Positions 1 through 64,000 of a stretch of 64,000 nt of DNA are shown piece after piece. Positions within the stretch are counted from its first letter, which is position 1, and the number at the start of each line of letters is the position of its first letter. The position numbers and the translations under genes were made by a program. The notes under the pieces were generated by a model. It made no database searches. It saw nothing but the letters and a program-made list of their open reading frames with translations, and was not told the origin of the DNA. This stretch comes from Halapricum salinum (GTDB lineage Archaea > Halobacteriota > Halobacteria > Halobacteriales > Haloarculaceae): contig NZ_CP031310.1 in assembly GCF_004799665.1 (NCBI RefSeq), positions 1,914,887-1,978,886 of the forward strand, written 5' to 3'.

Positions 1-314
1 GGGCGATCGAGGCCGCCGCCGGCTGGGGTAACGACACGCTCACCACCGTCGCAACGGACGACGGCCCCGGGTTCGTCTGGGTCACCCGCTGGGACGCTGC
101 CGAGGACGCCGACCAGTTCGAGGCGGCCATCGAGGACTTCGGTGACCGTCGCCCGGAGACGGTGACGTCTGGTGATCGGTCGCTTTCCACGACGTTCGAG
201 GTCGATCGCCCGTCTGCGGACGTCGTCGTGGTCTATATCGGTTCGGAATCGCTGTCCGAGACGCTGTCTGCCGACGCCGACGGGGAGCACGTAACGATCG
301 ACCCGCGCGACTGA
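1..314 (+). CDS. C-terminal fragment of a surface protein, possibly Hvo_1808-like
   Basis: The window opens inside this gene; the frame runs from base 3 to a TGA at 312-314 and encodes about 103 residues. The fragment carries a GWGND motif followed about 16 residues later by GFVWVTRWD and an acidic helix (AEDADQFEAAIEDF). As I recall, this pattern closes the haloarchaeal Hvo_1808-type surface proteins, in which repeated WGxD units precede a C-terminal domain. No transmembrane segment is visible in the part present. The next gene lies convergent, 25 bases downstream. The family assignment rests on this short tail only; the reading frame itself is secure because it has high third-position GC and ends cleanly. 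Confidence 0.5.
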   Translation, partial: AIEAAAGWGNDTLTTVATDDGPGFVWVTRWDAAEDADQFEAAIEDFGDRRPETVTSGDRSLSTTFEVDRPSADVVVVYIGSESLSETLSADADGEHVTIDPRD

Positions 315-339
315 CCTCGACTCCCGAATTGCTCGTCCC

Positions 340-1101
340 CTACCGATACCGTTCGGCGTGTTCAGGACAGAACTCTGGCTCGGTCAGTTGGGCTTCGACG
401 ACCCCGGGCTGGCGGTGGGGGTTCGAGAGGCGGCAGCGATCGTCGTCACAGAAGTCTTCGCCCGTTTCGAGGTAGTGGTACGCTTGCAGGACGTACCCCT
501 TCAGTGCGTCGGTGGTCCGGGGGTCGTTCTCGACGAGGAACTGCCCGTCGACCTGATTCTCCAGGACTTCGCGCGGTGGCGCGCCACCGCTGAGGAGGGC
601 GTGTTTCTGCTGTTCTTTGTAGTACTGTTCGGGTTTGGCTGGGGCTTCGTACAATCCCGGAACAGACAGAAGGGCGGGTTGGCCCAGCACGTTCACGCGC
701 TTGTGCCAGCGCCCGTCGTGCTCGCCCCAGGTCCCGACGACCCGGTCGAGCAGGGGAATGTGCAGGTGGTCCAGCCCGCGTTCCTCATCGGGAATTCGTC
801 GGCTGAGGGCTTGCTGGACGGCGAGACCGTCGTAGATGACGCCACCGGCCCGCTCGGGATTTACCAGTGCCCGCTCCTCGTAGCGGACGATCCCCAACAT
901 GGCGTTGCCAGTCTCGCGGTCGTAGGGGTCGAGGACGCGCGCGGCGGCCAGTTCTTCGGGCAGGTCGTCGTCGGCATAGAGCGACAGAAAGCGGTCGCGA
1001 ACCGTGACCGTCGCGTCGACCCGCTCGTCGAGCCACGCCGCGGTCTCCTCGGCGTCGGCCTCCGTCGTCGGCGCGCGGTAGAGCGTGACCTGGTCGACCA
1101 T
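340..1101 (-). CDS. Uncharacterised haloarchaeal protein with C-terminal Cys/His cluster
   Basis: A 253-residue soluble protein. I chose the ATG at 1101 because upstream residues in the frame are arginine-rich shadow sequence of the neighbouring gene and because the protein proper starts with MVDQVTLYRAP. The C-terminus has CDDDRC, then NPHRQPGVVEAQL, then FCPEH, so three Cys and one or two His could bind a metal. A conserved-looking central stretch is GLDHLHIPLLDRVVGTW. I recall haloarchaeal DUF families annotated as putative metallopeptidases (for example DUF6775) with a similar tail, but no HExxH motif is present here, so no enzyme activity is claimed. It is followed 46 bases upstream by the PQQ-propeller lipoprotein on the same strand. 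Confidence 0.6.
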   Translation of the reverse strand: MVDQVTLYRAPTTEADAEETAAWLDERVDATVTVRDRFLSLYADDDLPEELAAARVLDPYDRETGNAMLGIVRYEERALVNPERAGGVIYDGLAVQQALSRRIPDEERGLDHLHIPLLDRVVGTWGEHDGRWHKRVNVLGQPALLSVPGLYEAPAKPEQYYKEQQKHALLSGGAPPREVLENQVDGQFLVENDPRTTDALKGYVLQAYHYLETGEDFCDDDRCRLSNPHRQPGVVEAQLTEPEFCPEHAERYR

Positions 1102-1147
1102 ATTCGTCGGTTGTACTACGGGATAAAACGACTTGCGATCAGCGGGA

Positions 1148-2611
1148 TCACTCCCAGACGCGCACGCCACCACCGGTGTGTTCGAACAGCGCGCCGTCGG
1201 CGACGCCGAACACACGGGCCTGATCGATTTCGGCGTCGGCTCCGAACGAGCCGCGGATCGCACCGTCGGCTTTCTCGATCACGTACCACCGGGTCTGTGC
1301 CCCTTCCGCCTCGTCTCCCAGCCCGAATTTGGCGTAGAGGTTGGTGTCGTCGACGACGAGATAGGGCCACACCTGGGCAGCAGTGCCGATCTGGGCGTCC
1401 CACTTCAGTGATCCGTCGGCGCGGTCCAGCGCGAGAAGATTCCGGCCGGTGTAGACGCTGTCTTCGAGACGGTCGCGGTCGGCCGACGACGCGTCCGGAC
1501 CCAGAATCTGTGACGCTGTGGGATAGAACAATCCGGCGTAGACGGTGTCACTGTCGACCGCGACCGACGTCGTACCGCCGGCCATCGTCGGATCCTCGCT
1601 GGCGTCGACGTAGGTGTACGACCACTGTTCGCTGCCATCGCTGCCGTCGAGAGCGCGAATCCGACGCGCCGGAATCTCGCCCCGTATTCCGCCGAGCAGA
1701 CTGATTCCGAATCCTTCGGCGACGAATATTGTTCCGTCGGCGACGCTCGGCAGCATTGCTGCCCCCCGGGTATCGGGCGTGGGAACCGACCATCGCTCAC
1801 TGCCGTCCGAACGGTCGAACGCCGTCAGTTGCATCGTCACGTCTTCGTCACTTTCCCCGAATCCCTGGTTGTAGACGGCGACCACGTTCCGGCCGACGCT
1901 TGGGGCGCGCTGGTAGTACCTGAACCTCTCACTAGTCCAGCGGTCGCTCCCGTCTGCGGTCGCGAACGCTCGGAGGGCCCCGTCCATGAGCACGAACAGC
2001 GTGTCACCGCGGACGACTGGCTGGCGGGTATTGACATCCCACGTCTCGATCGAGCGGCTCCACTGCACGCTGCCGTCCGCGCGAGACCGGCGCTCGACGT
2101 GGTCCAGATAACCGTTGCCGCGCCCCTTGTCTTCGAGCCAGTAGACGTACAGACCCTCGGGACCGAGACACGCACGTGGCGGCTCTGTGAAGAACCCCAG
2201 ATTCTCTTGGCCCTCTCTGATCGCGATCTCCCGCCGCCACATCTCGCGACCGTCTTCACGGGAACACTTGAACGCGTAGGCTCCGAAGGTGGGCGGCTCC
2301 GTGTCGTAGGGCTCGGCGGCTTTCCCGACGCCGTAGATTCCGTCCGCGCCGATCAGCGGCGCGGTGTTGCCGACGTTGATCCCGTTTCGGAACTCGGCCG
2401 TGAACTGTTGGGTCGCTTCGGGGCCCGGGCCGCCAGCACTGCTCTGGCCCGTCATCCCGGCCGTGCCCCGCAGTTGAGCCCAGTCTCGGGCTCCCTGCTG
2501 TCCGTCGTTGCTCCCTCCGTCACCGAGGAGCGGGATACTACACCCTGCCGTGGCGACGACACCGCCGGCCGCGACAGTCGTGAGAAACTGTCGACGTCCC
2601 GATCGTTCCAT
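1148..2611 (-). CDS. Tat-exported PQQ-like beta-propeller lipoprotein
   Basis: A 487-residue protein starting at the ATG at 2611; the extra 15 codons of open frame upstream are unlikely to be used. The N-terminus MERSGRRQFLTTVAAGG is a twin-arginine signal and is followed by the lipobox-like ATAGC, so the mature protein is probably lipid-anchored outside the membrane. The body contains repeated blades of the PQQ-like/quinoprotein beta-propeller type (for example LDGSDGSEQWSY, FDRSDGSERWS, LDRADGSLKWD), each with the DG-S-W core. Proteins of this kind are annotated BamB-like in archaea, although archaea have no outer-membrane BAM complex; the ligand is unknown. Divergent from the M48 protease gene that starts at 2715. 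Confidence 0.85.
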   Translation of the reverse strand: MERSGRRQFLTTVAAGGVVATAGCSIPLLGDGGSNDGQQGARDWAQLRGTAGMTGQSSAGGPGPEATQQFTAEFRNGINVGNTAPLIGADGIYGVGKAAEPYDTEPPTFGAYAFKCSREDGREMWRREIAIREGQENLGFFTEPPRACLGPEGLYVYWLEDKGRGNGYLDHVERRSRADGSVQWSRSIETWDVNTRQPVVRGDTLFVLMDGALRAFATADGSDRWTSERFRYYQRAPSVGRNVVAVYNQGFGESDEDVTMQLTAFDRSDGSERWSVPTPDTRGAAMLPSVADGTIFVAEGFGISLLGGIRGEIPARRIRALDGSDGSEQWSYTYVDASEDPTMAGGTTSVAVDSDTVYAGLFYPTASQILGPDASSADRDRLEDSVYTGRNLLALDRADGSLKWDAQIGTAAQVWPYLVVDDTNLYAKFGLGDEAEGAQTRWYVIEKADGAIRGSFGADAEIDQARVFGVADGALFEHTGGGVRVWE

Positions 2612-2714
2612 GAACTGTTCTTTTGATGTCCGTCCTCGGTAAAATATGTTCCCCACGAACCGGCGCGCTCAGGATACCGGGGCATTGAAATATTCCGCGT
2701 CGGTGCTCGACCGT

Positions 2715-4280
2715 ATGGGGTTGGAATCGACGTCCAAGGGGTGGAGAGAGACGCTTGCGACGGTCTTGCTCGCGGTCGTGGCGATCGGATTACTCGGATT
2801 CGTGTTCTGGATATTTCGGACCGGTATCGAGTTGGTCGTGGCTACGGGTGCGACGCCGCTGGCGATCGGGGTAGCCGGCTCGATCGCGGTACTGGGGTTC
2901 GTACTCGGGCGTTCGGGCGGTCTCTCCGTGGGGCTACGAATCACCGCCTACCTGGCGGCGATCGCGTCGGTGTCGCTGCTGTTCGTCGGGTTCGTCTGGC
3001 TGCTCGCGGTCGTTCTGGTCGGGCTCACGCTCGGTGTCGCGACGGGATTCACGGTCGCCAACGCCCTCGCGCTCGGGATGGGCGGGCTGGCCGCGTTCGT
3101 CCTCCTCGGTGCGATCCTCCACGGCGATACCGCCGAGAGCTGGGCGCTGAACCTCCGCATGGTCGCCGCCATCGTACTGCTGTCGTTGTGTTCGATCGTG
3201 TTCTTCGCGCTCGTCTGGACCGCCGTGCTCCTGGTGGGGATGATCGTCTTCCCGGGCGACCTGGCCGCCGTGCTTGCGACGGTGGTCGCGACTGCGGTCA
3301 TCGTCTGGGCCGTCTCCCGGGAGACGGGTCAGTCAGCACTGGAAGAACGGGCTGACGCGCGCACCGTCTCTGCCGAGGAGTATCCGGAACTCCACGATCG
3401 GGTCACGCGGGTCGCGACCCAGCTCGGAGTGCCGGTTCCGACAATCGCGCTCTCTGATCGCGACGCACCGGAGGCGATGGCCGTCGGCTTCAGACCGTCG
3501 ACGGCACACCTCGTGCTCTCGACGGGGACGCTCGACGCCCTCGACGGCGAGCAACTCGACGCCGTTCTGGCGCACGAACTCGCCCACGTCAAGAACCGCG
3601 ACGCGATGGTGATGACGCTGGTCTCGACACCAGTCGTCGTGCTCGATGGCATTCGGGCGAAGCTGCTCGGGAATCTTGAACGCTCGGACGGGACGTACAA
3701 CGGATTGAGCGAGACCGAACTCTGGGGCGACGACGAACAGTGGCGCATCACCGAGCCCGGTCCGATCGAGCAGCGACTCTCGAATCCACGCGTGGGCGTC
3801 CTCGCCTGGCTGGCGGCGGCGGTCGGCGGCTGGATCGCGATCGTCACGTTCCGTGATGGTGAGACAGACAGTCGTGAGGGCTTGCTGGTGCGGCTCGTCG
3901 TGGCCGTGTTCGTCCTCGCGCTGCTGGTGACGTGGTTGGCGAGCCGCGCCATCGTCGCGGTGTTCTCTCGTGCTCGTGAGATCGTCGCCGATCGAACGGC
4001 TGCGGAGGTGACGGGATCGCCCGCGGCCCTCGTGAGCGCGTTGCAGGCTCTCGACGACCAGATCGAGGCCGCGCCGACCCGGGACCTTCGGCAGGTGTCG
4101 AGCGTCTCATCGCTGTCGATCATCCCGCTGGATCGGGGTGTGCTGGCTGTCACCCACGGCCAGACCGAAGCCCCGGACCTCGTCCAGCGTCTGCGGCAGA
4201 AACTGTTCGGGACCCATCCGACGACCGAGTCACGGATCCGGAAGCTGGAAGCGATGGATGCCGAGCAAGAAGCCGCGTGA
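2715..4280 (+). CDS. Membrane M48 family metallopeptidase (HtpX-like), long form
   Basis: A 521-residue membrane protein. The ATG at 2715 gives MGLESTSKGW before the first membrane span; the longer frame from 2646 would add unlike sequence. About six hydrophobic segments fill residues 15-210, longer than the two or three in classical HtpX. They are followed by the protease domain with HELAHVKNRD, where the first zinc-binding His is residue 287. A second region with two more spans separates this from REIVADR, the conserved ExxxD element. C-terminal THPTTESRIRKLEAM matches the THPPxxxRI signature of the family. Expected role: ATP-independent membrane protein quality control. This is one of three M48 genes in the window (others at 19430 and 60502) and the most divergent. 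Confidence 0.88.
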   Translation: MGLESTSKGWRETLATVLLAVVAIGLLGFVFWIFRTGIELVVATGATPLAIGVAGSIAVLGFVLGRSGGLSVGLRITAYLAAIASVSLLFVGFVWLLAVVLVGLTLGVATGFTVANALALGMGGLAAFVLLGAILHGDTAESWALNLRMVAAIVLLSLCSIVFFALVWTAVLLVGMIVFPGDLAAVLATVVATAVIVWAVSRETGQSALEERADARTVSAEEYPELHDRVTRVATQLGVPVPTIALSDRDAPEAMAVGFRPSTAHLVLSTGTLDALDGEQLDAVLAHELAHVKNRDAMVMTLVSTPVVVLDGIRAKLLGNLERSDGTYNGLSETELWGDDEQWRITEPGPIEQRLSNPRVGVLAWLAAAVGGWIAIVTFRDGETDSREGLLVRLVVAVFVLALLVTWLASRAIVAVFSRAREIVADRTAAEVTGSPAALVSALQALDDQIEAAPTRDLRQVSSVSSLSIIPLDRGVLAVTHGQTEAPDLVQRLRQKLFGTHPTTESRIRKLEAMDAEQEAA

Positions 4281-4281
4281 G

Positions 4282-4755
4282 CTACACGCCCGGATCGACG
4301 ACAGCTTCTCCCTTCGTTTCACATTGATCCAGAAACGCTTCGACGGTCACCGTCCGATCGCCGTCTGAACACGGGTAGACGCCCGCTAGCCCGTCCGCGT
4401 AGACGACCAGCGTTAGCATCGGCAGTGTCAGTACCTCACGTGACTCGCCGATCAGTGGCGAGACCGTCCGGCGCTCGAACGGGGGCCTGAGGCTCACTCC
4501 CTGCTCGCTCGCCCACTCTTCGAGGTGCTCGACGAGCCGTGGAATCGGCTCGTCTCCGTCGTCGAGGACGACTTCCTCGGGCCAGGTCTGGACTTCGAAT
4601 TCCTCGATGATACCCTCAGACTGGAGGCGGCCCAGTCGATCGATGACGCTCGCTCGTGCACCACAGACTGGCCGTCTGGCCCACACCTGCACGGTCACTC
4701 CCTCGCTCGACTCCGGCTCGATTGTTTCTGACGTCCGTTTTGATATTCGGCTCAT
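4282..4755 (-). CDS. Haloarchaeal HTH-domain protein
   Basis: A 157-residue soluble protein with start ATG at 4755. The N-terminal half (VTVQVWARRPVCGARASVIDRL) followed by a short helix pair (LQSEGIIEEFEVQTWPEEV) is typical of a haloarchaeal protein group annotated as HTH domain-containing. The C-terminal part ends in DGLAGVYPCSDGDRTVTVEAFL. Its stop codon lies one base from the stop of the convergent M48 gene. The upstream region (4756-4892) is unusually AT-rich and holds a short palindrome at 4795-4807, which may be an autoregulatory site. DNA binding is inferred from annotation of relatives, not from a clear recognition helix. Confidence 0.6.
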   Translation of the reverse strand: MSRISKRTSETIEPESSEGVTVQVWARRPVCGARASVIDRLGRLQSEGIIEEFEVQTWPEEVVLDDGDEPIPRLVEHLEEWASEQGVSLRPPFERRTVSPLIGESREVLTLPMLTLVVYADGLAGVYPCSDGDRTVTVEAFLDQCETKGEAVVDPGV

Positions 4756-4794
4756 TGTGCTCGATCATGTGTGTTATTATCTCACAATCAGATA

Positions 4795-4807
4795 TTTGAT
4801 TATCAAA
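4795..4807. promoter_or_regulatory. Short palindrome in AT-rich upstream region
   Basis: TTTGAT-T-ATCAAA is a perfect 6-base inverted repeat with a one-base centre, 40-52 bases before the start of the HTH gene and 86 bases before the methyltransferase remnant. It sits in a 135-base AT-rich island that contrasts with the GC-rich surroundings. The position overlaps where BRE/TATA elements would lie for the HTH gene, which suits an operator. Purely positional inference. Confidence 0.35.
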
Positions 4808-4892
4808 CGGTAAGGTTTGCCAGTCAATACTATATTCTGCTCTCCTCACTGCTGTGGGCAGATTAGCATAGTATAGAACACATAACAACATC

Positions 4893-5108
4893 ATGGATGG
4901 GCGTTTCGAGGTTTCAGATTCGTTTCTGTTCGTCGATCGAACGTTTCAGGAGTATTGCCGGCTGTTCGGGCTCGATCAGGTCGGTCTGGCGGGACGATCG
5001 GTGCTTGACTGTCCCGGCGGCCCCGGCTCGTTCAGTGCCGTTGCGAGTCAGCTTGCCGATCGCACTGTGGCCGTCTTCTCCGACGAGTACGCCTGGCGGC
5101 TGGCCTGA
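4893..5108 (+). pseudogene. Truncated SAM-dependent methyltransferase (N-terminal remnant)
   Basis: Only 71 residues remain. MDGRFEVSDSFLFVDRTF is followed by EYCRLFGLD and then VLDCPGGPGSF, the SAM-binding motif I loop of a class I methyltransferase, so a normal protein would continue for 150-200 more residues. After residue 58 the sequence (FSDEYAWRLA, then stop) no longer looks like a methyltransferase and lies antisense over the 3' end of the glycosyltransferase gene, overlapping it by 61 bases. The most likely history is a deletion that removed the rest of the gene and joined its front end to the neighbour. A leaderless start is plausible (TATA-like agtatag just upstream), so a short peptide might still be made. 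Confidence 0.65.
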
Positions 5109-6745
5109 TTCTGTCCGGACACGCGAACGAATCGTCGAGCATAGATCCCCTGTGAACGCACCGTTTCGACGGCTGTGTAGTTCAGCGATCGGAGGTGGTC
5201 GCCGAGCGTCGTCCGCCCGGTCCAGGAGCGAACGACCCAGACGCTTCCGCGATCGCCGACCGCCTCGCTGACGGTCTCGCGGGTCGCGAGACGCTCCATC
5301 CCGACGACGGTGTCCGGTGGGCGGCGGGCGTAGTACTGGTAGGTCGGGACGAGGTGTGACTTGGTGACGAGCACGAGATCACCCCGATCGCCCGACGATT
5401 CGATCGATTCGACGGCGTCACGCCACTGGCGCTTCTGATCGGACTCGTAGTAGCCCGACAGCGGAGCGACCAATCCCAGGAGTAGCACGCCGACCAGTGC
5501 GACCCGGACGGCGGCGGGCGCGTACGGCCGGAGTGTCTGTACGCCTCGCCCGACGAGCAAGAACAGCGCCAGCGACGCGCCGATGGTGTACCGAGCCACC
5601 ATGATCGGCGCGACCACGTGCGAGAGGACGAACGGGACGACGATAGGCGTCAGCAACCACACCAGGAGGAGGAGTTCTCCCGACCCGGGCCGGCCATCGC
5701 CGGCCGCGAACAGGCCGGCTACTACGAGTCCGCCGGCCAGCACCATCACGAGGAGGAACGCCTCCGCCGGGATCGGGCTCACCGTCTCCGGGGCCCCACA
5801 GTAGTAGAAGTACCGCTTGAGAATCGACACGGCGCCGGCTGGCGTGGATTCCGGGATCCAGGTGATCCCCGTACATCCACCCGCCGATATGGTCGGCAAC
5901 CGGACCGTGAGTGCCACCCACCATGGAGCGACCATCAGCGCCAGCAGCGCCTGGACGCGGAGCCAGCCCCGTAACGACGTCGCTGTCGTGCCGACCCGAC
6001 CGATCACCGGCACGGTCCCACCCGACAGCGCCACGCGCGAGAGGAGGTACGCGTTCTGGGCGAGCACGATGAACGTCCCGAACAGGTGGGTGTACGCGAG
6101 TAACACCGTCGAGACGAGGTAACCGAGGACCGACAGCCGGCCGTGTGACTCCTCGTCCGCGATATCGACGAAGAAGTAGAACGAGACGACAGTCAGTGCC
6201 GTCATCAGCGTGTACATCCGTGCTTCCTGTGCGTAGTAGAGGTGAAACGACGAGACGGCGAGCAGGGCGGCCGCAATCGCGCCCGTCGACCGATCGAACA
6301 CCTTCACGCCGAACAGGTACAGCAGTCCGACCGACGTGACGCCGAACACTACGGAGGGGAACCGGAGCGCGCTCTCGGACGCACCGGCGACCGACGTCCA
6401 TAGGTCCATCAAGAGAAAGTACAGCGGCGGATGGACGTCCTCGAGCGGCAGGACGAACAGTATCTCGACTGTGGTGTACTGCTCGGTGACGCGGTACCAG
6501 GTCAGCGCCTCGTCGAGCCAGACACTCTCCTCGCCCAGGCGATAGAGACGAAGCACGGCGGCGACGACCAGAAGCGCGAGGACTGCCCAGTCAGCCCGCT
6601 CCAGCTGTCTCACGACACCACCGACGCGATCGAGCAGCCTTGCCCAGTGGCCGCGCACTCGCGCCGACCGGGACCGGCTGTCCCGACCGGCGGCTGACTG
6701 GCTATCGGGCTCGTTCGACTGGCCGGTTTCGGCGCGGTCTCCCAT
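5048..6745 (-). CDS. Polytopic glycosyltransferase of the GT39/ArnT-like type
   Basis: A 565-residue membrane protein starting at the ATG at 6745 (MGDRAETGQSN); a hydrophilic tail of about 60 residues precedes the first span. The hallmark motifs of the GT-C fold are present: DEALTWYRV in the first extracytoplasmic loop (catalytic Asp-Glu) and HPPLYFLLMDLW shortly after, then about ten hydrophobic segments and a C-terminal globular region with YARRPPDTVV. Members transfer sugars from lipid-phosphate donors to proteins or lipids on the outer face of the membrane, often for S-layer or archaellin glycosylation. No other glycosylation genes are adjacent. The last 17-20 residues are encoded antisense to the truncated methyltransferase, so the natural C-terminus may have been altered by the same deletion. 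Confidence 0.82.
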   Translation of the reverse strand: MGDRAETGQSNEPDSQSAAGRDSRSRSARVRGHWARLLDRVGGVVRQLERADWAVLALLVVAAVLRLYRLGEESVWLDEALTWYRVTEQYTTVEILFVLPLEDVHPPLYFLLMDLWTSVAGASESALRFPSVVFGVTSVGLLYLFGVKVFDRSTGAIAAALLAVSSFHLYYAQEARMYTLMTALTVVSFYFFVDIADEESHGRLSVLGYLVSTVLLAYTHLFGTFIVLAQNAYLLSRVALSGGTVPVIGRVGTTATSLRGWLRVQALLALMVAPWWVALTVRLPTISAGGCTGITWIPESTPAGAVSILKRYFYYCGAPETVSPIPAEAFLLVMVLAGGLVVAGLFAAGDGRPGSGELLLLVWLLTPIVVPFVLSHVVAPIMVARYTIGASLALFLLVGRGVQTLRPYAPAAVRVALVGVLLLGLVAPLSGYYESDQKRQWRDAVESIESSGDRGDLVLVTKSHLVPTYQYYARRPPDTVVGMERLATRETVSEAVGDRGSVWVVRSWTGRTTLGDHLRSLNYTAVETVRSQGIYARRFVRVSGQNQASRQAYSSEKTATVRSAS

Positions 6746-6970
6746 AGTCGCTACGTCTCCAACAGTCGACGTACGTAGCCCGGAAACAAGAAGCATATTG
6801 TGAGTGGTATTCACACCCACGAAATGTCGGAACTTGGTCGGTGTCAACCGCCGCTGAAAAACGCGGGATTCATAGGAAGTAGCGTAGCCGGTCGGAGGAT
6901 GTCTCACTCTGACCGGGGGCCGGAAATCGATTTCCGCAGCGAACTCTATGGATGTCTACGCTAATCCCTA

Positions 6971-7915
<945 letters not shown>

Positions 7916-7920
7916 TCAGT

Positions 7921-7930
7921 AATTTATATA
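7921..7930 (-). promoter_or_regulatory. TATA box of thi4
   Basis: Read on the minus strand this is TATATAAATT, 24-33 bases before the ATG of thi4 at 7897. This is the usual haloarchaeal spacing for a leaderless mRNA, with transcription starting at or next to the start codon. No thi-box (TPP riboswitch) is visible between it and the gene, and there is no room for one. Confidence 0.7.
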
Positions 7931-7994
7931 GGTTCTGGAACGATATTTCTCTCACTTCGCAGGTGAAAAGCAGTCTCAAGTTGGAACAACGCAA

Positions 7995-8440
7995 GAAAAC
8001 CCTCGACCCGCTGGCGGTCGCTGAGCAGGATATCCTCACTACGTTCGGATAGGGCCTGCTCAGCGACCGCCACCGAGTCTCGCCCTTTCATCCACCAGGG
8101 GACAGCACAGCAGCCTGCCCTTCCCCGGGTCGCAGCATAAACGCTGCTCCCGGCCACTGCGGGGCGGTCAGGAAGCGTGTCGCTCGTCGAACGACGAGCG
8201 ACCGGGGAGGAGTGGGGCCACAATATTGCGGTTGTGGTCGCGGGCCTGGCGGAATGAAAGGGCGAACCACGGTCGCGCCGGAGGGGAGTCGCCTGAGCGA
8301 CCCCTATCCGAACGTAGTGAGGATATGTCGCTCAGCGACCGCGAGCGTGGTGAGGGCTTTCGAGGAGGTGGAATCACTAGTAGCTGCGGAATCGTTTCAG
8401 GCTCCTAGCGAGCGTGGTGAGGGCTTTCAAGAGCGGGTAT
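7995..8440. repeat. Nested-palindrome intergenic element, copy 1
   Basis: This fills the 573-base gap between rpiA and thi4. Outer arms 7995-8056 and 8296-8364 are imperfect inverted repeats of each other; both contain GTCGCTGAGC and, further in, the same 20-odd bases around TCACTACGTTCGGATAG. Within the left arm 8013-8029 pairs perfectly with 8055-8071 (17 bp). The middle contains GCCTGCCCTTCCCCGGGTCG, a hairpin at 8179-8202 (10 bp, GAAC loop) and a GAAAGGGCGAACCACGG box. The block CGAGCGTGGTGAGGGCTTTC occurs at 8342 and again at 8409, so the right end is partly duplicated with a 67-base period. The same architecture recurs at 24857-25374. No protein of plausible composition is encoded. Confidence 0.85.
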
Positions 8441-8470
8441 TCGTTGCTTTAGAATCGATTCCTCCCCAAA

Positions 8471-9151
8471 TCACAGAGTCTCAACCCGCACACCCTCGTC
8501 GGTCCCACAGTGAATCTCGTCGGCCAGACCGATGAACAGCCCGTGTTCGAGCACGCCCGGAATCTTCGATAGATCGGTCGCCAGCGCGCCCGGCTCGGCG
8601 ATCGCGCCGAAGTCACAGTCCAGCACCAGATTCCCGTTGTCAGTCACCACGGGGCCGTCCTTGCGCTCGGCGGCACGGAGTTCGGGCTCACCACCGAGTT
8701 CCCGAACGGCGTCGGCCACCGTCTGACGCGCGTCGGGGATCGTTTCGACTGGAACCGGGTGATCGAGCACGTCCGCTTCCTTCGTCGGATCGACGACGAC
8801 CAACAGCCGGTCGGCCGCCGCATCGACCACCTTCTCGCGAGCGTGTGCGGCCCCGCCACCTTTTACGAGCTGGCCGTCGGCCACTTGGTCCGCCCCGTCG
8901 ATCGCCACGTCGGGCCTCGCGTCGTCAAGCGTCGTCAGTGGAATTCCCGCCTCCCGCGCCAGCTCTCGGGACTGGAAGGAGGTCGGAATACCCTCGATAT
9001 CGAGGCCGGCGTCGACCTGCCGGCCGAGGTCGCGGATGGAGTGTGCGGCGGTGCTCCCGGTCCCGAGTCCGACGATCATGCCGTCGGAGACGGCCTCGGC
9101 CGCTGACTCGCCGGCGGCGCGTTTCGCGTCGTCAGATCCCCCGCGTTTCAT
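8471..9151 (-). CDS. rpiA: Ribose-5-phosphate isomerase A
   Basis: A 226-residue protein of normal length for RpiA. Conserved motifs in order are GLGTGSTAAHSI (residues 29-40, phosphate loop), PTSFQSRELA, DVAIDGADQV (catalytic Asp region), KGGGAAHAREK, and the C-terminal DNGNLVLDC and IPGVLEHGLFIGLA. It interconverts ribose-5-phosphate and ribulose-5-phosphate; haloarchaea need it for nucleotide and AMP-linked pentose metabolism. Transcribed alone on the minus strand, with its stop 30 bases from the end of the nested-palindrome element and its start 42 bases from the 3' end of a small lipoprotein gene. Confidence 0.96.
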   Translation of the reverse strand: MKRGGSDDAKRAAGESAAEAVSDGMIVGLGTGSTAAHSIRDLGRQVDAGLDIEGIPTSFQSRELAREAGIPLTTLDDARPDVAIDGADQVADGQLVKGGGAAHAREKVVDAAADRLLVVVDPTKEADVLDHPVPVETIPDARQTVADAVRELGGEPELRAAERKDGPVVTDNGNLVLDCDFGAIAEPGALATDLSKIPGVLEHGLFIGLADEIHCGTDEGVRVETL

Positions 9152-9193
9152 GGCTGTAGGGGCGTGGGCCGGGCGTAAAAACCGTTCGCGTCG

Positions 9194-9577
9194 TCATCGC
9201 ACTGTGCGCATCATTCGGACCCTGTCCTGCTCTACCATCACGTAGAGACCGACAGAATTCGATTCTGTCGTCCAGAACACTTTCGAGTTCGTACGATTCC
9301 CCACGGCGACAGTGACGTTGAACTCGCTCCCGTCGTCGAATCGAGTGTACTCTCTGGATTCGTTCCGTTCGAGGGTGAGTTGTTCCTCGTGGATGACGTC
9401 ACCTGTCGTGTGATTTCGAACGAGTAGGTCGACCGTCGTCTGCGTATCGAGACTGTTGGCGATCGTGAGGTCCGCGATTTTCGTGGATTCGTCGCCCGAA
9501 TCGCCAGGAGTACCGATCGCTACACACCCCGAACACAGAACCGCGAGACAACACAGGATCACCAGTAGAGTCCGCAC
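9194..9577 (-). CDS. Small lipoprotein of unknown function
   Basis: A 127-residue protein. MRTLLVILCCLAVLCSGC is a Sec-type signal ending in a lipobox (LCSGC, Cys 18), with no twin arginine, which is less common for haloarchaeal lipoproteins. The mature part is short and beta-rich (IADLTIANSLDTQTTVDLLV, then NHTTGDVIHEEQLTL) with several N-x-T/S sequons that could be glycosylated. It looks like a single immunoglobulin-like or FxLYD-type domain, but I do not recognise the family. A strong AT-rich promoter lies 24-35 bases upstream. It does not appear to share an operon with rpiA because the promoter is its own and there is a 42-base gap. Confidence 0.7.
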   Translation of the reverse strand: MRTLLVILCCLAVLCSGCVAIGTPGDSGDESTKIADLTIANSLDTQTTVDLLVRNHTTGDVIHEEQLTLERNESREYTRFDDGSEFNVTVAVGNRTNSKVFWTTESNSVGLYVMVEQDRVRMMRTVR

Positions 9578-9600
9578 ATCGATGGGTTGTTCCGAAGACG

Positions 9601-9612
9601 TTTTTATTTTTC
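9601..9612 (-). promoter_or_regulatory. TATA box of the small lipoprotein gene
   Basis: The minus strand reads AAAAATAAAAA, 24-35 bases before the ATG at 9577. This is the most A/T-rich run in the neighbourhood and is at the standard distance for a leaderless archaeal transcript. Confidence 0.55.
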
Positions 9613-9695
9613 TCCCACGAATCCCCGATAGAAGCAGGATATGACGGGGCCCCCTTCTCGATACCCTTTTTGAGGAGCCGTCCTACCGTCCAGCC

Positions 9696-10409
9696 ATGAG
9701 TGGGTCATCGAATAGTGAAGCGGCCGTCACACTCGAAGACGTCCGCAAGACGTACCAGGTGGGTGAGCCGGTCCACGCCCTGGACGGCGTCTCCCTGGAG
9801 ATTCCCCGCGGCTCCTACACGGCGGTGATGGGCCCGAGCGGCTCGGGCAAATCGACGCTGATGAACCTCATCGGGTGTCTGGACACCCCTACGGAGGGGT
9901 CGGTCGTCGTGAACGACCAGGACGTGACGACGATCGGGGATCGAAAACGGACGAAGATACGCGGCGAGGAAATCGGCTTCGTCTTCCAGACGTTCAACCT
10001 CATGCCGCGGCTGAACGCCCGCGAGAACGTCGCCCTTCCGATGGTGTTTCGCGGTGTCGACCGAACTGAGCGCCGCGAGCACGCAGCGGACGTCCTCGAC
10101 TCCGTCGGACTGGGCGACCGACTGGGTCACCTACCGAACGAACTCTCGGGCGGGCAGCGCCAGCGGGTCGCCATCGCTCGCGCGCTGGTGAACGACCCCG
10201 CCATCCTGCTGGCCGACGAGCCGACCGGCAACCTCGACACCGAGACGGGCGCGCAGATCATGGGGCTGTTCGAGGATCTCTACAACCGCGGGAACACGAT
10301 CCTGATGGTGACCCACGAGCGCGACATCGCCGAACACGCCGAGCGGATCATCCACCTGCTCGACGGTGAGATCGAGGAGATCGAGGAGCTGTCGGGGGTG
10401 GGCGTATGA
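9696..10409 (+). CDS. ABC transporter ATP-binding protein, MacB/LolD type
   Basis: A 237-residue ATPase. Walker A is GPSGSGKST (about residue 47), the signature is [15 protein letters not shown], Walker B is [12 protein letters not shown], and the switch His lies in MVTHERDIA. The TGNLDTETG extension after Walker B is typical of the MacB/LolD/FtsE group, which energises mechanotransmission rather than substrate import. Its stop codon overlaps the start of the permease gene by four bases (ATGA), so the two are translationally coupled. The partner is a single FtsX-fold permease. The likely role is lipoprotein, peptide or antimicrobial-compound extrusion; the substrate cannot be told from sequence. 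Confidence 0.95.
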
Positions 10410-11656
10410 ACCCCATCGAGAGCCTGCGGATCGCCTGGCGCTCGATCAAGGGCCACAAACTCCGGTCGACGCTGACGACCCTCGGGGTGATCATCGGCAT
10501 CGCCGCGGTGATCACGTTCGTCACGCTCGGGGCGGGCCTGCAGGAGGGGATCATCGGCGACATCAGCCCGGACGACCAGCGCAACGTCTACGTCTGGTCT
10601 GCCCCACCGGAAAACGCCAATCAGGGGCCGCTATCGGGCGCTCAGCCGGTGTTCACACAGCAGGACGCGGCGGCAATCTCGAATCTCTCGGGCGTCGAGG
10701 ACGCCTACGTCTACTCGCCAGTTCCGGCTCAGGGGGTGACATACGCGGGACAGACCTTGCCCAGACAGGACGGGATCATCGCGACTGGACCGGGGTATCT
10801 CGACGAGAGCGATCTCCGGGACGGGAGACAGTTCCAGAGAGGCGCCCGTGAGGTCGTCGTCAATCCCGCGATGGCGAGCCTGTTCGACTCGAACGTCACT
10901 CTCGGCTCGAACCTGACCATCACCGTCGTCGGCGGCCAGCAGGTGACCGCGACCGTCGTCGGCATCACCACTGACTCGGAGAGTTACAGTCCCTTCGAAG
11001 GCTTCGGGGCGTCACCCCGGCTCTATCTCCCGGCCGATCCCTACTACGAGCGCATCGCTCAGGGAGCGACCGAGCGCGCCCGGTACATCTCGCTGGTCGC
11101 CGAAGCCCCGACGAAGAACGCTGACGACATCGAGCGGGTCAAGAGCGTCACGAACGAGTACCTGAGCAGTGACCGCTCGGACGCGAGCGGGCCGGCCGAA
11201 CAGGGCGGACTCACGTTCTTCCTCAAGACCAGTACCGAACTCCTGGGTCAACTGGAAAGCGTGCTCAGCCTCCTGCAGAACTTCATCGTCGGGATCGCGG
11301 CAATCTCGCTGCTCGTCGGTGCGATCGGCATCGCCAACATCATGCTCGTCTCCGTGACCGAACGCACTCGCGAGATCGGGATCATGAAAGCCGTCGGCGC
11401 CCAGCGCCGCGACGTCCTCGGGCTGTTCATCGTCGAGGCGGTCATCCTCGGATTATTGGGGGCGATCCTCGGGACGCTGCTCGGGTTAGGCGCGGGCTAC
11501 GCTGGCGCGCAGTTCATCGGCATCCCCTGGGTGTTCCCCTCGACGTACGCCGCGATCGCGATCGTCGTCGGTATTCTCGTGGGCGTGCTCGCCGGACTGT
11601 ATCCGGCCTGGAATGCCTCGCGAACGGACCCGATCGACGCGCTGCGCTACGAGTAA
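10406..11656 (+). CDS. ABC transporter permease, MacB/FtsX type
   Basis: A 416-residue protein. The N-terminal span ([24 protein letters not shown], about residues 19-42) is followed by a large extracytoplasmic MacB periplasmic-core-like domain of about 230 residues. The C-terminal FtsX domain has three spans, including [20 protein letters not shown], the sequence [19 protein letters not shown] (coupling helix) and [21 protein letters not shown] at the end. The architecture is that of MacB without a fused ATPase, the ATPase being the overlapping gene before it. Dimerisation is expected. Followed by a short T-rich stretch (CTCCTTTTT at 11665-11674) that could end the operon transcript. Confidence 0.95.
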
Positions 11657-11698
11657 GCGACCGCCTCCTTTTTGGCGCTGCCCCGCGCCGCTTCGCGT

Positions 11699-13009
11699 AT
11701 GTTCGGAACCAGCGGTATCCGCGGGCCGGTCGGCGAGGACGTGACAGCCGACCTCGCGCTCCGGGTCGGCCGCGCTCTCGGCGTCGAGACCGACCGAGTC
11801 GTCATCGGCCGGGACCCCCGCGAGAGCGGACACCACCTCCGGGACGCCCTCTCGGCCGCCCTGCGAGAGTCAGGAACGGACGTGATCGACCTGGGGATGG
11901 CCGCGACGCCGACGGTCGCCCGCGCTGTCGCCTGGAAGGACGCCGACGCCGGCGTCTCGGTCACGGCGAGTCACAACCCTGCGCCCGACAACGGGATCAA
12001 GCTCTGGCAACCGTCCGGGCAGGCCTTCGACGACCCCATGCAAGACCGCCTGGTCGAGCGTATCGAATCGGGCGAGACCGACCTGCAGCCGTGGGATCGA
12101 CTCGGAACCGAGACGACTGTCGACGCGCGAACGCGCCACGTCGAGGCCCTCGCCGCGGCGGTCGAGATCGAGGACCCGCCCGAAGTCGTCGTCGACCTCG
12201 GCAACGGCGCGGGCGGCGTCAGCGTCGACGCTTTCCAAACACTGGGCTGCGCAGTCGAGACGCTGAACGCCCAGCCCGACGGGTCGTTCCCGGGACGGCC
12301 GAGCGAACCCACGGCCGAGAACTGTGAGTCGCTGTCGGAACTCGTCGGTGCTGGCGACGCCGAGTTGGGGATCGCTCACGACGGCGACGCCGACCGGATG
12401 CGTGCGGCCACGGGCGAAGGCGAGTTCATCTCGGGGGACGTTCTGCTGGCGATCCTCGCGCGGGACGCCGCAGAACCGGGCCAGCGGATCGCCGCGCCCG
12501 TCGACACGAGCCTCGCGGTCGACGACTATCTCGCCGAGATCGACGTCGAGGTGACGCGAACGCGGGTGGGCGACGTCTACGTCGCCGAGCGAGTGACCGA
12601 TCCCGACGTGGCCTTCGGGGGCGAACCCTCGGGCGCGTGGATCTGGCCCGACGCGACGCTGTGTCCCGACGGCCCGCTCGCCGCGGTAAAACTCGCCGCG
12701 CTGGCGGGCGAGCGCTCGCTCGCCGATCGCGTGGCCGACGTCGAGACCTATCCGATCCAGCGCGACAGCATCGAGGTCGCGGACAAAGCGGCCGTCATGG
12801 AGCGGATCACCGACGCCGTGACCGACGAGTACGACGACGTGACGACGCTCGATGGAGTCCGAGTCGGTCTCGAAGACGGCTGGTTCCTGCTGCGGGCCAG
12901 CGGGACACAGCCGCTGGTGCGCGTGACCGCAGAAGCGCGCGACGCCGATCGCGCCGAGACACTATTCGAGACTGCGCGGTCGATCGTCGATCGGGTACGC
13001 CGAAGGTAA
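11699..13009 (+). CDS. glmM: Phosphohexomutase, GlmM-like
   Basis: A 436-residue alpha-D-phosphohexomutase. MFGTSGIRGPVGEDVT begins at 11699; the nine upstream codons are not needed. The four family landmarks are present: substrate loop FGTSGIRG, catalytic serine loop VTASHNPAPDNGIKLW (Ser91), metal-binding DGDADRM, and the sugar-binding GGEPSGAWIWPD, with the C-terminal phosphate loop RASGTQPLVRV. Archaeal enzymes of this shape act as phosphoglucosamine mutase and sometimes as phosphomannomutase; EPSGAW favours GlmM-type substrate choice but does not prove it. It would feed UDP-N-acetylglucosamine synthesis for glycoprotein and glycolipid production. It stands alone downstream of the ABC pair. 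Confidence 0.85.
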   Translation: MFGTSGIRGPVGEDVTADLALRVGRALGVETDRVVIGRDPRESGHHLRDALSAALRESGTDVIDLGMAATPTVARAVAWKDADAGVSVTASHNPAPDNGIKLWQPSGQAFDDPMQDRLVERIESGETDLQPWDRLGTETTVDARTRHVEALAAAVEIEDPPEVVVDLGNGAGGVSVDAFQTLGCAVETLNAQPDGSFPGRPSEPTAENCESLSELVGAGDAELGIAHDGDADRMRAATGEGEFISGDVLLAILARDAAEPGQRIAAPVDTSLAVDDYLAEIDVEVTRTRVGDVYVAERVTDPDVAFGGEPSGAWIWPDATLCPDGPLAAVKLAALAGERSLADRVADVETYPIQRDSIEVADKAAVMERITDAVTDEYDDVTTLDGVRVGLEDGWFLLRASGTQPLVRVTAEARDADRAETLFETARSIVDRVRRR

Positions 13010-13043
13010 GAAGGGGAAACCGCTGGTCAGTGGTCTTGTACGC

Positions 13044-13202
13044 CTATCCGCGTCGGGTCGACCGGGCCTCGCGGACGTCTGCACCGTCACGGATCTTGTC
13101 TTCACACTGCGGACACACTCGGGGGTTTTCGAGCCCATTCGGTGTAAAAACACGCGCGTAGGCTGCCGTTACAAATGAGCCACAGTTCTGGCATTCCGGC
13201 AT
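13044..13202 (-). CDS. Small zinc-finger protein, DUF7563-like
   Basis: A 52-residue protein starting MPECQNCGSFVTAAYARVF at 13202. The two CxxC pairs (CQNC at residues 4-7 and CPQC near residue 32) form one treble-clef-like zinc site, and the tail is basic and acidic without hydrophobic runs. I recognise this as the haloarchaeal small zinc-finger family annotated as DUF7563, which is widespread and often single-copy; its function is not known. The upstream codons of the longer open frame are unlike the family. The promoter appears to be the GGTTAAGG element on the minus strand about 30 bases before the start. Confidence 0.75.
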   Translation of the reverse strand: MPECQNCGSFVTAAYARVFTPNGLENPRVCPQCEDKIRDGADVREARSTRRG

Positions 13203-13257
13203 ACACCCGTCTGTTAGTCTGACGCACCTTAACCATTGGTGGTTTGGTACAACCACT

Positions 13258-13378
13258 CATGCGTTGCTGGCGCGGGCCGATTCTCGTCCGTGCGTGACTG
13301 CGTCTCTCGGTCACGCGACGACCCGTCTGGCCCGGATACTGCTGCTGTATCCGGTCGCTTTCCGGCGTATCCACTGGT
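13258..13378. other. Hairpin-rich intergenic segment, possible small RNA
   Basis: The 195-base gap between the zinc-finger gene and the KaiC-like gene holds two strong hairpins. GCGTGAC at 13292-13298 pairs with GTCACGC at 13310-13316, and CCGGATAC at 13332-13339 pairs with GTATCCGG at 13347-13354 (8 bp, 7-base loop). A competing outer pair CGGGCC (13273-13278) with GGCCCG (13329-13334) would enclose the first hairpin. I see no terminator run of T and no known RNA signature such as C/D boxes or a kink-turn with ACA, so strand and function remain open. Confidence 0.35.
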
Positions 13379-13397
13379 ATGTGGTTTCTGACAGGAA

Positions 13398-13982
13398 CTA
13401 GTCGTCGAAGGAGGCGTAGACCGTGCCGTCCTCGGCGAGGTCGATCACGCCGTCGAACAGGTCGCGGTAGCCGTCGACGACGGCCTCGTCGTGGACGCCC
13501 TCGGCCAGGTGGAAGAGACCGACGGCGTCGTGGTCGACGAGCAGTTCGAGCAGCGCTTCGACGGCTTCACGGGCGCGGTCCTCGTCGGCGTAGTAGGCCA
13601 TCTCGGTGACCGAATCGATCGAGACCCGGAGCTTGCCGTCGTGTTCGGCGAGGAAGCGCTCGGTCTGTTCGACGATCTCGTCGAGATTATCGGGTGCGGA
13701 GACGTACCGGACGTTGTCGGACTGGCGGCGCGTGTAGCCGCGCTCGACCGACAGCGTGTCGAGGATCGTCGCTTTCGACTCGTCGACGGCGTAGTGTTCG
13801 AGCTTCTGCTCGACCTCGCGGGCCGTCGTCCGCGTCGAGATGATCAGCATGCGATCGGTGTCGGTGCTCAGAAAGTCCGTGTCGATTCGGTCGGTCTCGC
13901 CGGTGCTCGGGTGGACCAGAAGAATACCGGTGCCGCTCGGGATCGTCTCGGGCGCGCCCTCGATCGCCAGCGTGTACTCCAT
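13398..13982 (-). CDS. KaiC/RadA-fold protein without a Walker A motif
   Basis: A 194-residue protein resembling the haloarchaeal RecA-superfamily proteins annotated as DUF7090 or DUF7504. After a short beta strand (MEYTLAIEG) the place of the P-loop reads SGTGILLVHPSTGETDRID, which lacks GxxxxGK[ST], so nucleotide hydrolysis is unlikely in the usual way. Later elements of the fold are visible: RMLIISTRTTAREVEQKL, the strand RVSIDSVTEMAYY in the Walker B position, and LFHLAEGVHDEAVVDG. Relatives are thought to act in signalling or gene regulation. It is monocistronic, divergent from the small protein gene at 14094. Confidence 0.7.
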   Translation of the reverse strand: MEYTLAIEGAPETIPSGTGILLVHPSTGETDRIDTDFLSTDTDRMLIISTRTTAREVEQKLEHYAVDESKATILDTLSVERGYTRRQSDNVRYVSAPDNLDEIVEQTERFLAEHDGKLRVSIDSVTEMAYYADEDRAREAVEALLELLVDHDAVGLFHLAEGVHDEAVVDGYRDLFDGVIDLAEDGTVYASFDD

Positions 13983-14093
13983 GCGTGGCTGGGAAAGCGG
14001 TGCAGACGCTCTTAAGCCTGCTGGGTTCGGACCCTCTAGTAATATAATGATTAATATGGTGGAATACTTGTGTGTGGGCTCGCCAGGTCACGT

Positions 14094-14411
14094 ATGGCAC
14101 TTCCGATCACCGATCGCGAACTGGGCGTGTACTTCGGCGACTTCGGAGAGACCCTCTCAGAGCAGGAGTATCCGATGACGGCACGGCGATTGCGCGAGAA
14201 GTTCGCCGATCAGGAACTGGAGATATCTGGTGAGTCGGTCAGTTTCGCGTCGTTGCTCGCGCCAATCGAGGAGACCTTCGAGTCGAGCGAGCAGTTGTTG
14301 GCGACGATATTGATGATGGTCGGGATGGACGCGGTCGGTCGCAAGCGCTACACTGACCGCGGCGGCTCGGCAGCGATCGATCAGGAGGTCGGCCCGCAGA
14401 CGTCACTGTGA
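14094..14411 (+). CDS. Small haloarchaeal protein, DUF5789-like
   Basis: A 105-residue acidic soluble protein; MALPITDRELGVYF at 14094 is preferred over a GTG start eight codons earlier. Features are YFGDFGETLSEQEYPMTAR, then a helix (LREKFADQELEI) and a C-terminal part with EQLLATILMMVG. This resembles haloarchaeal small proteins grouped as DUF5789/DUF2795-like, which have an HTH-sized fold, but the match is weak. It is convergent with the large regulator gene that ends at 14448. No signal peptide or metal-binding residues are visible. Confidence 0.6.
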   Translation: MALPITDRELGVYFGDFGETLSEQEYPMTARRLREKFADQELEISGESVSFASLLAPIEETFESSEQLLATILMMVGMDAVGRKRYTDRGGSAAIDQEVGPQTSL

Positions 14412-14447
14412 GGCGTCCGTTCTTCGTCAGTGAATCGTCCACCTGAA

Positions 14448-15407
14448 TCAGGCGGGCTCGCCGCCGCGCTCGCGGATCAGGTCCCGGAGCTCGTCGGCGT
14501 CTTCGATCTCCTCTAGCTCGGCTTCCTCGATCAGTGCCGTCTCGTCGACGGACTCGCGGGTCGCGCGCTCGACGACGTAGACCGACGTGGTCTCGGTCAC
14601 TTTCCCGACCGAGGACATGATCCGGGCGCGTTTCTCGGCGGTCTTGGTGAATTCGGAGTGGCCGGTCAGCATCTGCCGACGGCGGTCGGCGTTCTCGCTC
14701 ACGGTTTTGAACGGTGCGCGCTCGGTCGGGTGGACGTCGAAGCCCACCCGGGTGAGCACTGTCACGATCGGCTCGTCTTCGGGGTCGACCGCTGGATCGT
14801 CGGGCGTCGGCTCGCCGTCTCTGACTTCGTCGGCTCCGTCGATGACGTCGACGGGCGAGGTCAGCGGCGCTTCGAACAGCTCTTCTAACTTCGCCGCCAC
14901 CTCGACGGAGGCGTCCATGCCGTCCTCGTACTTCGAGACCGTTCGGCGAGAGACGCCCAGTTCGCTGGCGAGTTTGCCGAGACTCCACTCGCGGTCCTCG
15001 CGGGCGTCGGCGAGGATCTCGCTGTCGATGTTGACGTACAGCCCGCCGGGCGCGGCGTAGATCAGCGGCGGTACCTCCTCGACGAACAGGTCCATCGCGG
15101 TGTCCGGCGAGAGGACGGGCACGCCGTGACGGAAGTACACCACCCCGGGCTTGAGGTCCTCGTCCCGCGTTCTGAGGCCGATGACCATCGGCGTCGCCCG
15201 CAGATACTCGCCCAGTCGGCGCATCTCCGCGCCGGTCTGACCGTCGAAGGCGTCGATGTTCCCCAGAATCTTCACTAGAACCGTGTCCCGTCCGCGGCGG
15301 GCTGCCACGTCGAAACTCTTCGGGCGAATCGCACACCGCTCGCTGACGAGAAAGCCAGCGTCCTCTAGCATCGCGGTGACGTTCTCGACCAGTGCGGATC
15401 GGGACAT
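14448..15407 (-). CDS. HTH transcriptional regulator, UPF0247/MTH967-type
   Basis: A 319-residue archaeal regulator. The N-terminal domain (residues 1-125) looks like a restriction-endonuclease-fold sensor ([19 protein letters not shown]). A Cro/C1-type HTH follows at about residues 130-185: [22 protein letters not shown], with recognition helix [11 protein letters not shown]-terminal domain begins at about residue 210 ([20 protein letters not shown]). This three-part order is that of the conserved archaeal family called putative HTH-type transcriptional regulatory protein. It starts 177 bases from the divergent tiaS gene. Target genes are unknown. Confidence 0.88.
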
Positions 15408-15583
15408 CGCTAGTTCACTGTCATGGTAAGTACCTCATCGCATAAATGGTTTGCGGCGGCCGCACACGCCTCGTATTGCGGTTTCTCCACGATCGACCCC
15501 GTAAATTGATATAGAAGTACCGGTGCAGGTGGTGACAGTCGGTTTCGTAACGCGTTACTCCGCGCCGCTACGAGGGGGGTATA

Positions 15584-16849
15584 GTGACACTCGTCGGCCT
15601 CGACGACACCGACTCCCGCGAGCTGGGGATGTGCACGACCTACGTCGCCGCGCGCCTCGCCGAGCGACTGGAGTCGGCCGGCCACGCCGTCGAGCGGACG
15701 CTACTCGTGCGGTTGAACCCCGCTGTCGAACACAAGACCCGGGGTAACGCCGCGCTGGCGATCCACACCGACGCCGATCCCGGATCGGCGCTCGGACTCG
15801 CTCGCGACCTTCTCGATCTCGCCGAGGTCGACGATCCGCGAACGAATCCCGGCGTCGTCGTCGCCGACTGCGAGCCTGACGACGCTCCGCAGGCCGTCGC
15901 CGACTTCGCCCGTGCGGCCGTCCGGGACCACCACGAGATTTCGGCGGCCCGCGAACTGGCCGCCGAGTCGGGCTTCGAGACGCTCGCCCGGGGTAACGGC
16001 CGGGGGCTGATCGGCGCACTCGCGGCCGCCGGGGCCTGGCGAGCGTTCGGCGACTGGACCTACGAGCACATCGCCTACCGCGAGCGCGAGCGCTGGGGCA
16101 CTGATCGCGAGATCGGTCTGGACTCGGTGTTCGACGCGGCCGAGGCGGGGTATCCCGAGGCCTGGGACACCGTCGACCGGGTCGAGGGCGAGGCGGTTTG
16201 CGTGCCGCACACGCCGTGTCCGATTCTCTACGGGATTCGGGTCGACGACCCCGACGTCGTGGGTGACGTGGCCGGGGCAATCGCGAGCGAGTCCGTCGCT
16301 CGCGAGCACCTGTTCGTGACCAACCAGGGCACCGACGCACACCTTCGCGACGGGACGGTCGAGAGCGTCGCCGAGGGCCGGGCCTACCGTCTCTCGGGGA
16401 CGGTGCTCGCGGCTCCCGAGACGCGCGAAGGTGGACACGTCTTCTTCGACCTCGGTGACGACGACGCTCGGCTGGAGTGTGCGGCCTTCGAGCCGACCAA
16501 GCGATTCAGGGATCGGGTTCGGGCGTTGCGTGTGGGCGACGAACTCACTGTGTGTGGCGAGGTGAGTGCGGAGACGCTGAAACTGGAGAAGTTCGCCGTC
16601 CGGGACCTCGTAGAGACGGAGCTGGTGACGCCGGACTGTCCCGACTGTGGGCGGTCGATGAAGAGTGCGGGCCGGGACCAGGGCTATCGGTGTCGTGCCT
16701 GCGGGACCAGTGCTGGCGGGAAGGTCGAGCAGCCGATCGAGCGCGATCTGGAGCGTGGCTGGTACGAGGTCCCGCCGTGTGCCCGCCGGCACATCGCTAA
16801 GCCACTGGTGCGTGGGGGGTTCGACGGTGCTACGCACCCGGAGCGGTGA
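15584..16849 (+). CDS. tiaS: tRNA(Ile2) 2-agmatinylcytidine synthetase
   Basis: A 421-residue enzyme using a GTG start at 15584, preceded by GAGGGGGGT, a strong Shine-Dalgarno-like run. MTLVGLDDTDSRELGMCTTY is the diagnostic N-terminus. Later come NPAVEHKTRGNAALAIH, ARGNGRGLIGALAA, the substrate region VPHTPCPILYGIR and FVTNQGTDAHL. An OB-fold and a C-terminal zinc ribbon (CPDCGRSMK and CRACGTS, residues about 350-375) bind the tRNA. It converts C34 of the AUA-reading tRNA(Ile) to agmatidine using ATP and agmatine, so it is essential for isoleucine decoding. Length and motif order are complete. Confidence 0.96.
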   Translation: MTLVGLDDTDSRELGMCTTYVAARLAERLESAGHAVERTLLVRLNPAVEHKTRGNAALAIHTDADPGSALGLARDLLDLAEVDDPRTNPGVVVADCEPDDAPQAVADFARAAVRDHHEISAARELAAESGFETLARGNGRGLIGALAAAGAWRAFGDWTYEHIAYRERERWGTDREIGLDSVFDAAEAGYPEAWDTVDRVEGEAVCVPHTPCPILYGIRVDDPDVVGDVAGAIASESVAREHLFVTNQGTDAHLRDGTVESVAEGRAYRLSGTVLAAPETREGGHVFFDLGDDDARLECAAFEPTKRFRDRVRALRVGDELTVCGEVSAETLKLEKFAVRDLVETELVTPDCPDCGRSMKSAGRDQGYRCRACGTSAGGKVEQPIERDLERGWYEVPPCARRHIAKPLVRGGFDGATHPER

Positions 16850-16861
16850 GACCTCACTGCG

Positions 16862-17080
16862 ATACTGGTGACGCCTCCAGAACGCCGAAAGCCCCGGGCG
16901 CCCCTTTCGATCCCACCCACCGCACAGCCACGGCCAGCCACACCCTCCCAGCCGATTCCCTCGGTCGCTTCGCTCCCGTCAGTCATCCACTCAGAGAGCA
17001 AGCTCTCTCAAGCATTCGCTCGTTGGACTCGCGAAGACCTCGCGCGGCGCTGGCTCAGAATCGACGCTTCGCCAGCGCGC
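16862..17080. other. GC-rich palindromic intergenic block
   Basis: Between tiaS and thrC (convergent genes) lies a 244-base gap. It begins with GAAAGCCCC...CCTTTCGATCCCACC and CCGCACAGCC, which loosely match segments of the nested-palindrome element elsewhere in the window. It then carries an AGAGAGC-AA-GCTCTCT palindrome (17001-17016) and a longer GC pairing between CGCGCGGCGCTGG and CCAGCGCGCGCC (17040-17083). This may be a degraded relative of that element or simply a bidirectional terminator region. Similarity was judged by eye. Confidence 0.4.
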
Positions 17081-17093
17081 GCCGGTTCTCGAA

Positions 17094-18167
17094 TCAGCCT
17101 TTCAGCCCGCTCCCGGTCAGCGCCACCACTACGTCGTCAGTGTCGTCGATCACGCCGCGCTCGCGAAACTGCCGGAGGGCCGCGGTCGCGGTCGCACAGG
17201 TCGGCTCGACGTGAAAGCCGGCCCTGGCGAGCCGGTCGTGCTCGCGCTGGGTGGCGGCTGTCGAGACGGCGACGGCGTCGCCGTCCGTGGCCTCGATGGC
17301 GTCGAGGATCTGTTTCATCCTGACGGGTTCGCTGATCTGGATGCCGTCGGCGGCGTCGTTACGACTCCCGCCTGGATCGCCGCCCAGGGCTTCGACGACG
17401 GGTGCGACGCCGGCGGCCTGGGCACCCAGAAGCGTCGGGATCGAGTCGATCCAGCCGGCCTTCTGGAGCGCCCGGAAGCCGCGATAGGCGCCGAGAAAGA
17501 GCGTCCCGTGGCCCAGCGGCGTCACGAACGCGTCGGGCGCGGTCCAGTCGCGCTGGGCGGCGACTTCCATCGCGGCGGTCGCGGTGCCGGCGAAGAAGGC
17601 GGGGTCCCAGGCGTGGCTGGCGTAGTAAGCATCAGATTTATTGACGGCTTCCACGCAGGCGTCGGTGACGTCCTGCCGTGAGCCCTCGATCTTCCGGAGG
17701 GTCGCGCCGGTTCGTTCGATCGCGTTCAGTTTCCCGGGTTTGGCGTCGGCGGGCACGAATATCTCGGCGTCGATCCCGGCCCGGGCGGCGTACGTCGCGA
17801 TGGCGAGCCCGGCGTTGCCCGAGGAGTCTTCGACGACCCGGTCGACGCCCAGTTCGACCGCCCTGGAGATCGTCGCGGTCGCACCGCGGTCCTTGAAACT
17901 CGCGGTCGGAAAGAGCGATTCGAGCTTGAACTGGACGTCCCACTCGGGAGCGTCGACCAGCGGCGTCCATCCCTCGCCGAAGGAGACGCGACGCTCGACC
18001 GGCAGGAAGTCCGCGAACGCCCACAGCCCGTCGTCACGAGAGCCGATCGCCGGGGTGTCACTGTCGGGTAGCGGCTGTTCGGCGAAGTCCAGCGGATAGC
18101 CGCAGGTGCAGCGCCAGGGACTGTCGGCGGGATACTCGCGGCCACAGTCACGACAGACGAGTGTCAT
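17094..18167 (-). CDS. thrC: Threonine synthase
   Basis: A 357-residue PLP enzyme starting MTLVCRDCGR at 18167. An N-terminal zinc ribbon (CRDCG and CTCGY, residues 5-23) is normal in archaeal ThrC. Landmarks: FGEGWTPLVDAP, the PLP lysine in SFKDRG (Lys92), EDSSGNAGLAIATYAARAG (the phosphate-cofactor-binding Ser/Asn loop), SHAWDPAFFAGTATAAMEVA, and the C-terminal VALTGSGLKG. The last is diagnostic for threonine synthase against threonine dehydratase. It makes threonine from O-phosphohomoserine. No other thr genes are adjacent; a small membrane-protein gene lies 31 bases upstream on the same strand. Confidence 0.93.
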   Translation of the reverse strand: MTLVCRDCGREYPADSPWRCTCGYPLDFAEQPLPDSDTPAIGSRDDGLWAFADFLPVERRVSFGEGWTPLVDAPEWDVQFKLESLFPTASFKDRGATATISRAVELGVDRVVEDSSGNAGLAIATYAARAGIDAEIFVPADAKPGKLNAIERTGATLRKIEGSRQDVTDACVEAVNKSDAYYASHAWDPAFFAGTATAAMEVAAQRDWTAPDAFVTPLGHGTLFLGAYRGFRALQKAGWIDSIPTLLGAQAAGVAPVVEALGGDPGGSRNDAADGIQISEPVRMKQILDAIEATDGDAVAVSTAATQREHDRLARAGFHVEPTCATATAALRQFRERGVIDDTDDVVVALTGSGLKG

Positions 18168-18198
18168 GCGCGAGGCTACAGCGGCCAGGTACACGGAT

Positions 18199-18402
18199 CT
18201 ATCGGCGTGGGGCCGCTTTTCGCGCTCGGAGCGTCCGCACCAGCGTCGCGCTCAGCAGACTCACGACGCCCGCGAGCACCAGGAACAGCATCCGCAGGGC
18301 AGGATTCGGGGGGACCAGCCACGGCTCGGCGATCGTCAGCGCCGCGGCGACTACCAACAGGACGCCGAGTTCCAGCCGATCGAACGGGGTCCCGAGAGCC
18401 AT
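18199..18402 (-). CDS. Small two-span membrane protein
   Basis: A 67-residue protein with ATG at 18402. Two hydrophobic stretches (LGVLLVVAAALTIAEPWLV and MLFLVLAGVVSLLSATLV) are joined by a short PPNPALR turn, and the C-terminus is basic (RTLRARKAAPRR), suggesting cytoplasmic ends. It sits between thrC and an epimerase gene, all on the minus strand with gaps of 31 and 43 bases, so co-transcription is possible. I do not recognise the family; the composition argues for a real gene. Confidence 0.55.
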   Translation of the reverse strand: MALGTPFDRLELGVLLVVAAALTIAEPWLVPPNPALRMLFLVLAGVVSLLSATLVRTLRARKAAPRR

Positions 18403-18445
18403 CGTCGGCTCTCACGGCTACGACGACAAGACCGTTTCGGCCCGC

Positions 18446-19339
18446 TCACGCCACCAGTTGCGGTGGCTCGACGGCTTCCTCGGACGCTGTTCGCCAGCCG
18501 TGCTCGGGCTCCCAGTCGAGCAGGCGGCCGGCCTTCTCGATCGACAGGGCCGACGCCTCCGAGTCAGCGGCCAGCGAGCAGTCCTCGGGCACTGTTCCGA
18601 AGTACTCGCGGACGGCCTCGACCGTCGGCCGGCCGAGGTAGTTGTTCGCGGCGGCGGCGTGGACTGCCTCGTGGCCGTCGACGTCGGCGGTCAGTGCTGC
18701 CGCGACCTGGGTGGCGATATCCCGGACGTCCACGTACGACCAGCAGTTGCCCGCCCCCGCGTCGAGACTCTCGTAGTCCAGACAATTGTACTCGCCGGGG
18801 TACTGGATCCAGGAGGGCCTGATCGAGACGACCGGGACGTCGTAGCGTCGCGCGACCATCTTCGCGACTTCCTCGCCGGCGACTTTCGAGACGCCGTAGG
18901 GGTCCTCGGGACGCATCGCGTGATCCTCGGTGGTCGGGAGCGCGTCCGGCAGTGGCGTCTCCTCGGCGAAGGCCATGCCGTAGGCGCTCTCGCTGGAGGC
19001 CCAGACGATTCGGGATCCGGCCTGTCCGGCCGCCACGAGCGCGTTGTACGTCGCGGTGACGTTAGTCTCGAAGACGCGCTGGCCGGCGTGGCGGACCGGT
19101 GCCGGAAGTGCTGCCCAGTGGACGACCGCCTCGGGTTCGATCTCGGCGATCAGTTCGAAGGTCTGGCCGGCGTCAGTGAGATCCACCGCTCGGAAGTCCA
19201 CGCCTTCGCGCGAGTCGATCTCCCAGCCGGGGTGGTCCTGATCGACGCAGACGACCGTCCAGCCCTCGCTTGCGAGATGGTCGACGATCCAGCGTCCCGA
19301 CCGGCCGCGGCCGCCCGTCACGACGACAGTTCGTGTCAT
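18446..19339 (-). CDS. NAD-dependent epimerase/dehydratase family protein
   Basis: A 297-residue extended short-chain dehydrogenase. The nucleotide-binding loop is VVVTGGRGRSGRWIV (residues 5-19), an NNAA-like element reads VVHWAALPAPV, the catalytic Ser is in IVWASSESAYG and the Tyr-Lys pair in DPYGVSKVAGEE. The C-terminal half has substrate-binding SWIQYPGEYNCLD and a WSYVDVRD loop. Such enzymes act on nucleotide sugars or sometimes uronic acids; no glycan cluster surrounds it, so the substrate is open. It starts 91 bases from the divergent htpX gene. Confidence 0.85.
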   Translation of the reverse strand: MTRTVVVTGGRGRSGRWIVDHLASEGWTVVCVDQDHPGWEIDSREGVDFRAVDLTDAGQTFELIAEIEPEAVVHWAALPAPVRHAGQRVFETNVTATYNALVAAGQAGSRIVWASSESAYGMAFAEETPLPDALPTTEDHAMRPEDPYGVSKVAGEEVAKMVARRYDVPVVSIRPSWIQYPGEYNCLDYESLDAGAGNCWSYVDVRDIATQVAAALTADVDGHEAVHAAAANNYLGRPTVEAVREYFGTVPEDCSLAADSEASALSIEKAGRLLDWEPEHGWRTASEEAVEPPQLVA

Positions 19340-19429
19340 GACTCGATGTTTGTCCGCACGGCTGAAAACGCCTCTCCTGCTGGCAGAGAGGGAAGTATAT
19401 CAGCGTGAGGAACCTACGATCAGCTATCA

Positions 19430-20314
19430 ATGCAGTGGAACGCAGACTGGGGACTCCGCTGGCGGATGCTCCTGACGATGATCTTGCTCGGCGTGCTGTA
19501 CGTCTTCTTCATCGGCGCGCTTGCGACCGCTGGCGTCGGCCTGCTCGGAATCGTCGTCGTGATGGGGCTGTTCAGCTTCGTACAGCTCTTCTTCAGCGAC
19601 AAGCTCGCCCTCCGGAGCATGGGTGCACACGTCGCTGACGAAGACGAGTATCCCGAACTCCACGACAGCGTGAGTCGGCTGGCCCAGCAGGCCGATCTAC
19701 CGAAACCGCAGGTCGCGGTCGCCGACTCGCAGGTTCCCAACGCCTTCGCGACCGGGCGCTCGCAGAAGAACGCGACCGTCTGCGTGACGACGGGGATCAT
19801 GGAGACGCTCGATCAGGACGAACTCGAAGGCGTCCTCGCGCACGAACTGGCTCACATCAAGAACCGCGACGTGATGGTGATGACCATCGCCTCCTTTCTG
19901 TCGACGATCGCCTTCATCATCGTGCGCTGGGGCTGGCTGTTCTCGGGTGGTCACGGCCACGGCCGGGGCAACAACCAGGCCCCGATCTGGGTCGCCATCC
20001 TCGTCTCGCTGGTCGTCTGGATCGTCTCGTTCCTGCTGATCCGCGCCCTCTCGCGGTACCGCGAGTACGCCGCCGACCGCGGCGGGGCGATCATCACCGG
20101 CCAACCCTCCGCACTCGCGAGTGCACTGATGAAAATTTCCGGGCGGATGGACAAAGTGCCCAAGGAGGACCTGCGTGAGCAGGCCGAGATGAACGCGTTC
20201 TTCATCGTCCCGATCACCAAGGGGTTCATCGGTAATCTGTTCAGAACGCACCCTGGCACCGAAAAGCGGATCGAGCGGCTGCAGGAACTAGAGCGGGAGA
20301 TGGAAACTGTCTAA
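19430..20314 (+). CDS. htpX: Membrane protease HtpX
   Basis: A 294-residue M48 metallopeptidase of classical length. Two N-terminal spans (residues 12-58) precede the conserved SDKLALRSMGAH and QVPNAFATGRSQKNATVCV. The zinc site is HELAHIKNRD, with the first His at residue 138, completed by REYAADRGG after two further spans (residues 152-210). The C-terminal THPGTEKRIERL matches the family. A His-rich loop (GGHGHGRGNN) between spans is unusual. The pspAB gene follows 25 bases downstream on the same strand, so the two are likely co-transcribed. Expected role: degradation of damaged membrane proteins under membrane stress. Confidence 0.93.
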   Translation: MQWNADWGLRWRMLLTMILLGVLYVFFIGALATAGVGLLGIVVVMGLFSFVQLFFSDKLALRSMGAHVADEDEYPELHDSVSRLAQQADLPKPQVAVADSQVPNAFATGRSQKNATVCVTTGIMETLDQDELEGVLAHELAHIKNRDVMVMTIASFLSTIAFIIVRWGWLFSGGHGHGRGNNQAPIWVAILVSLVVWIVSFLLIRALSRYREYAADRGGAIITGQPSALASALMKISGRMDKVPKEDLREQAEMNAFFIVPITKGFIGNLFRTHPGTEKRIERLQELEREMETV

Positions 20315-20339
20315 CGCCCGGCGGCCGAGAATCTGAGAC

Positions 20340-20951
20340 ATGGGACTGCTGGACGGCCTGAAGCAGGCGCTCGGACTCAAAGCCGAGGCAGACGCCACCC
20401 GGGACGCCGATCCCGACGATCTGTGGGGGATGAGTACGGCTTACGTGACGATGGAGGCCGATCTGGATTACGAGCCGACCGGCCACGCCGCGCTGTGTTT
20501 CGCCGCCGTCGACAGCACTGACTTCACGGACGCGCTTCGGGAGGTCGAGGAGATCCTCGATGCCGGCGAGGTCGAGACTGGGACGACCGCGGTGTTCGTC
20601 GAGGACAGCCACGGCTACCACTGGGTCGTCCTCGAGGACGACACCTTCGAGGATCTGGTAACCTCGATCCACTTCGCGGCCGACACGCTCATCGAGCGCG
20701 GCTACGGCTCGCGGCTGCTCGCCGCCCTCTTTTCGTTCCAGCGCCCGAGCGCCGCCAGTGCGGTCTACTGGATCTACTCGTTCCGTCGGGGCGCGTACTA
20801 TCCCTTCGCGCCGAAACCTGGCGAACGCGAACGCGACTCCGGTGCGGAGTTCAAACTCCAGAGCGTCCTCGACGGCGAACTCGGCATCGAGGACGACAAG
20901 GAGTTCTGGTATCCACTCTGGCCGGAAGACGACGGCCACCCCTGGGAGTAA
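20340..20951 (+). CDS. pspAB: PspA-associated protein PspAB
   Basis: A 203-residue soluble protein. The N-terminus MGLLDGLKQALGLKAEADA and the stretch GMSTAYVTMEADLDYEPTG match the family annotated as PspA-associated protein PspAB, also found beside htpX in actinobacteria. Later sequence includes VDSTDFTDALREVEEILDAG, ALFSFQRPS, YWIYSFRRGAYYPFAP and a C-terminal KEFWYPLWPEDDGHPWE. Its position directly behind htpX supports a joint role in envelope-stress response. No pspA gene is in the window. Biochemical function is not established. Confidence 0.82.
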   Translation: MGLLDGLKQALGLKAEADATRDADPDDLWGMSTAYVTMEADLDYEPTGHAALCFAAVDSTDFTDALREVEEILDAGEVETGTTAVFVEDSHGYHWVVLEDDTFEDLVTSIHFAADTLIERGYGSRLLAALFSFQRPSAASAVYWIYSFRRGAYYPFAPKPGERERDSGAEFKLQSVLDGELGIEDDKEFWYPLWPEDDGHPWE

Positions 20952-21083
20952 GGTCTTTTCAGCCCGAGAAGGAAGCCGTATTCGGACGGTAGAGACACCG
21001 AAACTCGAATATTAGGCGCGTCACACCCACCAGGATAAACGGTCGCTCTGTTTTAAGTGGCCGGGCCGGGGAGTCACGACGTG

Positions 21084-21239
21084 ATGGCAGATCTGTTCAC
21101 AGTTGCGGGGGGATTGCTCGTCGCGCTCCTGATTGTCGGTGCAGTGCTCTATCTGACGATCGGTCGGGAGATGGAGTGGGACGAATCGACTGACAGCGAT
21201 AATGGCGACCGCGTCAGTGAGTTCGGAACCGAAGACTGA
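21084..21239 (+). CDS. Small single-span membrane protein
   Basis: A 51-residue protein beginning MADLFTVAGGLLVALLIVG at 21084 (GTG at 21081 is an alternative). One hydrophobic helix covers residues 5-25, followed by an acidic tail (EMEWDESTDSDNG). The promoter GTTTTAAGTG at 21049-21058 lies 26-35 bases before the ATG, the right spacing for a leaderless transcript, which is good support for such a short gene. Family not recognised. Confidence 0.55.
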   Translation: MADLFTVAGGLLVALLIVGAVLYLTIGREMEWDESTDSDNGDRVSEFGTED

Positions 21240-21265
21240 CTCGTGGTCGCTGGCATTCACGCCCT

Positions 21266-21472
21266 TCATTCCGTGCCGCGCTCTTCGTCGTGGTGTGCGT
21301 CATAGATCGACACAGTAGCGTCTGTCACAACCCGACAGTAATCGAGGACGGCGAGGACGTGGCAATGGCTGTTCACGCGTTCACACGCGTGGCGCACACG
21401 CGCCTTGTCCTGCCGCAGTCTTGCGGTTTCTCGCCGAAAGACTAATGAGAAGGTCGGGTCGTAGGGGGCCAC
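21266..21472 (-). CDS. Doubtful small ORF upstream of topA
   Basis: A 68-residue frame with a GTG start at 21472, divergent from topA by 33 bases. The residues (for example RLRQDKARVRHACERV and HVLAVLDYCRVVTDATVSIYD) have a plausible helix and strand pattern, and an even spread of codons typical of real genes, but no known motif and no clear promoter. If it is not coding, the 266-base gap 21240-21505 contains nothing else that I can identify beyond the topA leader. Confidence 0.35.
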   Translation of the reverse strand: MAPYDPTFSLVFRRETARLRQDKARVRHACERVNSHCHVLAVLDYCRVVTDATVSIYDAHHDEERGTE

Positions 21473-21505
21473 AATGAGCTATCACGTTCGTCGGGGTGAT
21501 CGGCG

Positions 21506-23995
21506 ATGCAGTTGATCATCACCGAGAAGGACAATGCCGCGCGACGGATCGCCGAGATCCTCTCTGATGGCGGTGCCGACGCCGAACGACGCAACGGCGT
21601 CAACGTCTACAAGTGGGGTGGCAAGCGCTGCGTCGGCCTGTCGGGCCACGTCGTCGGCGTGGACTTCCCGCCCGAGTACAACGACTGGCGCGACGTCCAG
21701 CCGGCCGAGCTGATCGACGCCGACATAGTCAAATCGCCGACCAAGGAGAACATCGTCGCCGCCCTTCGGAGTCTGGCTCGCGAGGCCGACGAGGCCGTCA
21801 TCGCCACCGACTACGACCGCGAGGGCGAGTTGATCGGCAAGGAGGCCTACGAACTCATCCGGGAGGAGACCGACGTCCCGATCCAGCGCGTCCGCTTCTC
21901 CTCGATCACCGAAAACGAGGTCAAGCAGGCCTTCGGAAACCCGGACGATCTGGACTTCGATCTGGCCGCTGCCGGGGAAGCGCGCCAGATTATCGACCTC
22001 ATCTGGGGCGCCGCACTCACGCGATTTCTCTCGCTGTCAGCCCGGCAACTGGGCGACGACTTCATCTCCGTCGGGCGGGTCCAGTCGCCCACGCTCAAAC
22101 TGATCGTCGACCGCGAGCGCGAGATCGAGGCCTTCGATCCCGAGGACTACTGGGAGATCGTCGCCGACCTCGCGAAGAACGGGTCGGGATTCGAAGCACA
22201 GTACTTCTACGACGATGACGGCAGCGAGGCCGAGCGTATCTGGGACGAAGCGGAAGCCGACCGGGTCTTCGAGGGGATCAGTGGGCAGGAGTCGGCGACG
22301 GTTACGTCCGTTCGTCGGCGGACCCGGACGGACGCCCCGCCTGCGCCGTTCAACACCACCGCCTTCATCCAGGCCGCGGGGTCGCTTGGCTACTCGGCCC
22401 AGCGGGCGATGTCCATCGCCGAGGAACTCTATACGGCGGGCTACGTCACCTACCCGCGGACGGACAACACGGTCTATCCCGACGACCTCGATCCGGAGGA
22501 ACTGCTCGACGCGTTCGTCAGTACGAGCCCCTTCGGCGACGACGCGATGGCGCTGCTCGAACAGGACAGCGTCGAGCCGACCCGTGGCGAGACCGAGTCG
22601 ACCGACCACCCACCGATCCACCCGACCGGGGAGTTCCCCGACCGCAACAACCTGAGCGAGGACGAGTGGGAGGTCTACGAACTGATCGTCCGGCGGTTCT
22701 TCGCGACGGTGGCCGAACCCGCCACCTGGGAGCACCTGCGCGTGGTGGCCGAGGCCGACGGTGCACAGCTGAAAGCCAACGGCAAGCGCCTGCTCGAAGC
22801 TGGGTACCACGAGGTCTACCCCTACTCCAGCGCCAGCGAGACCCACGTCCCCGACGTCGAAGAGGGCGAGCAGTTGCGGATCGACGACGTGGAGATGGAG
22901 GCCAAGCAGACTCAGCCACCGCGCCGCTACGGCCAGTCCAGACTTATCAGTAAAATGGAAGACCTAGGGATCGGGACCAAGTCGACCCGCCACGGGACCC
23001 TCGAGAAACTCTACGATCGGGGGTACATCGACGGCGATCCGCCACAGCCGACGGCGCTGGCAAAGGCGGTCGTCGACGCTGCCGAGGCGTTCGCGGACCT
23101 GATCGTCAGCGAGGAGATGACCGCCCAGCTGGAGGCGGACATGACCGCCATCGCCAACGGCGAGGCCACCCTGGACGACGTCACCGACGAGTCACGGGAG
23201 ATGCTGGAACGAGTGTTCGCGGAACTGCACGACTCCCGGGAGGAAGTCGGCGAACACCTTCAGGAGTCACTGAAAGCCGACCGCACCATCGGTTCGTGTC
23301 CCGAATGTGGTGACGACCTTCTGATCCGGCGCTCGCGCCACGGCTCGTACTTCGTCGGCTGTGACGGCTACCCCGACTGTCGGTACACGCTGCCGCTGCC
23401 CTCGACCGGCGAGCCGCTCGTGCTCGACGAGGTCTGTGAGGACCACGACACCAAGCACGTCAAGATGTTGGCCGGTTCGGACACGTTCGTCCACGGCTGT
23501 CCACGCTGTCAGGCCGAGGCCGCCGACGAGAGCGAGGACGAGGTGATCGGCGAGTGTCCGGAGTGTGGTGAGGAGCACGGGGGCGAACTGGCGATCAAAC
23601 ACCTCCGCTCGGGCTCGCGACTCGTCGGGTGTACGCGCTACCCCGACTGTGACTACTCGCTGCCGCTGCCCCGTCGCGGCGACATCGAAGTGCAGGAGCA
23701 GCGGTGTGAGGAGCACGACCTGCCGCACATCCACATCCTCGACGGCGCGGACGACGACGATCCGTGGGAACTGGGCTGTCCGATCTGCAACTACGAGGAG
23801 TATCAGGCCAGAAACGCCGTCGAGGACCTGGAGGATCTGAGCGGCGTCGGTTCGAAAACGGCGGAAAAGCTCTCGGCTGCTGGTGTGGAGTCGCCGGACG
23901 ACCTGGCCGCGGCCGAACCCGACGCCGTCGCCGAGCAAGTGCAAGGTGTGAGTGCGGATCAGGTTCGAGAGTGGCAGACTGATCTGGAAGCTTAG
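21506..23995 (+). CDS. topA: DNA topoisomerase I (type IA)
   Basis: An 829-residue topoisomerase. The Toprim domain opens with MQLIITEKDNAARRIAEIL and contains the acidic DYDREGELIG. The catalytic tyrosine is Tyr316 in YVTYPRTDN. The central domain has GEARQIIDLIWG and later YGQSRLISKMEDLGIGTKSTR. At the C-terminus there are at least two topoisomerase zinc ribbons (CPECGDD with CDGYPDC; CPECGEE with CTRYPDC) and a final helix-hairpin-helix (LEDLSGVGSKTAEKL). It relaxes negative supercoils through a 5'-phosphotyrosine. The start at 21506 is preceded by GGGGTGATC, close to the anti-16S consensus, so this gene is probably read from a leadered mRNA. Confidence 0.96.
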   Translation: MQLIITEKDNAARRIAEILSDGGADAERRNGVNVYKWGGKRCVGLSGHVVGVDFPPEYNDWRDVQPAELIDADIVKSPTKENIVAALRSLAREADEAVIATDYDREGELIGKEAYELIREETDVPIQRVRFSSITENEVKQAFGNPDDLDFDLAAAGEARQIIDLIWGAALTRFLSLSARQLGDDFISVGRVQSPTLKLIVDREREIEAFDPEDYWEIVADLAKNGSGFEAQYFYDDDGSEAERIWDEAEADRVFEGISGQESATVTSVRRRTRTDAPPAPFNTTAFIQAAGSLGYSAQRAMSIAEELYTAGYVTYPRTDNTVYPDDLDPEELLDAFVSTSPFGDDAMALLEQDSVEPTRGETESTDHPPIHPTGEFPDRNNLSEDEWEVYELIVRRFFATVAEPATWEHLRVVAEADGAQLKANGKRLLEAGYHEVYPYSSASETHVPDVEEGEQLRIDDVEMEAKQTQPPRRYGQSRLISKMEDLGIGTKSTRHGTLEKLYDRGYIDGDPPQPTALAKAVVDAAEAFADLIVSEEMTAQLEADMTAIANGEATLDDVTDESREMLERVFAELHDSREEVGEHLQESLKADRTIGSCPECGDDLLIRRSRHGSYFVGCDGYPDCRYTLPLPSTGEPLVLDEVCEDHDTKHVKMLAGSDTFVHGCPRCQAEAADESEDEVIGECPECGEEHGGELAIKHLRSGSRLVGCTRYPDCDYSLPLPRRGDIEVQEQRCEEHDLPHIHILDGADDDDPWELGCPICNYEEYQARNAVEDLEDLSGVGSKTAEKLSAAGVESPDDLAAAEPDAVAEQVQGVSADQVREWQTDLEA

Positions 23996-24504
23996 TCGTC
24001 GATCGAGTCCAGCTTCTGGACGATTTTCGTGTAGACGCTCGGTGAGCAGTACCACCCTTTTTCGACCATCGCGTCGATCGTCGATCGGGCCTCGGACACG
24101 TCGATCGCGCCCGATTTGGCGAGTGAGAGGACAAGATACGCCGTTCCCCTGGTCGTGATCCCTTCCACGTCGGCCACGTCGCGGCCGTAGGCTTCGTCCA
24201 TGACGGCGACGCCGTCGTGTGCCGCCGCACAGATCAGTACTGCGACGTCTGCGTCGCTCAGATTTTCGTTCGCACGGAGGCGGTCGAACAGTTCCGTCTG
24301 CTGGACGTCGATGACCTCCAACAGTCCGTTCTCGACAGCGTGCTCGATTCGCCGAGCGTCAGGGTATCCCTCGTCGAGCCCGTCCTCGACGACCTCCTCG
24401 CACACCAGTTCGGGGACGACACATTGCTGGTCGAGTGCGTCGACGAGGTCGAGTCGATCTACTTTCGCGAGATAGATCAGCGGCGTCGCGTCGAAGACCC
24501 ACAT
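23992..24504 (-). CDS. PIN-like toxin (DUF3368 type)
   Basis: A 170-residue predicted ribonuclease. MWVFDATPLIYLAKV carries the first PIN acidic residue (Asp5); others follow in PELVCEEVVEDG, LSDADVAVL and VAVMDEAYGRD, giving the four acidic positions of the metal site. The C-terminal GTAYLVLSLAKSGAIDVSEARSTIDAMVEKGWY is typical of DUF3368 proteins, which pair with UPF0175 antitoxins. Its start codon overlaps the antitoxin stop by one base, and its 3' end overlaps the topA stop by four bases. In type II systems the toxin cleaves RNA when the antitoxin is lost. Confidence 0.85.
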   Translation of the reverse strand: MWVFDATPLIYLAKVDRLDLVDALDQQCVVPELVCEEVVEDGLDEGYPDARRIEHAVENGLLEVIDVQQTELFDRLRANENLSDADVAVLICAAAHDGVAVMDEAYGRDVADVEGITTRGTAYLVLSLAKSGAIDVSEARSTIDAMVEKGWYCSPSVYTKIVQKLDSIDD

Positions 24505-24794
24505 TATAGCTCGTCGAGGTCCGCTTCGAGGTGACCCTCGTCGACCCAGGTGACGTCGCGCTCATCGACGAGGCTCGCGAAGTCCCAGACTGACATCCCG
24601 GCCAGTTCGGCCGCCTTGCTGAACGTGACCTCACCCGCTTGCAGCCGTTCGAGTGCCTGGTCACGCCGCCACTCTTCGAGTCCCTCCCCGAGGAGCTTCC
24701 GAATCGCGGTACTCCGATCGAGTCGCTCGGCTTCGAGATAGGTCTCTAGCTCGTCTTCGAGTTCGTCCGGCACCCGCGCCGAGATCGTTCCCAT
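24504..24794 (-). CDS. UPF0175 family antitoxin
   Basis: A 96-residue protein. The N-terminal part (MGTISARVPDELEDELETYL, then DRSTAIRKLLGEGLEEW) is a ribbon-helix-helix-like DNA-binding region. The second half (LQAGEVTFSKAAELAGMSVWDF) is the UPF0175 helix-turn-helix signature, so two DNA-binding units are possible. It precedes and overlaps the PIN toxin. The promoter is a TATA-like TTTGTATACG on the minus strand 24-32 bases upstream. A GTTTG/CAAAC inverted pair (24798-24802 and 24821-24825) flanks it and may be the operator for autorepression. Confidence 0.87.
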   Translation of the reverse strand: MGTISARVPDELEDELETYLEAERLDRSTAIRKLLGEGLEEWRRDQALERLQAGEVTFSKAAELAGMSVWDFASLVDERDVTWVDEGHLEADLDEL

Positions 24795-24797
24795 GAT

Positions 24798-24825
24798 GTT
24801 TGCTATGTTTTCATCGTATACAAAC
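24798..24825 (-). promoter_or_regulatory. Promoter and possible operator of the toxin-antitoxin pair
   Basis: GTTTG at 24798-24802 and CAAAC at 24821-24825 form an inverted pair around a region with GTATAC, and the minus strand TTTGTATACG serves as TATA box 24-32 bases before the antitoxin ATG at 24794. Overlap of the inverted pair with the promoter fits autorepression by the antitoxin; that is inference. Confidence 0.45.
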
Positions 24826-24856
24826 CCTTGGACCAGGACCGTCCCCGACTCGCTGG

Positions 24857-25374
24857 CTAGGAAACGGTGACAACAACGCGACCAAGCAGGGAAAGCCCTC
24901 GACTCGCTGGCGGTCGCTCTGCCGGATATCCTCGTTCGCTTTCGCTCCCTCGGATAGAGCCGGACAGAGCGACTCTCTTCCAGCGCCAGCGAGTCTCGCC
25001 CTTTCGATCCGCCAGGTACGCCCCCGCACAGCGGGCCTGCCCTTCCCCGGGTCGCGCCACGAGGGCGCTCCCGGCCACGGCAGGGCGGTCAGGAAGCGTG
25101 TTCCGCGCGATCAGCGCGGAACCGGGGAGGGGTGGGGCGACAACAATGCGGTTGTGGTCGCGGTCCTGGAGGACTGAAAGGGCGAACCACGGTCGCGCTG
25201 AACAGGGAGTCGCTATGTCGGCCACTATCCGAGGGAGCGGAGCGACTGAGGATATGCCGCGTAGCGACCGCGAGCGTGGTGAGGGCTTTCGAGGAAGTAG
25301 CTGCGGTGGTGACTGTTCCTAGCGAGCGTGGTGAGGGCTTTCGAGGAAGTAGCTGCGGTGGTGACTGTTCCTAG
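24857..25374. repeat. Nested-palindrome intergenic element, copy 2
   Basis: This fills most of the 630-base gap between the antitoxin and the electron-transfer flavoprotein gene. The ends are CTAGGAA (24857) and TTCCTAG (25316-25322). The first 70 or so bases and the last 70 are imperfect inverted repeats, both containing GAAAGCCCTC, GCGGTCGCT and ATATCCTC in the same order. Inner pairings are GACTCGCTGGCG (24901-24912) with CGCCAGCGAGTC (24984-24995), GTCGCTCTG with CAGAGCGAC, and a 9-bp hairpin at 25100-25122. Conserved boxes GCCTGCCCTTCCCCGGGTCG, GGCGGTCAGGAAGCGTG and GAAAGGGCGAACCACGG match copy 1 at 7995. A 52-base unit at the right end is repeated in tandem (25271-25322, 25323-25374). 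The remaining 25375-25424 holds nothing I can identify. Confidence 0.88.
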
Positions 25375-25424
25375 CGAGTGTGGTGTGGCTGTTCCAGAAT
25401 TGTCGTCGAAAACGGAACGAGGAC

Positions 25425-26375
25425 CTAGGAGAACTGTTCGGTCAGCGCGGGCACCACGTCGAAGAGGTCGTCCTGAATCCCGTAGTCGGCGATGTCGAAG
25501 ATGGGCGCGTTGGGGTCGTTGTTGATCGCGACGATCGTGTCGGCCCCTTTCATCCCGGCGACGTGCTGGACCGCACCCGAGATTCCGATGGCGATGTAGA
25601 CGTCCGGCGTCACCACTTTCCCGCTTTGCCCCACTTGCCGATCTTTCGGGAGCCAGCCGTTGTCGACGATCGGCCGGGAGGCCGACACCGTGGCGTCCAG
25701 CGCCTCGGCCAGATCGTGGATGATATCTAGATTGTCTTCCTCTTCGATCCCGCGGCCCACCGACACCAGCACGTCAGCGTCGCTAATGTCGATGTCGCCG
25801 CCGCCGACCTCCTGATAGCCCGTCACCGTCGACCGCACGGCCGACTCGTCGATGGCGGCGTCGAAAGCCTCGACTGTCGCGTCACCGGTCCCCTCGGCTT
25901 TGGGCCACTCGGCAGGTCGAACTGTCACGGCGGCCTGCGGAGCGTCGACGTCCATGGTGGTCTCGACCTTCGAGCCGTACATCTCCCGGGTCACGGTCAG
26001 TCCGTCGCCATAGTCGAAATCGACGGCGTCGGTTACGAGCGGGATGTCGAGTCGCTCGGCCACGGCTGGCGCGTAGTCCAGCCCGTTGACGCTGTTGGGT
26101 AGCAACAGGACCGTGGGCTCGACGGCCTCGAACAGCTGTTCGACTGCCTGGGTGTAGACGTCGTGGTTGAACTCCTCGCCGTCGGCAACGGTGTGGATCG
26201 CGTCGACGCCCTCACGATTCAGCTGGTCGGCGTAGCTCTCGACGTCCCCGCTCACGACCGCGACGTGAAGCTCCCCACCCGTGGCGTCGGCGAGCTGGCG
26301 ACCCGCCGTGAGGAGTTCGAGACTGGCGTCCCGCAACTCGCCGCGGCGGTGCTCGGCGACCACGAGGACCGTCAT
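25425..26375 (-). CDS. etfA: Electron transfer flavoprotein alpha subunit
   Basis: A 316-residue FixB/EtfA protein. The N-terminal Rossmann-like part (MTVLVVAEHRRGELRDASL) is shared with the beta subunit fold. The C-terminal FAD-binding domain has the family signature: VSVGRGIEE, ASRPIVDNGWLP, RQVGQSGKVVTPDVYIAIG, ISGAVQHVAGMKG and AINNDPNAPIFDIADYG. It forms a heterodimer with the overlapping etfB product and passes electrons from acyl-CoA or similar dehydrogenases toward the quinone pool. No fixC/fixX genes are adjacent, so the electron-bifurcating nitrogen-fixation type is not indicated. Confidence 0.96.
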   Translation of the reverse strand: MTVLVVAEHRRGELRDASLELLTAGRQLADATGGELHVAVVSGDVESYADQLNREGVDAIHTVADGEEFNHDVYTQAVEQLFEAVEPTVLLLPNSVNGLDYAPAVAERLDIPLVTDAVDFDYGDGLTVTREMYGSKVETTMDVDAPQAAVTVRPAEWPKAEGTGDATVEAFDAAIDESAVRSTVTGYQEVGGGDIDISDADVLVSVGRGIEEEDNLDIIHDLAEALDATVSASRPIVDNGWLPKDRQVGQSGKVVTPDVYIAIGISGAVQHVAGMKGADTIVAINNDPNAPIFDIADYGIQDDLFDVVPALTEQFS

Positions 26376-27157
26376 TGTGCCACCCCCTGCTCCCGCAGGA
26401 GCTCTGCGAGGTCCGCGGCCGTCTCGTCGGCGCTGCCCTCGTAGATGGTGGCCTCGCCCTCGCTCTCGGGTTCGTACAGCGAGGTCTGCTCGATCGGCGA
26501 GTCGAGGACGTCCGAATCGAGCCCGACGTCAGCCAGCGACTGCACGGCCAACTCCTTCTGCTGAGCCTGGCGAATCCCCCGCAGACTGGCGTAGCGCGGA
26601 TCGTTGATCCCGGTCTGGATCGTCAGCACGGCCGGCAGCTCGACGTCGGTGAGTTCCTCGACACCGCCTTCGAGTTCGCGGTGGACGGTCGCGACGTCGT
26701 CGCCGAGTTCGAGGTCGTTGACGACGGCGGCCCACTCCCAGCCCAATCGCGATGCAAGCGTCACGCCGGTCGCCCCGAAGGCGTCGTCACCGGCCTGCAC
26801 ACCGGAGAGGATCAGATCCGGCTCTTCGGTGGCGACGACTGCTTCCAGCAACTGGGCTTTCGTCCCCGGGTCGAGCAGGCCGGCCTCGGCGATCGCGTCG
26901 TCCCAGACCCGAATCGCCCGGTCGGCTCCCTTGGCCAGGGCCTGTCTGATGGTGTCCTCGGCGTCTTCGGGGCCGACGGTGACCGTGACGACTTCGACGT
27001 CCTCGCCCGCCTCGGCGATCTGGACCGCCTCCTCGATAGCGTACTCGTCCCACTCGTTGAGGTCGTAGGTCAGATACCGGTCGTCGATGGCGAGCCCGTC
27101 GACCTCGAACTCGTCGTCGACGGCGGCGACTTCCTTGACCGTTACCAGAATCTTCAT
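26372..27157 (-). CDS. etfB: Electron transfer flavoprotein beta subunit
   Basis: A 261-residue FixA/EtfB protein starting MKILVTVKEVAAVDDEF. Motifs are YDLNEWDEYAIEEAVQIAE, GPEDAEDTIRQALAKGADRAIRV, PDLILSGVQAGDDAFGATGVTLASRLG (nucleotide-binding loop) and LPAVLTIQTGINDPRYASLRGIRQA. The last is the recognition loop of EtfB. Its last four bases (ATGA) overlap the etfA start, so the two are coupled. A promoter is likely in the 67-base gap to the next upstream gene, where GTTAAG occurs about 30 bases before the start. Confidence 0.96.
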   Translation of the reverse strand: MKILVTVKEVAAVDDEFEVDGLAIDDRYLTYDLNEWDEYAIEEAVQIAEAGEDVEVVTVTVGPEDAEDTIRQALAKGADRAIRVWDDAIAEAGLLDPGTKAQLLEAVVATEEPDLILSGVQAGDDAFGATGVTLASRLGWEWAAVVNDLELGDDVATVHRELEGGVEELTDVELPAVLTIQTGINDPRYASLRGIRQAQQKELAVQSLADVGLDSDVLDSPIEQTSLYEPESEGEATIYEGSADETAADLAELLREQGVAQ

Positions 27158-27224
27158 GACAATTGATGACTGACGCTCGGCGCCCCGTTAAGCGTTTCCG
27201 AACTTCGAGTCCGTGGGTCGGCGT

Positions 27225-28418
27225 TTAGACGTCGGCGTCGTCGGATTCCTCGTCGGGGAACGAGATGAGGTTCTCGCGGCCGATTCTGAGTTTCTCGATG
27301 CGGCCGTCCTCGTCCATCGCCGACAGCAACTGCGAGACTTTGGCGTTGGACCACCCCGTTTCGGTGACGATGTTCGCCTGTTTCATCCGACCGCCGTTGG
27401 CTTCGAGCAGGCGCTCGACGCGCTCCTCGTCGCTCAGGAGTTCGACGTCGACCGGCTCCTCGTCCGCGGCGTCTTCGGACTGATCGTCCGCACTTGCGTC
27501 CCGTTCGGCCGCTTCGTCCGCACCCGTCGCTGTCTCTTCCGCTGTCGTCTCCTCGATGTCCGTCTCGGTCGCTGGTTCGTGATCGGGCTGTTCGGGGGCG
27601 GTGGGGGTCTCGTCTTCTGTGGATTCGTCTGCGGGAAGTAGCGGACCGTCCTGTCGGCGAACGACGTAGGCCACCGCGGCGAGCGCCCCGACGAGGACGA
27701 TGCCACCGACCGCGTACAACATCGTCCCCGTTCCCTCGACGTCGCCGTTACTGGGCGTGTCGGGCGGCGGGATCGGCGTGAAACTCACGTACGGTTCGTT
27801 CGCGCCGAACGTGTACGGTCCGTCCCACCTGAGCACACCGTCCTGGATGTTGGTACTCGCGCTGTTGAACTGATAGCCGTCCGGTCGCGTGAGGATCAGT
27901 GTCTCGTCCGTTGCGAGCCCGGACAGCAGCCGGTCGTCCGTCCGGAAGACGTCGTCGACAAATAGCTGGTCGCCCTGTCGATAGCCGAAGTTCGTCCACG
28001 TGAACGAGAGGACGAGCCGGCCGCGATCGGCGGTGGTGTTGACGCTGCGGGTCACGTCCGTGATCCGCATCGGTCGTCCCGTCGTGTCGCTGATGCGACT
28101 GCTGACCTCCTCGAACGCCGTCACCGACAGGAACTCGCCCTGCTCGAATCTGTCGGCGACGACGTCGAAGCCCTCGCGCTGGGAGTCGTTCGCCAGCGGA
28201 AACGAGACGGCGATGCCCCAGTCGGCGTTTCCGTTGGCCCGCATGTCGATCTGATAGGTCGTGTTCGACTCGAACCCGACAGCCGTCTCGACCGTCGACG
28301 TGCTGCCGTCGGCGGCGGTGGCTGGCGGCGGGGCGACCGTCGTGGCCATCGCTGGCCCGACCGTGAGGAGGAACGCCACCAGCGCGACGGCGAGGGAAGC
28401 GCGGGACCACGCGGGCAT
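27225..28418 (-). CDS. Membrane-anchored protein with C-terminal winged HTH
   Basis: A 397-residue protein: signal peptide (residues 1-25), an extracytoplasmic beta-rich domain of about 210 residues with several N-glycosylation sequons, one transmembrane span (about residues 238-258, MLYAVGGIVLVGALAAVAYVV), a highly acidic low-complexity linker, and a winged helix-turn-helix at the C-terminus (ANIVTETGWSNAKVSQLLSAMDEDGRIEKL). This domain order is that of a haloarchaeal family annotated DUF7345/DUF7343. It suggests a one-component transmembrane sensor regulator, with the HTH in the cytoplasm. Divergent from a secreted protein gene, with which it shares a 163-base promoter region. Confidence 0.82.
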   Translation of the reverse strand: MPAWSRASLAVALVAFLLTVGPAMATTVAPPPATAADGSTSTVETAVGFESNTTYQIDMRANGNADWGIAVSFPLANDSQREGFDVVADRFEQGEFLSVTAFEEVSSRISDTTGRPMRITDVTRSVNTTADRGRLVLSFTWTNFGYRQGDQLFVDDVFRTDDRLLSGLATDETLILTRPDGYQFNSASTNIQDGVLRWDGPYTFGANEPYVSFTPIPPPDTPSNGDVEGTGTMLYAVGGIVLVGALAAVAYVVRRQDGPLLPADESTEDETPTAPEQPDHEPATETDIEETTAEETATGADEAAERDASADDQSEDAADEEPVDVELLSDEERVERLLEANGGRMKQANIVTETGWSNAKVSQLLSAMDEDGRIEKLRIGRENLISFPDEESDDADV

Positions 28419-28458
28419 GATCTACGCTGAAATCGACACCCCTGGCGGAAAACCCTTT

Positions 28459-28502
28459 CTATAAGTAAAACGGGCGATAGCGGCGGTAAAACAAGTATAT
28501 AT
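28459..28502. promoter_or_regulatory. Divergent promoters
   Basis: On the plus strand TATATAT at 28496-28502 is a good TATA box for the secreted-protein gene starting at 28582, which implies a leader of about 50 bases. On the minus strand CTTATAG (28459-28465) lies 41-47 bases before the ATG at 28418 of the membrane HTH protein. The close back-to-back arrangement could let the HTH protein control both genes. Confidence 0.45.
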
Positions 28503-28581
28503 CCCTTTCTTACCGGGTCAGGCTGGGTGGGTGAAGGTAGGTGGATTTTTCCCCTCTCGGACAGTAGCGAGCCACACTAGG

Positions 28582-29856
28582 ATGTCCCCCCACTCCGCGC
28601 GCCGCCCGCTCGCCCTCCTCGTCGGGATCGTCCTCGTCGTCGGCGCCGTGCCTGTGCTGAGCAGTGGTGCGCTCTCGCCGCAGCCCTCGGACGTGACAGC
28701 CGACCCTGCTGCGAGTGCGGTTCCGCCGTCGATCGCCCAGTCCAACGAGACGACCAACTACCTCCAGGTTCCCGATGGCGATGTCCGGACGAGTTCCATC
28801 GAGCGTGCGTCGGTCGACGTCACTGCAGCGACGCGGATCGGAGCCGACGAACTGGAAGTTCAACTGGCCGTCGAGACGTTCCGGGAGCGATTCGATAGCG
28901 CCGAAACCGAGGCCAACCGGACCGCGGCCGTCCGCGACCTCGTCCAGTCGCTCGATCGACAGACCGAACAGCTCCAGCGCACGCAAGCCACGGAGCTCGA
29001 ACGCTACAACGACGGCGAGATCTCCAGCAAGCAATTTCTGAGCACGCTGGCTCGACTCGACGCGACCGCCGAGGAGATCCGCGCTGCCGCCGACGCGGTC
29101 GAGGCCGAAGAGGAGAACACGCTCGACTACACGACGCCGCCAGCGCTCGGCAATCGGCTCCGGAGTTTCGACGCTCGCCTGTTGCCGGTCGAAGGAAAGA
29201 TCAGAAACGTCGAACTCCAGTCGGCCGTTCAGGGGTCCACGCAGTCGCCACCGTTGTACGTCGAAACTGGTGATCGCGGGGTCGTATTGGCGACGATCGT
29301 CAACAACAACTACGCCCGCGAGGCGTTCAACAGCACCGCGTTCAACCCCGGCGGGCAGTCGAACCTGACGATCTATCGCGACGCGCTCGACCGGATGGAC
29401 GTCCTGTATCCGTGGACCATGGATCCCGCCAACCGCAACGGCGCGCCCCGAGTCGACACGCTCTGGAACACGTCGGTGTTCAGCGTCACGACCCAGCACC
29501 GCCACGGTTCGCTGAACGTCTTCCTCGACGCCTCGACGACCAACGTCTTCCGCGAGGACCAGACGCGCGACCTCGACGCCATCCCCTCCGAAACCGTCGC
29601 GACGAATACGTCCGTCATCGTCGAACTCTCGGTCAACACGACCCACGAGACGGGACCACTACGGGTCGATCTCACCCGGCCAGGCACGACCAGCCCCGTC
29701 GACGGTGAGGTCTACGTCGACGGAACCTTCGTCGGGACGACCGGGTCCGACGGGACGCTCTGGACCATCGACACCCGGGGCGAGACGACCGTCCGCGTCG
29801 AGACCGACGACGGCGTCCTCTCGGCACGGATCCCCGTCAACGCGACCGCGGGCTGA
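28582..29856 (+). CDS. Secreted haloarchaeal protein, DUF7096-like
   Basis: A 424-residue protein starting MSPHSARRPLALLVGIVLVVG at 28582, a Sec signal of about 30 residues. The mature part has a charged helical region (about residues 90-190, e.g. QSLDRQTEQLQRTQATELERY) likely to form a coiled coil. A beta-rich C-terminal portion follows, with NTTHETGPLRVDLTRPG, then EVYVDGTFVGTTGSDGTLW, a small carboxypeptidase-regulatory-like domain. Many N-x-S/T sequons suggest glycosylation. No C-terminal anchor is visible, so it is probably released or held by partners. It is followed 32 bases later by a pilin-like gene on the same strand. Confidence 0.72.
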   Translation: MSPHSARRPLALLVGIVLVVGAVPVLSSGALSPQPSDVTADPAASAVPPSIAQSNETTNYLQVPDGDVRTSSIERASVDVTAATRIGADELEVQLAVETFRERFDSAETEANRTAAVRDLVQSLDRQTEQLQRTQATELERYNDGEISSKQFLSTLARLDATAEEIRAAADAVEAEEENTLDYTTPPALGNRLRSFDARLLPVEGKIRNVELQSAVQGSTQSPPLYVETGDRGVVLATIVNNNYAREAFNSTAFNPGGQSNLTIYRDALDRMDVLYPWTMDPANRNGAPRVDTLWNTSVFSVTTQHRHGSLNVFLDASTTNVFREDQTRDLDAIPSETVATNTSVIVELSVNTTHETGPLRVDLTRPGTTSPVDGEVYVDGTFVGTTGSDGTLWTIDTRGETTVRVETDDGVLSARIPVNATAG

Positions 29857-29888
29857 GATTCAAATACGATCCCGCCCCACCCGGGGGC

Positions 29889-30350
29889 GTGACCCGCGCA
29901 CTCTCGCCCGTCCTCGGCACCGTCCTGTTGCTCGCGATCACCGTCGCCCTCGCTGGAACGGTTGGTCTCGTCGTCTTCGAGGACGCCGCCGCCGAACCGA
30001 GTCCACGAACGACCTTCTCGCTCAGTGCCGACGCCGCGGCCGATCGGATCGTCCTCACACACGAGGGCGGCGACACGCTCTCGACGACCGATCTCACGAT
30101 TCGGGTAGCAGTCGACGGCGACCCCATCCACCATCAGCCCCCGGTTCCCTTCTTCGCCGCCAGTGGATTCCACGGCGGGCCGATCGGGCCGTTCAATCCC
30201 GCCACCGATCCCGAGTGGTCAGCCGGTGAGGACGCCGGATTCGAACTCGCGAGCACGAACGCGCCGTTGCTCGATCCGGGGGACGCGGTCGAAGTGACGA
30301 TATCGAGCGAAGGGAGTGTGATCGCCCGTCTCGAGACGACTGCAACGTGA
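29889..30350 (+). CDS. Type IV pilin-like protein
   Basis: A 153-residue protein using a GTG start at 29889. MTRALSPVLGTVLLLAITVALAGTVG is the archaeal class III signal (a short basic leader followed by SPVLGTVLLLAITV) recognised by PibD prepilin peptidase in the DUF1628/archaeal pilin N-terminal group. The mature domain (RIVLTHEGGDTLSTTDLTIRV) is a beta-sandwich common to these pilins. It is likely co-transcribed with the secreted protein before it. No pilus assembly ATPase is nearby, so it would depend on a machine elsewhere; it may function as a minor pilin. Confidence 0.85.
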   Translation: MTRALSPVLGTVLLLAITVALAGTVGLVVFEDAAAEPSPRTTFSLSADAAADRIVLTHEGGDTLSTTDLTIRVAVDGDPIHHQPPVPFFAASGFHGGPIGPFNPATDPEWSAGEDAGFELASTNAPLLDPGDAVEVTISSEGSVIARLETTAT

Positions 30351-30379
30351 AACGATTCGCCCTGCTCGTCGTATGCTCA

Positions 30380-31000
30380 CTATTCCGGGATCGTCGCCAC
30401 CGTCGTGATCGCCCGCGGACTGCCTGGCCGCGCCTGCTGGATGTGGTGCTCGAACTCGGTGAAACCGGCCTCGCGGAACATCCGGTCGGCTTCCGCCTCG
30501 TCGTAGAACAGCATGATGGCGTCGGCCATCTTCTGGAAGAGGGTGTTGTTGGGGTAGTCGGGGCCGACGATCAGGACTCTCCCACCGGGTTTCGTGATGC
30601 GACGGATCTCTTCGAGGGCGTCGACGGGGTTGGGCCAGTACTCGATCGATCCAGAGGACCAGACCACGTCGAAGCTGTCGTCTCTGAACGGGAGTCGTTC
30701 TGCGTCCCCGCGATGGAACTTCACGGGACCGCCTCTCCCGAACTTCGCGTAGGCCTTTTCGAGCTGGTGAGCGCTCTGGTCGAGCCCGTAGACGGTGTCG
30801 ACCTGTGCGAGCAGTCCCTCGGTGGCGAAGCCGGTGCCACAGCCGACGTCGAGAATCTTCTCGTCGCCGTCGAGTTCGAGCCAGCCGATGGCTTCGTCGC
30901 GCATCGCTTCGTTCCAGATGAAGGGGTTGATCCGGTCGTACACCTGCGAGAGGTACTTGTAGAAGATCCGTGCCCGACCCTTGTGTTCGAGGATGCCCAT
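30380..31000 (-). CDS. Class I SAM methyltransferase, UbiE/menaquinone type
   Basis: A 206-residue methyltransferase. The SAM-binding motif I is ILDVGCGTGFATEGLL (residues about 49-64), motif II acidic residue in VYGLDQSAHQLEKA, then FHRGDAERLPFRDDSFDVVWSSGSIEYWPNP and GGRVLIVGPDYPNNTLF. The N-terminus (ARIFYKYLSQVYDRINPFIWNEAMRDE) resembles membrane-substrate enzymes such as MPBQ/MSBQ and demethylmenaquinone methyltransferases, so a quinone or other lipid acceptor is likely. It is divergent from the ATP synthase operon, with 102 bases between the start codons. Confidence 0.85.
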   Translation of the reverse strand: MGILEHKGRARIFYKYLSQVYDRINPFIWNEAMRDEAIGWLELDGDEKILDVGCGTGFATEGLLAQVDTVYGLDQSAHQLEKAYAKFGRGGPVKFHRGDAERLPFRDDSFDVVWSSGSIEYWPNPVDALEEIRRITKPGGRVLIVGPDYPNNTLFQKMADAIMLFYDEAEADRMFREAGFTEFEHHIQQARPGSPRAITTVATIPE

Positions 31001-31065
31001 CGGGCACGACTTGGTGCTTGGGTGGCATAATCCCCCGGATTTGAGCGAGGGGACTTCGCAACTAC

Positions 31066-31073
31066 CATATAGG
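31066..31073 (+). promoter_or_regulatory. Promoter of the ATP synthase operon
   Basis: CATATAGG lies 30-37 bases before the atpH ATG at 31103 and is the only TATA-like element in the 102-base space shared with the divergent methyltransferase gene. It predicts a nearly leaderless start for the whole atp operon; a second promoter may exist before atpK in the 206-base gap. Confidence 0.5.
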
Positions 31074-31102
31074 CCCTGGCGTTACGAGCAGACGACTAGA
31101 CA

Positions 31103-31435
31103 ATGCCACGGGAACAGGTTCTGAGGGACATCAAGTCGGCCGAAGACGAGGCCGAGAAGATCGTCGCCAACGCCGAGGCCGACCGCGAGCAACGCATCGA
31201 AGAGGCTCGCGAGCGGGCCGAAGAGATCCGTGCGGAGGCCCGCGAGGAGGCCGAGGAGATGGCCGAACAGCGGCTCGCCGAGGCGCGCGAGGAGATCGAA
31301 GACGAGCGCGACCGCATCATCGAAGAGGGTGAGCAGGAGTGTGAGCGCCTCGAGTCGCGTGCCGAAGCGCGCGTCGACGAGGTCGTCGAGAACGTGGTGA
31401 CACGCTTCGAGGAGGAGGTGCATGCTCAGACCTGA
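31103..31435 (+). CDS. atpH: A-type ATP synthase subunit H
   Basis: A 110-residue all-helical protein. From residue 10 it is an unbroken right-handed coiled coil rich in Glu, Ala and Arg (e.g. EDEAEKIVANAEADREQRIEEA), the pattern of the AhaH/subunit G stalk, which pairs with subunit E as the peripheral stator. It is the first gene of the operon and its last 14 bases overlap atpI. Confidence 0.88.
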   Translation: MPREQVLRDIKSAEDEAEKIVANAEADREQRIEEARERAEEIRAEAREEAEEMAEQRLAEAREEIEDERDRIIEEGEQECERLESRAEARVDEVVENVVTRFEEEVHAQT

Positions 31436-33734
31436 GCGGATGAGCCGGGTGTCGATCACCGGCTCACAACGCGTCATGGACGACGTGATCGAGGCCGCCC
31501 ACAGCCTCGACCTGCTCCACATCAGTGAATACACCAACGAGATCGACGGCTTCGATCCCGGCAGCCCGATCGAGGGTGCCGACTCGGCTTCGAAGAAACT
31601 CGTGACGGTCCGCTCGCTCAAGAGTATCCTCGGAGTCGAGGAGGACTACGAGGGGCCGACACACGTCGTCGAGGACGACGAACTCGAAACGGAACTCGAA
31701 GACGTCCGCCAGGAGGTCAACGAACTCGACGACCGCCGCGACGAGATCGACGCCGAGATCCGCGAGATCGAAGAGGATATCGAACAGCTGGAAGTGTTCG
31801 TCGACCTGGGAATCGATCTCGACCTGCTCGCCGGCTACGACTCGCTGGAAGTCGCCGTCGGTGAGGGCGACGCTACCGAGGTCGACGCCGCACTCGCAGA
31901 CAGCGAGATCGAGCAGTACGCCGTCGAGAGCGGCGAGGACGCGGTCGCTGTCTTCGCCCGCACCGACGATCGCGACCCCCTCGAAGAAGCGCTCGTGGGT
32001 GCGACGTTCGCTGCCGTCGAGATCCCTGAGGCGTCGGGTGATCCCGCGGCGTACATTTCCCAGCGCCGACAGCGCAAAGACGAGCTCGAAGACGAATTCG
32101 AAGACGTCGAGGACGAACTCGAAGACCTCGAAGAGGAGGTCGGCGGGTTCCTCCTGGCAGCCGAGGAACAACTCACGATCGACGTCGAAAAGCGCGAAGC
32201 GCCGCTGTCCTTTGCGACGACGAAGAACGCCTTCGTCGCCGAGGGGTGGCTGCCGACCGAGGACGTCGAGACGCTTCGGACCACCCTCGAAGAGGCTGCC
32301 GGTGGCAGCGTCGAGGTCGAGGAACTCGAGCGAGCCGAGTACGACGAGGACGGCCACGTCGAACACACCGAGGAGGTCGAAGGCGACTCGGGGTCGTCCG
32401 GTGGGCCGCCAGGCGGCGGTGACGTCGACCGGACCGACGGGCCGATCGCCCGGGAGATGGCCGACGAAGAAGAGCAGCCCGAAGCGGCGGCCGACGGCGG
32501 GTACGTCCCGCTGGCCGACGACAGTCCGCCGGTCGTTCAGGACAATCCGCGTGGCGTCAAGCCGTTCCAGGCGCTGGTCGACGTGATCAACCGCCCGAAG
32601 TACACGGAACTCGACCCCACCGTGGTCCTGTTCCTGACGTTCCCGGCCTTCTTCGGGTTCATGATCGGCGACGTCGGCTACGGAATCCTGTACCTCGGGA
32701 TGGGCTACTGGATCGTCTCGAACTCCGAGAGCGACGTGGTCAAGAGCCTCGGCGGCATCGCGATGTGGGCAGGGGCGTTCACGGCCATCTTCGGCGTCCT
32801 CTACGGGGAGTTCTTCGGGTTACACCAGTTCGGCTACATCCTCTGGGGAACCGACAGCGCGACCGGTATCATCGACATCGGCGGCGCACCGATCCACAAG
32901 GGCTTGCAGCCCCACTACATCGCCTACGCCCAGGCGTGGCTGCTGGTGAGCGTCATCGCCGGCGTCCTCCACCTCGTCGTGGGTCGGGTCTTCGACTTCT
33001 TCAACAAACTCCATCACGGCGTCGTCGAGGCGTTCGTCGAGAGCGGTTCGTGGATCATGATGACCGCTGGGCTGTGGGTCTGGATCTTCAGCACCCATCT
33101 CACGGGTCCCAAGCCCGACTTCATGTTCTACGTGTTCTCCGCGAAGGAGACGACGATTCCGTTCCTCACCGATCCGGCGACGGGCGAAACGCTGGTGACC
33201 ACCAAGGACATGGTGGCGCTTCCGCTCGGATTCACCGGTTTCCCCGAGACTGTCGGGTTCGTCGGGCTGGCGGCGTTCTTCGTCGGGCTCGCGCTGGCCA
33301 TCTACGCCGAGGGCGGCATCGCGCTGATCGAGAGCGTCACCCAGGCGTTCGGCCACGTCGTCTCTTACACCCGGATCGCGGCCGTTCTGCTGGCGAAAGC
33401 CGGGATGGCGCTGGCGGTGAATCTGCTGGTGTTCGGAGCCTATCGAGAAGGCGGTGAGTTCCACCTCATCTTCTTCAGCGACGGCGTCCACGGCGACGTG
33501 CTCTTCCAGGGCCTGCTGAACCTCGACGGCCCAGTCGGGCTGGTCTTCGGTGTGCTCTTCGGAGTCGTCGTGCTCCTGTTGGGCCACCTGCTCGTGCTCG
33601 TGCTGGGGATCACCAGCGCCGGCCTGCAGGCGGTCCGCCTGGAGTACGTCGAGTTCTTCGGGAAGTTCTACGAGGGTGGCGGCACAGTCTACAACCCCTT
33701 CGGCTACGAGCGAACCTACACGGCCGAGGAGTAA
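31422..33734 (+). CDS. atpI: A-type ATP synthase subunit I (subunit a)
   Basis: A 770-residue membrane subunit. MLRPERMSRVSITGSQRVMDDV is the conserved archaeal start. Residues 1-310 are cytoplasmic with long coiled coils (DDRRDEIDAEIREIEEDIEQLE). A Gly/acidic linker (residues about 325-350) joins them to eight membrane spans that begin at LFLTFPAFFGFMIGDVGYGIL. The proton half-channel region includes FGHVVSYTRIAAVLLAKAGMA with the essential Arg. The stalk binds H and E, and the membrane part carries ions to the K ring. The linker and total length are at the long end for the family, consistent with haloarchaeal acid enrichment. Confidence 0.96.
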   Translation: MLRPERMSRVSITGSQRVMDDVIEAAHSLDLLHISEYTNEIDGFDPGSPIEGADSASKKLVTVRSLKSILGVEEDYEGPTHVVEDDELETELEDVRQEVNELDDRRDEIDAEIREIEEDIEQLEVFVDLGIDLDLLAGYDSLEVAVGEGDATEVDAALADSEIEQYAVESGEDAVAVFARTDDRDPLEEALVGATFAAVEIPEASGDPAAYISQRRQRKDELEDEFEDVEDELEDLEEEVGGFLLAAEEQLTIDVEKREAPLSFATTKNAFVAEGWLPTEDVETLRTTLEEAAGGSVEVEELERAEYDEDGHVEHTEEVEGDSGSSGGPPGGGDVDRTDGPIAREMADEEEQPEAAADGGYVPLADDSPPVVQDNPRGVKPFQALVDVINRPKYTELDPTVVLFLTFPAFFGFMIGDVGYGILYLGMGYWIVSNSESDVVKSLGGIAMWAGAFTAIFGVLYGEFFGLHQFGYILWGTDSATGIIDIGGAPIHKGLQPHYIAYAQAWLLVSVIAGVLHLVVGRVFDFFNKLHHGVVEAFVESGSWIMMTAGLWVWIFSTHLTGPKPDFMFYVFSAKETTIPFLTDPATGETLVTTKDMVALPLGFTGFPETVGFVGLAAFFVGLALAIYAEGGIALIESVTQAFGHVVSYTRIAAVLLAKAGMALAVNLLVFGAYREGGEFHLIFFSDGVHGDVLFQGLLNLDGPVGLVFGVLFGVVVLLLGHLLVLVLGITSAGLQAVRLEYVEFFGKFYEGGGTVYNPFGYERTYTAEE

Positions 33735-33940
33735 TCCGTCACCACCGGAAATTGTTGCACCAATTGGTGTGATATCTCTTCGCACGAGGTCGTGATAACT
33801 GGTCACATCCGGGGAGTCGAGACGCCGTAAAACGGCCGGACAGCGTGCTGACGAACTGTTTTGGGAAGCTTTATGGGGACTCTGTGGTGAGTAGCAACCG
33901 TTCGGATACGCGAACAGCGGTCGGAGGCACGAATCCAACC

Positions 33941-34198
33941 ATGATTGAACCTACCCAGATACTGAGCGTTGCACTGCAGCTCCAAGGAAACCCTGAGCCA
34001 GCGATCCCCGGTGCCGCTGCCGCGGCGCTGGCCGTCGGACTCGCGGCACTGGGCGCCGGCTACGCCGAGCGTGGCATCGGTGCCGCCGCTGTCGGGGCGA
34101 TCGCCGAGGACGACGACATGTTCGGCCGGGGCCTGATTCTGACGGTCCTGCCGGAGACACTCGTCATTCTCGCGCTCGTCGTCGTGTTCATCACATAA
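33941..34198 (+). CDS. atpK: A-type ATP synthase subunit K (rotor c subunit)
   Basis: An 85-residue proteolipid. The ATG at 33941 gives MIEPTQILSVALQ; upstream codons of the longer frame are unlike the family. It has a single helical hairpin: AIPGAAAAALAVGLAALGAGYAE (helix 1) and GLILTVLPETLVILALVVVFIT (helix 2). The ion-binding carboxylate is Glu72 in LPETLVIL. Short hydrophilic residues precede helix 1; there is no duplicated hairpin. A 206-base gap before it, the largest in the operon, contains GCTTTATGG and may hold an extra promoter that raises rotor-subunit output, since many copies are needed per complex. Confidence 0.93.
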   Translation: MIEPTQILSVALQLQGNPEPAIPGAAAAALAVGLAALGAGYAERGIGAAAVGAIAEDDDMFGRGLILTVLPETLVILALVVVFIT

Positions 34199-34224
34199 TC
34201 GCCCCTCCCTCTCGTCACACATTC

Positions 34225-34812
34225 ATGAGTCTAGACAGCGTAACAGAGGACATCAGAGAACAAGCCCGCGCACGTGCGGAGGAAATTAGATCCGAGGGCG
34301 AAGCCGAGGCCGAAGAGATCATCTCAGAGGCCGAGGCCGAGGCCGAAGAGATCCACGAGCAGCGCGAACGCGAGGTCGAACGCCAGATCGAGCAGGAGCG
34401 CGACCAGCGACTCTCCAGTGCGAATCTCGAAGCCAAACAGAAACGGCTGGCGACTCGCCGGGAACTGCTCCAGCAGGTCCGCGACGACGTCGAAGCCGCG
34501 CTGGTCGACCTCGATGGGGACACTCGAGAGGAACTGACACGCGAACTGCTGGCGGCGGCTGCCACCGAGTTCGAGGACGCAGATACCGTCGAGGTGTACG
34601 GCCGAGCCGACGACCAGGACCTCATCGAATCGATTCTCTCCGAGTACGAGAACTTCGAGTACGGCGGCGAGACTGACTGTCTCGGCGGTGTCGTCGTCGA
34701 GAGTGACGCCTCGCGCGTCAGAGTCGACAACACGTTCGACTCCGTGCTCGAAGATGTCTGGCAGGAATCGCTCCGCGAAATCAGTGCCGACCTGTTCGAC
34801 GAGGAGCAATGA
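34225..34812 (+). CDS. atpE: A-type ATP synthase subunit E
   Basis: A 195-residue stator subunit. The first 105 residues are a long charged helix (EEIRSEGEAEAEEIISEAE and similar) that forms a two-stranded stalk with AtpH. The C-terminal globular domain (VEVYGRADDQDLIESIL, then CLGGVVVESDASRVRVDNTFDSVLE) caps the catalytic head. The stop overlaps the atpC start by four bases (ATGA). Confidence 0.94.
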   Translation: MSLDSVTEDIREQARARAEEIRSEGEAEAEEIISEAEAEAEEIHEQREREVERQIEQERDQRLSSANLEAKQKRLATRRELLQQVRDDVEAALVDLDGDTREELTRELLAAAATEFEDADTVEVYGRADDQDLIESILSEYENFEYGGETDCLGGVVVESDASRVRVDNTFDSVLEDVWQESLREISADLFDEEQ

Positions 34813-35885
34813 GCGCACGGTACGGCGACCGCACCGGCGAAGCGAGCAACTACGAGTACGTGACCGCTCGGGTCAGTGCTCGGCGAGCGGCGCTGTTCGA
34901 CGAGGACGACTACCGGAAACTCGTCCGTATGGGAACCAGCGAGATCGCGCGGTTCATGGAAGAGACCGAGTACAAGCGTGAGATGAACGAACTCGGCTCG
35001 CGCTACGACGGGGTCGACCTCATCGAATACGCGCTGAATCGCAACCTCGCCAAGCACTTCAACGATCTCTTGCGGTGGGCCGACGGTCGGCTGTACGACT
35101 ACATCGCCCGCTATCTCCGAAAGTTCGACGCCTGGAACGTCAAGACGGCGCTCCGTGGCATTTACTCGGAGGCCGGTGCAGACGCGATCAAGTCCGATTA
35201 CATCCGGGCCGGTGAGTTCGACGACGAACTGCTGGACCGGCTGGCGGCTGCCGACTCGATCGAGGCAGCTATCGACTTGCTCGATTCGACGCTGTTCGGC
35301 GACGCCCTGGAGGCGGCCTACGAGGACTACGAGCAGACCGATCTGCTCGTGCCGCTCGAAAACGCCGTCGATCGGGTGTTTTTCGAGGACATCGACGAAG
35401 GGCTCCCGTCACGAGAGCGTGCCAGTCGGGCGACAGAGCTGTACATCGATTACATCACCGCCGAGATCGACTTCCGGAACGCACGGAACGCCCTGCGGAT
35501 CGCCCGCAGTGGCGCCGACATGGATCCGGCGGCCTACTACATCGACGGCGGCGAGCTGTTCGACGCAGAGGAGCTTCGCCAGCTCGTCGCCAACCAGGAA
35601 CAGCTCGTCGAGCACATCCGCCAGAGCAGTTACGGCGGGGAGCTGTCGGCGGCGCTGACGGCGCTCGAGGAGGCCGACGATCTGATCCAGTTCGGTCACG
35701 CGCTCGACGCCGCACTGCTGGAGTTCGCCGACACGCTGGCAAATCGCTATCCCACGTCGATCTGTTCGGTCCTGTCGTATATCCTCGCCAAGGAACGTGA
35801 GGTAGACAACATTCGGGCGATCGCTCGCGGCCGTGAGGCCGAGCTGTCGCCCGAGGAGATCGAGACGGAGCTGGTGATGCTATGA
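34809..35885 (+). CDS. atpC: A-type ATP synthase subunit C
   Basis: A 358-residue funnel-shaped subunit (homologue of V-ATPase subunit d) that couples the central stalk to the K ring. Conserved features: ANYEYVTARVSARRAALFDEDDY-type start (here SNYEYVTARVSARRAALF), LVRMGTSEIARFMEETEY, LRWADGRLYDYIARYLRKFDAWNVKTALRG, and the C-terminal ILAKEREVDNIRAIARGREA. It overlaps its neighbours on both sides by four bases. Confidence 0.95.
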   Translation: MSARYGDRTGEASNYEYVTARVSARRAALFDEDDYRKLVRMGTSEIARFMEETEYKREMNELGSRYDGVDLIEYALNRNLAKHFNDLLRWADGRLYDYIARYLRKFDAWNVKTALRGIYSEAGADAIKSDYIRAGEFDDELLDRLAAADSIEAAIDLLDSTLFGDALEAAYEDYEQTDLLVPLENAVDRVFFEDIDEGLPSRERASRATELYIDYITAEIDFRNARNALRIARSGADMDPAAYYIDGGELFDAEELRQLVANQEQLVEHIRQSSYGGELSAALTALEEADDLIQFGHALDAALLEFADTLANRYPTSICSVLSYILAKEREVDNIRAIARGREAELSPEEIETELVML

Positions 35886-36213
35886 GCAAGGAGATCGCCG
35901 TCGTCGGCACACCCGACTTTACGACCGGGTTCCGGCTAGCTGGCGTCCGCCGTGCGGTCAGTCTCACTGACGAGGAGATGGAAGCGGAACTCGACGAGAC
36001 GATCGGAGAGCTGCTGGCCGACGAGGAGATCGGGATCCTGGTCATGCACGACGACGATCTGGACTATCTGTCACGGAATACTCGACAGGCAGTCCAGCAG
36101 AGCGTCGACCCGGTGCTCGTCGCACTGGGCGGCGGTGCCGGCAGTAGCGGCCTGCGCGAACAGATCAAACGAGCGATCGGTATCGACCTAATGGAAGAAG
36201 ACGAACAGCAACC

Positions 36214-36217
<4 letters not shown>
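35882..36217 (+). CDS. atpF: A-type ATP synthase subunit F
   Basis: A 111-residue central-stalk subunit. [22 protein letters not shown] is the conserved N-terminus of the Rossmann-like domain, followed by [38 protein letters not shown] and a helical tail ([13 protein letters not shown]) that touches the rotor subunit D. Overlaps atpC and atpA by four bases each. Confidence 0.95.
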
Positions 36218-37986
<1,769 letters not shown>

Positions 37987-37988
37987 CC

Positions 37989-39404
37989 ATGCAGAAAGAA
38001 TACAAGACGATCACCGAGATCAGTGGCCCGCTGGTGTTCGCCGAGGTGGACGAGCCGGTCGGCTACGACGAGATCGTCGAGATCGAGACGCCCGACGGTA
38101 GTGTCCGTCGCGGGCAGGTCCTCGAGACCACGAGCGACCACGTCGCCATTCAGGTCTTCGAGGGAACAGGTGGAATCGACCGCAACTCGTCCGTCCGGTT
38201 CCTGGGCGAGACGCTGAAGATGAAACTTACCGAGGACCTGCTCGGGCGCGTGCTCGACGGGTCGGGCCAGCCGATCGACGGCGGTCCCGAGATCGAACCC
38301 GACGAGCGCCGAGACATCGTCGGCGAGGCGATCAACCCCTACTCCCGGGAGTACCCCGAGGAGTTCATCCAGACGGGTGTGTCGGCTATCGACGGCATGA
38401 ACACCCTCGTTCGTGGCCAGAAGCTGCCGATCTTCTCCGGGTCGGGCCTGCCGCACAACGACCTGGCGCTGCAGATCGCACGTCAGGCGAGCGTGCCGGA
38501 AGAGGAAGAGGAAGGGGAAGACGGGTCGGAGTTCGCAGTAATCTTCGGCGCGATGGGGATCACCGCCGAAGAGGCAAACGAGTTCATGGACGACTTCGAG
38601 CGCACGGGCGCACTCGAACGCAGCGTTGTCTTCATGAACCTCGCGGACGACCCCGCCGTCGAGCGGACGATCACGCCGCGACTCGCGCTGACGACCGCCG
38701 AATACCTGGCGTTCGACAAGGGGTATCACGTCCTGACGATCCTCACGGACATGACCAACTACTGTGAGGCGCTGCGCGAGATCGGGGCCGCCCGCGAGGA
38801 GGTCCCGGGCCGCCGTGGCTACCCCGGGTACATGTACACCGACCTGGCGACGCTGTACGAGCGCGCCGGCCGGATCAAGGGCCGTGAGGGCTCTGTCACG
38901 CAGATTCCGATCCTCACGATGCCTGGTGACGACGACACCCACCCGATCCCGGACCTGACGGGATACATCACCGAGGGGCAGATCTACGTCGACCGCGACC
39001 TCAACAGCCAGGGCGTCAAGCCGCCGATCGACGTGCTGCCTTCGCTCTCGCGGCTGATGGACGACGGGATCGGCGAGGGACTGACCCGCGCGGACCACGC
39101 CGATGTCTCCGACCAGCTGTACGCCGCCTACGCGGAGGGTGAAGACCTGCGCGACCTCGTGAACATCGTCGGTCGCGAGGCTCTCTCGGAACGTGACAAC
39201 AAGTATCTCGATCTGGCGGATCGCTTCGAAGAGGAGTTCGTCCAGCAGGGTTACGAGACCAATCGCTCGATCGACGAGACGATCGAGATCGGCTGGGATC
39301 TGCTGAGTACGCTCCCCAAAGAGGAACTCAACCGCGTCGACGAGGAGCTTATCGAGGAACACTACCGCGACGAGGACAGCGAACTCGTCGAACTCGACGC
39401 ATAG
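37989..39404 (+). CDS. atpB: A-type ATP synthase subunit B (regulatory)
   Basis: A 471-residue non-catalytic head subunit. It has no functional P-loop: the equivalent place reads [19 protein letters not shown]. Family motifs [69 protein letters not shown], and [23 protein letters not shown] are all present. In other haloarchaea atpD follows, directly or after a short gene. Here the next gene is a rhodopsin, and the operon ends at 39404. Confidence 0.98.
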
Positions 39405-39415
39405 CGCGCTGCTTT

Positions 39416-39432
39416 CGTCTTTTTCGAAGACG
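39416..39432 (+). terminator. Possible terminator after atpB
   Basis: CGTCTT (39416-39421) can pair with AAGACG (39427-39432), with T-rich sequence CTTTTTC inside, ten bases after the atpB stop. The T run is of the length that ends archaeal transcription; the hairpin may be incidental. Confidence 0.4.
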
Positions 39433-39544
39433 GAGGACTGCTCGAACTCGACGCCGATCAGTCGGTGTTCCGGTTTCGTCTCCCTGGCCCAGTTGGTCTA
39501 ATCCTATTGCAGTTTACTTCGGGCCCCAACAGTTTGGGATATCG

Positions 39545-39551
39545 TATATTA
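39545..39551 (+). promoter_or_regulatory. TATA box of the rhodopsin operon
   Basis: TATATTA at 39545-39551, with further AT-rich sequence to 39575, lies 29-35 bases before the ATG at 39580. Just upstream is CCCAA-CAGT-TTGGG (39525-39538), a short inverted repeat in the place where an activator (UAS) would bind in bop-type promoters. No bat regulator gene is in the window. Confidence 0.6.
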
Positions 39552-39579
39552 TCAATTCTTCCTTATGATATAATGTACC

Positions 39580-40356
39580 ATGGCGCAAGGCAGCGAAACC
39601 ACATGGCTCTGGATCGGTACGGCAGGAATGCTCCTGGGGATGCTGTACTTCATCGCCAGGGGGTACAACGTCAAAGACGAACGCAGACAGAAATTTTACA
39701 TCGTAACGACGTTCATCGCAGGGATCGCGTTCACAAATTATCTGGCGATGGCGACCGGGTTCGGGGTGATCGATCTCACAGATATCGCGCCGTGGCTGGT
39801 CGGAACCGAGTTCCTCGGTGACAAAACCGAGTTGCTCATCTACTGGCCGCGGTACACTGACTGGATCCTGACGACGCCGCTGTTGCTGTACGACCTCGCG
39901 CTGCTCGCAGGAGCCGACCGTAACACGATCGCGACGCTGGTCGGGTTGGACGTGATGATGATCCTGACCGGTCTGGTAGCGACGTTGACGGTCTCGCCCG
40001 TCAACGACAGTATCGGTATCGGTGCCCACCGAATCATCTGGTGGGGGGTCAGCTGCGGGTTCTTCCTCGCGCTGATCTTCTACCTGTTCCGTGGGCTCGC
40101 AGACAGGGCGTCACAGCTGTCGGGGCAGACGAAGAGCACGTTCAACACGTTGCGGTACATGATCGTCGGGATCTGGTTCGTCTACCCGGTCTGGTGGATC
40201 GTCGGCACCGAGGGACTGGGTGTCGTCGGCCTGCCGATCGAGACGGCCGGGTTCATGGTGCTGGACCTGACCGCGAAGGTCGGCTTCGGCATCATCCTGC
40301 TGCGCAGTCACAGCGTCCTCGACGATGCGGGGACCTCACAGGCCGCGCCTGCGTAA
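39580..40356 (+). CDS. bop: Light-driven proton pump (bacteriorhodopsin/cruxrhodopsin type)
   Basis: A 258-residue seven-helix retinal protein. The pump residues match bacteriorhodopsin: Arg91 (R82), Asp94 (D85, primary acceptor, in [10 protein letters not shown]), Thr98 (T89), Asp105 (D96, proton donor, in LLLYDLALL), Glu211 and Glu221 (E194/E204 release group), Asp229 (D212) and the retinal Lys233 (K216) in [13 protein letters not shown]. The DTD triad identifies a proton pump, not a chloride pump or sensor. [17 protein letters not shown] resembles cruxrhodopsins. It lacks the longer cleaved precursor of the Halobacterium protein. It heads an operon with lycopene cyclase and Brp, and follows the ATP synthase genes. 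Confidence 0.95.
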
Positions 40357-40402
40357 GGCGTATCCCCACCCACTCGAATTGTGAGACGACGGTTCAACCG
40401 AC

Positions 40403-41137
40403 ATGGTAGGTTTCACGTACGCCGGTTTCCACGCCGTGTTCGTCGTTCCCGCGCTGGTCGCGCTCGCCGTCGTCGCTAGCCGGCGTCGTGGTGATCCGCG
40501 ACAGGTCGTCCGCGCACTCCCGTTTTTCGCGATCGTCCTGCTGGCGCTGGTCTACACCACGCCGTGGGACAACTATCTCATCCATCGCGGCGTCTGGTGG
40601 TACGGCGAGGGAACGGTCGCCGGACGGCTCTGGCTCGCACCGATCGAGGAGTACCTCTTTATACTGCTGTTGCCGATCGTCGCGACGCTGTGGTTGGCGA
40701 TCGTCTCGACGTCGTTCGAGTGGCCCGACGACGCCATCACGATGACGGTCCCGGATCGCTCGCTCGGCGTCCTGGCTGGAATCGCTGTCGGGACGGTCGG
40801 CCTGGCGATGCTCACGCGGGACGCCACCTACTACATGGGTGCGATCCTGGCGTGGGCCGGGCCCGTCCTCGCGCTCCAGTGGGCTGTCGGGTGGTCGTAT
40901 CTGCTGGCTCGCTGGCGACTCGTTGCCGTCGGGACGCTCGTGCCAGCCATGTACTTCGCGGTCGCAGACCGCATCGCGATCGAAGAAGAGATCTGGACGA
41001 TCTCTGAGCGGTACACGACCGGCTTGGCCGTCGGTGGGCTCCCGATCGAGGAGGGGGCCTTCTTCCTCGTAACGACGCTGTTCGTCGTCCAGGGGATCGT
41101 CCTCTATCCGTGGGTGATCGAACGATGGCAGCAGTGA
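40403..41137 (+). CDS. crtY: Lycopene beta-cyclase (CrtYcd type)
   Basis: A 244-residue membrane protein made of two related halves. The first has TTPWDNYLIHRGVWWYGEG and APIEEYLFILLLPIVATLW, and the second has RYTTGLAVGGLPIEEGAFFLVTTLF; the twice-repeated PIEE motif is the hallmark of heterodimer-type lycopene cyclases fused into one chain. Six or seven spans are predicted. It converts lycopene to beta-carotene, the substrate of the next gene. It starts 46 bases after the rhodopsin stop, and its 3' end overlaps brp by 13 bases, so the operon makes both opsin and retinal precursor. Confidence 0.93.
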   Translation: MVGFTYAGFHAVFVVPALVALAVVASRRRGDPRQVVRALPFFAIVLLALVYTTPWDNYLIHRGVWWYGEGTVAGRLWLAPIEEYLFILLLPIVATLWLAIVSTSFEWPDDAITMTVPDRSLGVLAGIAVGTVGLAMLTRDATYYMGAILAWAGPVLALQWAVGWSYLLARWRLVAVGTLVPAMYFAVADRIAIEEEIWTISERYTTGLAVGGLPIEEGAFFLVTTLFVVQGIVLYPWVIERWQQ

Positions 41138-42153
41138 ACGTCCGCAGAGACGTCCGGGACCGCTTGCTGGAAGTGACGGCCCGACCGATCTGGGTCGTCC
41201 TCGCTACGGCCGCGGCCGTTCATCTTCTCGGCGTTCGACTCCCCACGGACGTCCAGTACGGTATTCTGCTGGCGACGGTCCTGCTCCTGGGACTCCCGCA
41301 CGGCGCGCTCGATCACCTCACGCTCCCACGAGCGCGCGCGGAGTCGCTGACTGCCCGCCGGTTCGTGGTCTTCTGCGGCTGGTACCTGCTGCTCGCAAGT
41401 GCCTACGGGGTCGCGTGGCTCGTCGCTCCAACGGCGTCGTTCGTCGGGTTCGTCCTGCTGACGTGGTTTCACTGGGGGCAAGGTGATCGGGCACATCTCG
41501 CACTAGTCACCGACGCTGCGCATCTCGAGAACCCGTGGGTCAACCGCCTGACGCTGTTCGTCCGCGGCGGCCTTCCTATGCTCGTGCCCTTGATCTGGTT
41601 TCCCGACGCCTACGAGTCGGTCCTCGCGACCGTGGTCGGGTTGTTCGGGTCCAGCGGCGACTGGATCGCCTCGCTGTTCTCCTCGGAGGCTCGACTGGCG
41701 CTGGGCGTCGGGTTCGGCCTGCTGACGCTTGCCACGCTGGCGTGGGGGTATCGCGTCGCCGGCGATCGGCCGGCCTGGCGGATCGACGTCGTCGAAACTA
41801 TCCTCCTGTGGGTGTTTTTCCTGAGCGTGCCGCCGATCCTGGCGATCGGACTCTATTTCGTCGTCTGGCACTCGCTGCGCCATCTCGCACGCCTGGTCGC
41901 GATCGACGACACCGCGGCGTCGGCACTAGCACGTGGGTCGACGACCGGCGTACTGACCCGTCTCACCAGGGACGCACTCCCTATGACTGCCGGTGCGCTG
42001 GTGCTGTTCGGTGCCATCGCAGTACTGGTACCCACCGAACCCGGCACGGTCGCAGACGTCGCCGGCGTCTACCTCGTGTTGCTGGCGGTCCTGACGCTCC
42101 CGCACGCGGTGGTCGTGACCGTCCTCGATCGGATCCAGGGCGTCTCGCCCTGA
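41125..42153 (+). CDS. blh: Beta-carotene 15,15'-dioxygenase, Brp/Blh family
   Basis: A 342-residue membrane enzyme; I take the ATG at 41125 (MAAVNVRRD) rather than the GTG five codons earlier. The family's iron-binding histidines are in GLPHGALDHLTLPRA, TWFHWGQGDRAHL and YFVVWHSLRHLARL. Eight or so spans are visible. It cleaves beta-carotene into two retinals for the proton pump. In Halobacterium, brp and blh serve this function and loss lowers retinal; the gene order bop-crtY-brp is therefore a self-sufficient retinal-protein module. After the stop there are 24 bases to the convergent hydrolase. Confidence 0.93.
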   Translation: MAAVNVRRDVRDRLLEVTARPIWVVLATAAAVHLLGVRLPTDVQYGILLATVLLLGLPHGALDHLTLPRARAESLTARRFVVFCGWYLLLASAYGVAWLVAPTASFVGFVLLTWFHWGQGDRAHLALVTDAAHLENPWVNRLTLFVRGGLPMLVPLIWFPDAYESVLATVVGLFGSSGDWIASLFSSEARLALGVGFGLLTLATLAWGYRVAGDRPAWRIDVVETILLWVFFLSVPPILAIGLYFVVWHSLRHLARLVAIDDTAASALARGSTTGVLTRLTRDALPMTAGALVLFGAIAVLVPTEPGTVADVAGVYLVLLAVLTLPHAVVVTVLDRIQGVSP

Positions 42154-42177
42154 GGACCGATTTCGAGGCGGACCCTG

Positions 42178-43047
42178 CTAGTCGCTCGCCGGCCCATCGG
42201 TCGCGAGAAACGAGGCGAGCAGGCGGTTGACTTCCTCTGGTCGCTCCCTGGTCGGCCAGTGGCCGACGCCCGACAGCACGTGCAGATCGCTGTTCGGCAG
42301 GTGACGATGCGCCGCTCGCGACCACGACGGCGGCAACAGTGGGTCGTCCGCTCCGTGAATCAATAGCGCTGGGACGTCGAGCTCTTCCAATCGAGCCGAG
42401 TGGTCGGTCTTCAGCCCCGTGGGTTGGAACTCGCTGCGCTGCCAGGACCTCATCGCCCGCACTGTTCCGCGATCCTGGACGGCCTCGTAGACGTCGCCGA
42501 CGAGCGCCTCGCTCGGCGTCCCGCCGACCAGGCCGGCGACGCTCGACCGGACCGACGTCTTCGAGGAGCCGACGCCGCTCCAGAGGTGTTGTCCGAGTCC
42601 GGGCGTCCACAGCACGCCGGTCGCCGCCGGTCGCCAGTAGGCGTCTCCGCCGAGTCCGTAACTGTCCAGCAACGCGAGTCGCTCTGGCGTGCCGCTGTCG
42701 AGTGCGTAGCCCAGCGCCACCGCACCGCCCATCGAGACACCGACCAGCGGTGCACTGTCGAGACCGAGATCACTGAGAAATGCGTCGAGCACGTCGACGA
42801 AGTAGTCGGTCGTGTACCGGGTCCGGGGCTTGTCGCTATCGCCGTGGCCGGGGAGATCGAGTGCATACACTGTCCGGTGGCCGGCGAGAGCAGGAATCGT
42901 ATGTCGCCAGGAGACGTTCGCAGCGTCGAGACCGATCCCGTGGAGCAAGACGACCGGCGGGCCCTCGCCCGCCTGTAGATAGTTGACCGACACCGGATCG
43001 TGCCCGTCCGGCGTCAGATCGCGCGTTCGCGACTCGGCTTGGGTCAT
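42178..43047 (-). CDS. Alpha/beta hydrolase
   Basis: A 289-residue hydrolase. The oxyanion loop region reads PPVVLLHGIGLDAANVSW, the nucleophile elbow is GVSMGG, the catalytic acid lies in LIHGADDPLLPP and the His in GVGHWPTRERP. VYALDLPGHGDSDKP is also typical of the haloperoxidase/epoxide-hydrolase branch. I use the ATG at 43047; an in-frame TTG directly before is less likely. The substrate is unknown. Its upstream side carries the 80-base inverted-repeat element that ends at the cgi121 stop codon. Confidence 0.85.
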   Translation of the reverse strand: MTQAESRTRDLTPDGHDPVSVNYLQAGEGPPVVLLHGIGLDAANVSWRHTIPALAGHRTVYALDLPGHGDSDKPRTRYTTDYFVDVLDAFLSDLGLDSAPLVGVSMGGAVALGYALDSGTPERLALLDSYGLGGDAYWRPAATGVLWTPGLGQHLWSGVGSSKTSVRSSVAGLVGGTPSEALVGDVYEAVQDRGTVRAMRSWQRSEFQPTGLKTDHSARLEELDVPALLIHGADDPLLPPSWSRAAHRHLPNSDLHVLSGVGHWPTRERPEEVNRLLASFLATDGPASD

Positions 43048-43091
43048 CAACCCTCTTTATGGACCCCGCCGCTATGACGTTTCGGGACTCA

Positions 43092-43171
43092 TAATGGTTA
43101 CTGTCGGTCTGTTCCACATCGACCCCCTGCCGTCGTTCGGTCGCAGTGGTACATCGCTACAGTAATCACTA
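43092..43171. repeat. 80-base element with terminal inverted repeats, copy 1
   Basis: The right end TACAGTAATCACTA (43158-43171) has an inverted partner TAATGGTTACTGTC (43092-43105), matching at 11 of 14 positions. The interior begins with GGTCTGTTCC. An element of exactly the same length and layout, with the same GGTCTGTTCC box, sits at 59820-59899. The right end runs up to the cgi121 stop codon at 43172. It contains no open frame. TA at both ends could be a target duplication. Confidence 0.75.
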
Positions 43172-43666
43172 TCACTTCTCGACGACCAGCAAGGCCACTC
43201 GCTCGCGGACCAGTTCCGACAGGTCCGCCCCGGTCGCGAGTTCGGGCTCGCCGAGGTCGAACCACTCGCGGACGCGATCGGGGTCGTACTCGCCCAGCGT
43301 CGCGGCGGATTCGTAGACGTCGAGTCTTCGAATAGCGTCGGCGGCTGCCGCCTCGTCGCCTGCTCCGTCCACGACGACGACTGCCGGGCATTCCCCGGTG
43401 TCGACGCCGAGTTCGAGCGCGCGGTTGATCTGGCGCCGACCCGCGGCGTACAGCAGGATCTCGACGGCGCGGTCGTCAGCGATATTTTCACCGCGTTCGA
43501 ACGCCCGATCGGTCAGTTCGACAGCTTTTTCGAGGTGTGCGCGGTCGACGACGTAGCGGGCGTCGAACGCCTGGATCGTGACACCGTGCTGGTCACCGAT
43601 CTTCCCGAGTCGGGCGAGGAAGCCATCGAGATCGTCGACGTTCAGGATTCCGTCGACCAGCTCCAT
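43172..43666 (-). CDS. cgi121: KEOPS complex subunit Cgi121
   Basis: A 164-residue protein. [21 protein letters not shown] and VTIQAFDARYVVDRAHLEKAVELTDRAFERGENIADDRAVEILLYAAGRRQINRALELG follow the Cgi121/TPRKB pattern, with AAGRRQINRAL the conserved tRNA-end-binding part. Cgi121 recruits tRNA to KEOPS, which makes the t6A37 modification with Kae1, Bud32 and Pcc1. Its start codon overlaps the stop of hel308 by one base, so the two are in one operon, an arrangement common in haloarchaea. Confidence 0.93.
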   Translation of the reverse strand: MELVDGILNVDDLDGFLARLGKIGDQHGVTIQAFDARYVVDRAHLEKAVELTDRAFERGENIADDRAVEILLYAAGRRQINRALELGVDTGECPAVVVVDGAGDEAAAADAIRRLDVYESAATLGEYDPDRVREWFDLGEPELATGADLSELVRERVALLVVEK

Positions 43667-45954
43667 CAGAAATCACCCAGGCTGGCCTGGTCTTCCGCGG
43701 TGTCGTCTCCGGCGGCGTCCCCACTGTTCTCGACTACCGGTTCGGCATCGGGGTCCGGCTCCACGCCCTCCATCGAGGGATCGCGGTGGCCGACGTTCTC
43801 CAGGATGTTCTCGGCTGTCCCCTCCCGTCCGCGCAGCGCCGCGAGGACGATCGATTTGTCGGCCTCTCGGAGGTCCGAACGGTCCTCGATTCCGGCCTCG
43901 AACAGCCGCCGCGCGCGTTTTCGACCGACGCCGCGGACACCTGCCAGATCGATCAGCTCCTCCTTGACGCCGTCTTCGACCCGGGTACGAGCCTCGCGGA
44001 TCGCCGGCGTCCACTCCAGCCCGAGTTCACCGGCCAGGGATTCGGCTGCGCCGAGCAACCACGAGGCGGCCTCGACCTTCCCGCGGATGTCGCCGGGCCC
44101 GACGCCGTAGCGCTCGGTGATCTGGTCCTCCTCTACCTCGCTGGCCCAGTCTTCGAGCAGGCGGGCGGTCTTCAGCGCCGACAGCCAGTCCTCGAAGCGA
44201 TTGTCCTCGAACTCGCTGGGCATCGCTCCCAGAAACTCCGTCTCGCGCTCGTAGGCCAGCATCGTGTACTCCTCGTCCTCGCCCGAACGGAGGTAGAGCT
44301 GGTACATGTCCGGCGTCCGCGAGACGAGATGGTAGAGGCCGAGCGCACTCGGGCGCTCGTCGGCGGCCTCCAGCCCGTCGATGACTTCCGCGGCGCTCAT
44401 CGGATCGAGGTAGAGTCTGGAGACGGTGTGACCGAGGTTCGTGGCCGTGAGCGTGTCTCCCTCCCGTTCGAGGAAGTCGTTCCGTTCCAGGTACTCGATC
44501 ATCTCGTCCGCGACCGTCTCCAGGCGGCCGCCCTCGTCGGTCTGACTCGCGTAGAGGGTCGCCTCCAGAAATTCGAGCAGGCCCTCGCGCGTGCTGGCGA
44601 ACCCGGAGGCCACGGTTGCGAGAATGTGCGTCCGCAGGGCGGGTTCGGCCGCCAGTTTCGAGCGCACGGGTTCGGGATCTGCCCAGACGTATCGGTCGAA
44701 CAGCTCGTCCAGTTCGTCGTGACTGTTGGCGAGGAGGACGGCCTCGCCGTAGGGGTCCAGTCCGGGCCGGCCGGCACGCCCCATCATCTGGTGGACCTCC
44801 AGTACCGAGAGGGGCTGCATGCCACCGGCGGTGCCGTCGTAGCGTCGCCAGTCCCGGACGATGACCCGTCGCGAGGGGGTGTTGACTCCTGCAGCGAGGG
44901 TCGGCGTCGCACAGACCACTTTGAGCAGGCGGTCGCGGAAGGCCTCCTCGACGAGTTCGCGATGGCCTCGAGCGAGCCCAGCGTGGTGAAACGCGGCCCC
45001 ACCTTCGACGGCGTCGGCCAGATCGTCGCTGGTCTCGGTATCGCTGACGTCGCGGATCTCGCTTGCGACCCCCTGCAACTCGGCACGCTCGTCGGGACCG
45101 AGGTGGTTCGCGACCGTGTTCGAGAGTCGGCCGGCCGCGGCTTCTGCGTTCCGGCGAGAGTTGACGAACACCAGCGAGGAGCCGCCCTCTTCGACCACGT
45201 TACCGTCGGCGTCGCGGTCGTCCTCCAGGGTGTCCCGGACGATGGCCGCCGTCGCTTTCTCGCCGTCGCGAACCCGGAGTTCGCGTTGGCTGCCGTCTTC
45301 GAGGTGGAGGGCCTGCCCGTAGTGGACGCCCTTCTTGAGGTCGATCGGCCGCCACTCCGAGTCGAGCAGTTCGGCGTCCAGCCACGCGGCGAGTTCGCCG
45401 GCGTTGCCGATCGTGGCCGAGAGCGCCACAGTCTGGAGATCGGGGTTGATCCGCCGGAGTTTCGCCAGCGTGACTTCCAGGGTGGGGCCACGTTCGGCGT
45501 CGTCGACCAGGTGGACCTCGTCGGCGACGACACAGGTGAGATCGTCCAGCCAGCCCGCGCCGTTGCGCACGAGTGAGTCGACCTTCTCACTCGTGGCGAC
45601 GATGATGTCCTTGCCCGAGAGCCACCCGCCTTCCGACTCGTAGTTGCCGGTCGAGACGCCGACGTCGAGTCCGTACTGTTCGAACTGCTCGAACTCGGCG
45701 TGTTTCTCGCTCGCGAGCGCGCGCAGGGGGACGATGTAGAGAGCAGTCCCGCCGCGGGCGACGCTTGCGAGCATCGCCAGCTCCGCGATGAGGGTTTTGC
45801 CACTCGCTGTGGGAATCGACGCAACGAGGTTCTCGCCCTCGGTGACGCCGCTGTCGACGGCCTCGGCCTGCGGCGGGTACAGCGATTCGATACCCTCCGC
45901 TTGCAGGTGCTCGGGGAGCCACTCGGGGACCGCAGGGATGTCCGCGACGTCCAT
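43666..45954 (-). CDS. hel308: ATP-dependent DNA helicase Hel308 (Hjm)
   Basis: A 762-residue superfamily 2 helicase. Walker A is IPTASGKT (Lys53), motif II is [11 protein letters not shown], motif III-like [16 protein letters not shown], and motif VI is [13 protein letters not shown]. The C-terminal ratchet and helix-hairpin-helix ([19 protein letters not shown]) are in the usual order, then an acidic tail of about 35 residues. It unwinds lagging-strand forks and D-loops in replication restart. The promoter on the minus strand, ACAATTTAAA (45981-45990), is 27-36 bases before the ATG, a leaderless arrangement. Confidence 0.97.
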
Positions 45955-45980
45955 TGAACCGTCGTTGGGCCTTCTTGAGG

Positions 45981-45990
45981 TTTAAATTGT
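45981..45990 (-). promoter_or_regulatory. TATA box of the hel308-cgi121 operon
   Basis: The minus strand reads ACAATTTAAA, 27-36 bases before the hel308 ATG at 45954, in the 84-base gap shared with the divergent ferredoxin gene. Confidence 0.6.
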
Positions 45991-46038
45991 CGCACTCCGG
46001 CCCGCCAGTGCTTTGTGTCTCTCGGTCGAACGCCCGGT

Positions 46039-46284
46039 ATGAAAGTCGAGTACGACTACGACACCTGTATCGGGATGTTCCAGTGTGTCGCCGAGTGGGA
46101 CGCCTTCGAGCGAGACGAGGACGCCGGCAAAGCCGTCCTGACCGACAGCGAGGAAGTCGAGGAGGATCTGTTCGTCCGCGAGGTGCCCGACGGCACGGAA
46201 CTCGACGCGAAGTTCGCCGCCCGGGCCTGCCCAGTCGACGCCATCACGGTCTACGACGACGACGGCGAGCAACTGATTCCCTGA
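46039..46284 (+). CDS. Ferredoxin, probably single [3Fe-4S] cluster
   Basis: An 81-residue protein starting MKVEYDYDTCIGMFQCVAEW at 46039. The cluster-binding series is Cys10-Ile-Gly-Met13-Phe-Gln-Cys16 and later CPVDAI (about residue 67). In [4Fe-4S] ferredoxins the pattern is CxxCxxC...CP; here the middle Cys is Met13, which is the usual sign of a [3Fe-4S] ferredoxin. There is no second cluster motif. It is divergent from hel308 and is followed by a lipoprotein gene. Probably a small electron carrier for a partner encoded elsewhere, such as a cytochrome P450 or dehydrogenase. Confidence 0.82.
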   Translation: MKVEYDYDTCIGMFQCVAEWDAFERDEDAGKAVLTDSEEVEEDLFVREVPDGTELDAKFAARACPVDAITVYDDDGEQLIP

Positions 46285-46347
46285 ACGGATCAAACGGCTA
46301 TTTGAGCATACGTCGACACTTTTTGAATCCCGTGTGTCGGTACGAGT

Positions 46348-47052
46348 GTGAACCGACGCCACTTCCTGGCTGGTACGGCCTCGGCCGCCGCGCTCCTGGC
46401 CGGCTGTGCTAGCAGCGGCGAATCGCCTCCGAACACCGACGATCCGGCGACCGACGACCCACCGAGTAGTGATCCGACGACCGAGCCGCCGACCACCGAA
46501 CCGCCGACGACAGAGCCGCCGACCACCGAACCGCCGACGACAGAGCCGCCGTCGGATCCGGCGGACGGTGCAGCGCTCGTCAACGGGAGCTTCGAGTCGG
46601 ATCTGGAGGGCTGGACGAAGGGCAAGGATCTGCCGGCCGACCCCAACAACCCCGACCAGAAGGTCGATTCGGAGATCAAGGTGACGACCGACCGCGCCTC
46701 CGAGGGCGATACTGGCCTGTTCGGCTTTCTCGACGGCAGCGCCGACGACGGAACCATCTGGGTCCAGCAGGAGGCCGACCTCTCGGAGGTCTCGACGCTC
46801 AAGGTCGACGGCTACAGCGAGCAGGAGTCGTTCAACACGGTCCTGCAGGTCGCGACCTACGCCGGCCCCGTCCCCGAGGACGGCCTCGTCGAGAGGGACT
46901 TCGACCGCAGCAACTCGCTGTGGGACCACGAAGGATGGAAGACCTACGAGTACGACGTCGACCACGACGGCGAGGGCCTGATCGCCGTCGGCCTCAACAT
47001 CGTCTGGGAGACCAACGCTGCGGGGGTCCTCGACAACGTGCGGCTGGAGTAG
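46348..47052 (+). CDS. Tat lipoprotein with Pro-Thr-Glu repeat linker
   Basis: A 234-residue protein using a GTG start at 46348. MNRRHFLAGTASAAALLAGC is a twin-arginine lipoprotein signal (lipobox LAGC, Cys20). A spacer of repeated TTEPP units (residues about 44-66) is encoded by an almost perfect 15-base tandem repeat (TTEPP encoded by ACNACNGANCCGCCG-type codons at 46480-46555). It leads to a C-terminal carbohydrate-binding-like beta-sandwich (VNGSFESDLEGWTKGKDLP, GEGLIAVGLNIVWETNAAGVLDNVRLE). That last domain resembles CBM-type galactose-binding folds in which a GWxxx motif starts the domain. Cell-surface carbohydrate or polymer contact is plausible. Confidence 0.78.
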   Translation: MNRRHFLAGTASAAALLAGCASSGESPPNTDDPATDDPPSSDPTTEPPTTEPPTTEPPTTEPPTTEPPSDPADGAALVNGSFESDLEGWTKGKDLPADPNNPDQKVDSEIKVTTDRASEGDTGLFGFLDGSADDGTIWVQQEADLSEVSTLKVDGYSEQESFNTVLQVATYAGPVPEDGLVERDFDRSNSLWDHEGWKTYEYDVDHDGEGLIAVGLNIVWETNAAGVLDNVRLE

Positions 47053-47112
47053 TCGCCCCGGAGAAAACCGACGGTAGCGGAGTCGACGAATCCATTGACA
47101 TGGTCCCCCTTC

Positions 47113-48324
47113 TCACACCAGCACCTCCACCTCGTAGCCGTGTCTCTTCAGCGCGTCGATCAACTCATCGACGTGCTCCGGCCCCTTGGTCTCCAGATCG
47201 AGTTCGACCTCGGCGTCGTTCATCGCGATGTCCCGCGACGCGCGGTCGTGCTCGATCGCGTAGATGTTGGCCTGCTGCTCTGAGATCACTTCGACGAGCT
47301 GTTCGAGCGACCCCGGCCGATCTTTGAGCACCGTCTTCAGTCGGAGATACCGCCCCGTCTCGATCAACCCGCGCATGATCACCGTCGTCAGGACGTTCAG
47401 GTCGATGTTACCACCACAGAGCGCGGGAACGATCACCTCGTCCTCCTCGAAGTCGAACTTCTCGAACAGCACCGCCGCCAGCGGGACCGCACCCGCCCCC
47501 TCGACGAGGGTCTTCGAGCGCTCCAGCAGTTTCGTCAGCGCGACCGCAATTTCGGAGTCGCTGACGGTGACGACCTCGTCGACGCGCTCGCGGATAATCT
47601 CGAAGGTCTGGGTTCCGACCTTGCGGGTCGCGATCCCGTCGGCGATTGTCTCGACGCCCTCGCGCTCGACGACCTCGCCTTTCTCCAGGGACTGGGCGAC
47701 GCTGGAGGCCCCTTCGGCCTGCACGCCGATCACGCGGATATCCTCGTCTTTGCCTTTCAGCGCCGTGGCGATTCCCGAAATCAGGCCACCGCCACCGATC
47801 GGGACGACGACGGTTTCGACGCCCGGCAGATCTTCGTAGATCTCCAGACCGATCGTCCCCTGACCGGCCATCACCATCGGGTCGTCGAAGGCGTGGACGT
47901 ACGTCCGCCCTTCTTCGCGGGCGATCTCGTGAGCGCGCTCGGACGCGGCGTCGTAGTCTTCACCCGAGAGAACGACCGACGCCCCGTAGTTGCGGGTGGC
48001 CTCGATCTTCGAGATGGGGGCGTGCTCGGGCATGACGATCTTCGAGTCGACGCCCATCCGCGTGGCCGCCAGCGCGACGCCCTGGGCGTGGTTGCCTGCG
48101 CTCGCGGTGACGACGCCGGCGTCTTTCTCGGCCTCGCTGAGCGTCGCGATCCGGTTGGTCGCGCCCCTGATCTTGAACGCGCCCGTCCGCTGGAACGTCT
48201 CTAGCTTCAGGTGGACAGTCGCGCCTGTCATCGACGAGAACGTGTGTGAGTAGTCCAGTGGCGTGTGCCGGGCGGTCTCGGCGACCCGATCGCGCGCAGC
48301 CAGCACGTCCGAAAGCGACAGCAT
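47113..48324 (-). CDS. ilvA: Threonine ammonia-lyase (biosynthetic/catabolic dehydratase)
   Basis: A 403-residue PLP enzyme with the ATG at 48324 (MLSLSDVLAARDRVAETARHTPLDYS); the 62 upstream codons are non-coding in character. The PLP lysine is Lys51 in GAFKIRGA, the phosphate loop is SAGNHAQGVALAA, and GGGGLISGIATAL follows. Residues from about 325 form an ACT domain (KTVLKDRPGSLEQLVEVISE) that normally binds an amino-acid effector. It deaminates threonine to 2-oxobutyrate. One ACT domain and this length fit the TdcB-with-ACT/IlvA-short group. Confidence 0.92.
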   Translation of the reverse strand: MLSLSDVLAARDRVAETARHTPLDYSHTFSSMTGATVHLKLETFQRTGAFKIRGATNRIATLSEAEKDAGVVTASAGNHAQGVALAATRMGVDSKIVMPEHAPISKIEATRNYGASVVLSGEDYDAASERAHEIAREEGRTYVHAFDDPMVMAGQGTIGLEIYEDLPGVETVVVPIGGGGLISGIATALKGKDEDIRVIGVQAEGASSVAQSLEKGEVVEREGVETIADGIATRKVGTQTFEIIRERVDEVVTVSDSEIAVALTKLLERSKTLVEGAGAVPLAAVLFEKFDFEEDEVIVPALCGGNIDLNVLTTVIMRGLIETGRYLRLKTVLKDRPGSLEQLVEVISEQQANIYAIEHDRASRDIAMNDAEVELDLETKGPEHVDELIDALKRHGYEVEVLV

Positions 48325-48506
48325 GGGGGAGAGTTGCGCCGCTGGGCTGTTAGGTGTGTGGGAAGGAGAGGGTGAAACGTGTGACAGCAAATAGAGACAC
48401 TGCCGGGATGAACATAAACCCGATGGAAGCAGACTGAAAGTGAAAGTGCAAGACTGAAGTCGGATGAGGCACGCGTCAGACGCGCGGCGAACGGCCGTCT
48501 GATAGA

Positions 48507-48896
48507 TCAATTAATCCTGATAGATGGCTCGCGGGAGTCGAGGTATCGCTCCACGCAATCCGGGAATGGCGCGGCGCTCGGCCAGTCGGCGTCAGCCGCG
48601 AGCGCGTCCGGGTCGCCGACGTAGACGGCGGCCCGCGTCGGTGTCTCGGCCCCCTCGACAGGCACCGAGACGCGGATGTAGAGTCCGCGATCGACACCCT
48701 CGTATGCGTCGAGGCGCTCGATCTCGTCGGTTTCGAGTAGCCGTCCGCCGACGCTGCCGCCGGGTGCGAGCGTCGGGTACTCGCCGTCGACGCGGTGGAG
48801 GCCCGAGAGGGTCGCGGTGCCGGCGTACGAGAAGTCGTCGAGAATCTGTGCGACGCGTCCGCTGTCGGTCAGCGTGCCGTAGACGAAGACGAGCAT
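48507..48896 (-). CDS. Gamma-glutamylcyclotransferase-like protein
   Basis: A 129-residue protein of the GGCT/AIG2 fold. MLVFVYGTLTDSGRVAQIL contains the YGTL substrate loop and GGSVGGRLLETDEIERLDAYEGVDRGLYIRVSVPV contains the catalytic Glu region (DAYEG). Members cyclise gamma-glutamyl amines or remain uncharacterised in archaea. It is transcribed toward the ilvA start, with 182 bases between, in which I see an ilvA promoter candidate (minus strand GGGTTTATGTTC near 48412-48420). The gene begins six bases from the left copy of the citrate synthase 3' duplication. Confidence 0.82.
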   Translation of the reverse strand: MLVFVYGTLTDSGRVAQILDDFSYAGTATLSGLHRVDGEYPTLAPGGSVGGRLLETDEIERLDAYEGVDRGLYIRVSVPVEGAETPTRAAVYVGDPDALAADADWPSAAPFPDCVERYLDSREPSIRIN

Positions 48897-48901
48897 CCCC
48901 C

Positions 48902-48975
48902 TACCGTTCGTCGACGGGGACGAACTCGGCGTCGCTCGGGCCGGTGTAGCGCGCTCGCGGGCGGATGAGACGGTT
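48902..48975. repeat. Duplicated citrate synthase 3' end (left copy)
   Basis: A 74-base sequence identical to 49187-49260, the last 74 bases of citrate synthase up to the final bases of its stop codon. It encodes, on the minus strand, the final 24 residues (from RLIRPRARYTGP) and then a TAG rather than TAA stop. It is separated from the right copy by the 211-base hairpin element. No functional protein is expected. Confidence 0.95.
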
Positions 48976-48976
48976 A

Positions 48977-49186
48977 TCTACCACTTTTTCCTCGTCGGGT
49001 ATCCTCGCTCACTGTGTTCGCTCGCGGGTCACTTCGCTCCCCGCTCGCGCGTACGAGACTCTCACTCCGCTCGAGTCTCGCGCTCGCTGCGGGTACCACT
49101 CCTCGCAAAAACTTGGGGAAAAAGGCTGCCGTCTCACGCTGTTCGACGGCAGTGAACCGACGGCTTCGCCGTCGGATATCTTCCAT
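48977..49186. repeat. CAAAAACTTGGGG hairpin element, copy A
   Basis: Lies exactly between the two 74-base direct repeats. From left to right: CCACTTTTT and TCGGGTATCCTCG; three palindromic modules, including GAGACTC (49055-49061) with GAGTCTC (49073-49079); the invariant box CGCAAAAACTTGGGGAAAAA (49104-49123); hairpin 1 (49126-49133 with 49145-49152, 8 bp); GTGAAC; hairpin 2 (49157-49164 with 49168-49175, 8 bp, TTC loop). Copies at 53102 and 61345 share the boxes but have different stem sequences. Confidence 0.88.
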
Positions 49187-50319
49187 TACCGTTCGTCGAC
49201 GGGGACGAACTCGGCGTCGCTCGGGCCGGTGTAGCGCGCTCGCGGGCGGATGAGACGGTTGTCCTCCTGATATTCGAGGACGTGCGCGATCCAGCCGCCG
49301 GATCGGCTCATCGCGAAGATCGGAGTGAAGAGGTCGATCGGGATGCCCATCTGGTAGTACGTCGACGCCGAGTAGAAGTCGACGTTCGGCGCGAGGTCCT
49401 TGTTCTCGGCCATATACTGCTCGATGGCCTGACTCATGGAGAACCACTTGTAGTCGCCGGCAGCCTCGCCGAGGTCGCGGGACTTCTCGCCGAGGATCTT
49501 CGCCCGTGGGTCCTTGACGTTGTAGACGCGATGGCCGAACCCGGGGACGCGCCGGCCGTTTTCGAGCGCGTCGTCGACCCATTCGACCGCCGACTTCTCG
49601 CTGTCGTCGACTTCCTTGAGCATCCGCATGACGTTCTGATTGGCCCCGCCGTGGAGGCCGCCCTTGAGCGTTCCAATCGCACTCGTCACCGAGGAGTAGA
49701 TGTCCGACATCGTCGAGGCGGTGACCATCGCGGCGAACGTCGAGGCGTTGATTCCGTGGTCAGCGTGGAGGACGAGGGCCATGTCGAACACCTCCGCGAG
49801 AGTATCGTCGGGCTCCTCTCCGTTGAGCATGTACAGGAAGTTCGCGGCGTGGCTCAGGTCTTCTCGCGGTTCGACGGGCGCTTCGCCGTCGCGCAGGCGT
49901 TTGTACGCGGCGACGATCGTCGGCATCTTCGCGGTGATCCGCATTCCGCGCGTGAGATCGGCCTCCCGGTCCCCGGGCTCATTGCCGGCGTCGTCGTAGG
50001 CCGAGAGCATCGACGTGGCGGTCCGGAGTGCGGCCATGGGGTTCTCTTCGGCCGCTGCGAGTTCCTCGACCGTATCGAGAACGCCGTCGTCGACGGCGCG
50101 GTAGCCGGCCATCTCCTCGGCGAACGTCTCCAGGTCGTCTGCGGCGGGCAACTCCCCGTGCCAGAGGAGATAGAGGACCTCCTCGTAGCTGGCCTCACGT
50201 GCCAGGTCCTCGATCGTGTAGCCCCTGTAGATGAGCCGTCCAGCGTCGCCATCGATGTCGCTCAGTGCTGATTCGGCGACGAGGACACCTTCCAGACCCT
50301 TCTTGAGGTCGTCTGACAT
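49186..50319 (-). CDS. gltA: Citrate synthase
   Basis: A 377-residue enzyme starting MSDDLKKGLEGVLVAESAL at 50319. Landmarks: catalytic-site VLHADHGINASTFAAM (first His), LKGGLHGGANQNVMRML, VPGFGHRVYNVKDPRAKIL (second His region), DFYSASTYYQMGIP with the catalytic Asp, and the terminal RARYTGPSDAEFVPVDER. It condenses acetyl-CoA and oxaloacetate at the entry to the citric acid cycle. Its last 74 bases are present twice (the extra copy at 48902-48975), with the hairpin element between; the gene itself is intact and of normal length. Confidence 0.97.
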   Translation of the reverse strand: MSDDLKKGLEGVLVAESALSDIDGDAGRLIYRGYTIEDLAREASYEEVLYLLWHGELPAADDLETFAEEMAGYRAVDDGVLDTVEELAAAEENPMAALRTATSMLSAYDDAGNEPGDREADLTRGMRITAKMPTIVAAYKRLRDGEAPVEPREDLSHAANFLYMLNGEEPDDTLAEVFDMALVLHADHGINASTFAAMVTASTMSDIYSSVTSAIGTLKGGLHGGANQNVMRMLKEVDDSEKSAVEWVDDALENGRRVPGFGHRVYNVKDPRAKILGEKSRDLGEAAGDYKWFSMSQAIEQYMAENKDLAPNVDFYSASTYYQMGIPIDLFTPIFAMSRSGGWIAHVLEYQEDNRLIRPRARYTGPSDAEFVPVDER

Positions 50320-50536
50320 ACCTTCTAGGTCTCGACCTTGGGGGAAAAACATTGTCGTTCGCCCGTCTGGTGACTGTCTGTTTCGGATCGAAACTAACAC
50401 AATTTCGGCTATTTCTCCGACGATCGGGCAGAATCGAGGGTGATATCTCGTCGAGTGGCTGGATTTGGCCGATTCTACCCCCCGATGCCGGCGTCCGGCC
50501 GAACGCTTTTTTCTACTGCCCGCGAATCGCCATCCT

Positions 50537-51748
50537 ATGGACGAGGAGGTCGGTTACGAACCGGTCAGCGTCAAGGACGTGCTGGCCGAGATGAAAGACA
50601 CCGCCGAGCTGCTGATCGATCTCTCCTACTCGGCGGTGTTGCTGGGCAGTGACGACATCGCCGAGGAAGTGCTCGACCTCGAAGCCAGGATGGACGTGCT
50701 CCACCTCCGCGCCCGGATGAGCCTCTTGATGGCCGCGCGCAATCCCGAGGACGCGGAGGCGCTCGCGCCCGTTCTCGGCGTCGTGGGTGCGGCCGAAAAG
50801 ATCAGCGACGCTGCCGGCGATATCGCCAAGATCGTCCTCGAAGACATCGGCCTGCCCGAAGCGATGCGGGCTGCCCTTCCGGAGGCGATCGAGACACTCG
50901 TCCGGGCCACAGCCGTCGACGACTCTGCGTACGTCGGTCGAACGCTCGGAGCGATCAACCTCGAAACCGAGACCGGCGTCCGCGTTATCGCGATCCGCCG
51001 CGGCGGCGAGTGGCTACTCAACCCCGACGCCGAGACGACGATCGAGGCCGGCGATGTCGCGCTCTTGCGGGGACCTACCGACGGACTCGACAGGGTCTAC
51101 ACCGACGTGACCGGTGAGACCTACGAGACGCTCGAGCCGCCGACCGAGGAGTTCGACGACCTCGAACGCGCGGTCGACTCGATCGTCCTGATGAAGAACA
51201 TGAGCGAACTCGCGGTCGATCTGGCTTACGGATCGGTCCTGTTCGACAGCGAGGCCGTCGCCGAAGAGGTCCGCGAGCTAGAGGCCGAGGTCGACGCCCT
51301 CCAGTCGCGCTTCGAGGCCTGGACCCTCCGCTCGGCGAGTCGTGTCGACGAGCCGATCAACCTCCGGGGGTTGGTCCACCTCGGCCGCTCGACCGAGGTC
51401 ATCTCCGACGCCGCCCTGGAGATCAGCGAGGGCGTCCTCATGGGGATCGGCACGCATCCAGTCGTCGCCGCGGCCGTCGAGGAGAGCGACGAGGTGATCG
51501 TCCGGGTATCGGTCGAACCCGACAGTGACCTCGCGGGCACGACGCTGGGCGAGACGGCAGTCAAGACAGAGACGGGAATGCGTATCATCGCGGTCCGCCA
51601 CGCCGGCCGCGAGAGCCAGCGCACCGGGCGCGAAGGTAGCGACTGGGTCATCTCGCCGACGGCGGCGACCGAGATCGAAGGTGGAGATATCCTTCTCGCG
51701 AAAGGCACTCGAAGCGGCGCGTCGCGACTCTCGGAACTGGCGTCGTAG
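50537..51748 (+). CDS. Tandem PhoU/TrkA-C regulatory protein
   Basis: A 403-residue soluble protein starting MDEEVGYEPVSVKDVLAEM at 50537. It is internally duplicated. Residues about 10-125 form a PhoU-like helical bundle (LLIDLSYSAVLLGSDDIAEEVLDLEARMDVL), then a TrkA-C/RCK-C beta domain (VGRTLGAINLETETGVRVIAIRRGGEW). Residues about 218-320 repeat the PhoU part (LAVDLAYGSVLFDSEAVAEEVRELEAEVDAL) and 325-400 the TrkA-C part (LAGTTLGETAVKTETGMRIIAVRHAGRE). Such proteins are annotated potassium channel or transporter regulators; a Trk or Kch partner is not adjacent. A promoter may lie in the 217 bases upstream. Confidence 0.86.
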   Translation: MDEEVGYEPVSVKDVLAEMKDTAELLIDLSYSAVLLGSDDIAEEVLDLEARMDVLHLRARMSLLMAARNPEDAEALAPVLGVVGAAEKISDAAGDIAKIVLEDIGLPEAMRAALPEAIETLVRATAVDDSAYVGRTLGAINLETETGVRVIAIRRGGEWLLNPDAETTIEAGDVALLRGPTDGLDRVYTDVTGETYETLEPPTEEFDDLERAVDSIVLMKNMSELAVDLAYGSVLFDSEAVAEEVRELEAEVDALQSRFEAWTLRSASRVDEPINLRGLVHLGRSTEVISDAALEISEGVLMGIGTHPVVAAAVEESDEVIVRVSVEPDSDLAGTTLGETAVKTETGMRIIAVRHAGRESQRTGREGSDWVISPTAATEIEGGDILLAKGTRSGASRLSELAS

Positions 51749-51764
51749 GCGACGCTCGCTGCTA

Positions 51765-52028
51765 TCAGAGATCTTTTGCCAGACGTCGCGCTCGGAGCGC
51801 GACCAGGATCGTCGTCACGAGCGCACCGAGCGCCAGCAACAACGACAGGGCGAGCCCGACGTACCAGACACTCGATCCGAACCCGGCCTCGCTGGGGAGG
51901 CCGACGAAGGTCGCGAAGACGACGATCGTGACGACAGTCGCGAACACGAATCCCTGAAGCGCGTGCTTGCGGACGTTCAGTGCGTCCAGAAAGCGTGCCC
52001 GACCTGACTCGGCTCGATCGTTCGACAC
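51765..52028 (-). CDS. Two-span haloarchaeal membrane protein
   Basis: An 87-residue protein. No ATG is available near the expected start; the GTG at 52028 gives MSNDRAESGRARFLDALNVRKHALQGF, a natural cytoplasmic N-terminus. Two spans follow (VFATVVTIVVFATFV and VWYVGLALSLLLALGALVTTILVAL), with GLPSEAGFGSS between them and a basic end (RARRLAKDL). A family of this shape is common in haloarchaea (I recall DUF7536). Convergent with the PhoU/TrkA-C gene, divergent from the desuccinylase-like gene. Confidence 0.68.
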   Translation of the reverse strand: MSNDRAESGRARFLDALNVRKHALQGFVFATVVTIVVFATFVGLPSEAGFGSSVWYVGLALSLLLALGALVTTILVALRARRLAKDL

Positions 52029-52144
52029 GCCCGCTCGTAGGAGCGACAGCGTAAAAATCGCACCGATACAGCGTCCACGCGTGCTTGCAACCGCTACAGA
52101 CGGAACCGAACCGCCTAAGACGGTCCGTCTGCCCAATTTTAGTA

Positions 52145-53101
52145 ATGACGAGTCTCGGTACGGCGAGTGCGGCCCCGGGTGAGATGGACACGGGGCGGCT
52201 GTGGGTCGGCGAGACGCGCGACGGGACCGACGTCGGGCTGCCAGTGGCAGTGATCAACGGCGCTGATTCGGGCAAGACTCTCTACGTCCAGGCCGCCAGT
52301 GATGGCGACGAACTCAACGGCGTCGGCGTCCTCCAGCGGTTCGTCCCGCAGCTCGATCCCACGGAGCTGTCGGGGACGATCCTGATCACGGGGATCGTCA
52401 ACTACCACGCTTTCCAGGTCGCCGAGCACCGCAACCCCATCGACGACACCAAGATGAACCGGGCCTACCCCGGTGACGCCGACGGGACGTCGACCGAGCG
52501 GATCGCCGCCGCGACCTTCGACGCCGCCACGCGGGCGGATCTGGTGGTCGACCTCCACCAGGGGTCGACCAGCCGGATGATCAACGAGGTCCGCGTGCGG
52601 TGTGGGCGGCGCCACCGTCGCCACCAGGCCTGTCTCGAACTTGCGAAGGTCTTCGACTGCGGCCACGTCCTCGATCAGAAAGGCCCCGACGGCCAGCTCG
52701 CCCGCGCCGCCCCCGACGAAGGAATCCCGACGATCGACCCGGAACTGGGCGGCTGTGTCGGCTGGGACGAACAGAGTATCCAGTACGGTGTCCAGGGGCT
52801 GTGGAACGTGCTCGACTACTACGATTTCCTCCAGGGAGAGGTCGAACTCACCACGCAAACGCGGGCCAGCGGCTTCGACCAGTACGGAGCGCCCGCCGGC
52901 GGGCTCGTCGACTTCAAAGTCGATCTCGGTGAGGAAGTCACGCGCGGCGATACCCTCTATACGATCACCGACGTCTTCGGCTCCAAGAAGGATGTCGTGA
53001 CCGCCGACTCGAACGGGATTCTCTGGCGGACTCGGCGCCTTCCGCAGGTTGCGACCGGCGAGTACGTCTGTTCGGTCGGGACGAACGTGGACACCTACTA
53101 G
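52145..53101 (+). CDS. Succinylglutamate desuccinylase/aspartoacylase family protein
   Basis: A 318-residue zinc carboxypeptidase-fold protein starting MTSLGTASAAPGEMDTGRLW at 52145. The zinc site appears as GIVNYHAFQVAEHRNPIDDTKMNRAYPGD and LVVDLHQGSTSRMINEVRVR, with the catalytic Glu in PTIDPELGG. The C-terminal beta domain resembles a biotinyl/lipoyl-like lobe (GGLVDFKVDLGEEVTRGDTLYTITDV), typical of the DUF2817/AstE-ASPA proteins in archaea. Expected to hydrolyse an N-acyl amino acid; the substrate is unclear. The element copy B starts one base after its stop codon. Confidence 0.87.
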   Translation: MTSLGTASAAPGEMDTGRLWVGETRDGTDVGLPVAVINGADSGKTLYVQAASDGDELNGVGVLQRFVPQLDPTELSGTILITGIVNYHAFQVAEHRNPIDDTKMNRAYPGDADGTSTERIAAATFDAATRADLVVDLHQGSTSRMINEVRVRCGRRHRRHQACLELAKVFDCGHVLDQKGPDGQLARAAPDEGIPTIDPELGGCVGWDEQSIQYGVQGLWNVLDYYDFLQGEVELTTQTRASGFDQYGAPAGGLVDFKVDLGEEVTRGDTLYTITDVFGSKKDVVTADSNGILWRTRRLPQVATGEYVCSVGTNVDTY

Positions 53102-53256
53102 ACCACTTAGTTTCCACTTTTTACTGCGTCGGGTTCGAGTCCCGCCTCCGGCGCGCTCGAACCTCTCCTTGCAAAAACTTGGGGAAAAACGACCTGCTGA
53201 CTCAGCCTTCGGCTTCGTCAGCAGTGAAACGCCGCCTCCGGCGGCGTATGCTGGTC
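53102..53256. repeat. CAAAAACTTGGGG hairpin element, copy B
   Basis: Directly follows the TAG of the desuccinylase gene. It contains CCACTTTTT (53113-53122) and GTCGGGTTCGAGTCC, then one palindrome (TTCGAG with CTCGAA), the box TGCAAAAACTTGGGGAAAAA (53170-53189), hairpin 1 (53194-53201 with 53217-53224, 8 bp), GTGAAA, hairpin 2 (53230-53236 with 53240-53246, 7 bp, TCC loop) and GTATGCTGG. It is shorter than copies A and C because fewer palindromic modules precede the box. Confidence 0.87.
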
Positions 53257-53312
53257 CTGATGCCGCCAGCAGAACACGCCGCTTAAACGCGCCAGCCACG
53301 TACGACGGGCCA

Positions 53313-54440
53313 ATGAGTCGATCGGGCGAGTTCTGTCCCCGCTGTGGCGACCCCATCGAGCGCGAGTCCGGGGTCGAGTTACCGGACAGCCCCGGCCAGC
53401 GCGACCCCGACAGCGTGCTCTGTGACGCCTGCTACTTCGACGAGTTCGACCTCGTGGACGCGCCCGACCGGGTTCACATCCGCGTCTGTGCCCGCTGTGG
53501 GGCAGTCCACCGCGGGAATCGCTGGGTCGACGTCGGAGCCGAAGACTACACCGACATCGCGGTCGAGGCCGTCTCGGAGGCCCTCGGAGTGCACGTCGAC
53601 GCCGAGAGCGTCTCCTGGCAGGTCGCCCCCGAACAGGTCGACGCCACGACGATCCGGATGCACTGCCAGTTCTCGGGCGTGATCCGCGAGACGCCGGTCA
53701 CCGAGGAGGTCGTCGTGCCCGTCAAGATCGCCAAGGAAACCTGCAAGCGCTGCGGGAAGATCGCCGGCGGCTCGTTCGCGAGTATCGTCCAGATCCGCGC
53801 CGACGAGCGCACGCCCACGAGCGATGAACTCGAACGCGCCCAGGCGATCGCCGAGGCCTACGTCGCCGAACGCGAGGAGACCGGTGATCGGGACGCCTTC
53901 ATCACCGAGGTCGGCGAAGTCGAGGAGGGCCTGAACATGAAAATTTCGACCAACAAACTCGGCCAGGGGATCGCCCAGCACGTCGTCCGCGAACTCGGCG
54001 GCTCGTTTTCGGACTCCGAGCGGCTGATCTCCGAGGACAGCGACGGCAACGAACTCTACCGGGTGACGTACGCCGTCCGCCTGCCCAGATACCGCTCGGG
54101 CGAGATCATCGACCCCGAAGACGGCGACGGTCCGGTGCTCGTCAAGAGCGTTCAGGGGAATCTCAAGGGGCTTCGACTGGCCTCGGGCGAGCAGTACGAG
54201 GCCTCCTTCGAGGACGAGGACGCGCCTGATGCCGAGCGCCTGGGGATGGTCGAGGATGGCGTCGAGACGACGCTCGTCGCGGTCGAGGACGACCACGCCG
54301 TCCAGGTGCTCGATCCCGAGACCTACGAGACGAAGTCGATCCCCCGACCGGACTACCTCGATACCGAGGCCGATCAAATTCCGGTGCTGAAGAGTCGTGC
54401 TGGACTGCACGTGCTCCCAGCTGACGACTCGACGGTCTGA
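53313..54440 (+). CDS. nmd3: NMD3-related ribosome biogenesis protein
   Basis: A 375-residue protein starting MSRSGEFCPRCGDPIE at 53313. Several CxxC pairs (CPRCG, CDACY, CARCGAVH, CKRCGK) form the NMD3 zinc-finger region, followed by GGSFASIVQIRADERTP and ADQIPVLKSRAGLHVLPAD at the end. Eukaryotic NMD3 is the 60S export adaptor; the archaeal protein is thought to bind the large subunit during maturation. The upstream TTAAACG at 53283-53289 is a TATA-like box 24-30 bases before the ATG, so the transcript is probably leaderless and begins downstream of the repeat element. Confidence 0.9.
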   Translation: MSRSGEFCPRCGDPIERESGVELPDSPGQRDPDSVLCDACYFDEFDLVDAPDRVHIRVCARCGAVHRGNRWVDVGAEDYTDIAVEAVSEALGVHVDAESVSWQVAPEQVDATTIRMHCQFSGVIRETPVTEEVVVPVKIAKETCKRCGKIAGGSFASIVQIRADERTPTSDELERAQAIAEAYVAEREETGDRDAFITEVGEVEEGLNMKISTNKLGQGIAQHVVRELGGSFSDSERLISEDSDGNELYRVTYAVRLPRYRSGEIIDPEDGDGPVLVKSVQGNLKGLRLASGEQYEASFEDEDAPDAERLGMVEDGVETTLVAVEDDHAVQVLDPETYETKSIPRPDYLDTEADQIPVLKSRAGLHVLPADDSTV

Positions 54441-54495
54441 GTCGGGCCCGAATCGACCCGCCATGATTTAGTACTGAGCCGATCGTTCTGGTACT

Positions 54496-54717
54496 ATGGC
54501 AGAGAATCCGATAGAACAGGGCCTGCTCACGCGGACGATCTTCGGTCTCGTCATTATCTTCCTCATCTCTCTCGGTGGCGGGACTGTCGCGACCGTGTTC
54601 CTGGAGTGGGACGTCCCGTACGGTGCGTGGATCGGCGTCGTGGTCGGCGGTGGGCTGGTTCTGATCGCGTTTGTGATACTGTACAATCGATACGATGCCC
54701 AGTTCGAGAGCCAGTAG
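54496..54717 (+). CDS. Small two-span membrane protein
   Basis: A 73-residue protein: MAENPIEQGLLTRTIFGLVIIFLISLGGG leads into span 1, a short EWDVPYGAW extracytoplasmic loop follows, then span 2 (IGVVVGGGLVLIAFVILY) and a polar tail. ATG spacing and codon use are good. It lies between nmd3 and taw2 on the same strand with gaps of 55 and 45 bases. Function unknown; possibly part of the same transcript. Confidence 0.65.
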   Translation: MAENPIEQGLLTRTIFGLVIIFLISLGGGTVATVFLEWDVPYGAWIGVVVGGGLVLIAFVILYNRYDAQFESQ

Positions 54718-54762
54718 TGCCGTATCGAAACCGTTTCTCTCTGTGATCCCGTTGGACCGATA

Positions 54763-55818
54763 ATGAACGACGACCGGCTGGCGATCGTCGTCGCCAAGCC
54801 CCGCGCTCAGGACGTCATCGACGCCCTGCAGGAGGAGGGCGTCTACGACGCCGACCGCAGCGTCGCCGAACACGGCGCGGACGCCGTCGCGATCCCTGTG
54901 ACGGAAGCGCCCGAGACCGTCGCTTACCGCGAGGTCGTCCAGCAGGTCGGCCAGCCCCGCCTCCGCACGCTCGAAGACCACCTTCGAGAGCGGGGCTGGA
55001 CCGACGAGGAACTCGACACTGCACCCGGGTCCTGGGCGGTCATCGGCTCTGTGGTTCTGGTCGACATCGGCGACGCACCCCGACCCGAGGAGGTCGGCGC
55101 GGCCCTCCTCACGATGCACGGCGAGGCCGACACGGTGCTGGCTCGCGGCCCCATCTCGGGCACCCACCGTGAACCCGACGTCGAGGTCTTGGCTGGGGAG
55201 GGCGACACCCAGACTGTGCACCGCGAGCACGGGATCGCGTACGGACTCGACCTCGCCGAGGTCATGTTCTCGCCGGGCAACAAGGCCGAGCGCAAACACA
55301 TGGGCGACACAGTACGGAAGGGTGAGCGCGTCCTCGACATGTTCGCGGGAATCGGCTACTTCACGCTCCCGATGGCCGCCGCGGGCGCGGAGGCGATCGC
55401 CATCGAGCGCAATCCGACAGCGTTCCAGTTTCTGCTCGAAAACGCGATGCGAAACGGGGTTCAGGACCACGTGCAGGCGTACCGCGCGGACAACCGCGAC
55501 GTCCTCGCGGAGGGGCTCGACTCGTTCGGCGAGGCTTCGACTGTGGATCGGATCGTCATGGGCTACTACGACGCGACGGAACCGGACGACGAGGGCGGCT
55601 ACACCTATCTCGATCCCGCCATCGACGCGCTCGCACCCGGCGGGATCATCCACGTTCACGAGGCGACGCCCGAGACTCTCGTTTTCGAGCGCCCGATCGA
55701 ACGGATCGAGGCGGCCGCTACGGCCCAGGACCGAACTGTGGAGGTTCTCGATACCCGCCGCGTCAAAGGCTACAGCGAGGGCGTCGCCCACGTCGTCGTA
55801 GACGCTCGACTGGAGTGA
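54763..55818 (+). CDS. taw2: tRNA(Phe) wyosine aminocarboxypropyltransferase Taw2
   Basis: A 351-residue Trm5/Tyw2-family protein. The catalytic Rossmann core starts at about residue 185: ERVLDMFAGIGYFTLPMAAAGAEAIAIERNP, then ADNRDVLAEG, VDRIVMGYYDAT and GGIIHVHEATPE. The MGYY...HVHEA combination, instead of the NPP of Trm5, points to Taw2, which transfers the 3-amino-3-carboxypropyl group of SAM to the wyosine base at G37. The N-terminal region (residues 1-110) is the Trm5-like D1 domain. Part of a run of same-strand RNA-maturation genes that begins with nmd3. Confidence 0.85.
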   Translation: MNDDRLAIVVAKPRAQDVIDALQEEGVYDADRSVAEHGADAVAIPVTEAPETVAYREVVQQVGQPRLRTLEDHLRERGWTDEELDTAPGSWAVIGSVVLVDIGDAPRPEEVGAALLTMHGEADTVLARGPISGTHREPDVEVLAGEGDTQTVHREHGIAYGLDLAEVMFSPGNKAERKHMGDTVRKGERVLDMFAGIGYFTLPMAAAGAEAIAIERNPTAFQFLLENAMRNGVQDHVQAYRADNRDVLAEGLDSFGEASTVDRIVMGYYDATEPDDEGGYTYLDPAIDALAPGGIIHVHEATPETLVFERPIERIEAAATAQDRTVEVLDTRRVKGYSEGVAHVVVDARLE

Positions 55819-55881
55819 CACTGAGCGCGAGGCTTCGTGTCGTCGCGAAAAACCTAATTGTGCTGCTCTCGGACTGCCCGT

Positions 55882-55965
55882 ATGGACCGTCAACAGATCG
55901 TCGCGATCGTTCTGGTCGTGCTCATGCTCGGCTCGTCGATCGCGTACGCCGTGACCCTGATCTGA
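55882..55965 (+). CDS. 27-residue hydrophobic peptide
   Basis: ATG at 55882 opens MDRQQIVAIVLVVLMLGSSI, ending AYAVTLI and a TGA at 55963-55965. A single hydrophobic helix follows a charged MDRQQ head. I recall closely similar short ORFs in many haloarchaea, usually beginning MDRR or MDKRQ and ending near YA, which is unusual for chance sequence. It is downstream of taw2 by 63 bases. Function unknown; a membrane-inserted micropeptide is the natural guess. Confidence 0.6.
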   Translation: MDRQQIVAIVLVVLMLGSSIAYAVTLI

Positions 55966-56110
55966 CACTGCTCGACGAACTCGGGCTGGTTTCGAGTTCC
56001 GATTCATCTCGGATCGGAATTATCGTCCTCCGGTTCGCGACTCCACTCCCGTCTGACCAGAATCCGGCCTTCTTCGACGCGATCCTCGAACAGCGATCGA
56101 TCCTCCTCCC

Positions 56111-56596
56111 TCAGAACAGTCCAGCGACGCCGCTGAGGACGGCTCCAAGCCCGAACAGCCCGACGATCGCTCCGACGCCGAGCGCGAGCTTCTGCCAGCG
56201 CGTCCACCGGAACAGTTCCGACTCCGAGAGCGTCGAGACGACGAACAGCCCGTCACCTTCGGGTGGCTGGATCACGCCGTCCGACGGTCCCGTGACCGTT
56301 CCGCCCTCGGCCGTCGGGTGCACGTCGCCGAGGACGTACACCGAGTCGCCGTCCTGAACCGTCCCCTCGTAATAGCGCCGGTCGCCGTCCTTGTTGCCCA
56401 TATCGACACCGACCGACTGGTCGAACTGCGGCCGGAGATTCGGCTGCTGGACGACGAAGTCCTCGATGTGATCCGGCGTCGACTTGATCGCACGTGCCAC
56501 CCGGAACTTCCCGTATCCATAGTACCCGATTCCACCCCCGATCAGGAGCAGCACACCACCGATAACGATACTTGCAACAGACACGCCTGTGAGCAT
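56111..56596 (-). CDS. GIDE-domain-like membrane protein
   Basis: A 161-residue protein. The N-terminal span (VASIVIGGVLLLIGGGIGYYGYGKF) is followed by a beta-rich domain (VARAIKSTPDHIEDFVVQQPNLRPQ and SVYVLGDVHPTAEGG), and a second span ends the chain (LALGVGAIVGLFGLGAVLSGVAGLF). This resembles haloarchaeal proteins annotated with the GIDE domain, found in mitochondrial E3 ligases, but no RING finger is present. Function unknown. Confidence 0.65.
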   Translation of the reverse strand: MLTGVSVASIVIGGVLLLIGGGIGYYGYGKFRVARAIKSTPDHIEDFVVQQPNLRPQFDQSVGVDMGNKDGDRRYYEGTVQDGDSVYVLGDVHPTAEGGTVTGPSDGVIQPPEGDGLFVVSTLSESELFRWTRWQKLALGVGAIVGLFGLGAVLSGVAGLF

Positions 56597-56626
56597 TCGG
56601 TCCCCGGACGTGAACGTTTCTGTTCG

Positions 56627-58399
56627 CTACTCCGTGTCCCAGACGTCGGCCATCGGGCTCCGTTTCGAGCGACTTCCCGACCGTGACGAGCCACCCGAAC
56701 TGGAGGATTGCGATCGCGTCCGCGACTGCCCGCGTGAGCGTCGCGACCGCGTGCTCGTCCCGGCCGTCGCTGCACCGGGATCGAACTGGGGGAGATCCGG
56801 GGCCGTCATGCGGTCGACCTGCTCGGCGAACCACTCGGGCATGTCCGTTCGAGCGCGCTCGAACAGGTCCAGCAGCGAGTCGTCCCCGAGGTATGTCGCC
56901 CCGTAGTCGTCGGGCGCACGAACGACCCGTCCACAGGCCTGGATCACGGTTCTGAGGGCCGAGCGGTAGTACCAGCCCCACTGGCCGTCTTCCAGTCGCC
57001 GGGCGACTCTTGAATCCCGGGTGTTCGGATAGGGGGCCTTGCAGAGCAGTTGCCAGCGACAGAGATCACCCTCCAGGTCCAGGGCTTCTTCCATCTTCAC
57101 CGAGAGGAAGACGTCGGGGTCGTCGCTGCGCTGCCAGGCCGCCAGTTGCCCGTCCCGGTCTTCTTTCTCGTGGCTTCGAATCCGTGAGCCGACACCGAAC
57201 TCCGACAGCAGGCGCGCCAGTTCGTCTTTGATCGCGTAGGAGTGGCAGTGCACCAGCCCTTTCTCGTCGGGGTGGTGGGCCATGATCCGCACCAGAACAC
57301 GAGCGATCTTCGGCAGCGTCTCCTCGCGGTGTTCGTAGGTCATCTTTCCCTGGGTGACGTCGTACAGCGGCCGGTTCTCGACGGGGAAGGTGTGGGGAAC
57401 GTCCACCAGCGCAACGCGTTCGGGATCGAGCCCGACGTTCCGGCAGAAAGCGTCCTTGTTGAGGATCGTGGCAGAGAGGAGTGCGAATTTGTTGCCACGA
57501 TCCCAGACAGTATGGCCCAGGAAGCGCTCGGGGTCGAGTGGTTTGATCGTTACTGACGATCCTTCGCCGTCGGGCTGGTCGACGACCCACGTCGTCGCGG
57601 CCTCGGGGTCGCGATACTCCTCGCGGAACCACTTCAGGTCCGACCGCAACTGCTGGAGGCGGTCGCGTTCTGCGGCCTCTTCGGGGTCGATCTCGGCGTT
57701 GCCTCTGAGTTCGGAGAGCCGGCGGTCGGCAGCTTGAATCAACCCTTGCGCGTAGGCGGCGGCGTCCTCCAGATCCTCGACGTTCGGGGGTTTGCGGGCG
57801 TCCCACACGGGAACGGTATCGGGTCGCAGGTCGATGGTGGCGTACATCTCGGCCCACTCGCCCAGACCGTGGGCCTCGTCGATGACGACGACGTCGCGGG
57901 TGCCGAAGACATCGCTGCCGGCGGTCTGCATGAAATAGGCGAGGGTCATCGCCGCGATCCGGCGGTTGGCCGCGATCGCCCTGTCAGAAAAGTACGGACA
58001 GCGGTGCTTGACCTGACAGTCGAACTCCCGCTCGCGGACGCAGGGTGCCTGGTCGACGGGAGTGTCGGTCTCTCCCGGCAGAATACAGTCGTAGTTGTTC
58101 TTCCCGCGGATGATCGACAGATCGTCGAGCAGCGAATCGGAGGCCACGTCGTCCAGTTGCGAGACCTGCGGCGTCGTGTAGAAGGCGTCGATCGGCTGGC
58201 TCGCGGAGGCCTGACTGCCCTCACGAGCACAGCCGGCGATGGCCCGCGCCAGGAGGGACTTGCCGCTGCCGGTCGGTGCGCGAACGAGGACGACGTCGTT
58301 GCCGGCCTCGAACGCCGCGCGGATGTCCGACAGGGCCTGTTTCTGGGCTCCGCGGTATTCGGGCGCAGGGAAGGCTTCCTCGATACGAGACGGGTCCAC
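56627..58399 (-). CDS. XPD/DinG-like superfamily 2 DNA helicase
   Basis: A 590-residue helicase. I place the start at a GTG at 58399, giving MDPSRIEEAFPAPEYRGAQKQAL; the open frame continues upstream for 90 unlikely codons. Walker A is APTGSGKSLLARAIAG, the iron-sulfur-like Cys group appears as DCILPGETDTPVDQAPCVREREFDCQVKHRCPYF, motif II is VVIDEAHGLGEW, and motif VI is IQACGRVVRAPDDYG. The C-terminal tail is a basic, Ser/Arg-rich low-complexity run (residues about 545-580). The Cys pattern suggests an FeS-containing 5' to 3' helicase as in XPD; cellular role unproven. Confidence 0.88.
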   Translation of the reverse strand: MDPSRIEEAFPAPEYRGAQKQALSDIRAAFEAGNDVVLVRAPTGSGKSLLARAIAGCAREGSQASASQPIDAFYTTPQVSQLDDVASDSLLDDLSIIRGKNNYDCILPGETDTPVDQAPCVREREFDCQVKHRCPYFSDRAIAANRRIAAMTLAYFMQTAGSDVFGTRDVVVIDEAHGLGEWAEMYATIDLRPDTVPVWDARKPPNVEDLEDAAAYAQGLIQAADRRLSELRGNAEIDPEEAAERDRLQQLRSDLKWFREEYRDPEAATTWVVDQPDGEGSSVTIKPLDPERFLGHTVWDRGNKFALLSATILNKDAFCRNVGLDPERVALVDVPHTFPVENRPLYDVTQGKMTYEHREETLPKIARVLVRIMAHHPDEKGLVHCHSYAIKDELARLLSEFGVGSRIRSHEKEDRDGQLAAWQRSDDPDVFLSVKMEEALDLEGDLCRWQLLCKAPYPNTRDSRVARRLEDGQWGWYYRSALRTVIQACGRVVRAPDDYGATYLGDDSLLDLFERARTDMPEWFAEQVDRMTAPDLPQFDPGAATAGTSTRSRRSRGQSRTRSQSSSSGGSSRSGSRSKRSPMADVWDTE

Positions 58400-58452
58400 A
58401 CTCAAGTGGGAGAGCGGGGCCGCCCTAAACGTAGCGGTCGTCGGCGTAACAG

Positions 58453-58459
58453 TTTTATT
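58453..58459 (+). promoter_or_regulatory. TATA box of the lipoprotein-pilin fusion gene
   Basis: TTTTATT at 58453-58459 lies 23-29 bases before the ATG at 58482, in the 82-base gap shared with the divergent helicase gene. Confidence 0.55.
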
Positions 58460-58481
58460 CCTACTCCGGGCTGCTTCTTGT

Positions 58482-59819
58482 ATGGCAGAACGACGCGTAA
58501 CGAGGCGGACAGCACTCAAGACTGGGGCCGGAGCAGGCCTTCTCACGGCACTGACTGGCTGTCTGGACAGTGGGTCGAGCAGCGACAACGGCGACGGCCC
58601 GAGTGGTGGTGGCGGCGGCAGCGTAGACGTCGTCCCGTCGAACGCGAGCGCGGTCGTCTCTCTCGACACCGGGGCGTTGCTCGACGGCGAACTCGTCCGC
58701 CGGAGCTTCGACCGGGCACTGGAACTCGTCCAGCAGCAGCGCTCGGCCGAGCTCCCGATCGAGAGTTACGAGCAGGCGCTCTCGATGGCCGAGTCGGAGA
58801 TCGGCCTCGATCCCAGGGGTCTGCAGTGGGCGCAGTTCTTCTCGGATCCGTCTGGATCGACTGCCGGACTGCTCTTCGAGGCCGACTGGAGCGAGGAGGA
58901 GATCGTTACGGCTGTCGAGAGTGAGGGGCCCACGCTCACCAGTCGCTCCGAGAGCGGTCATACGATCTACGCCGACGAGGAGGGGAGCGAGGGGATGGTC
59001 GCGCTCGCCGACGGCCGCTTCCTGCTGGCCGAGAGCGCGACGATCGACTCGGTCCTTGCGGTCCTCGCAGGTGACGCCGAGCCAGTCAGCGGGGCGCTCG
59101 CGGACGCCTACGCCGACACCGCTGGGATGATGCGTTTTGCGGCTGACGTCAGTGACGCCGATCTCGGTGGGGACGAGCAGCTGTCCGCGGTCGACGACGC
59201 AACGATGGTTTCGGGCTCGCTCACCGCCAGCGGTGACACGCGAACGTTTCGGATGGACGTGTCGATGGCCGACTCGGATTCGGCCGCCCGGATGGCCGAG
59301 CAGGCCAACGCCGCGCTCACGCTCGCCGAAGGGCAGCTCGACCAGTACCCGGAAGTCGAGCAGTACATCGAGAACCCAGAGCAGCACCTCGATGCAGTCG
59401 GGGTTACACAGTCGGGCTCGACCGTGACGGTCACCTACGGCGGGAGCGTCGACCTGGTCGCCGAAGGTGGGATGCTCATCCTCGCGGCCGTCGTCGGCTC
59501 GTTCGTGCTGGGGATTGGCGAGAGCACTGCGCCCGTCGCTCCGCAAGCGTCGTTCAACTGGGACTACGACGGCGAGTCCGTGACCATTACTCACCAGGCT
59601 GGCGACGTGATCGACGGTCCGAATCTCTACGTCCGCGGATCCACCGGGAACGGAACCATCGACAGGTCGTGGGCAGCGTACGGCGTGACCGAGGTCTCCG
59701 CGGGGACGAGCGTTACCGTCGAGGACGTTTCCGACGCGTACGAACTCATGCTCGTCTGGGTCGGTGATAGCGATGGGAATTCTGCAGTTCTCTCCGAGAA
59801 CCTGGGCCCCGACGCCTGA
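58482..59819 (+). CDS. Tat lipoprotein with a C-terminal pilin-like segment
   Basis: A 445-residue protein. MAERRVTRRTALKTGAGAGLLTALTGC is a twin-arginine lipoprotein signal. A Gly/Ser linker and an alpha/beta domain follow (residues about 48-315, with SNASAVVSLDTGALLDGELVRRSF and GMVALADGRFLLAESATIDSVLAVL). Residues about 326-340 form a hydrophobic span (LILAAVVGSFVLGIG), and the rest (APQASFNWDYDGESVTITHQAGDVIDGPNLYVRG) is like the globular domain of archaeal DUF1628 pilins. The combination of a lipoprotein anchor with a mid-chain pilin-like helix is not one I know as a named family. The gene ends directly at the 80-base element copy 2. Confidence 0.8.
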   Translation: MAERRVTRRTALKTGAGAGLLTALTGCLDSGSSSDNGDGPSGGGGGSVDVVPSNASAVVSLDTGALLDGELVRRSFDRALELVQQQRSAELPIESYEQALSMAESEIGLDPRGLQWAQFFSDPSGSTAGLLFEADWSEEEIVTAVESEGPTLTSRSESGHTIYADEEGSEGMVALADGRFLLAESATIDSVLAVLAGDAEPVSGALADAYADTAGMMRFAADVSDADLGGDEQLSAVDDATMVSGSLTASGDTRTFRMDVSMADSDSAARMAEQANAALTLAEGQLDQYPEVEQYIENPEQHLDAVGVTQSGSTVTVTYGGSVDLVAEGGMLILAAVVGSFVLGIGESTAPVAPQASFNWDYDGESVTITHQAGDVIDGPNLYVRGSTGNGTIDRSWAAYGVTEVSAGTSVTVEDVSDAYELMLVWVGDSDGNSAVLSENLGPDA

Positions 59820-59899
59820 TAGTGATTATTGTAGGTCTGTTCCGGATCGATCGCCCGACAGCGGACGGTCGTACCGGTAAATCGTTACAATAATCACTA
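59820..59899. repeat. 80-base element with terminal inverted repeats, copy 2
   Basis: TAGTGATTATTGTA (59820-59833) and TACAATAATCACTA (59886-59899) are perfect 14-base inverted repeats bounding 52 bases. It starts right after the TGA of the preceding gene and ends six bases before the stop of the convergent zinc-finger gene, so it fills the intergenic space. Same length and GGTCTGTTCC box as copy 1 at 43092. It could act as a bidirectional terminator hairpin as well as a mobile element. Confidence 0.82.
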
Positions 59900-59905
59900 C
59901 GACCA

Positions 59906-60118
59906 CTACTCGACTGTCAGTGCTTCGACGTCCGCGGCGGTCGCCTCGCGGTCGTCGGGCAGTCGCTCGACGCAGTCGAAACAGAGGAAGTGCTCGCTGC
60001 CGTCGGCCAGTTCGAGGTCGACGCCCCCGCTGGAGCCGCCGGCTTGACTCCAGAAGTCGCTGATTCCGCCGGCAATACGGGTCCGCTCGTCACAGCCGTC
60101 ACAGCGCTGTGTCGACAT
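59906..60118 (-). CDS. Small zinc-finger protein, DUF7561-like
   Basis: A 70-residue protein starting MSTQRCDGCDERTRIAGGI at 60118. Two Cys pairs (CDGC at residues 6-9 and CFDC near residue 46) enclose a Gly/Ser-rich loop (WSQAGGSSGGVDLEL). The tail is acidic. This matches a widespread haloarchaeal small zinc-binding family (I recall it as DUF7561); function unknown. The ATG at 60118 is better than the one 20 codons upstream because the family begins at MSxxxCDGC. Confidence 0.7.
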   Translation of the reverse strand: MSTQRCDGCDERTRIAGGISDFWSQAGGSSGGVDLELADGSEHFLCFDCVERLPDDREATAADVEALTVE

Positions 60119-60204
60119 TCGGACGTGCTTGGCGCTGGGAGTGGAAAAGTCTTCTTCGCGGGTAGTGTTGCCACTCACGAACTCGGGCCGAGACCGAATT
60201 CCCG

Positions 60205-60378
60205 TCAGGACGATTTGATCTCTTCGAACTGATCGAGGAGGTCCTCAGTCGACTCGCCGCTGTCGTACTCGACTTTGCCGTGGTAGGTCGTCCGCTCGTC
60301 GTCGAAACTCGCGTCGACCTCGCTGTTTTTCCGCTCACGGCGTTCGTATTCGTCTTCGTCGAATGCACCCATCGACAT
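60205..60378 (-). CDS. DUF5786 family protein
   Basis: A 57-residue acidic protein starting MSMGAFDEDEYERRERKNSE at 60378. The sequence DERTTYHGKVEYDSGESTEDLL is characteristic of the haloarchaeal DUF5786 family, and the end LDQFEEIKSS also fits. It is entirely hydrophilic. The promoter TTCATAAATG on the minus strand at 60409-60418 lies 31-40 bases before the start. Function unknown. Confidence 0.82.
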   Translation of the reverse strand: MSMGAFDEDEYERRERKNSEVDASFDDERTTYHGKVEYDSGESTEDLLDQFEEIKSS

Positions 60379-60464
60379 AGTGTACCACACTCACGCTTGT
60401 TCGTTCTCATTTATGAATGTAACGCCCACTCATGGCTATTGTTGGCACACCACTGCCGATGCCA

Positions 60465-60475
60465 CGAAATTTATA
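60465..60475 (+). promoter_or_regulatory. BRE and TATA box of the third M48 protease gene
   Basis: CGAAATTTATA (60465-60475) combines a BRE-like CGAAA with the TATA core TTTATA, 27-37 bases before the ATG at 60502. This is the clearest promoter in the window and implies a leaderless mRNA. Confidence 0.75.
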
Positions 60476-60501
60476 CGGGTCAGCGCCCAACCCCCGGTAC
60501 A

Positions 60502-61341
60502 ATGAGACATCCAGGCCTGAAACTCCGAATGGCGGTCGTCGGATCGATCCTGTTCGGATTCTACGCCCTCGTTGCAGGGTTGCTCTACCTGACCTTCGGT
60601 GGGACGATGACCGTTCTCGCGGCCGTCCTGGTGGGCAGCGTCCTGCTGATCGGTGCACAGTACAAGATCGGCAAGTGGGGCGCCCTCAAGAGTGTCGGGG
60701 CACAGGACATGCCGGAAGACGACCCGCGCTTCCGTGAGATCCACCGGACCGTCGAGGAGCTGAGCGACGAGATGGGGATCGACAAGCCCCGGCTGATGAT
60801 CGCGGACATGGGCGTCCCCAACGCCTTCGCCGTCGGTCGAAAGGGTGCCGGCGTCGTCGTCGTCTCCTCACAGCTCATCCAGTTGCTCGACAAAGAGGAA
60901 CTCGACGGCGTGATCGCCCACGAACTGGCCCACATCAAGAACCGCGACGTCGTGATGATGGTCATCGGCCAGGGGATCGCGACGATCGTCGGCCTCGTGG
61001 CGCAGTTCGCCGTGATGTTCGCCGGCGACAACGACATCGCCGACCTCTTCCTCGGTATGATCGTCGGGAACATAGTTCAGTTCCTCGTCATGTTGTTCGT
61101 GCTGGCGATCTCGCGCTACCGCGAGTACGTCGCCGACAGTGACGCTGCCGGTGCGATCGGCCAGGGCGACCCGCTCGCCCGCGCGCTCGAGAAGATCAGC
61201 AACACCGACCACAGCCGGAGCAAGGTCAGTGAGGAGGCCAGCGCGCTGTGTATCTTCGGCGAATCGAAGAGCTTCCTCTCGAAGATCGTCTCGACGCACC
61301 CGCCGACCGAAAAGCGGATCGAGAAACTCCGTTCCTACTAG
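60502..61341 (+). CDS. htpX: Membrane protease HtpX (second classical copy)
   Basis: A 279-residue M48 metallopeptidase. Two spans at residues 12-53 are followed by GVPNAFAVGRKGAGVVVVSSQ, the zinc motif HELAHIKNRD (first His residue 140), two further spans, REYVADSDAAGAIG, and the C-terminal THPPTEKRIEKLRSY. It is closely related in layout to the htpX at 19430 but has no pspAB partner. Copy C of the hairpin element begins a few bases after its stop. Its role should again be membrane-protein quality control, perhaps under different conditions given its separate strong promoter. Confidence 0.93.
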   Translation: MRHPGLKLRMAVVGSILFGFYALVAGLLYLTFGGTMTVLAAVLVGSVLLIGAQYKIGKWGALKSVGAQDMPEDDPRFREIHRTVEELSDEMGIDKPRLMIADMGVPNAFAVGRKGAGVVVVSSQLIQLLDKEELDGVIAHELAHIKNRDVVMMVIGQGIATIVGLVAQFAVMFAGDNDIADLFLGMIVGNIVQFLVMLFVLAISRYREYVADSDAAGAIGQGDPLARALEKISNTDHSRSKVSEEASALCIFGESKSFLSKIVSTHPPTEKRIEKLRSY

Positions 61342-61344
61342 GAA

Positions 61345-61540
61345 CCACTTTTTCCGCCTCGGGTTTCCTCGCGCGCTTTGTAGAGCGCGCTGCGGGAACA
61401 GCGTTGCGGCTTCGCCGCAACGGCATTCGGTCGCGGGCGTCGCCCGCGACCCGCGGCGCAAAAACTTGGGGAAAAAAGCCGGAATCGCCTTGGGAGGGCG
61501 ATTCCGGAGAAACGGCGACTCTGTCGCCGTATGCTGGCCA
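61345..61540. repeat. CAAAAACTTGGGG hairpin element, copy C
   Basis: Begins with CCACTTTTT (61346-61354) and CTCGGGTTTCCTCG, three bases after the htpX stop. Three strong palindromes follow: GCGCGCT with AGCGCGC; GTTGCGGC with GCCGCAAC; GTCGCGGGC with GCCCGCGAC. Then come CGCAAAAACTTGGGGAAAAA (61457-61476), hairpin 1 (61479-61489 with 61497-61507, 11 bp), GAGAAA, hairpin 2 (61513-61519 with 61523-61529, 7 bp, TCT loop), and TATGCTGGCC. The longest hairpin 1 and best preserved palindromes of the three copies. The rest of the 392-base gap up to 61733 holds the core fragment at 61550 and then nothing else that I can identify. Confidence 0.9.
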
Positions 61541-61549
61541 ACTCTACAG

Positions 61550-61676
61550 CAGCAGGCCTGCCCTTCCCCGGGTCGCGCGCTCACGGGTCACTGCGTTCCC
61601 CGTTCGCAATCGAGACGCTCCCTGCGGTCGCGTCTCGCACGCGCTCCCGGCCACCGCTGGCAGTCGGACGTGTCGA
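61550..61676. repeat. Core fragment of the nested-palindrome element
   Basis: GCAGGCCTGCCCTTCCCCGG continues into GTCGC and, further on, GCGCTCCCGGCCACCGC, matching the conserved core of the elements at 7995 and 24857, but the outer inverted arms are absent. The variable loop here is longer and itself palindromic (GAGACGC with GCGTCTC). It lies 10 bases after hairpin element copy C, so two repeat families are joined here. Confidence 0.7.
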
Positions 61677-61733
61677 GGGCATACCCTGGCGTCCGGCGTC
61701 ACGTTCAAATCGTTGCGGTCCCCCGTCAGAGAC

Positions 61734-62159
61734 GTGTCCGAGACACCGTCGCCAGCACCGTTTCTCCCGCGGACGGCCGCGTTTCTCTGCGATCAGGTCG
61801 TCGTCCTCGTGCTCGTCGTCGGGCCACTCGCCGTGGCTGGCGTCGATGTCCTCGCACCCGCGAATCGGACGCCGATCTTCCTCGCGCTAATGGGCGCGGC
61901 CTTTACCTATCACTTCCTGCTAGAGTGGCTGTTCGGGACAACCCTCGGCAAACGGGGATTCGATCTCAGAGTCGTCGCCGACGACGGTCAGCCGCTCGGA
62001 CTCTGGGGCTCGTTCGTCCGGAACGCCCTCAGACTGATCGACGGCCTGGGCTACTGGACGGTCGCGACAGTGATCCTCTTCTATCGCGGTGACGGCAAGC
62101 GTCTCGGGGACGTGCTCGGGCGGACGCTGGTCGTTCGAGCGACTACCGACGCTCGATGA
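61734..62159 (+). CDS. RDD family membrane protein
   Basis: A 141-residue protein. No ATG fits; the GTG at 61734 gives MSETPSPAPFLPRTAAFLCDQVVVLVLVV, which starts at the RDD motif position (R-A-x-x-D, here RTAAFLCDQ). Three hydrophobic stretches follow, with TLGKRGFDLRVVADDGQPLGLWGSFVRNALRLIDGLGY in between, the second conserved part of RDD proteins. Function unknown, possibly transport. Its last 17 bases overlap the convergent kptA gene. Confidence 0.8.
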   Translation: MSETPSPAPFLPRTAAFLCDQVVVLVLVVGPLAVAGVDVLAPANRTPIFLALMGAAFTYHFLLEWLFGTTLGKRGFDLRVVADDGQPLGLWGSFVRNALRLIDGLGYWTVATVILFYRGDGKRLGDVLGRTLVVRATTDAR

Positions 62160-62835
62160 ATCTCGGGGGGACGCGATCGGTCGTGAACACCTCGCGGCCA
62201 CGCTTCGTAATCTCGTGACCCGTTTCCTGCATCGCGGCCGCGTCCACTTCCAGAATCACGGGCTCGTCGGCGTGTCTCGACCCCACTTCTCGGGCCGCTT
62301 CGACCGTCCCAGAGAGGTGGACCTGCTGGCGATTCATCGGCTTGAGTCCCTCGGCGAAGATCGCATCGAGGTTCCGCGGTGCGGTCCCGTGATAGAGCGT
62401 TTCGGGAACGGGCATCTCGCCGGCTTCGAGATCGACCGCGACGGAGTGGCCGTAGGCGGCGCGGATTCGATCGTCGCTGCTCACGGGCCGGCGCGCTCCC
62501 CGTTCGCGATCGCGGTTTCTCGCGCCGCTCGAAACCGTGCCTCGTTCGAATCGCCCTTTCGGATCGGTGGTGACGACCGCCCGGACTGCCGCTCTGTCGG
62601 CCCAGTCGTACTTGCGCTCGACGGCCGCCACCAGCGAGTCCGAGTCGGTCCAGCCGCCCTCGTCGAGTTCGATTCCGACATCGTCGGGGAAATGTCGGAG
62701 TGCGCCGCTGAGGAACTTCGAGAGCTGTCGTCTGCGAGCGCCCGAGAGTACGGGCTCGAGCGATCGCTCACAGACGGGACACGTTTCGCCCTCGCAGGGG
62801 CCATGCTCGGGACAGACGGCGACGGGACTCGTCAT
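62143..62835 (-). CDS. kptA: RNA 2'-phosphotransferase KptA
   Basis: A 230-residue protein starting MTSPVAVCPEHGPCEGETC at 62835. An N-terminal zinc motif (CPEHGPC, then CPVCERSL) common in haloarchaeal KptA precedes the winged-helix domain (LSKFLSGALRHFPDDVGIELDEGGW). The catalytic domain has IRAAYGHSVAV, the LYHGTAPRNLDAIFAEGLKPMNRQQVHLS NAD-binding segment (broken by no gaps) and VILEVDAAAM. It removes a 2'-phosphate using NAD, as Tpt1 does after tRNA splicing. A 20-odd residue basic insert (SSGARNRDRERGARRPVSS) precedes the catalytic IRAAYGHS; I do not expect it in most relatives. Confidence 0.9.
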   Translation of the reverse strand: MTSPVAVCPEHGPCEGETCPVCERSLEPVLSGARRRQLSKFLSGALRHFPDDVGIELDEGGWTDSDSLVAAVERKYDWADRAAVRAVVTTDPKGRFERGTVSSGARNRDRERGARRPVSSDDRIRAAYGHSVAVDLEAGEMPVPETLYHGTAPRNLDAIFAEGLKPMNRQQVHLSGTVEAAREVGSRHADEPVILEVDAAAMQETGHEITKRGREVFTTDRVPPRFIERR

Positions 62836-62884
62836 TCGGGGGAGCGTTTCGGGTCGAACGGGAAAAGCCGTTCGTGACGACAGG

Positions 62885-62893
62885 GCTTTACTC
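62885..62893 (+). promoter_or_regulatory. TATA-like element of truD
   Basis: GCTTTACTC (62885-62893) lies 29-37 bases before the truD ATG at 62922, in the 86-base gap shared with the divergent kptA gene. Confidence 0.45.
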
Positions 62894-62921
62894 CTCGCCC
62901 GGCAGGGTTTGACCAACGCAG

Positions 62922-64000
62922 ATGCGCGAGGCTCATCCACTGGAGCAGGCCGTCGGGATCGACTACTACGTCAGCGACGCCGACGGGATCGGCGGGCGTC
63001 TCCGGCAGTCGCCCGAGGACTTCCGCGTCGAGGAGATCGAAGCCTTCGAGCCCGAACCACTCGACAGTGATCCCGGCGGGTATCCGCACGTCCTCCTGCG
63101 GGTGACCCTCCGGAGGTGGGACACCAACGACTTCGCGAGCGCGCTCTCGGATCGGCTGGGGATCAGTCGCGAGCGCGTCGACTGGGCCGGCACCAAGGAC
63201 AAGCACGCCGTCACGACCCAACTGTTCACAGTTCGAAAAGCCGATCCCGACGCCATCGCCGCCGTCGATCTCGACGGTGCGGACGTCGAGATTCTGGGGC
63301 GCACAGGTCGCAATATCCAGTTCGGCGATCTGGCGGGCAACCGATTCGAGATCACCGTCACAGGGCCCGACCAGACCGAGACGATCGAATCTATCACCGC
63401 CGATCTCCGGGCGTTCGGTGGCGACGAGGATTCGGGTGGTGAGGACGAGCGAGTGGGCGTGCCCAACTTCTTCGGCCAGCAGCGCTTCGGCAGCCGGCGT
63501 GCGGTGACTCACGAGGTCGGACTGGGGATCGTCCGCGAGGAGTGGGAGGACGCAGTACGAACGTACGTCGGCAATCCGAGCGAGCGCGAACGTGAGAATA
63601 CTCGCGAGGCCAGAGCGACCGTCGAGGAGTTGTGGGACGACCGGGAGTGGCAGGACGCTCTGGAGACGATGCCGAGCTATTTGGGCTACGAGAACGCGAT
63701 GCTCCAGCGACTCGTCGAGAACGACAGCGACGACCCCGAGGACTTCCGGGACGCCCTGGAGACGCTGCCCTCGAATCTCCAGCGGCTGTTCGTCAACGCC
63801 GCTCAGTCGTACGTGTTCAACCGGATCTGTTCCGAACGACTTCAGCGGGGGCTGCCGTTCGACGAACCCGTCGCGGGCGACGTGATCTGTTTCGCCGAGT
63901 CGGACGCGCCGGAGGGAGTCGAACTGCCAGATACCGACCGGACGCAGGTCGTGACTGAGCGACGGGTCGACACGGCGCGTCGGCACGTCGAACGCGGGCG
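62922..64000 (+). CDS. truD: tRNA pseudouridine(13) synthase TruD (3' end beyond window)
   Basis: An open frame from ATG 62922 through the last base, 359 codons and no stop, so the gene continues past the window. [22 protein letters not shown] opens the protein. Family motifs: [57 protein letters not shown] (containing the catalytic Asp region GTKD) and [22 protein letters not shown] long insertion domain with acidic stretches ([13 protein letters not shown]) precedes the last motif. TruD isomerises U13 in tRNA. Divergent from kptA, another tRNA enzyme. Confidence 0.95.

Follow-up and report, generated by a model that had tools for sequence, protein, structure and literature searches.

The 80-bp segment at positions 59820-59899 of the window, i.e. 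the whole 64,000-nucleotide stretch of the Halapricum salinum genome analysed here, is best read as one copy of a non-autonomous, MITE-like DNA element of fixed size (80 bp), built as an interrupted hairpin and mobilised in trans, a reading that we consider likely. As such, it is an atypical MITE-like element that stands out by a distinct structure and by an enrichment at stop codons.

Window copies and architecture of the element

The original prediction of two 80-base copies, at 59820-59899 and 43092-43171, held for coordinates and length alike, and a covariance model placed the element in the window at exactly these two places (E 2.6e-23 and 4.5e-17). The end palindrome is perfect over 14 bp in the first copy and matches at 11/14 in the second, as had been described, and the arms in fact reach 15 bp, since pair 15 is G-C, A-T or C-G depending on the copy among 28 copies of the window genome (G000). 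Each copy was also correctly seen to adjoin a stop codon, namely the TGA of a pilin-like gene (59817-59819) and that of cgi121 (43172-43174). The features are as follows.

59820..59899, + strand: 80-bp mobile hairpin element, copy 1 (from sequence, BLASTN and covariance model)
59820..59834, + strand: copy 1, left 15-nt arm (outer stem)
59885..59899, + strand: copy 1, right 15-nt arm (outer stem)
59835..59841, + strand: copy 1, 5' side of the conserved 7x7 internal loop, GTCTGTT
59878..59884, + strand: copy 1, 3' side of the 7x7 internal loop, TAAATCG
59842..59877, + strand: copy 1, inner hairpin (4-bp stem, 2x2 loop, 10-bp stem, 4-nt tip)
59817..59819, + strand: copy 1, left target duplication TGA, which is the stop codon of the pilin-like gene
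59900..59902, no strand: copy 1, right target duplication, degenerated to CGA
43092..43171, + strand: 80-bp mobile hairpin element, copy 2 (older, arms 11/14)
43089..43091, no strand: copy 2, left 3-bp target duplication (TCA)
43172..43174, - strand: copy 2, right duplication (TCA), which is the TGA stop of cgi121
58482..59819, + strand: host gene of copy 1, Pilin_N-domain protein, 445 aa
43172..43666, - strand: host gene of copy 2, CGI-121 (KEOPS subunit family)

The genes around the two copies encode the Pilin_N-domain protein, CGI-121, a DUF7561 protein and an alpha/beta hydrolase, and the copies lie at gene ends, including between convergent genes, as judged from gene calls based on crude codon scores. 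Regarding simple patterns, the ends (up to 3 mismatches) matched the window 5 times for 0.62 expected and the interior 9 times for 3.03 expected, no shuffle reaching as high in either case. A further element-like stretch, a 98-bp inverted repeat at 6873-6970 with TCA on both sides, was rejected as a family member as it is single-copy in the genome; it is probably a chance occurrence or a relic. None of the Rfam family models matched window positions 43000-60100 up to E 1.

From the outside in, the element consists of a 15-bp stem, a 7x7 loop beginning with GTC, a 4-bp stem, a 2x2 loop, a 10-bp stem and a 4-nt tip. In the window genome, the set of 28 copies comprises all BLASTN finds together with the second window copy, nearly all of exactly 80 bp; 93.7% of their paired cells are complementary, double changes occur in 83 cells against 25.2 in shuffles, and the covariance model used throughout (R1) was built from them. 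Farther afield, 40 copies from 26 genomes and six taxonomic families, hand-picked among the best-scoring order-wide matches of the model, all have a length of 79-80 bp. Once the two distant copies of 79 nt are left aside, the other 38, of exactly 80 bp, align without any gap with five copies from the window genome (alignment A4, 43 sequences). Over the whole element, this alignment holds 197 double-change cells against 58.1 in shuffles (covariation score 0.445 against 0.153), and the inner hairpin alone holds 49 against 12.4 (0.261 against 0.097), so that coordinated base changes between lineages affect the arms as well as the inner stems. The 15-bp arms are 95.8% paired, with Watson-Crick pairs in 610/645 outer cells, and the left arm comes in 32 different versions among the 43 sequences. 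Within the loop, position 18/63 is unpaired, as C.C or C.T, in 43/43 sequences and position 16/65 is G.G in 35/43. Among recently active copies, some carry an arm mismatch, as observed in G136, a genome with a burst of copies.

These patterns bear on the possibility of an ordinary MITE of an IS5/IS1031-like DDE insertion sequence, where only the terminal repeats would matter, transposase and ends would coevolve and the inner pairing would be incidental. Short terminal repeats, the lack of an ORF, a 3-bp TNA duplication and the end signature TA[C/G]NG-N5-TGTM, found across several arm types, all agree with it, and the covariation of the outer arms, taken alone, could also follow from coevolution of end repeats and transposase. 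Such coevolution would nonetheless hardly suffice, because the inner stems, away from the ends, covary on their own and the loop stays unpaired. Considering also the length kept at 79-80 bp across six taxonomic families, and that no parent insertion sequence was found in another burst genome (G001) or at the sampled transposase loci, an ordinary MITE appears unlikely. Simple palindrome correction during replication would, for its part, tend to erase the unpaired loop.

A functional RNA strand would be expected to show more G-T than A-C mismatches in its stems. The two are about equally frequent in three sequence sets (18 vs 20, 36 vs 41, and 25 vs 31 with p 0.50), and complementarity is therefore maintained at the level of DNA and not in the RNA of one strand, so that an RNA hairpin selected on one strand was rejected.

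Target duplication, empty sites and stop codons

Among 109 distinct copies, 93 are bordered by identical 3-bp flanks (50 TCA, 40 TGA, 2 TAA and 1 TTA), all of the form TNA and TSA in 90/93, and the flanks differ in the remaining 16/109; in the hand-picked distant set, the duplication is present in 31/40. Once oriented, the target reads roughly GAC-TGA-G. The TA target duplication of an IS630/mariner-type MITE, as originally proposed, is thus not borne out, as the duplication is the 3-bp TGA/TCA and the TA belongs to the element itself. In one taxonomic family (f4), four copies (L298, L299, L301 and L302) whose arms read TAGTAGCGTNTGCAA or nearly so have the flanks CTA ... TA(R/T), which suggests that these four duplicated 2 bp, TA, of a CTAG-like target rather than the 3-bp TSA.

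Empty sites were found for both window copies. At 59820, the pilin-like gene of two relatives (G002 and G004) ends in one TGA, and in G002 the gap between the aligned flanks is shorter by 83 bp, i.e. 80+3; at 43092, G003 has a single TCA. The covariance model detected no element at the loci corresponding to both window sites in five relatives, the flanking DNA having diverged in some. Besides, comparison of the sister Halomicrobium plasmids pLC1Hm-01 and pHmuk01 uncovered two insertions in pLC1Hm-01 without counterpart, one of window type and the other from a sister family, in flanks about 91-95% identical, with exactly one TGA or TCA left at the empty site in pHmuk01. A 3-bp stagger at insertion is thereby shown. 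The mobility that the original prediction had envisaged, and which hinged on further copies and empty sites, is thus upheld by additional haloarchaeal copies, matching flanks and empty sites.

The same data weigh on the reading of the element as an immobile bidirectional terminator or 3'-end RNA element kept by host selection. Its location where genes end, convergent ones included, as well as the strong hairpin predicted at the window element, would suit this role, against which stand the target duplications, the empty sites, the burst copies, the absence of the element from either window site in all five relatives, the lack of a T-run after the stem and the equal numbers of G-T and A-C mismatches; we regard it as extremely improbable. 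A mobile element of this kind may still influence the 3' ends of transcripts in a secondary way.

Each of the two window copies occupies a TGA stop codon, and stop codons are enriched as insertion targets in the family at large. Of the copies with a TSA duplication, 35 lie at an in-frame TGA stop, 50 in intergenic sites and 1 inside a gene call, a count that leaves out 19/105 copies without TSA duplication and relies on gene calls by crude codon scores. Compared with non-coding control TSA sites (215 at stops vs 1462 intergenic), the odds ratio is 4.8 (p 3e-10), and with control sites in a C-TGA context (97 vs 372) it is 2.7 (p 1.5e-4). For 28/31 distant copies, against 204/704 control TSA sites, the TGA closes an open frame of 60 codons or more (p 1.5e-12), and the same test gave 27/40 copies in G136 (p 1.4e-6); taken alone, the window genome (9/19, p 0.07) and G001 (6/13, p 0.15) were not significant. 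On pLC1Hm-01, the independent annotation places 7/15 copies or remnants exactly next to the end of an annotated CDS. An orientation bias of the element relative to the TGA, suspected in G001, turned out to be absent overall.

Landing in a TGA would duplicate the stop codon (TGA/TAG...), the host gene keeping its end. As this duplication leaves the stop of the gene intact, the enrichment may partly reflect survival rather than targeting, and persistence at gene ends would follow from the duplicated stop together with the target preference.

Candidate enzymes, mode of transposition and related short repeats

An autonomous insertion sequence with the same ends, which the original prediction had taken into consideration, was searched for and not found in G001 or at the sampled loci, and more generally no mobilising gene emerged from the arm pattern in G001, the end pattern in the sequences analysed or the sampled PF01609 loci. 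In G001, a finished and 99%-complete genome, the burst arm with up to 2 mismatches revealed no autonomous element: the matches either form pairs spaced by about 79 or 160 bp, or are single ends, or belong to other short elements, and those single ends that were inspected come from truncated or nested copies. Such ends with a TNA duplication were likewise lacking at the PF01609 transposase loci sampled in G000, G001, G002, G005, G058, G079, G136 and G140, the nested case of L152 aside. At this latter locus of G001, a transposase appeared to be enclosed in a perfect element of 1.49 kb, complete with the expected ends and a duplicated TCA, but it was rejected as the autonomous parent, as it is another insertion sequence with ends of its own (CATCCGTCTTTAGCTAAG) and a 10-bp duplication, located inside a sister hairpin element; this insertion sequence spans L152 1071-2473, its duplication is CTTTACGAAC, and five near-identical copies are present in the genome. 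Several other candidates were dismissed: the gene between the copies at G000 1193528 and 1194808 is by sequence a homologue of a general transcription factor, a truncated end in G136 (L109) is followed by ordinary genes and is a relic, as is a truncated end on pLC1Hm-01, and the left ends of the IS701 transposases common to the burst genomes G136 and G140 do not match.

Target duplications of the 3-bp TNA type are a feature of the Tourist MITEs of PIF-Harbinger and of the IS1031 group of the IS5 family. By analogy, the 3-nt stagger and TNA duplication of the hairpin element suggest a DDE transposase of IS5/IS1031-like type; neither a related transposase nor common ends were seen among the loci sampled.

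REPs are linked to Y1 enzymes, and a single-strand transposition of REP/IS200 type, with the folded strand as substrate of a Y1 (HUH) enzyme, would account for an end-to-end hairpin with conserved mismatches and for strand-symmetric pairing. Y1_Tnp occurs in 92/142 genomes and is absent from the finished window genome and from G061, both rich in copies, which also sets the element apart from REP/RAYT systems; loss of the enzyme is possible there. Y1 enzymes were rejected as mobiliser because they do not track the copies of the element. IS200/IS605 enzymes are not known to produce a clean 3-bp duplication such as that of the 80-bp family. IS605-type elements in Haloquadratum likewise lack duplications, as far as the accessible part of the source tells (PMC3119063). 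All in all, a Y1-driven mode is very improbable.

Coming back to the MITE-like element mobilised in trans, the enzyme supplied would recognise the ends plus the folded loop, make a cut staggered by 3 nt in a palindromic target of 5 bp (about C-TSA-G) and join the element to it, the hairpin or cruciform bringing together ends that are only 80 bp apart; pairing would have been kept despite sequence change because the fold joins these ends. A bolder proposition, which we hold to be rather unlikely, is that of a Halobacteriales-wide class of transposable DNA whose folded hairpin or cruciform substrate would be read by a dedicated enzyme through its shape and loop, and not through its end sequence, with in-frame TGA stops preferred and rebuilt on insertion.

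No paper recognisable as describing an 80-bp hairpin family appeared in the portion of the open-access literature searched. The closest general category is that of prokaryotic MITEs, which the accessible part of one account presents as short and non-coding, with terminal inverted repeats, target duplication, many intergenic copies and a presumed mobilisation in trans (PMC10969869). Terminal inverted repeats and target-site duplication are both present in the 80-bp element, which differs from MITEs as portrayed there by its fixed size, its interrupted end-to-end hairpin, its covarying inner stems, its enrichment in stop codons and the lack of any parent insertion sequence found in G001 or at the sampled loci.

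Among haloarchaeal repeats, the nearest description is that of the SMRs (short mobile repeats) of Haloquadratum walsbyi, which include the 80-bp HqIRS41. Like the present family, they are very short, their inverted ends show no relation to known transposons and their mobiliser is enigmatic; in the available part of the report, they are without target duplications and insert into other mobile elements (PMC3119063). The 80-bp family has TNA duplications and is enriched in stop codons, which sets it apart from HqIRS41 by description only. The PATEs of Haloquadratum are also palindromic, transposase-free and haloarchaeal; according to the same partial source, they originate from elements of IS605 type and show neither terminal inverted repeats nor duplications (PMC3119063), whereas the 80-bp family has both terminal inverted repeats and a duplication. 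Finally, REPs, i.e. GTAG- and CGTC-tagged palindromes, and REPINs are small palindromic repeats near gene ends, and some GTAG REPs even supply a stop codon; they differ in being bacterial, tagged and 20-40 bp long, and no 3-bp duplication is mentioned in the part of the source accessible (PMC3733652).

If the favoured reading is correct, haloarchaea carry widespread and very small transposable hairpins that survive by insertion into, and duplication of, stop codons. Their study would test whether a DNA fold, beyond end sequence, is needed for the transposition of an element too short for easy looping, and the ends together with the GTC loop offer a concrete bait for finding the enzyme. The family may likewise be relevant to how short repeats of haloarchaea are mobilised, a process termed enigmatic (PMC3119063).

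Distribution, bursts and sister elements

BLASTN with the 80 bases, the search that had been suggested, located 27 places in the window genome (one 3.45-Mb contig), and R1 about 51 at E<=1e-3, once hits on both strands were merged and counting one of only 40 bp. R1 matched 96/146 genomes of the taxonomic family and, order-wide (E<=1e-6), 105/293 genomes, 39/87 genera and eight families, the per-genome copy numbers of both scans being lower bounds, since no more than 32 candidates per genome were scored in the family and 15 in the order. Window-type elements are also carried by plasmids of Haloarcula, Halapricum, Halocatena and Halococcus (8 records); in viral contigs, a pattern scan for the element gave 0 matches.

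In G136, one arm with its flank accounts for 140 forward and 134 reverse matches, the copies being mostly near-identical and bordered by perfect duplications, and G001 harbours a burst with quite different arms (TACGGTCGGTTGTAA), which suggests that the family has been recently active in places. Partial copies exist in G136 at L122 (about 2057) and L109 (1981), one cut within the inner stem and one beside an assembly gap. In the window genome, two copies in the same orientation (2959489-2959568 and 2959779-2959858) lie 210 bp apart, with a lone similar right end beyond the pair (L010, about 2037).

G001 further contains 77-bp elements with other interiors (TACTGCCGGCTGTAA...) and a compensated-arm variant (TACTGGTGGCTATAA...). 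This sister family, with TNA flanks, is found on plasmids of Haloarcula, Halomicrobium and Haloplanus (10 records), and together with the window-type elements it forms a superfamily. Nested insertions into other elements are few, the targets being mostly stop codons and intergenic sites. In G001, 77-bp sister elements are nested, at a duplicated TAA, in 79-bp elements of the first kind; the same TAA was hit in two different copies (loci L206 1501-1660, L233 1501-1660 and L210), and L220 displays a tandem arrangement of sister element-TGA-element-TGA.

Follow-up and report, generated by a model that had tools for sequence, protein, structure and literature searches.

We describe a real, widespread and apparently uncatalogued family of dispersed hairpin repeats, three copies of which lie in a 64,000-nt stretch of the Halapricum salinum genome (contig NZ_CP031310.1; this whole stretch is the window). 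Judging from the sequence, its members are probably quasi-palindromic bidirectional terminators at haloarchaeal gene ends, which would have been copied at the DNA level. If so, they would form a portable and recognisable terminator family of haloarchaea, of use in annotating 3' ends and in testing how archaeal polymerases stop. The orientation-dependent duplications found at some copies point to an insertion or copying route unexplained by the enzymes tested.

Three copies of one element in the window

The copies, designated A, B and C, occupy positions 48981-49175, 53114-53254 and 61345-61537. Each comprises the 5' end motif CCACTTTTT, a hairpin (hpI), the box GCAAAAACTTGGGGAAAAA, and hairpins II and III; the initial annotation had reported a 3' motif in two of three copies, and TATGCTGG indeed follows in B and C and is absent from A. 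That this three-copy repeat is real is evident from the confinement of its two motifs to the same three sites in the window: the box CAAAAACTTGGGG occurs at 49106, 53172 and 61459 (0.22 sites expected), with no further site there within two mismatches, and CCACTTTTT at 48981, 53114 and 61345 only (0.05 expected). Of the starts given earlier, 61345 was correct, and those at 48977 and 53102 were moved to 48981 and 53114. Likewise, the element was said to begin right after a plus-strand stop codon in B and C; the gap measures 3 nt in C and 12 nt in B. The arms of the two hairpins recognised earlier, here II and III, are exactly complementary in all three copies, as claimed. A further hairpin, hpI, lies between CCACTTTTT and the box and had been missed, as had the extra hairpins in A and C. 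The features are as follows.

Copy A
48902..48978, +: left duplication X, remnant of the citrate synthase 3' end (76/77 identical to 49187-49263; 2-nt gap to CCACTTTTT)
48981..48989, +: 5' end motif CCACTTTTT, 5' strand of helix P1, with T5 tract (sequence)
48990..49104, +: hpI region, enlarged by extra hairpins (sequence and fold)
49105..49123, +: box GCAAAAACTTGGGGAAAAA, 3' strand of P1, with two T5 tracts in the reverse complement (sequence)
49126..49152, +: hairpin II, CTGCCGTC/GACGGCAG (sequence and covariation)
49157..49175, +: hairpin III, CCGACGGC/GCCGTCGG, with no TATGCTGG after it (sequence and covariation)
49187..49263, +: right duplication X, the true citrate synthase 3' end (sequence; Pfam PF00285)
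49186-50400, minus: citrate synthase gene beside the copy (Pfam PF00285)

Copy B
53114..53122, +: 5' end motif CCACTTTTT, 12 nt past the stop codon of an AstE/AspA-family gene
53123..53170, +: hpI region (fold)
53171..53189, +: box (sequence)
53194..53224, +: hairpin II, CTGCTGAC/GTCAGCAG (sequence)
53230..53246, +: hairpin III, CGCCGCC/GGCGGCG (sequence)
53247..53254, +: 3' end motif TATGCTGG (sequence)

Copy C
61345..61353, +: 5' end motif CCACTTTTT, 3 nt past the stop codon of an M48 (HtpX-like) peptidase gene
61354..61457, +: hpI and two extra hairpins (fold)
61458..61476, +: box (sequence)
61479..61507, +: hairpin II, CCGGAATCGCC/GGCGATTCCGG (sequence)
61513..61529, +: hairpin III, CGGCGAC/GTCGCCG (sequence)
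61530..61537, +: 3' end motif TATGCTGG (sequence)

Paired ends and covarying hairpins

The core of the element reads 5'-CCAC(C)TTTTT - hpI - AAAAA-NN-TGG-...-AAAAA-3' and is usually followed by two covarying hairpins and TATGC. The box, previously described as constant and unpaired, turned out to be neither across the whole family: AAAAAC(N)TGG pairs with the 5' CCACTTTTT to form helix P1, both ends change together in other subfamilies, and the box is constant within a subfamily only. Four compensatory versions of the P1 ends were found: (i) CCA/TGG, in about 190 copies, (ii) CGA/TCG, in 9 copies, mostly from one genome and thus representing few independent changes, and (iii) GGA/TCC and (iv) GTA/TAC, both in elements located after EF-2. 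One CCAC copy carries a TCG box. The T5 and A5 tracts adjoin the P1 triplets, and T5 is present on both strands.

That stem sequence varies while pairing is kept could be quantified. Among 99 distinct copies, the covariation score was 0.566, compared to 0.141 for shuffled alignments and at most 0.084 with the pairing partners slid, in an alignment that was fitted to the covariance model and so leans towards it. Changes on both sides were observed in 17 of the 18 pairs of hairpins II and III.

Copy number and distribution

The box search and covariance model proposed in the initial annotation revealed a dispersed family. Exact GCAAAAACTTGGGG boxes number 11 in the 3.45 Mb genome, and a model built on the box and hairpins II/III matched 44 sites at E<=0.001 and 51 at a looser limit. 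The same model found matches in 41 of 59 relatives, where copy numbers reached 37 in a different genus and 23 in a different family, and in 13 of 119 genomes drawn evenly across the phylum, all 13 belonging to the same order. In a scan with the exact pattern, the matches listed came mainly from haloarchaeal contigs, and the bacterial ones among them lacked the 5' motif. Four box matches were obtained in viral contigs, none with the surrounding element, and a low-sensitivity blastn search of plasmid and phage collections with one 144-bp copy gave no match. No curated Rfam model matched, and no account of the family was found in Rfam or in the literature searched, the coverage of which was partial.

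The genome contains 51 CCACTTTTT sites, mostly paired with a box. The box-less sites were considered as a possible autonomous version of the element; those read proved to be coding or unrelated (L240, L241, L243, L247) or a deleted copy (L246). In a congener, locus L341 (G002:C1:700900-704300) is an array with five model matches within 3.4 kb.

Placement at gene ends

The start of the element lies 0-6 nt past a plus-strand stop codon in 81 of 144 copies (mode 2-3 nt), when strong plus-strand stop codons are counted, compared to 24 of 6000 random positions (0.4%). Several other copies abut the 3' ends of tRNA genes, and roughly a sixth of all copies run antisense to the gene concerned.

Half of the abutting genes (44/88) can be grouped in 16 shared clusters, the largest being those of chaperonin (10) and EF-2 (4) genes, both of which are generally highly expressed. 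In the H. salinum genome itself, copies follow two chaperonin genes and EF-2. This recurrence of host genes may reflect shared ancestry in related genera. Within the taxonomic family, the element was found at the stop codon in 4 of the 28 closest chaperonin genes. At L294, L297, L299 and L307, a separate hairpin module directly follows the chaperonin stop codon, and the 5' motif of the element begins 65-120 nt further on. The strict motif follows 1 of 28 EF-2 genes, other end versions occur in L265, L276, L282 and L287, and EF-2 genes of other taxonomic families are followed by related versions whose box differs. Among stop codons preceding the element, TGA is depleted (9/88 vs 184/366), for which the class of genes could be responsible.

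Flanking duplications

The stretch immediately left of the 5' end recurs downstream in 34 of 203 copies, compared to 2 of 1010 mismatched pairs. As a control, the flanks were also compared for inverted duplication, which gave background scores only. The duplications are direct, 17-160 bp long, and usually comprise the tail of a gene; some form tandem arrays. Of 20 callable cases, 19 have the intact gene 3' of the element and on the minus strand (the exception is L082). Copy A is such a case, flanked by 77-bp direct repeats at 48902-48978 and 49187-49263. Its left repeat keeps the old junction, i.e. the stop codon, GGGG, and the ATG of the next gene, which indicates that the element entered at the citrate synthase end. 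Congeners lack the element at this gene end, where the downstream genes differ, so that it is not a clean empty site. The same 70-bp duplication is present in congener locus L014 and in L146 of Halapricum sp. CBA1109.

Function and origin of the element

Lying 3' of genes, the element carries T5 on both strands, and the simplest function for it is that of a bidirectional terminator; this placement, together with the tracts, suggests that the signal is encoded in the DNA. In Haloferax volcanii, T5C terminates 95% of transcripts in vivo and intergenic termination sites are T stretches (PMC7237163). A polymerase coming from the left gene would stop at the T5 that closely follows the stop codon; since T5 precedes all hairpins in the sense orientation, the hairpins would not be needed for this. 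A polymerase coming from the right would pass hairpins III and II and stop at the two T5 tracts (TTTTTCCCC..GTTTTT). Copying would take place on DNA, possibly through a template switch in replication or repair, and new copies at a gene end that spare the gene itself would be kept; an antisense copy could survive since one of the two duplicated gene ends stays intact. DNA-level copying is supported by the excess of duplications over mismatched pairs and by the absence of RVT_1 matches from 30 genomes. Termination accounts neither for the flanking duplications nor for the tight adjacency to stop codons. The loops are also strand-biased (122 C(TNC)G vs 29 C(GNA)G, counting unique triloops with a C-G closing pair), which counts against a strand-neutral terminator, as such a terminator predicts no bias.

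The initial annotation read the repeat as either a structured RNA or a mobile element that recognises hairpins, and neither reading suits it fully: G-U pairs are scarce, and although dispersal and duplications support copying to new sites, Y1/RAYT enzymes are absent from this genome. It is conceivable, and we propose it only tentatively, that DNA is copied by a process requiring neither Y1 transposase nor reverse transcriptase, which places hairpin elements exactly at gene boundaries and leaves a variable-length duplicate of the gene tail in the antisense orientation only, and that these copies have come to serve the host as terminators. Rather doubtful is a MITE-like non-autonomous DNA transposon, with CCAC(C)TTTTT and its complement as terminal inverted repeats, a putative transposase whose specificity classes would be the covarying ends, and termination as an incidental effect. 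Dispersed copies, tandem arrays, flanking direct duplications and congeneric gene ends without the element would all suit such a transposon, and the inverted repeats exist in four covarying versions, though hairpins II and III lie outside the core. What argues against it is that the duplications, found at 34 of 203 copies and 17-160 bp long, do not have the fixed length of a target duplication and that sense copies lack them; moreover, an end-motif search of this genome, in which part of the sites were read, showed no copy with a gene between its ends, and the plasmid and phage collections gave no match at the low sensitivity used.

The strong covariation of the helices and the strand-biased loops would be expected of a structured RNA, whether a 3'-UTR element or an independent small RNA encoded on the plus strand. 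Plus-strand G.T mismatches also outnumber A.C mismatches (36:17, p 0.013), although this is a weak test because the stems are related, and the bias derives from that relatedness. We consider an RNA unlikely: G-U pairs make up about 1.2% of hairpins II/III (18 of about 1555), which seems low for a conserved RNA; the antisense copies and the lack of an Rfam match do not favour it; and transcription should already end at the T5 just past the stop codon, ahead of the structure. In the known prokaryotic cases, the enzymes recognising hairpins are Y1/RAYT proteins. An element of the PATE or REPIN/BIME type, moved by a Y1 (IS200/RAYT) transposase, would explain the hairpins near the ends and the mosaic of hairpin modules, and PATEs are known from haloarchaea (PMC3119063). 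They make no target duplications (PMC3119063), and Y1_Tnp (PF01797) had no match in the present genome (G000), which has the most copies, or in the copy-rich genomes G007, G018, G020 and G028. A SINE-like retroelement could have produced variable-length duplications with one tidy junction by target-primed reverse transcription, and yet RVT_1 (PF00078) was found in 0 of 30 genomes, this one included, compared to 3 of 14 control genomes. With neither a Y1 transposase nor a reverse transcriptase match in the genome, both models fit poorly; we hold the former to be very improbable and the latter to be the most improbable of all those considered.

Comparison with known systems

The T5C terminators of Haloferax resemble the element in having T5 in the intergenic region after a gene, with hairpins near some sites; they are described as single T stretches plus hairpins (PMC7237163), whereas the element is a dispersed covarying repeat family whose ends pair and which has T tracts on each strand. 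SMRs of Haloquadratum are likewise haloarchaeal, about 110 bp long and present in many copies, with inverted terminal repeats and no transposase (PMC3119063). By description they are set apart from the element in lacking target duplications, and SMR-A targets PATE/IS605 palindromes (PMC3119063); the element is located at gene ends, with long duplications at some copies. The PATEs of Haloquadratum share palindromes near their ends and the lack of a transposase gene, but are related to IS605-type ends and have neither inverted terminal repeats nor duplications (PMC3119063), and the genome bearing the element has no Y1 transposase. Bacterial REP/BIME/REPIN sequences are also extragenic hairpin modules in mosaic and tandem order (PMC2817692); the element differs in being archaeal, in having no RAYT-type transposase, and in its T5/A5-bounded core with covarying ends.

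Other repeats in the window

Another, larger repeat, made up of 43-91-nt blocks and containing the motif GCCTGCCCTTCCCCGGGTCGC, is present in two copies, at 7995-8460 and 24891-25373, 16.9 kb apart. This motif also occurs at 61556-61576, just downstream of copy C, and similar sequence follows other copies in the genome. Related 106-nt stretches are located at 3520-3625, 19788-19893 and 60866-60971, the last inside the M48 peptidase gene, and may represent paralogous peptidase genes. A tandem repeat at 46474-46548 with 15-nt spacing (CCGACGACCGAGCCG...) probably encodes a repetitive protein linker.
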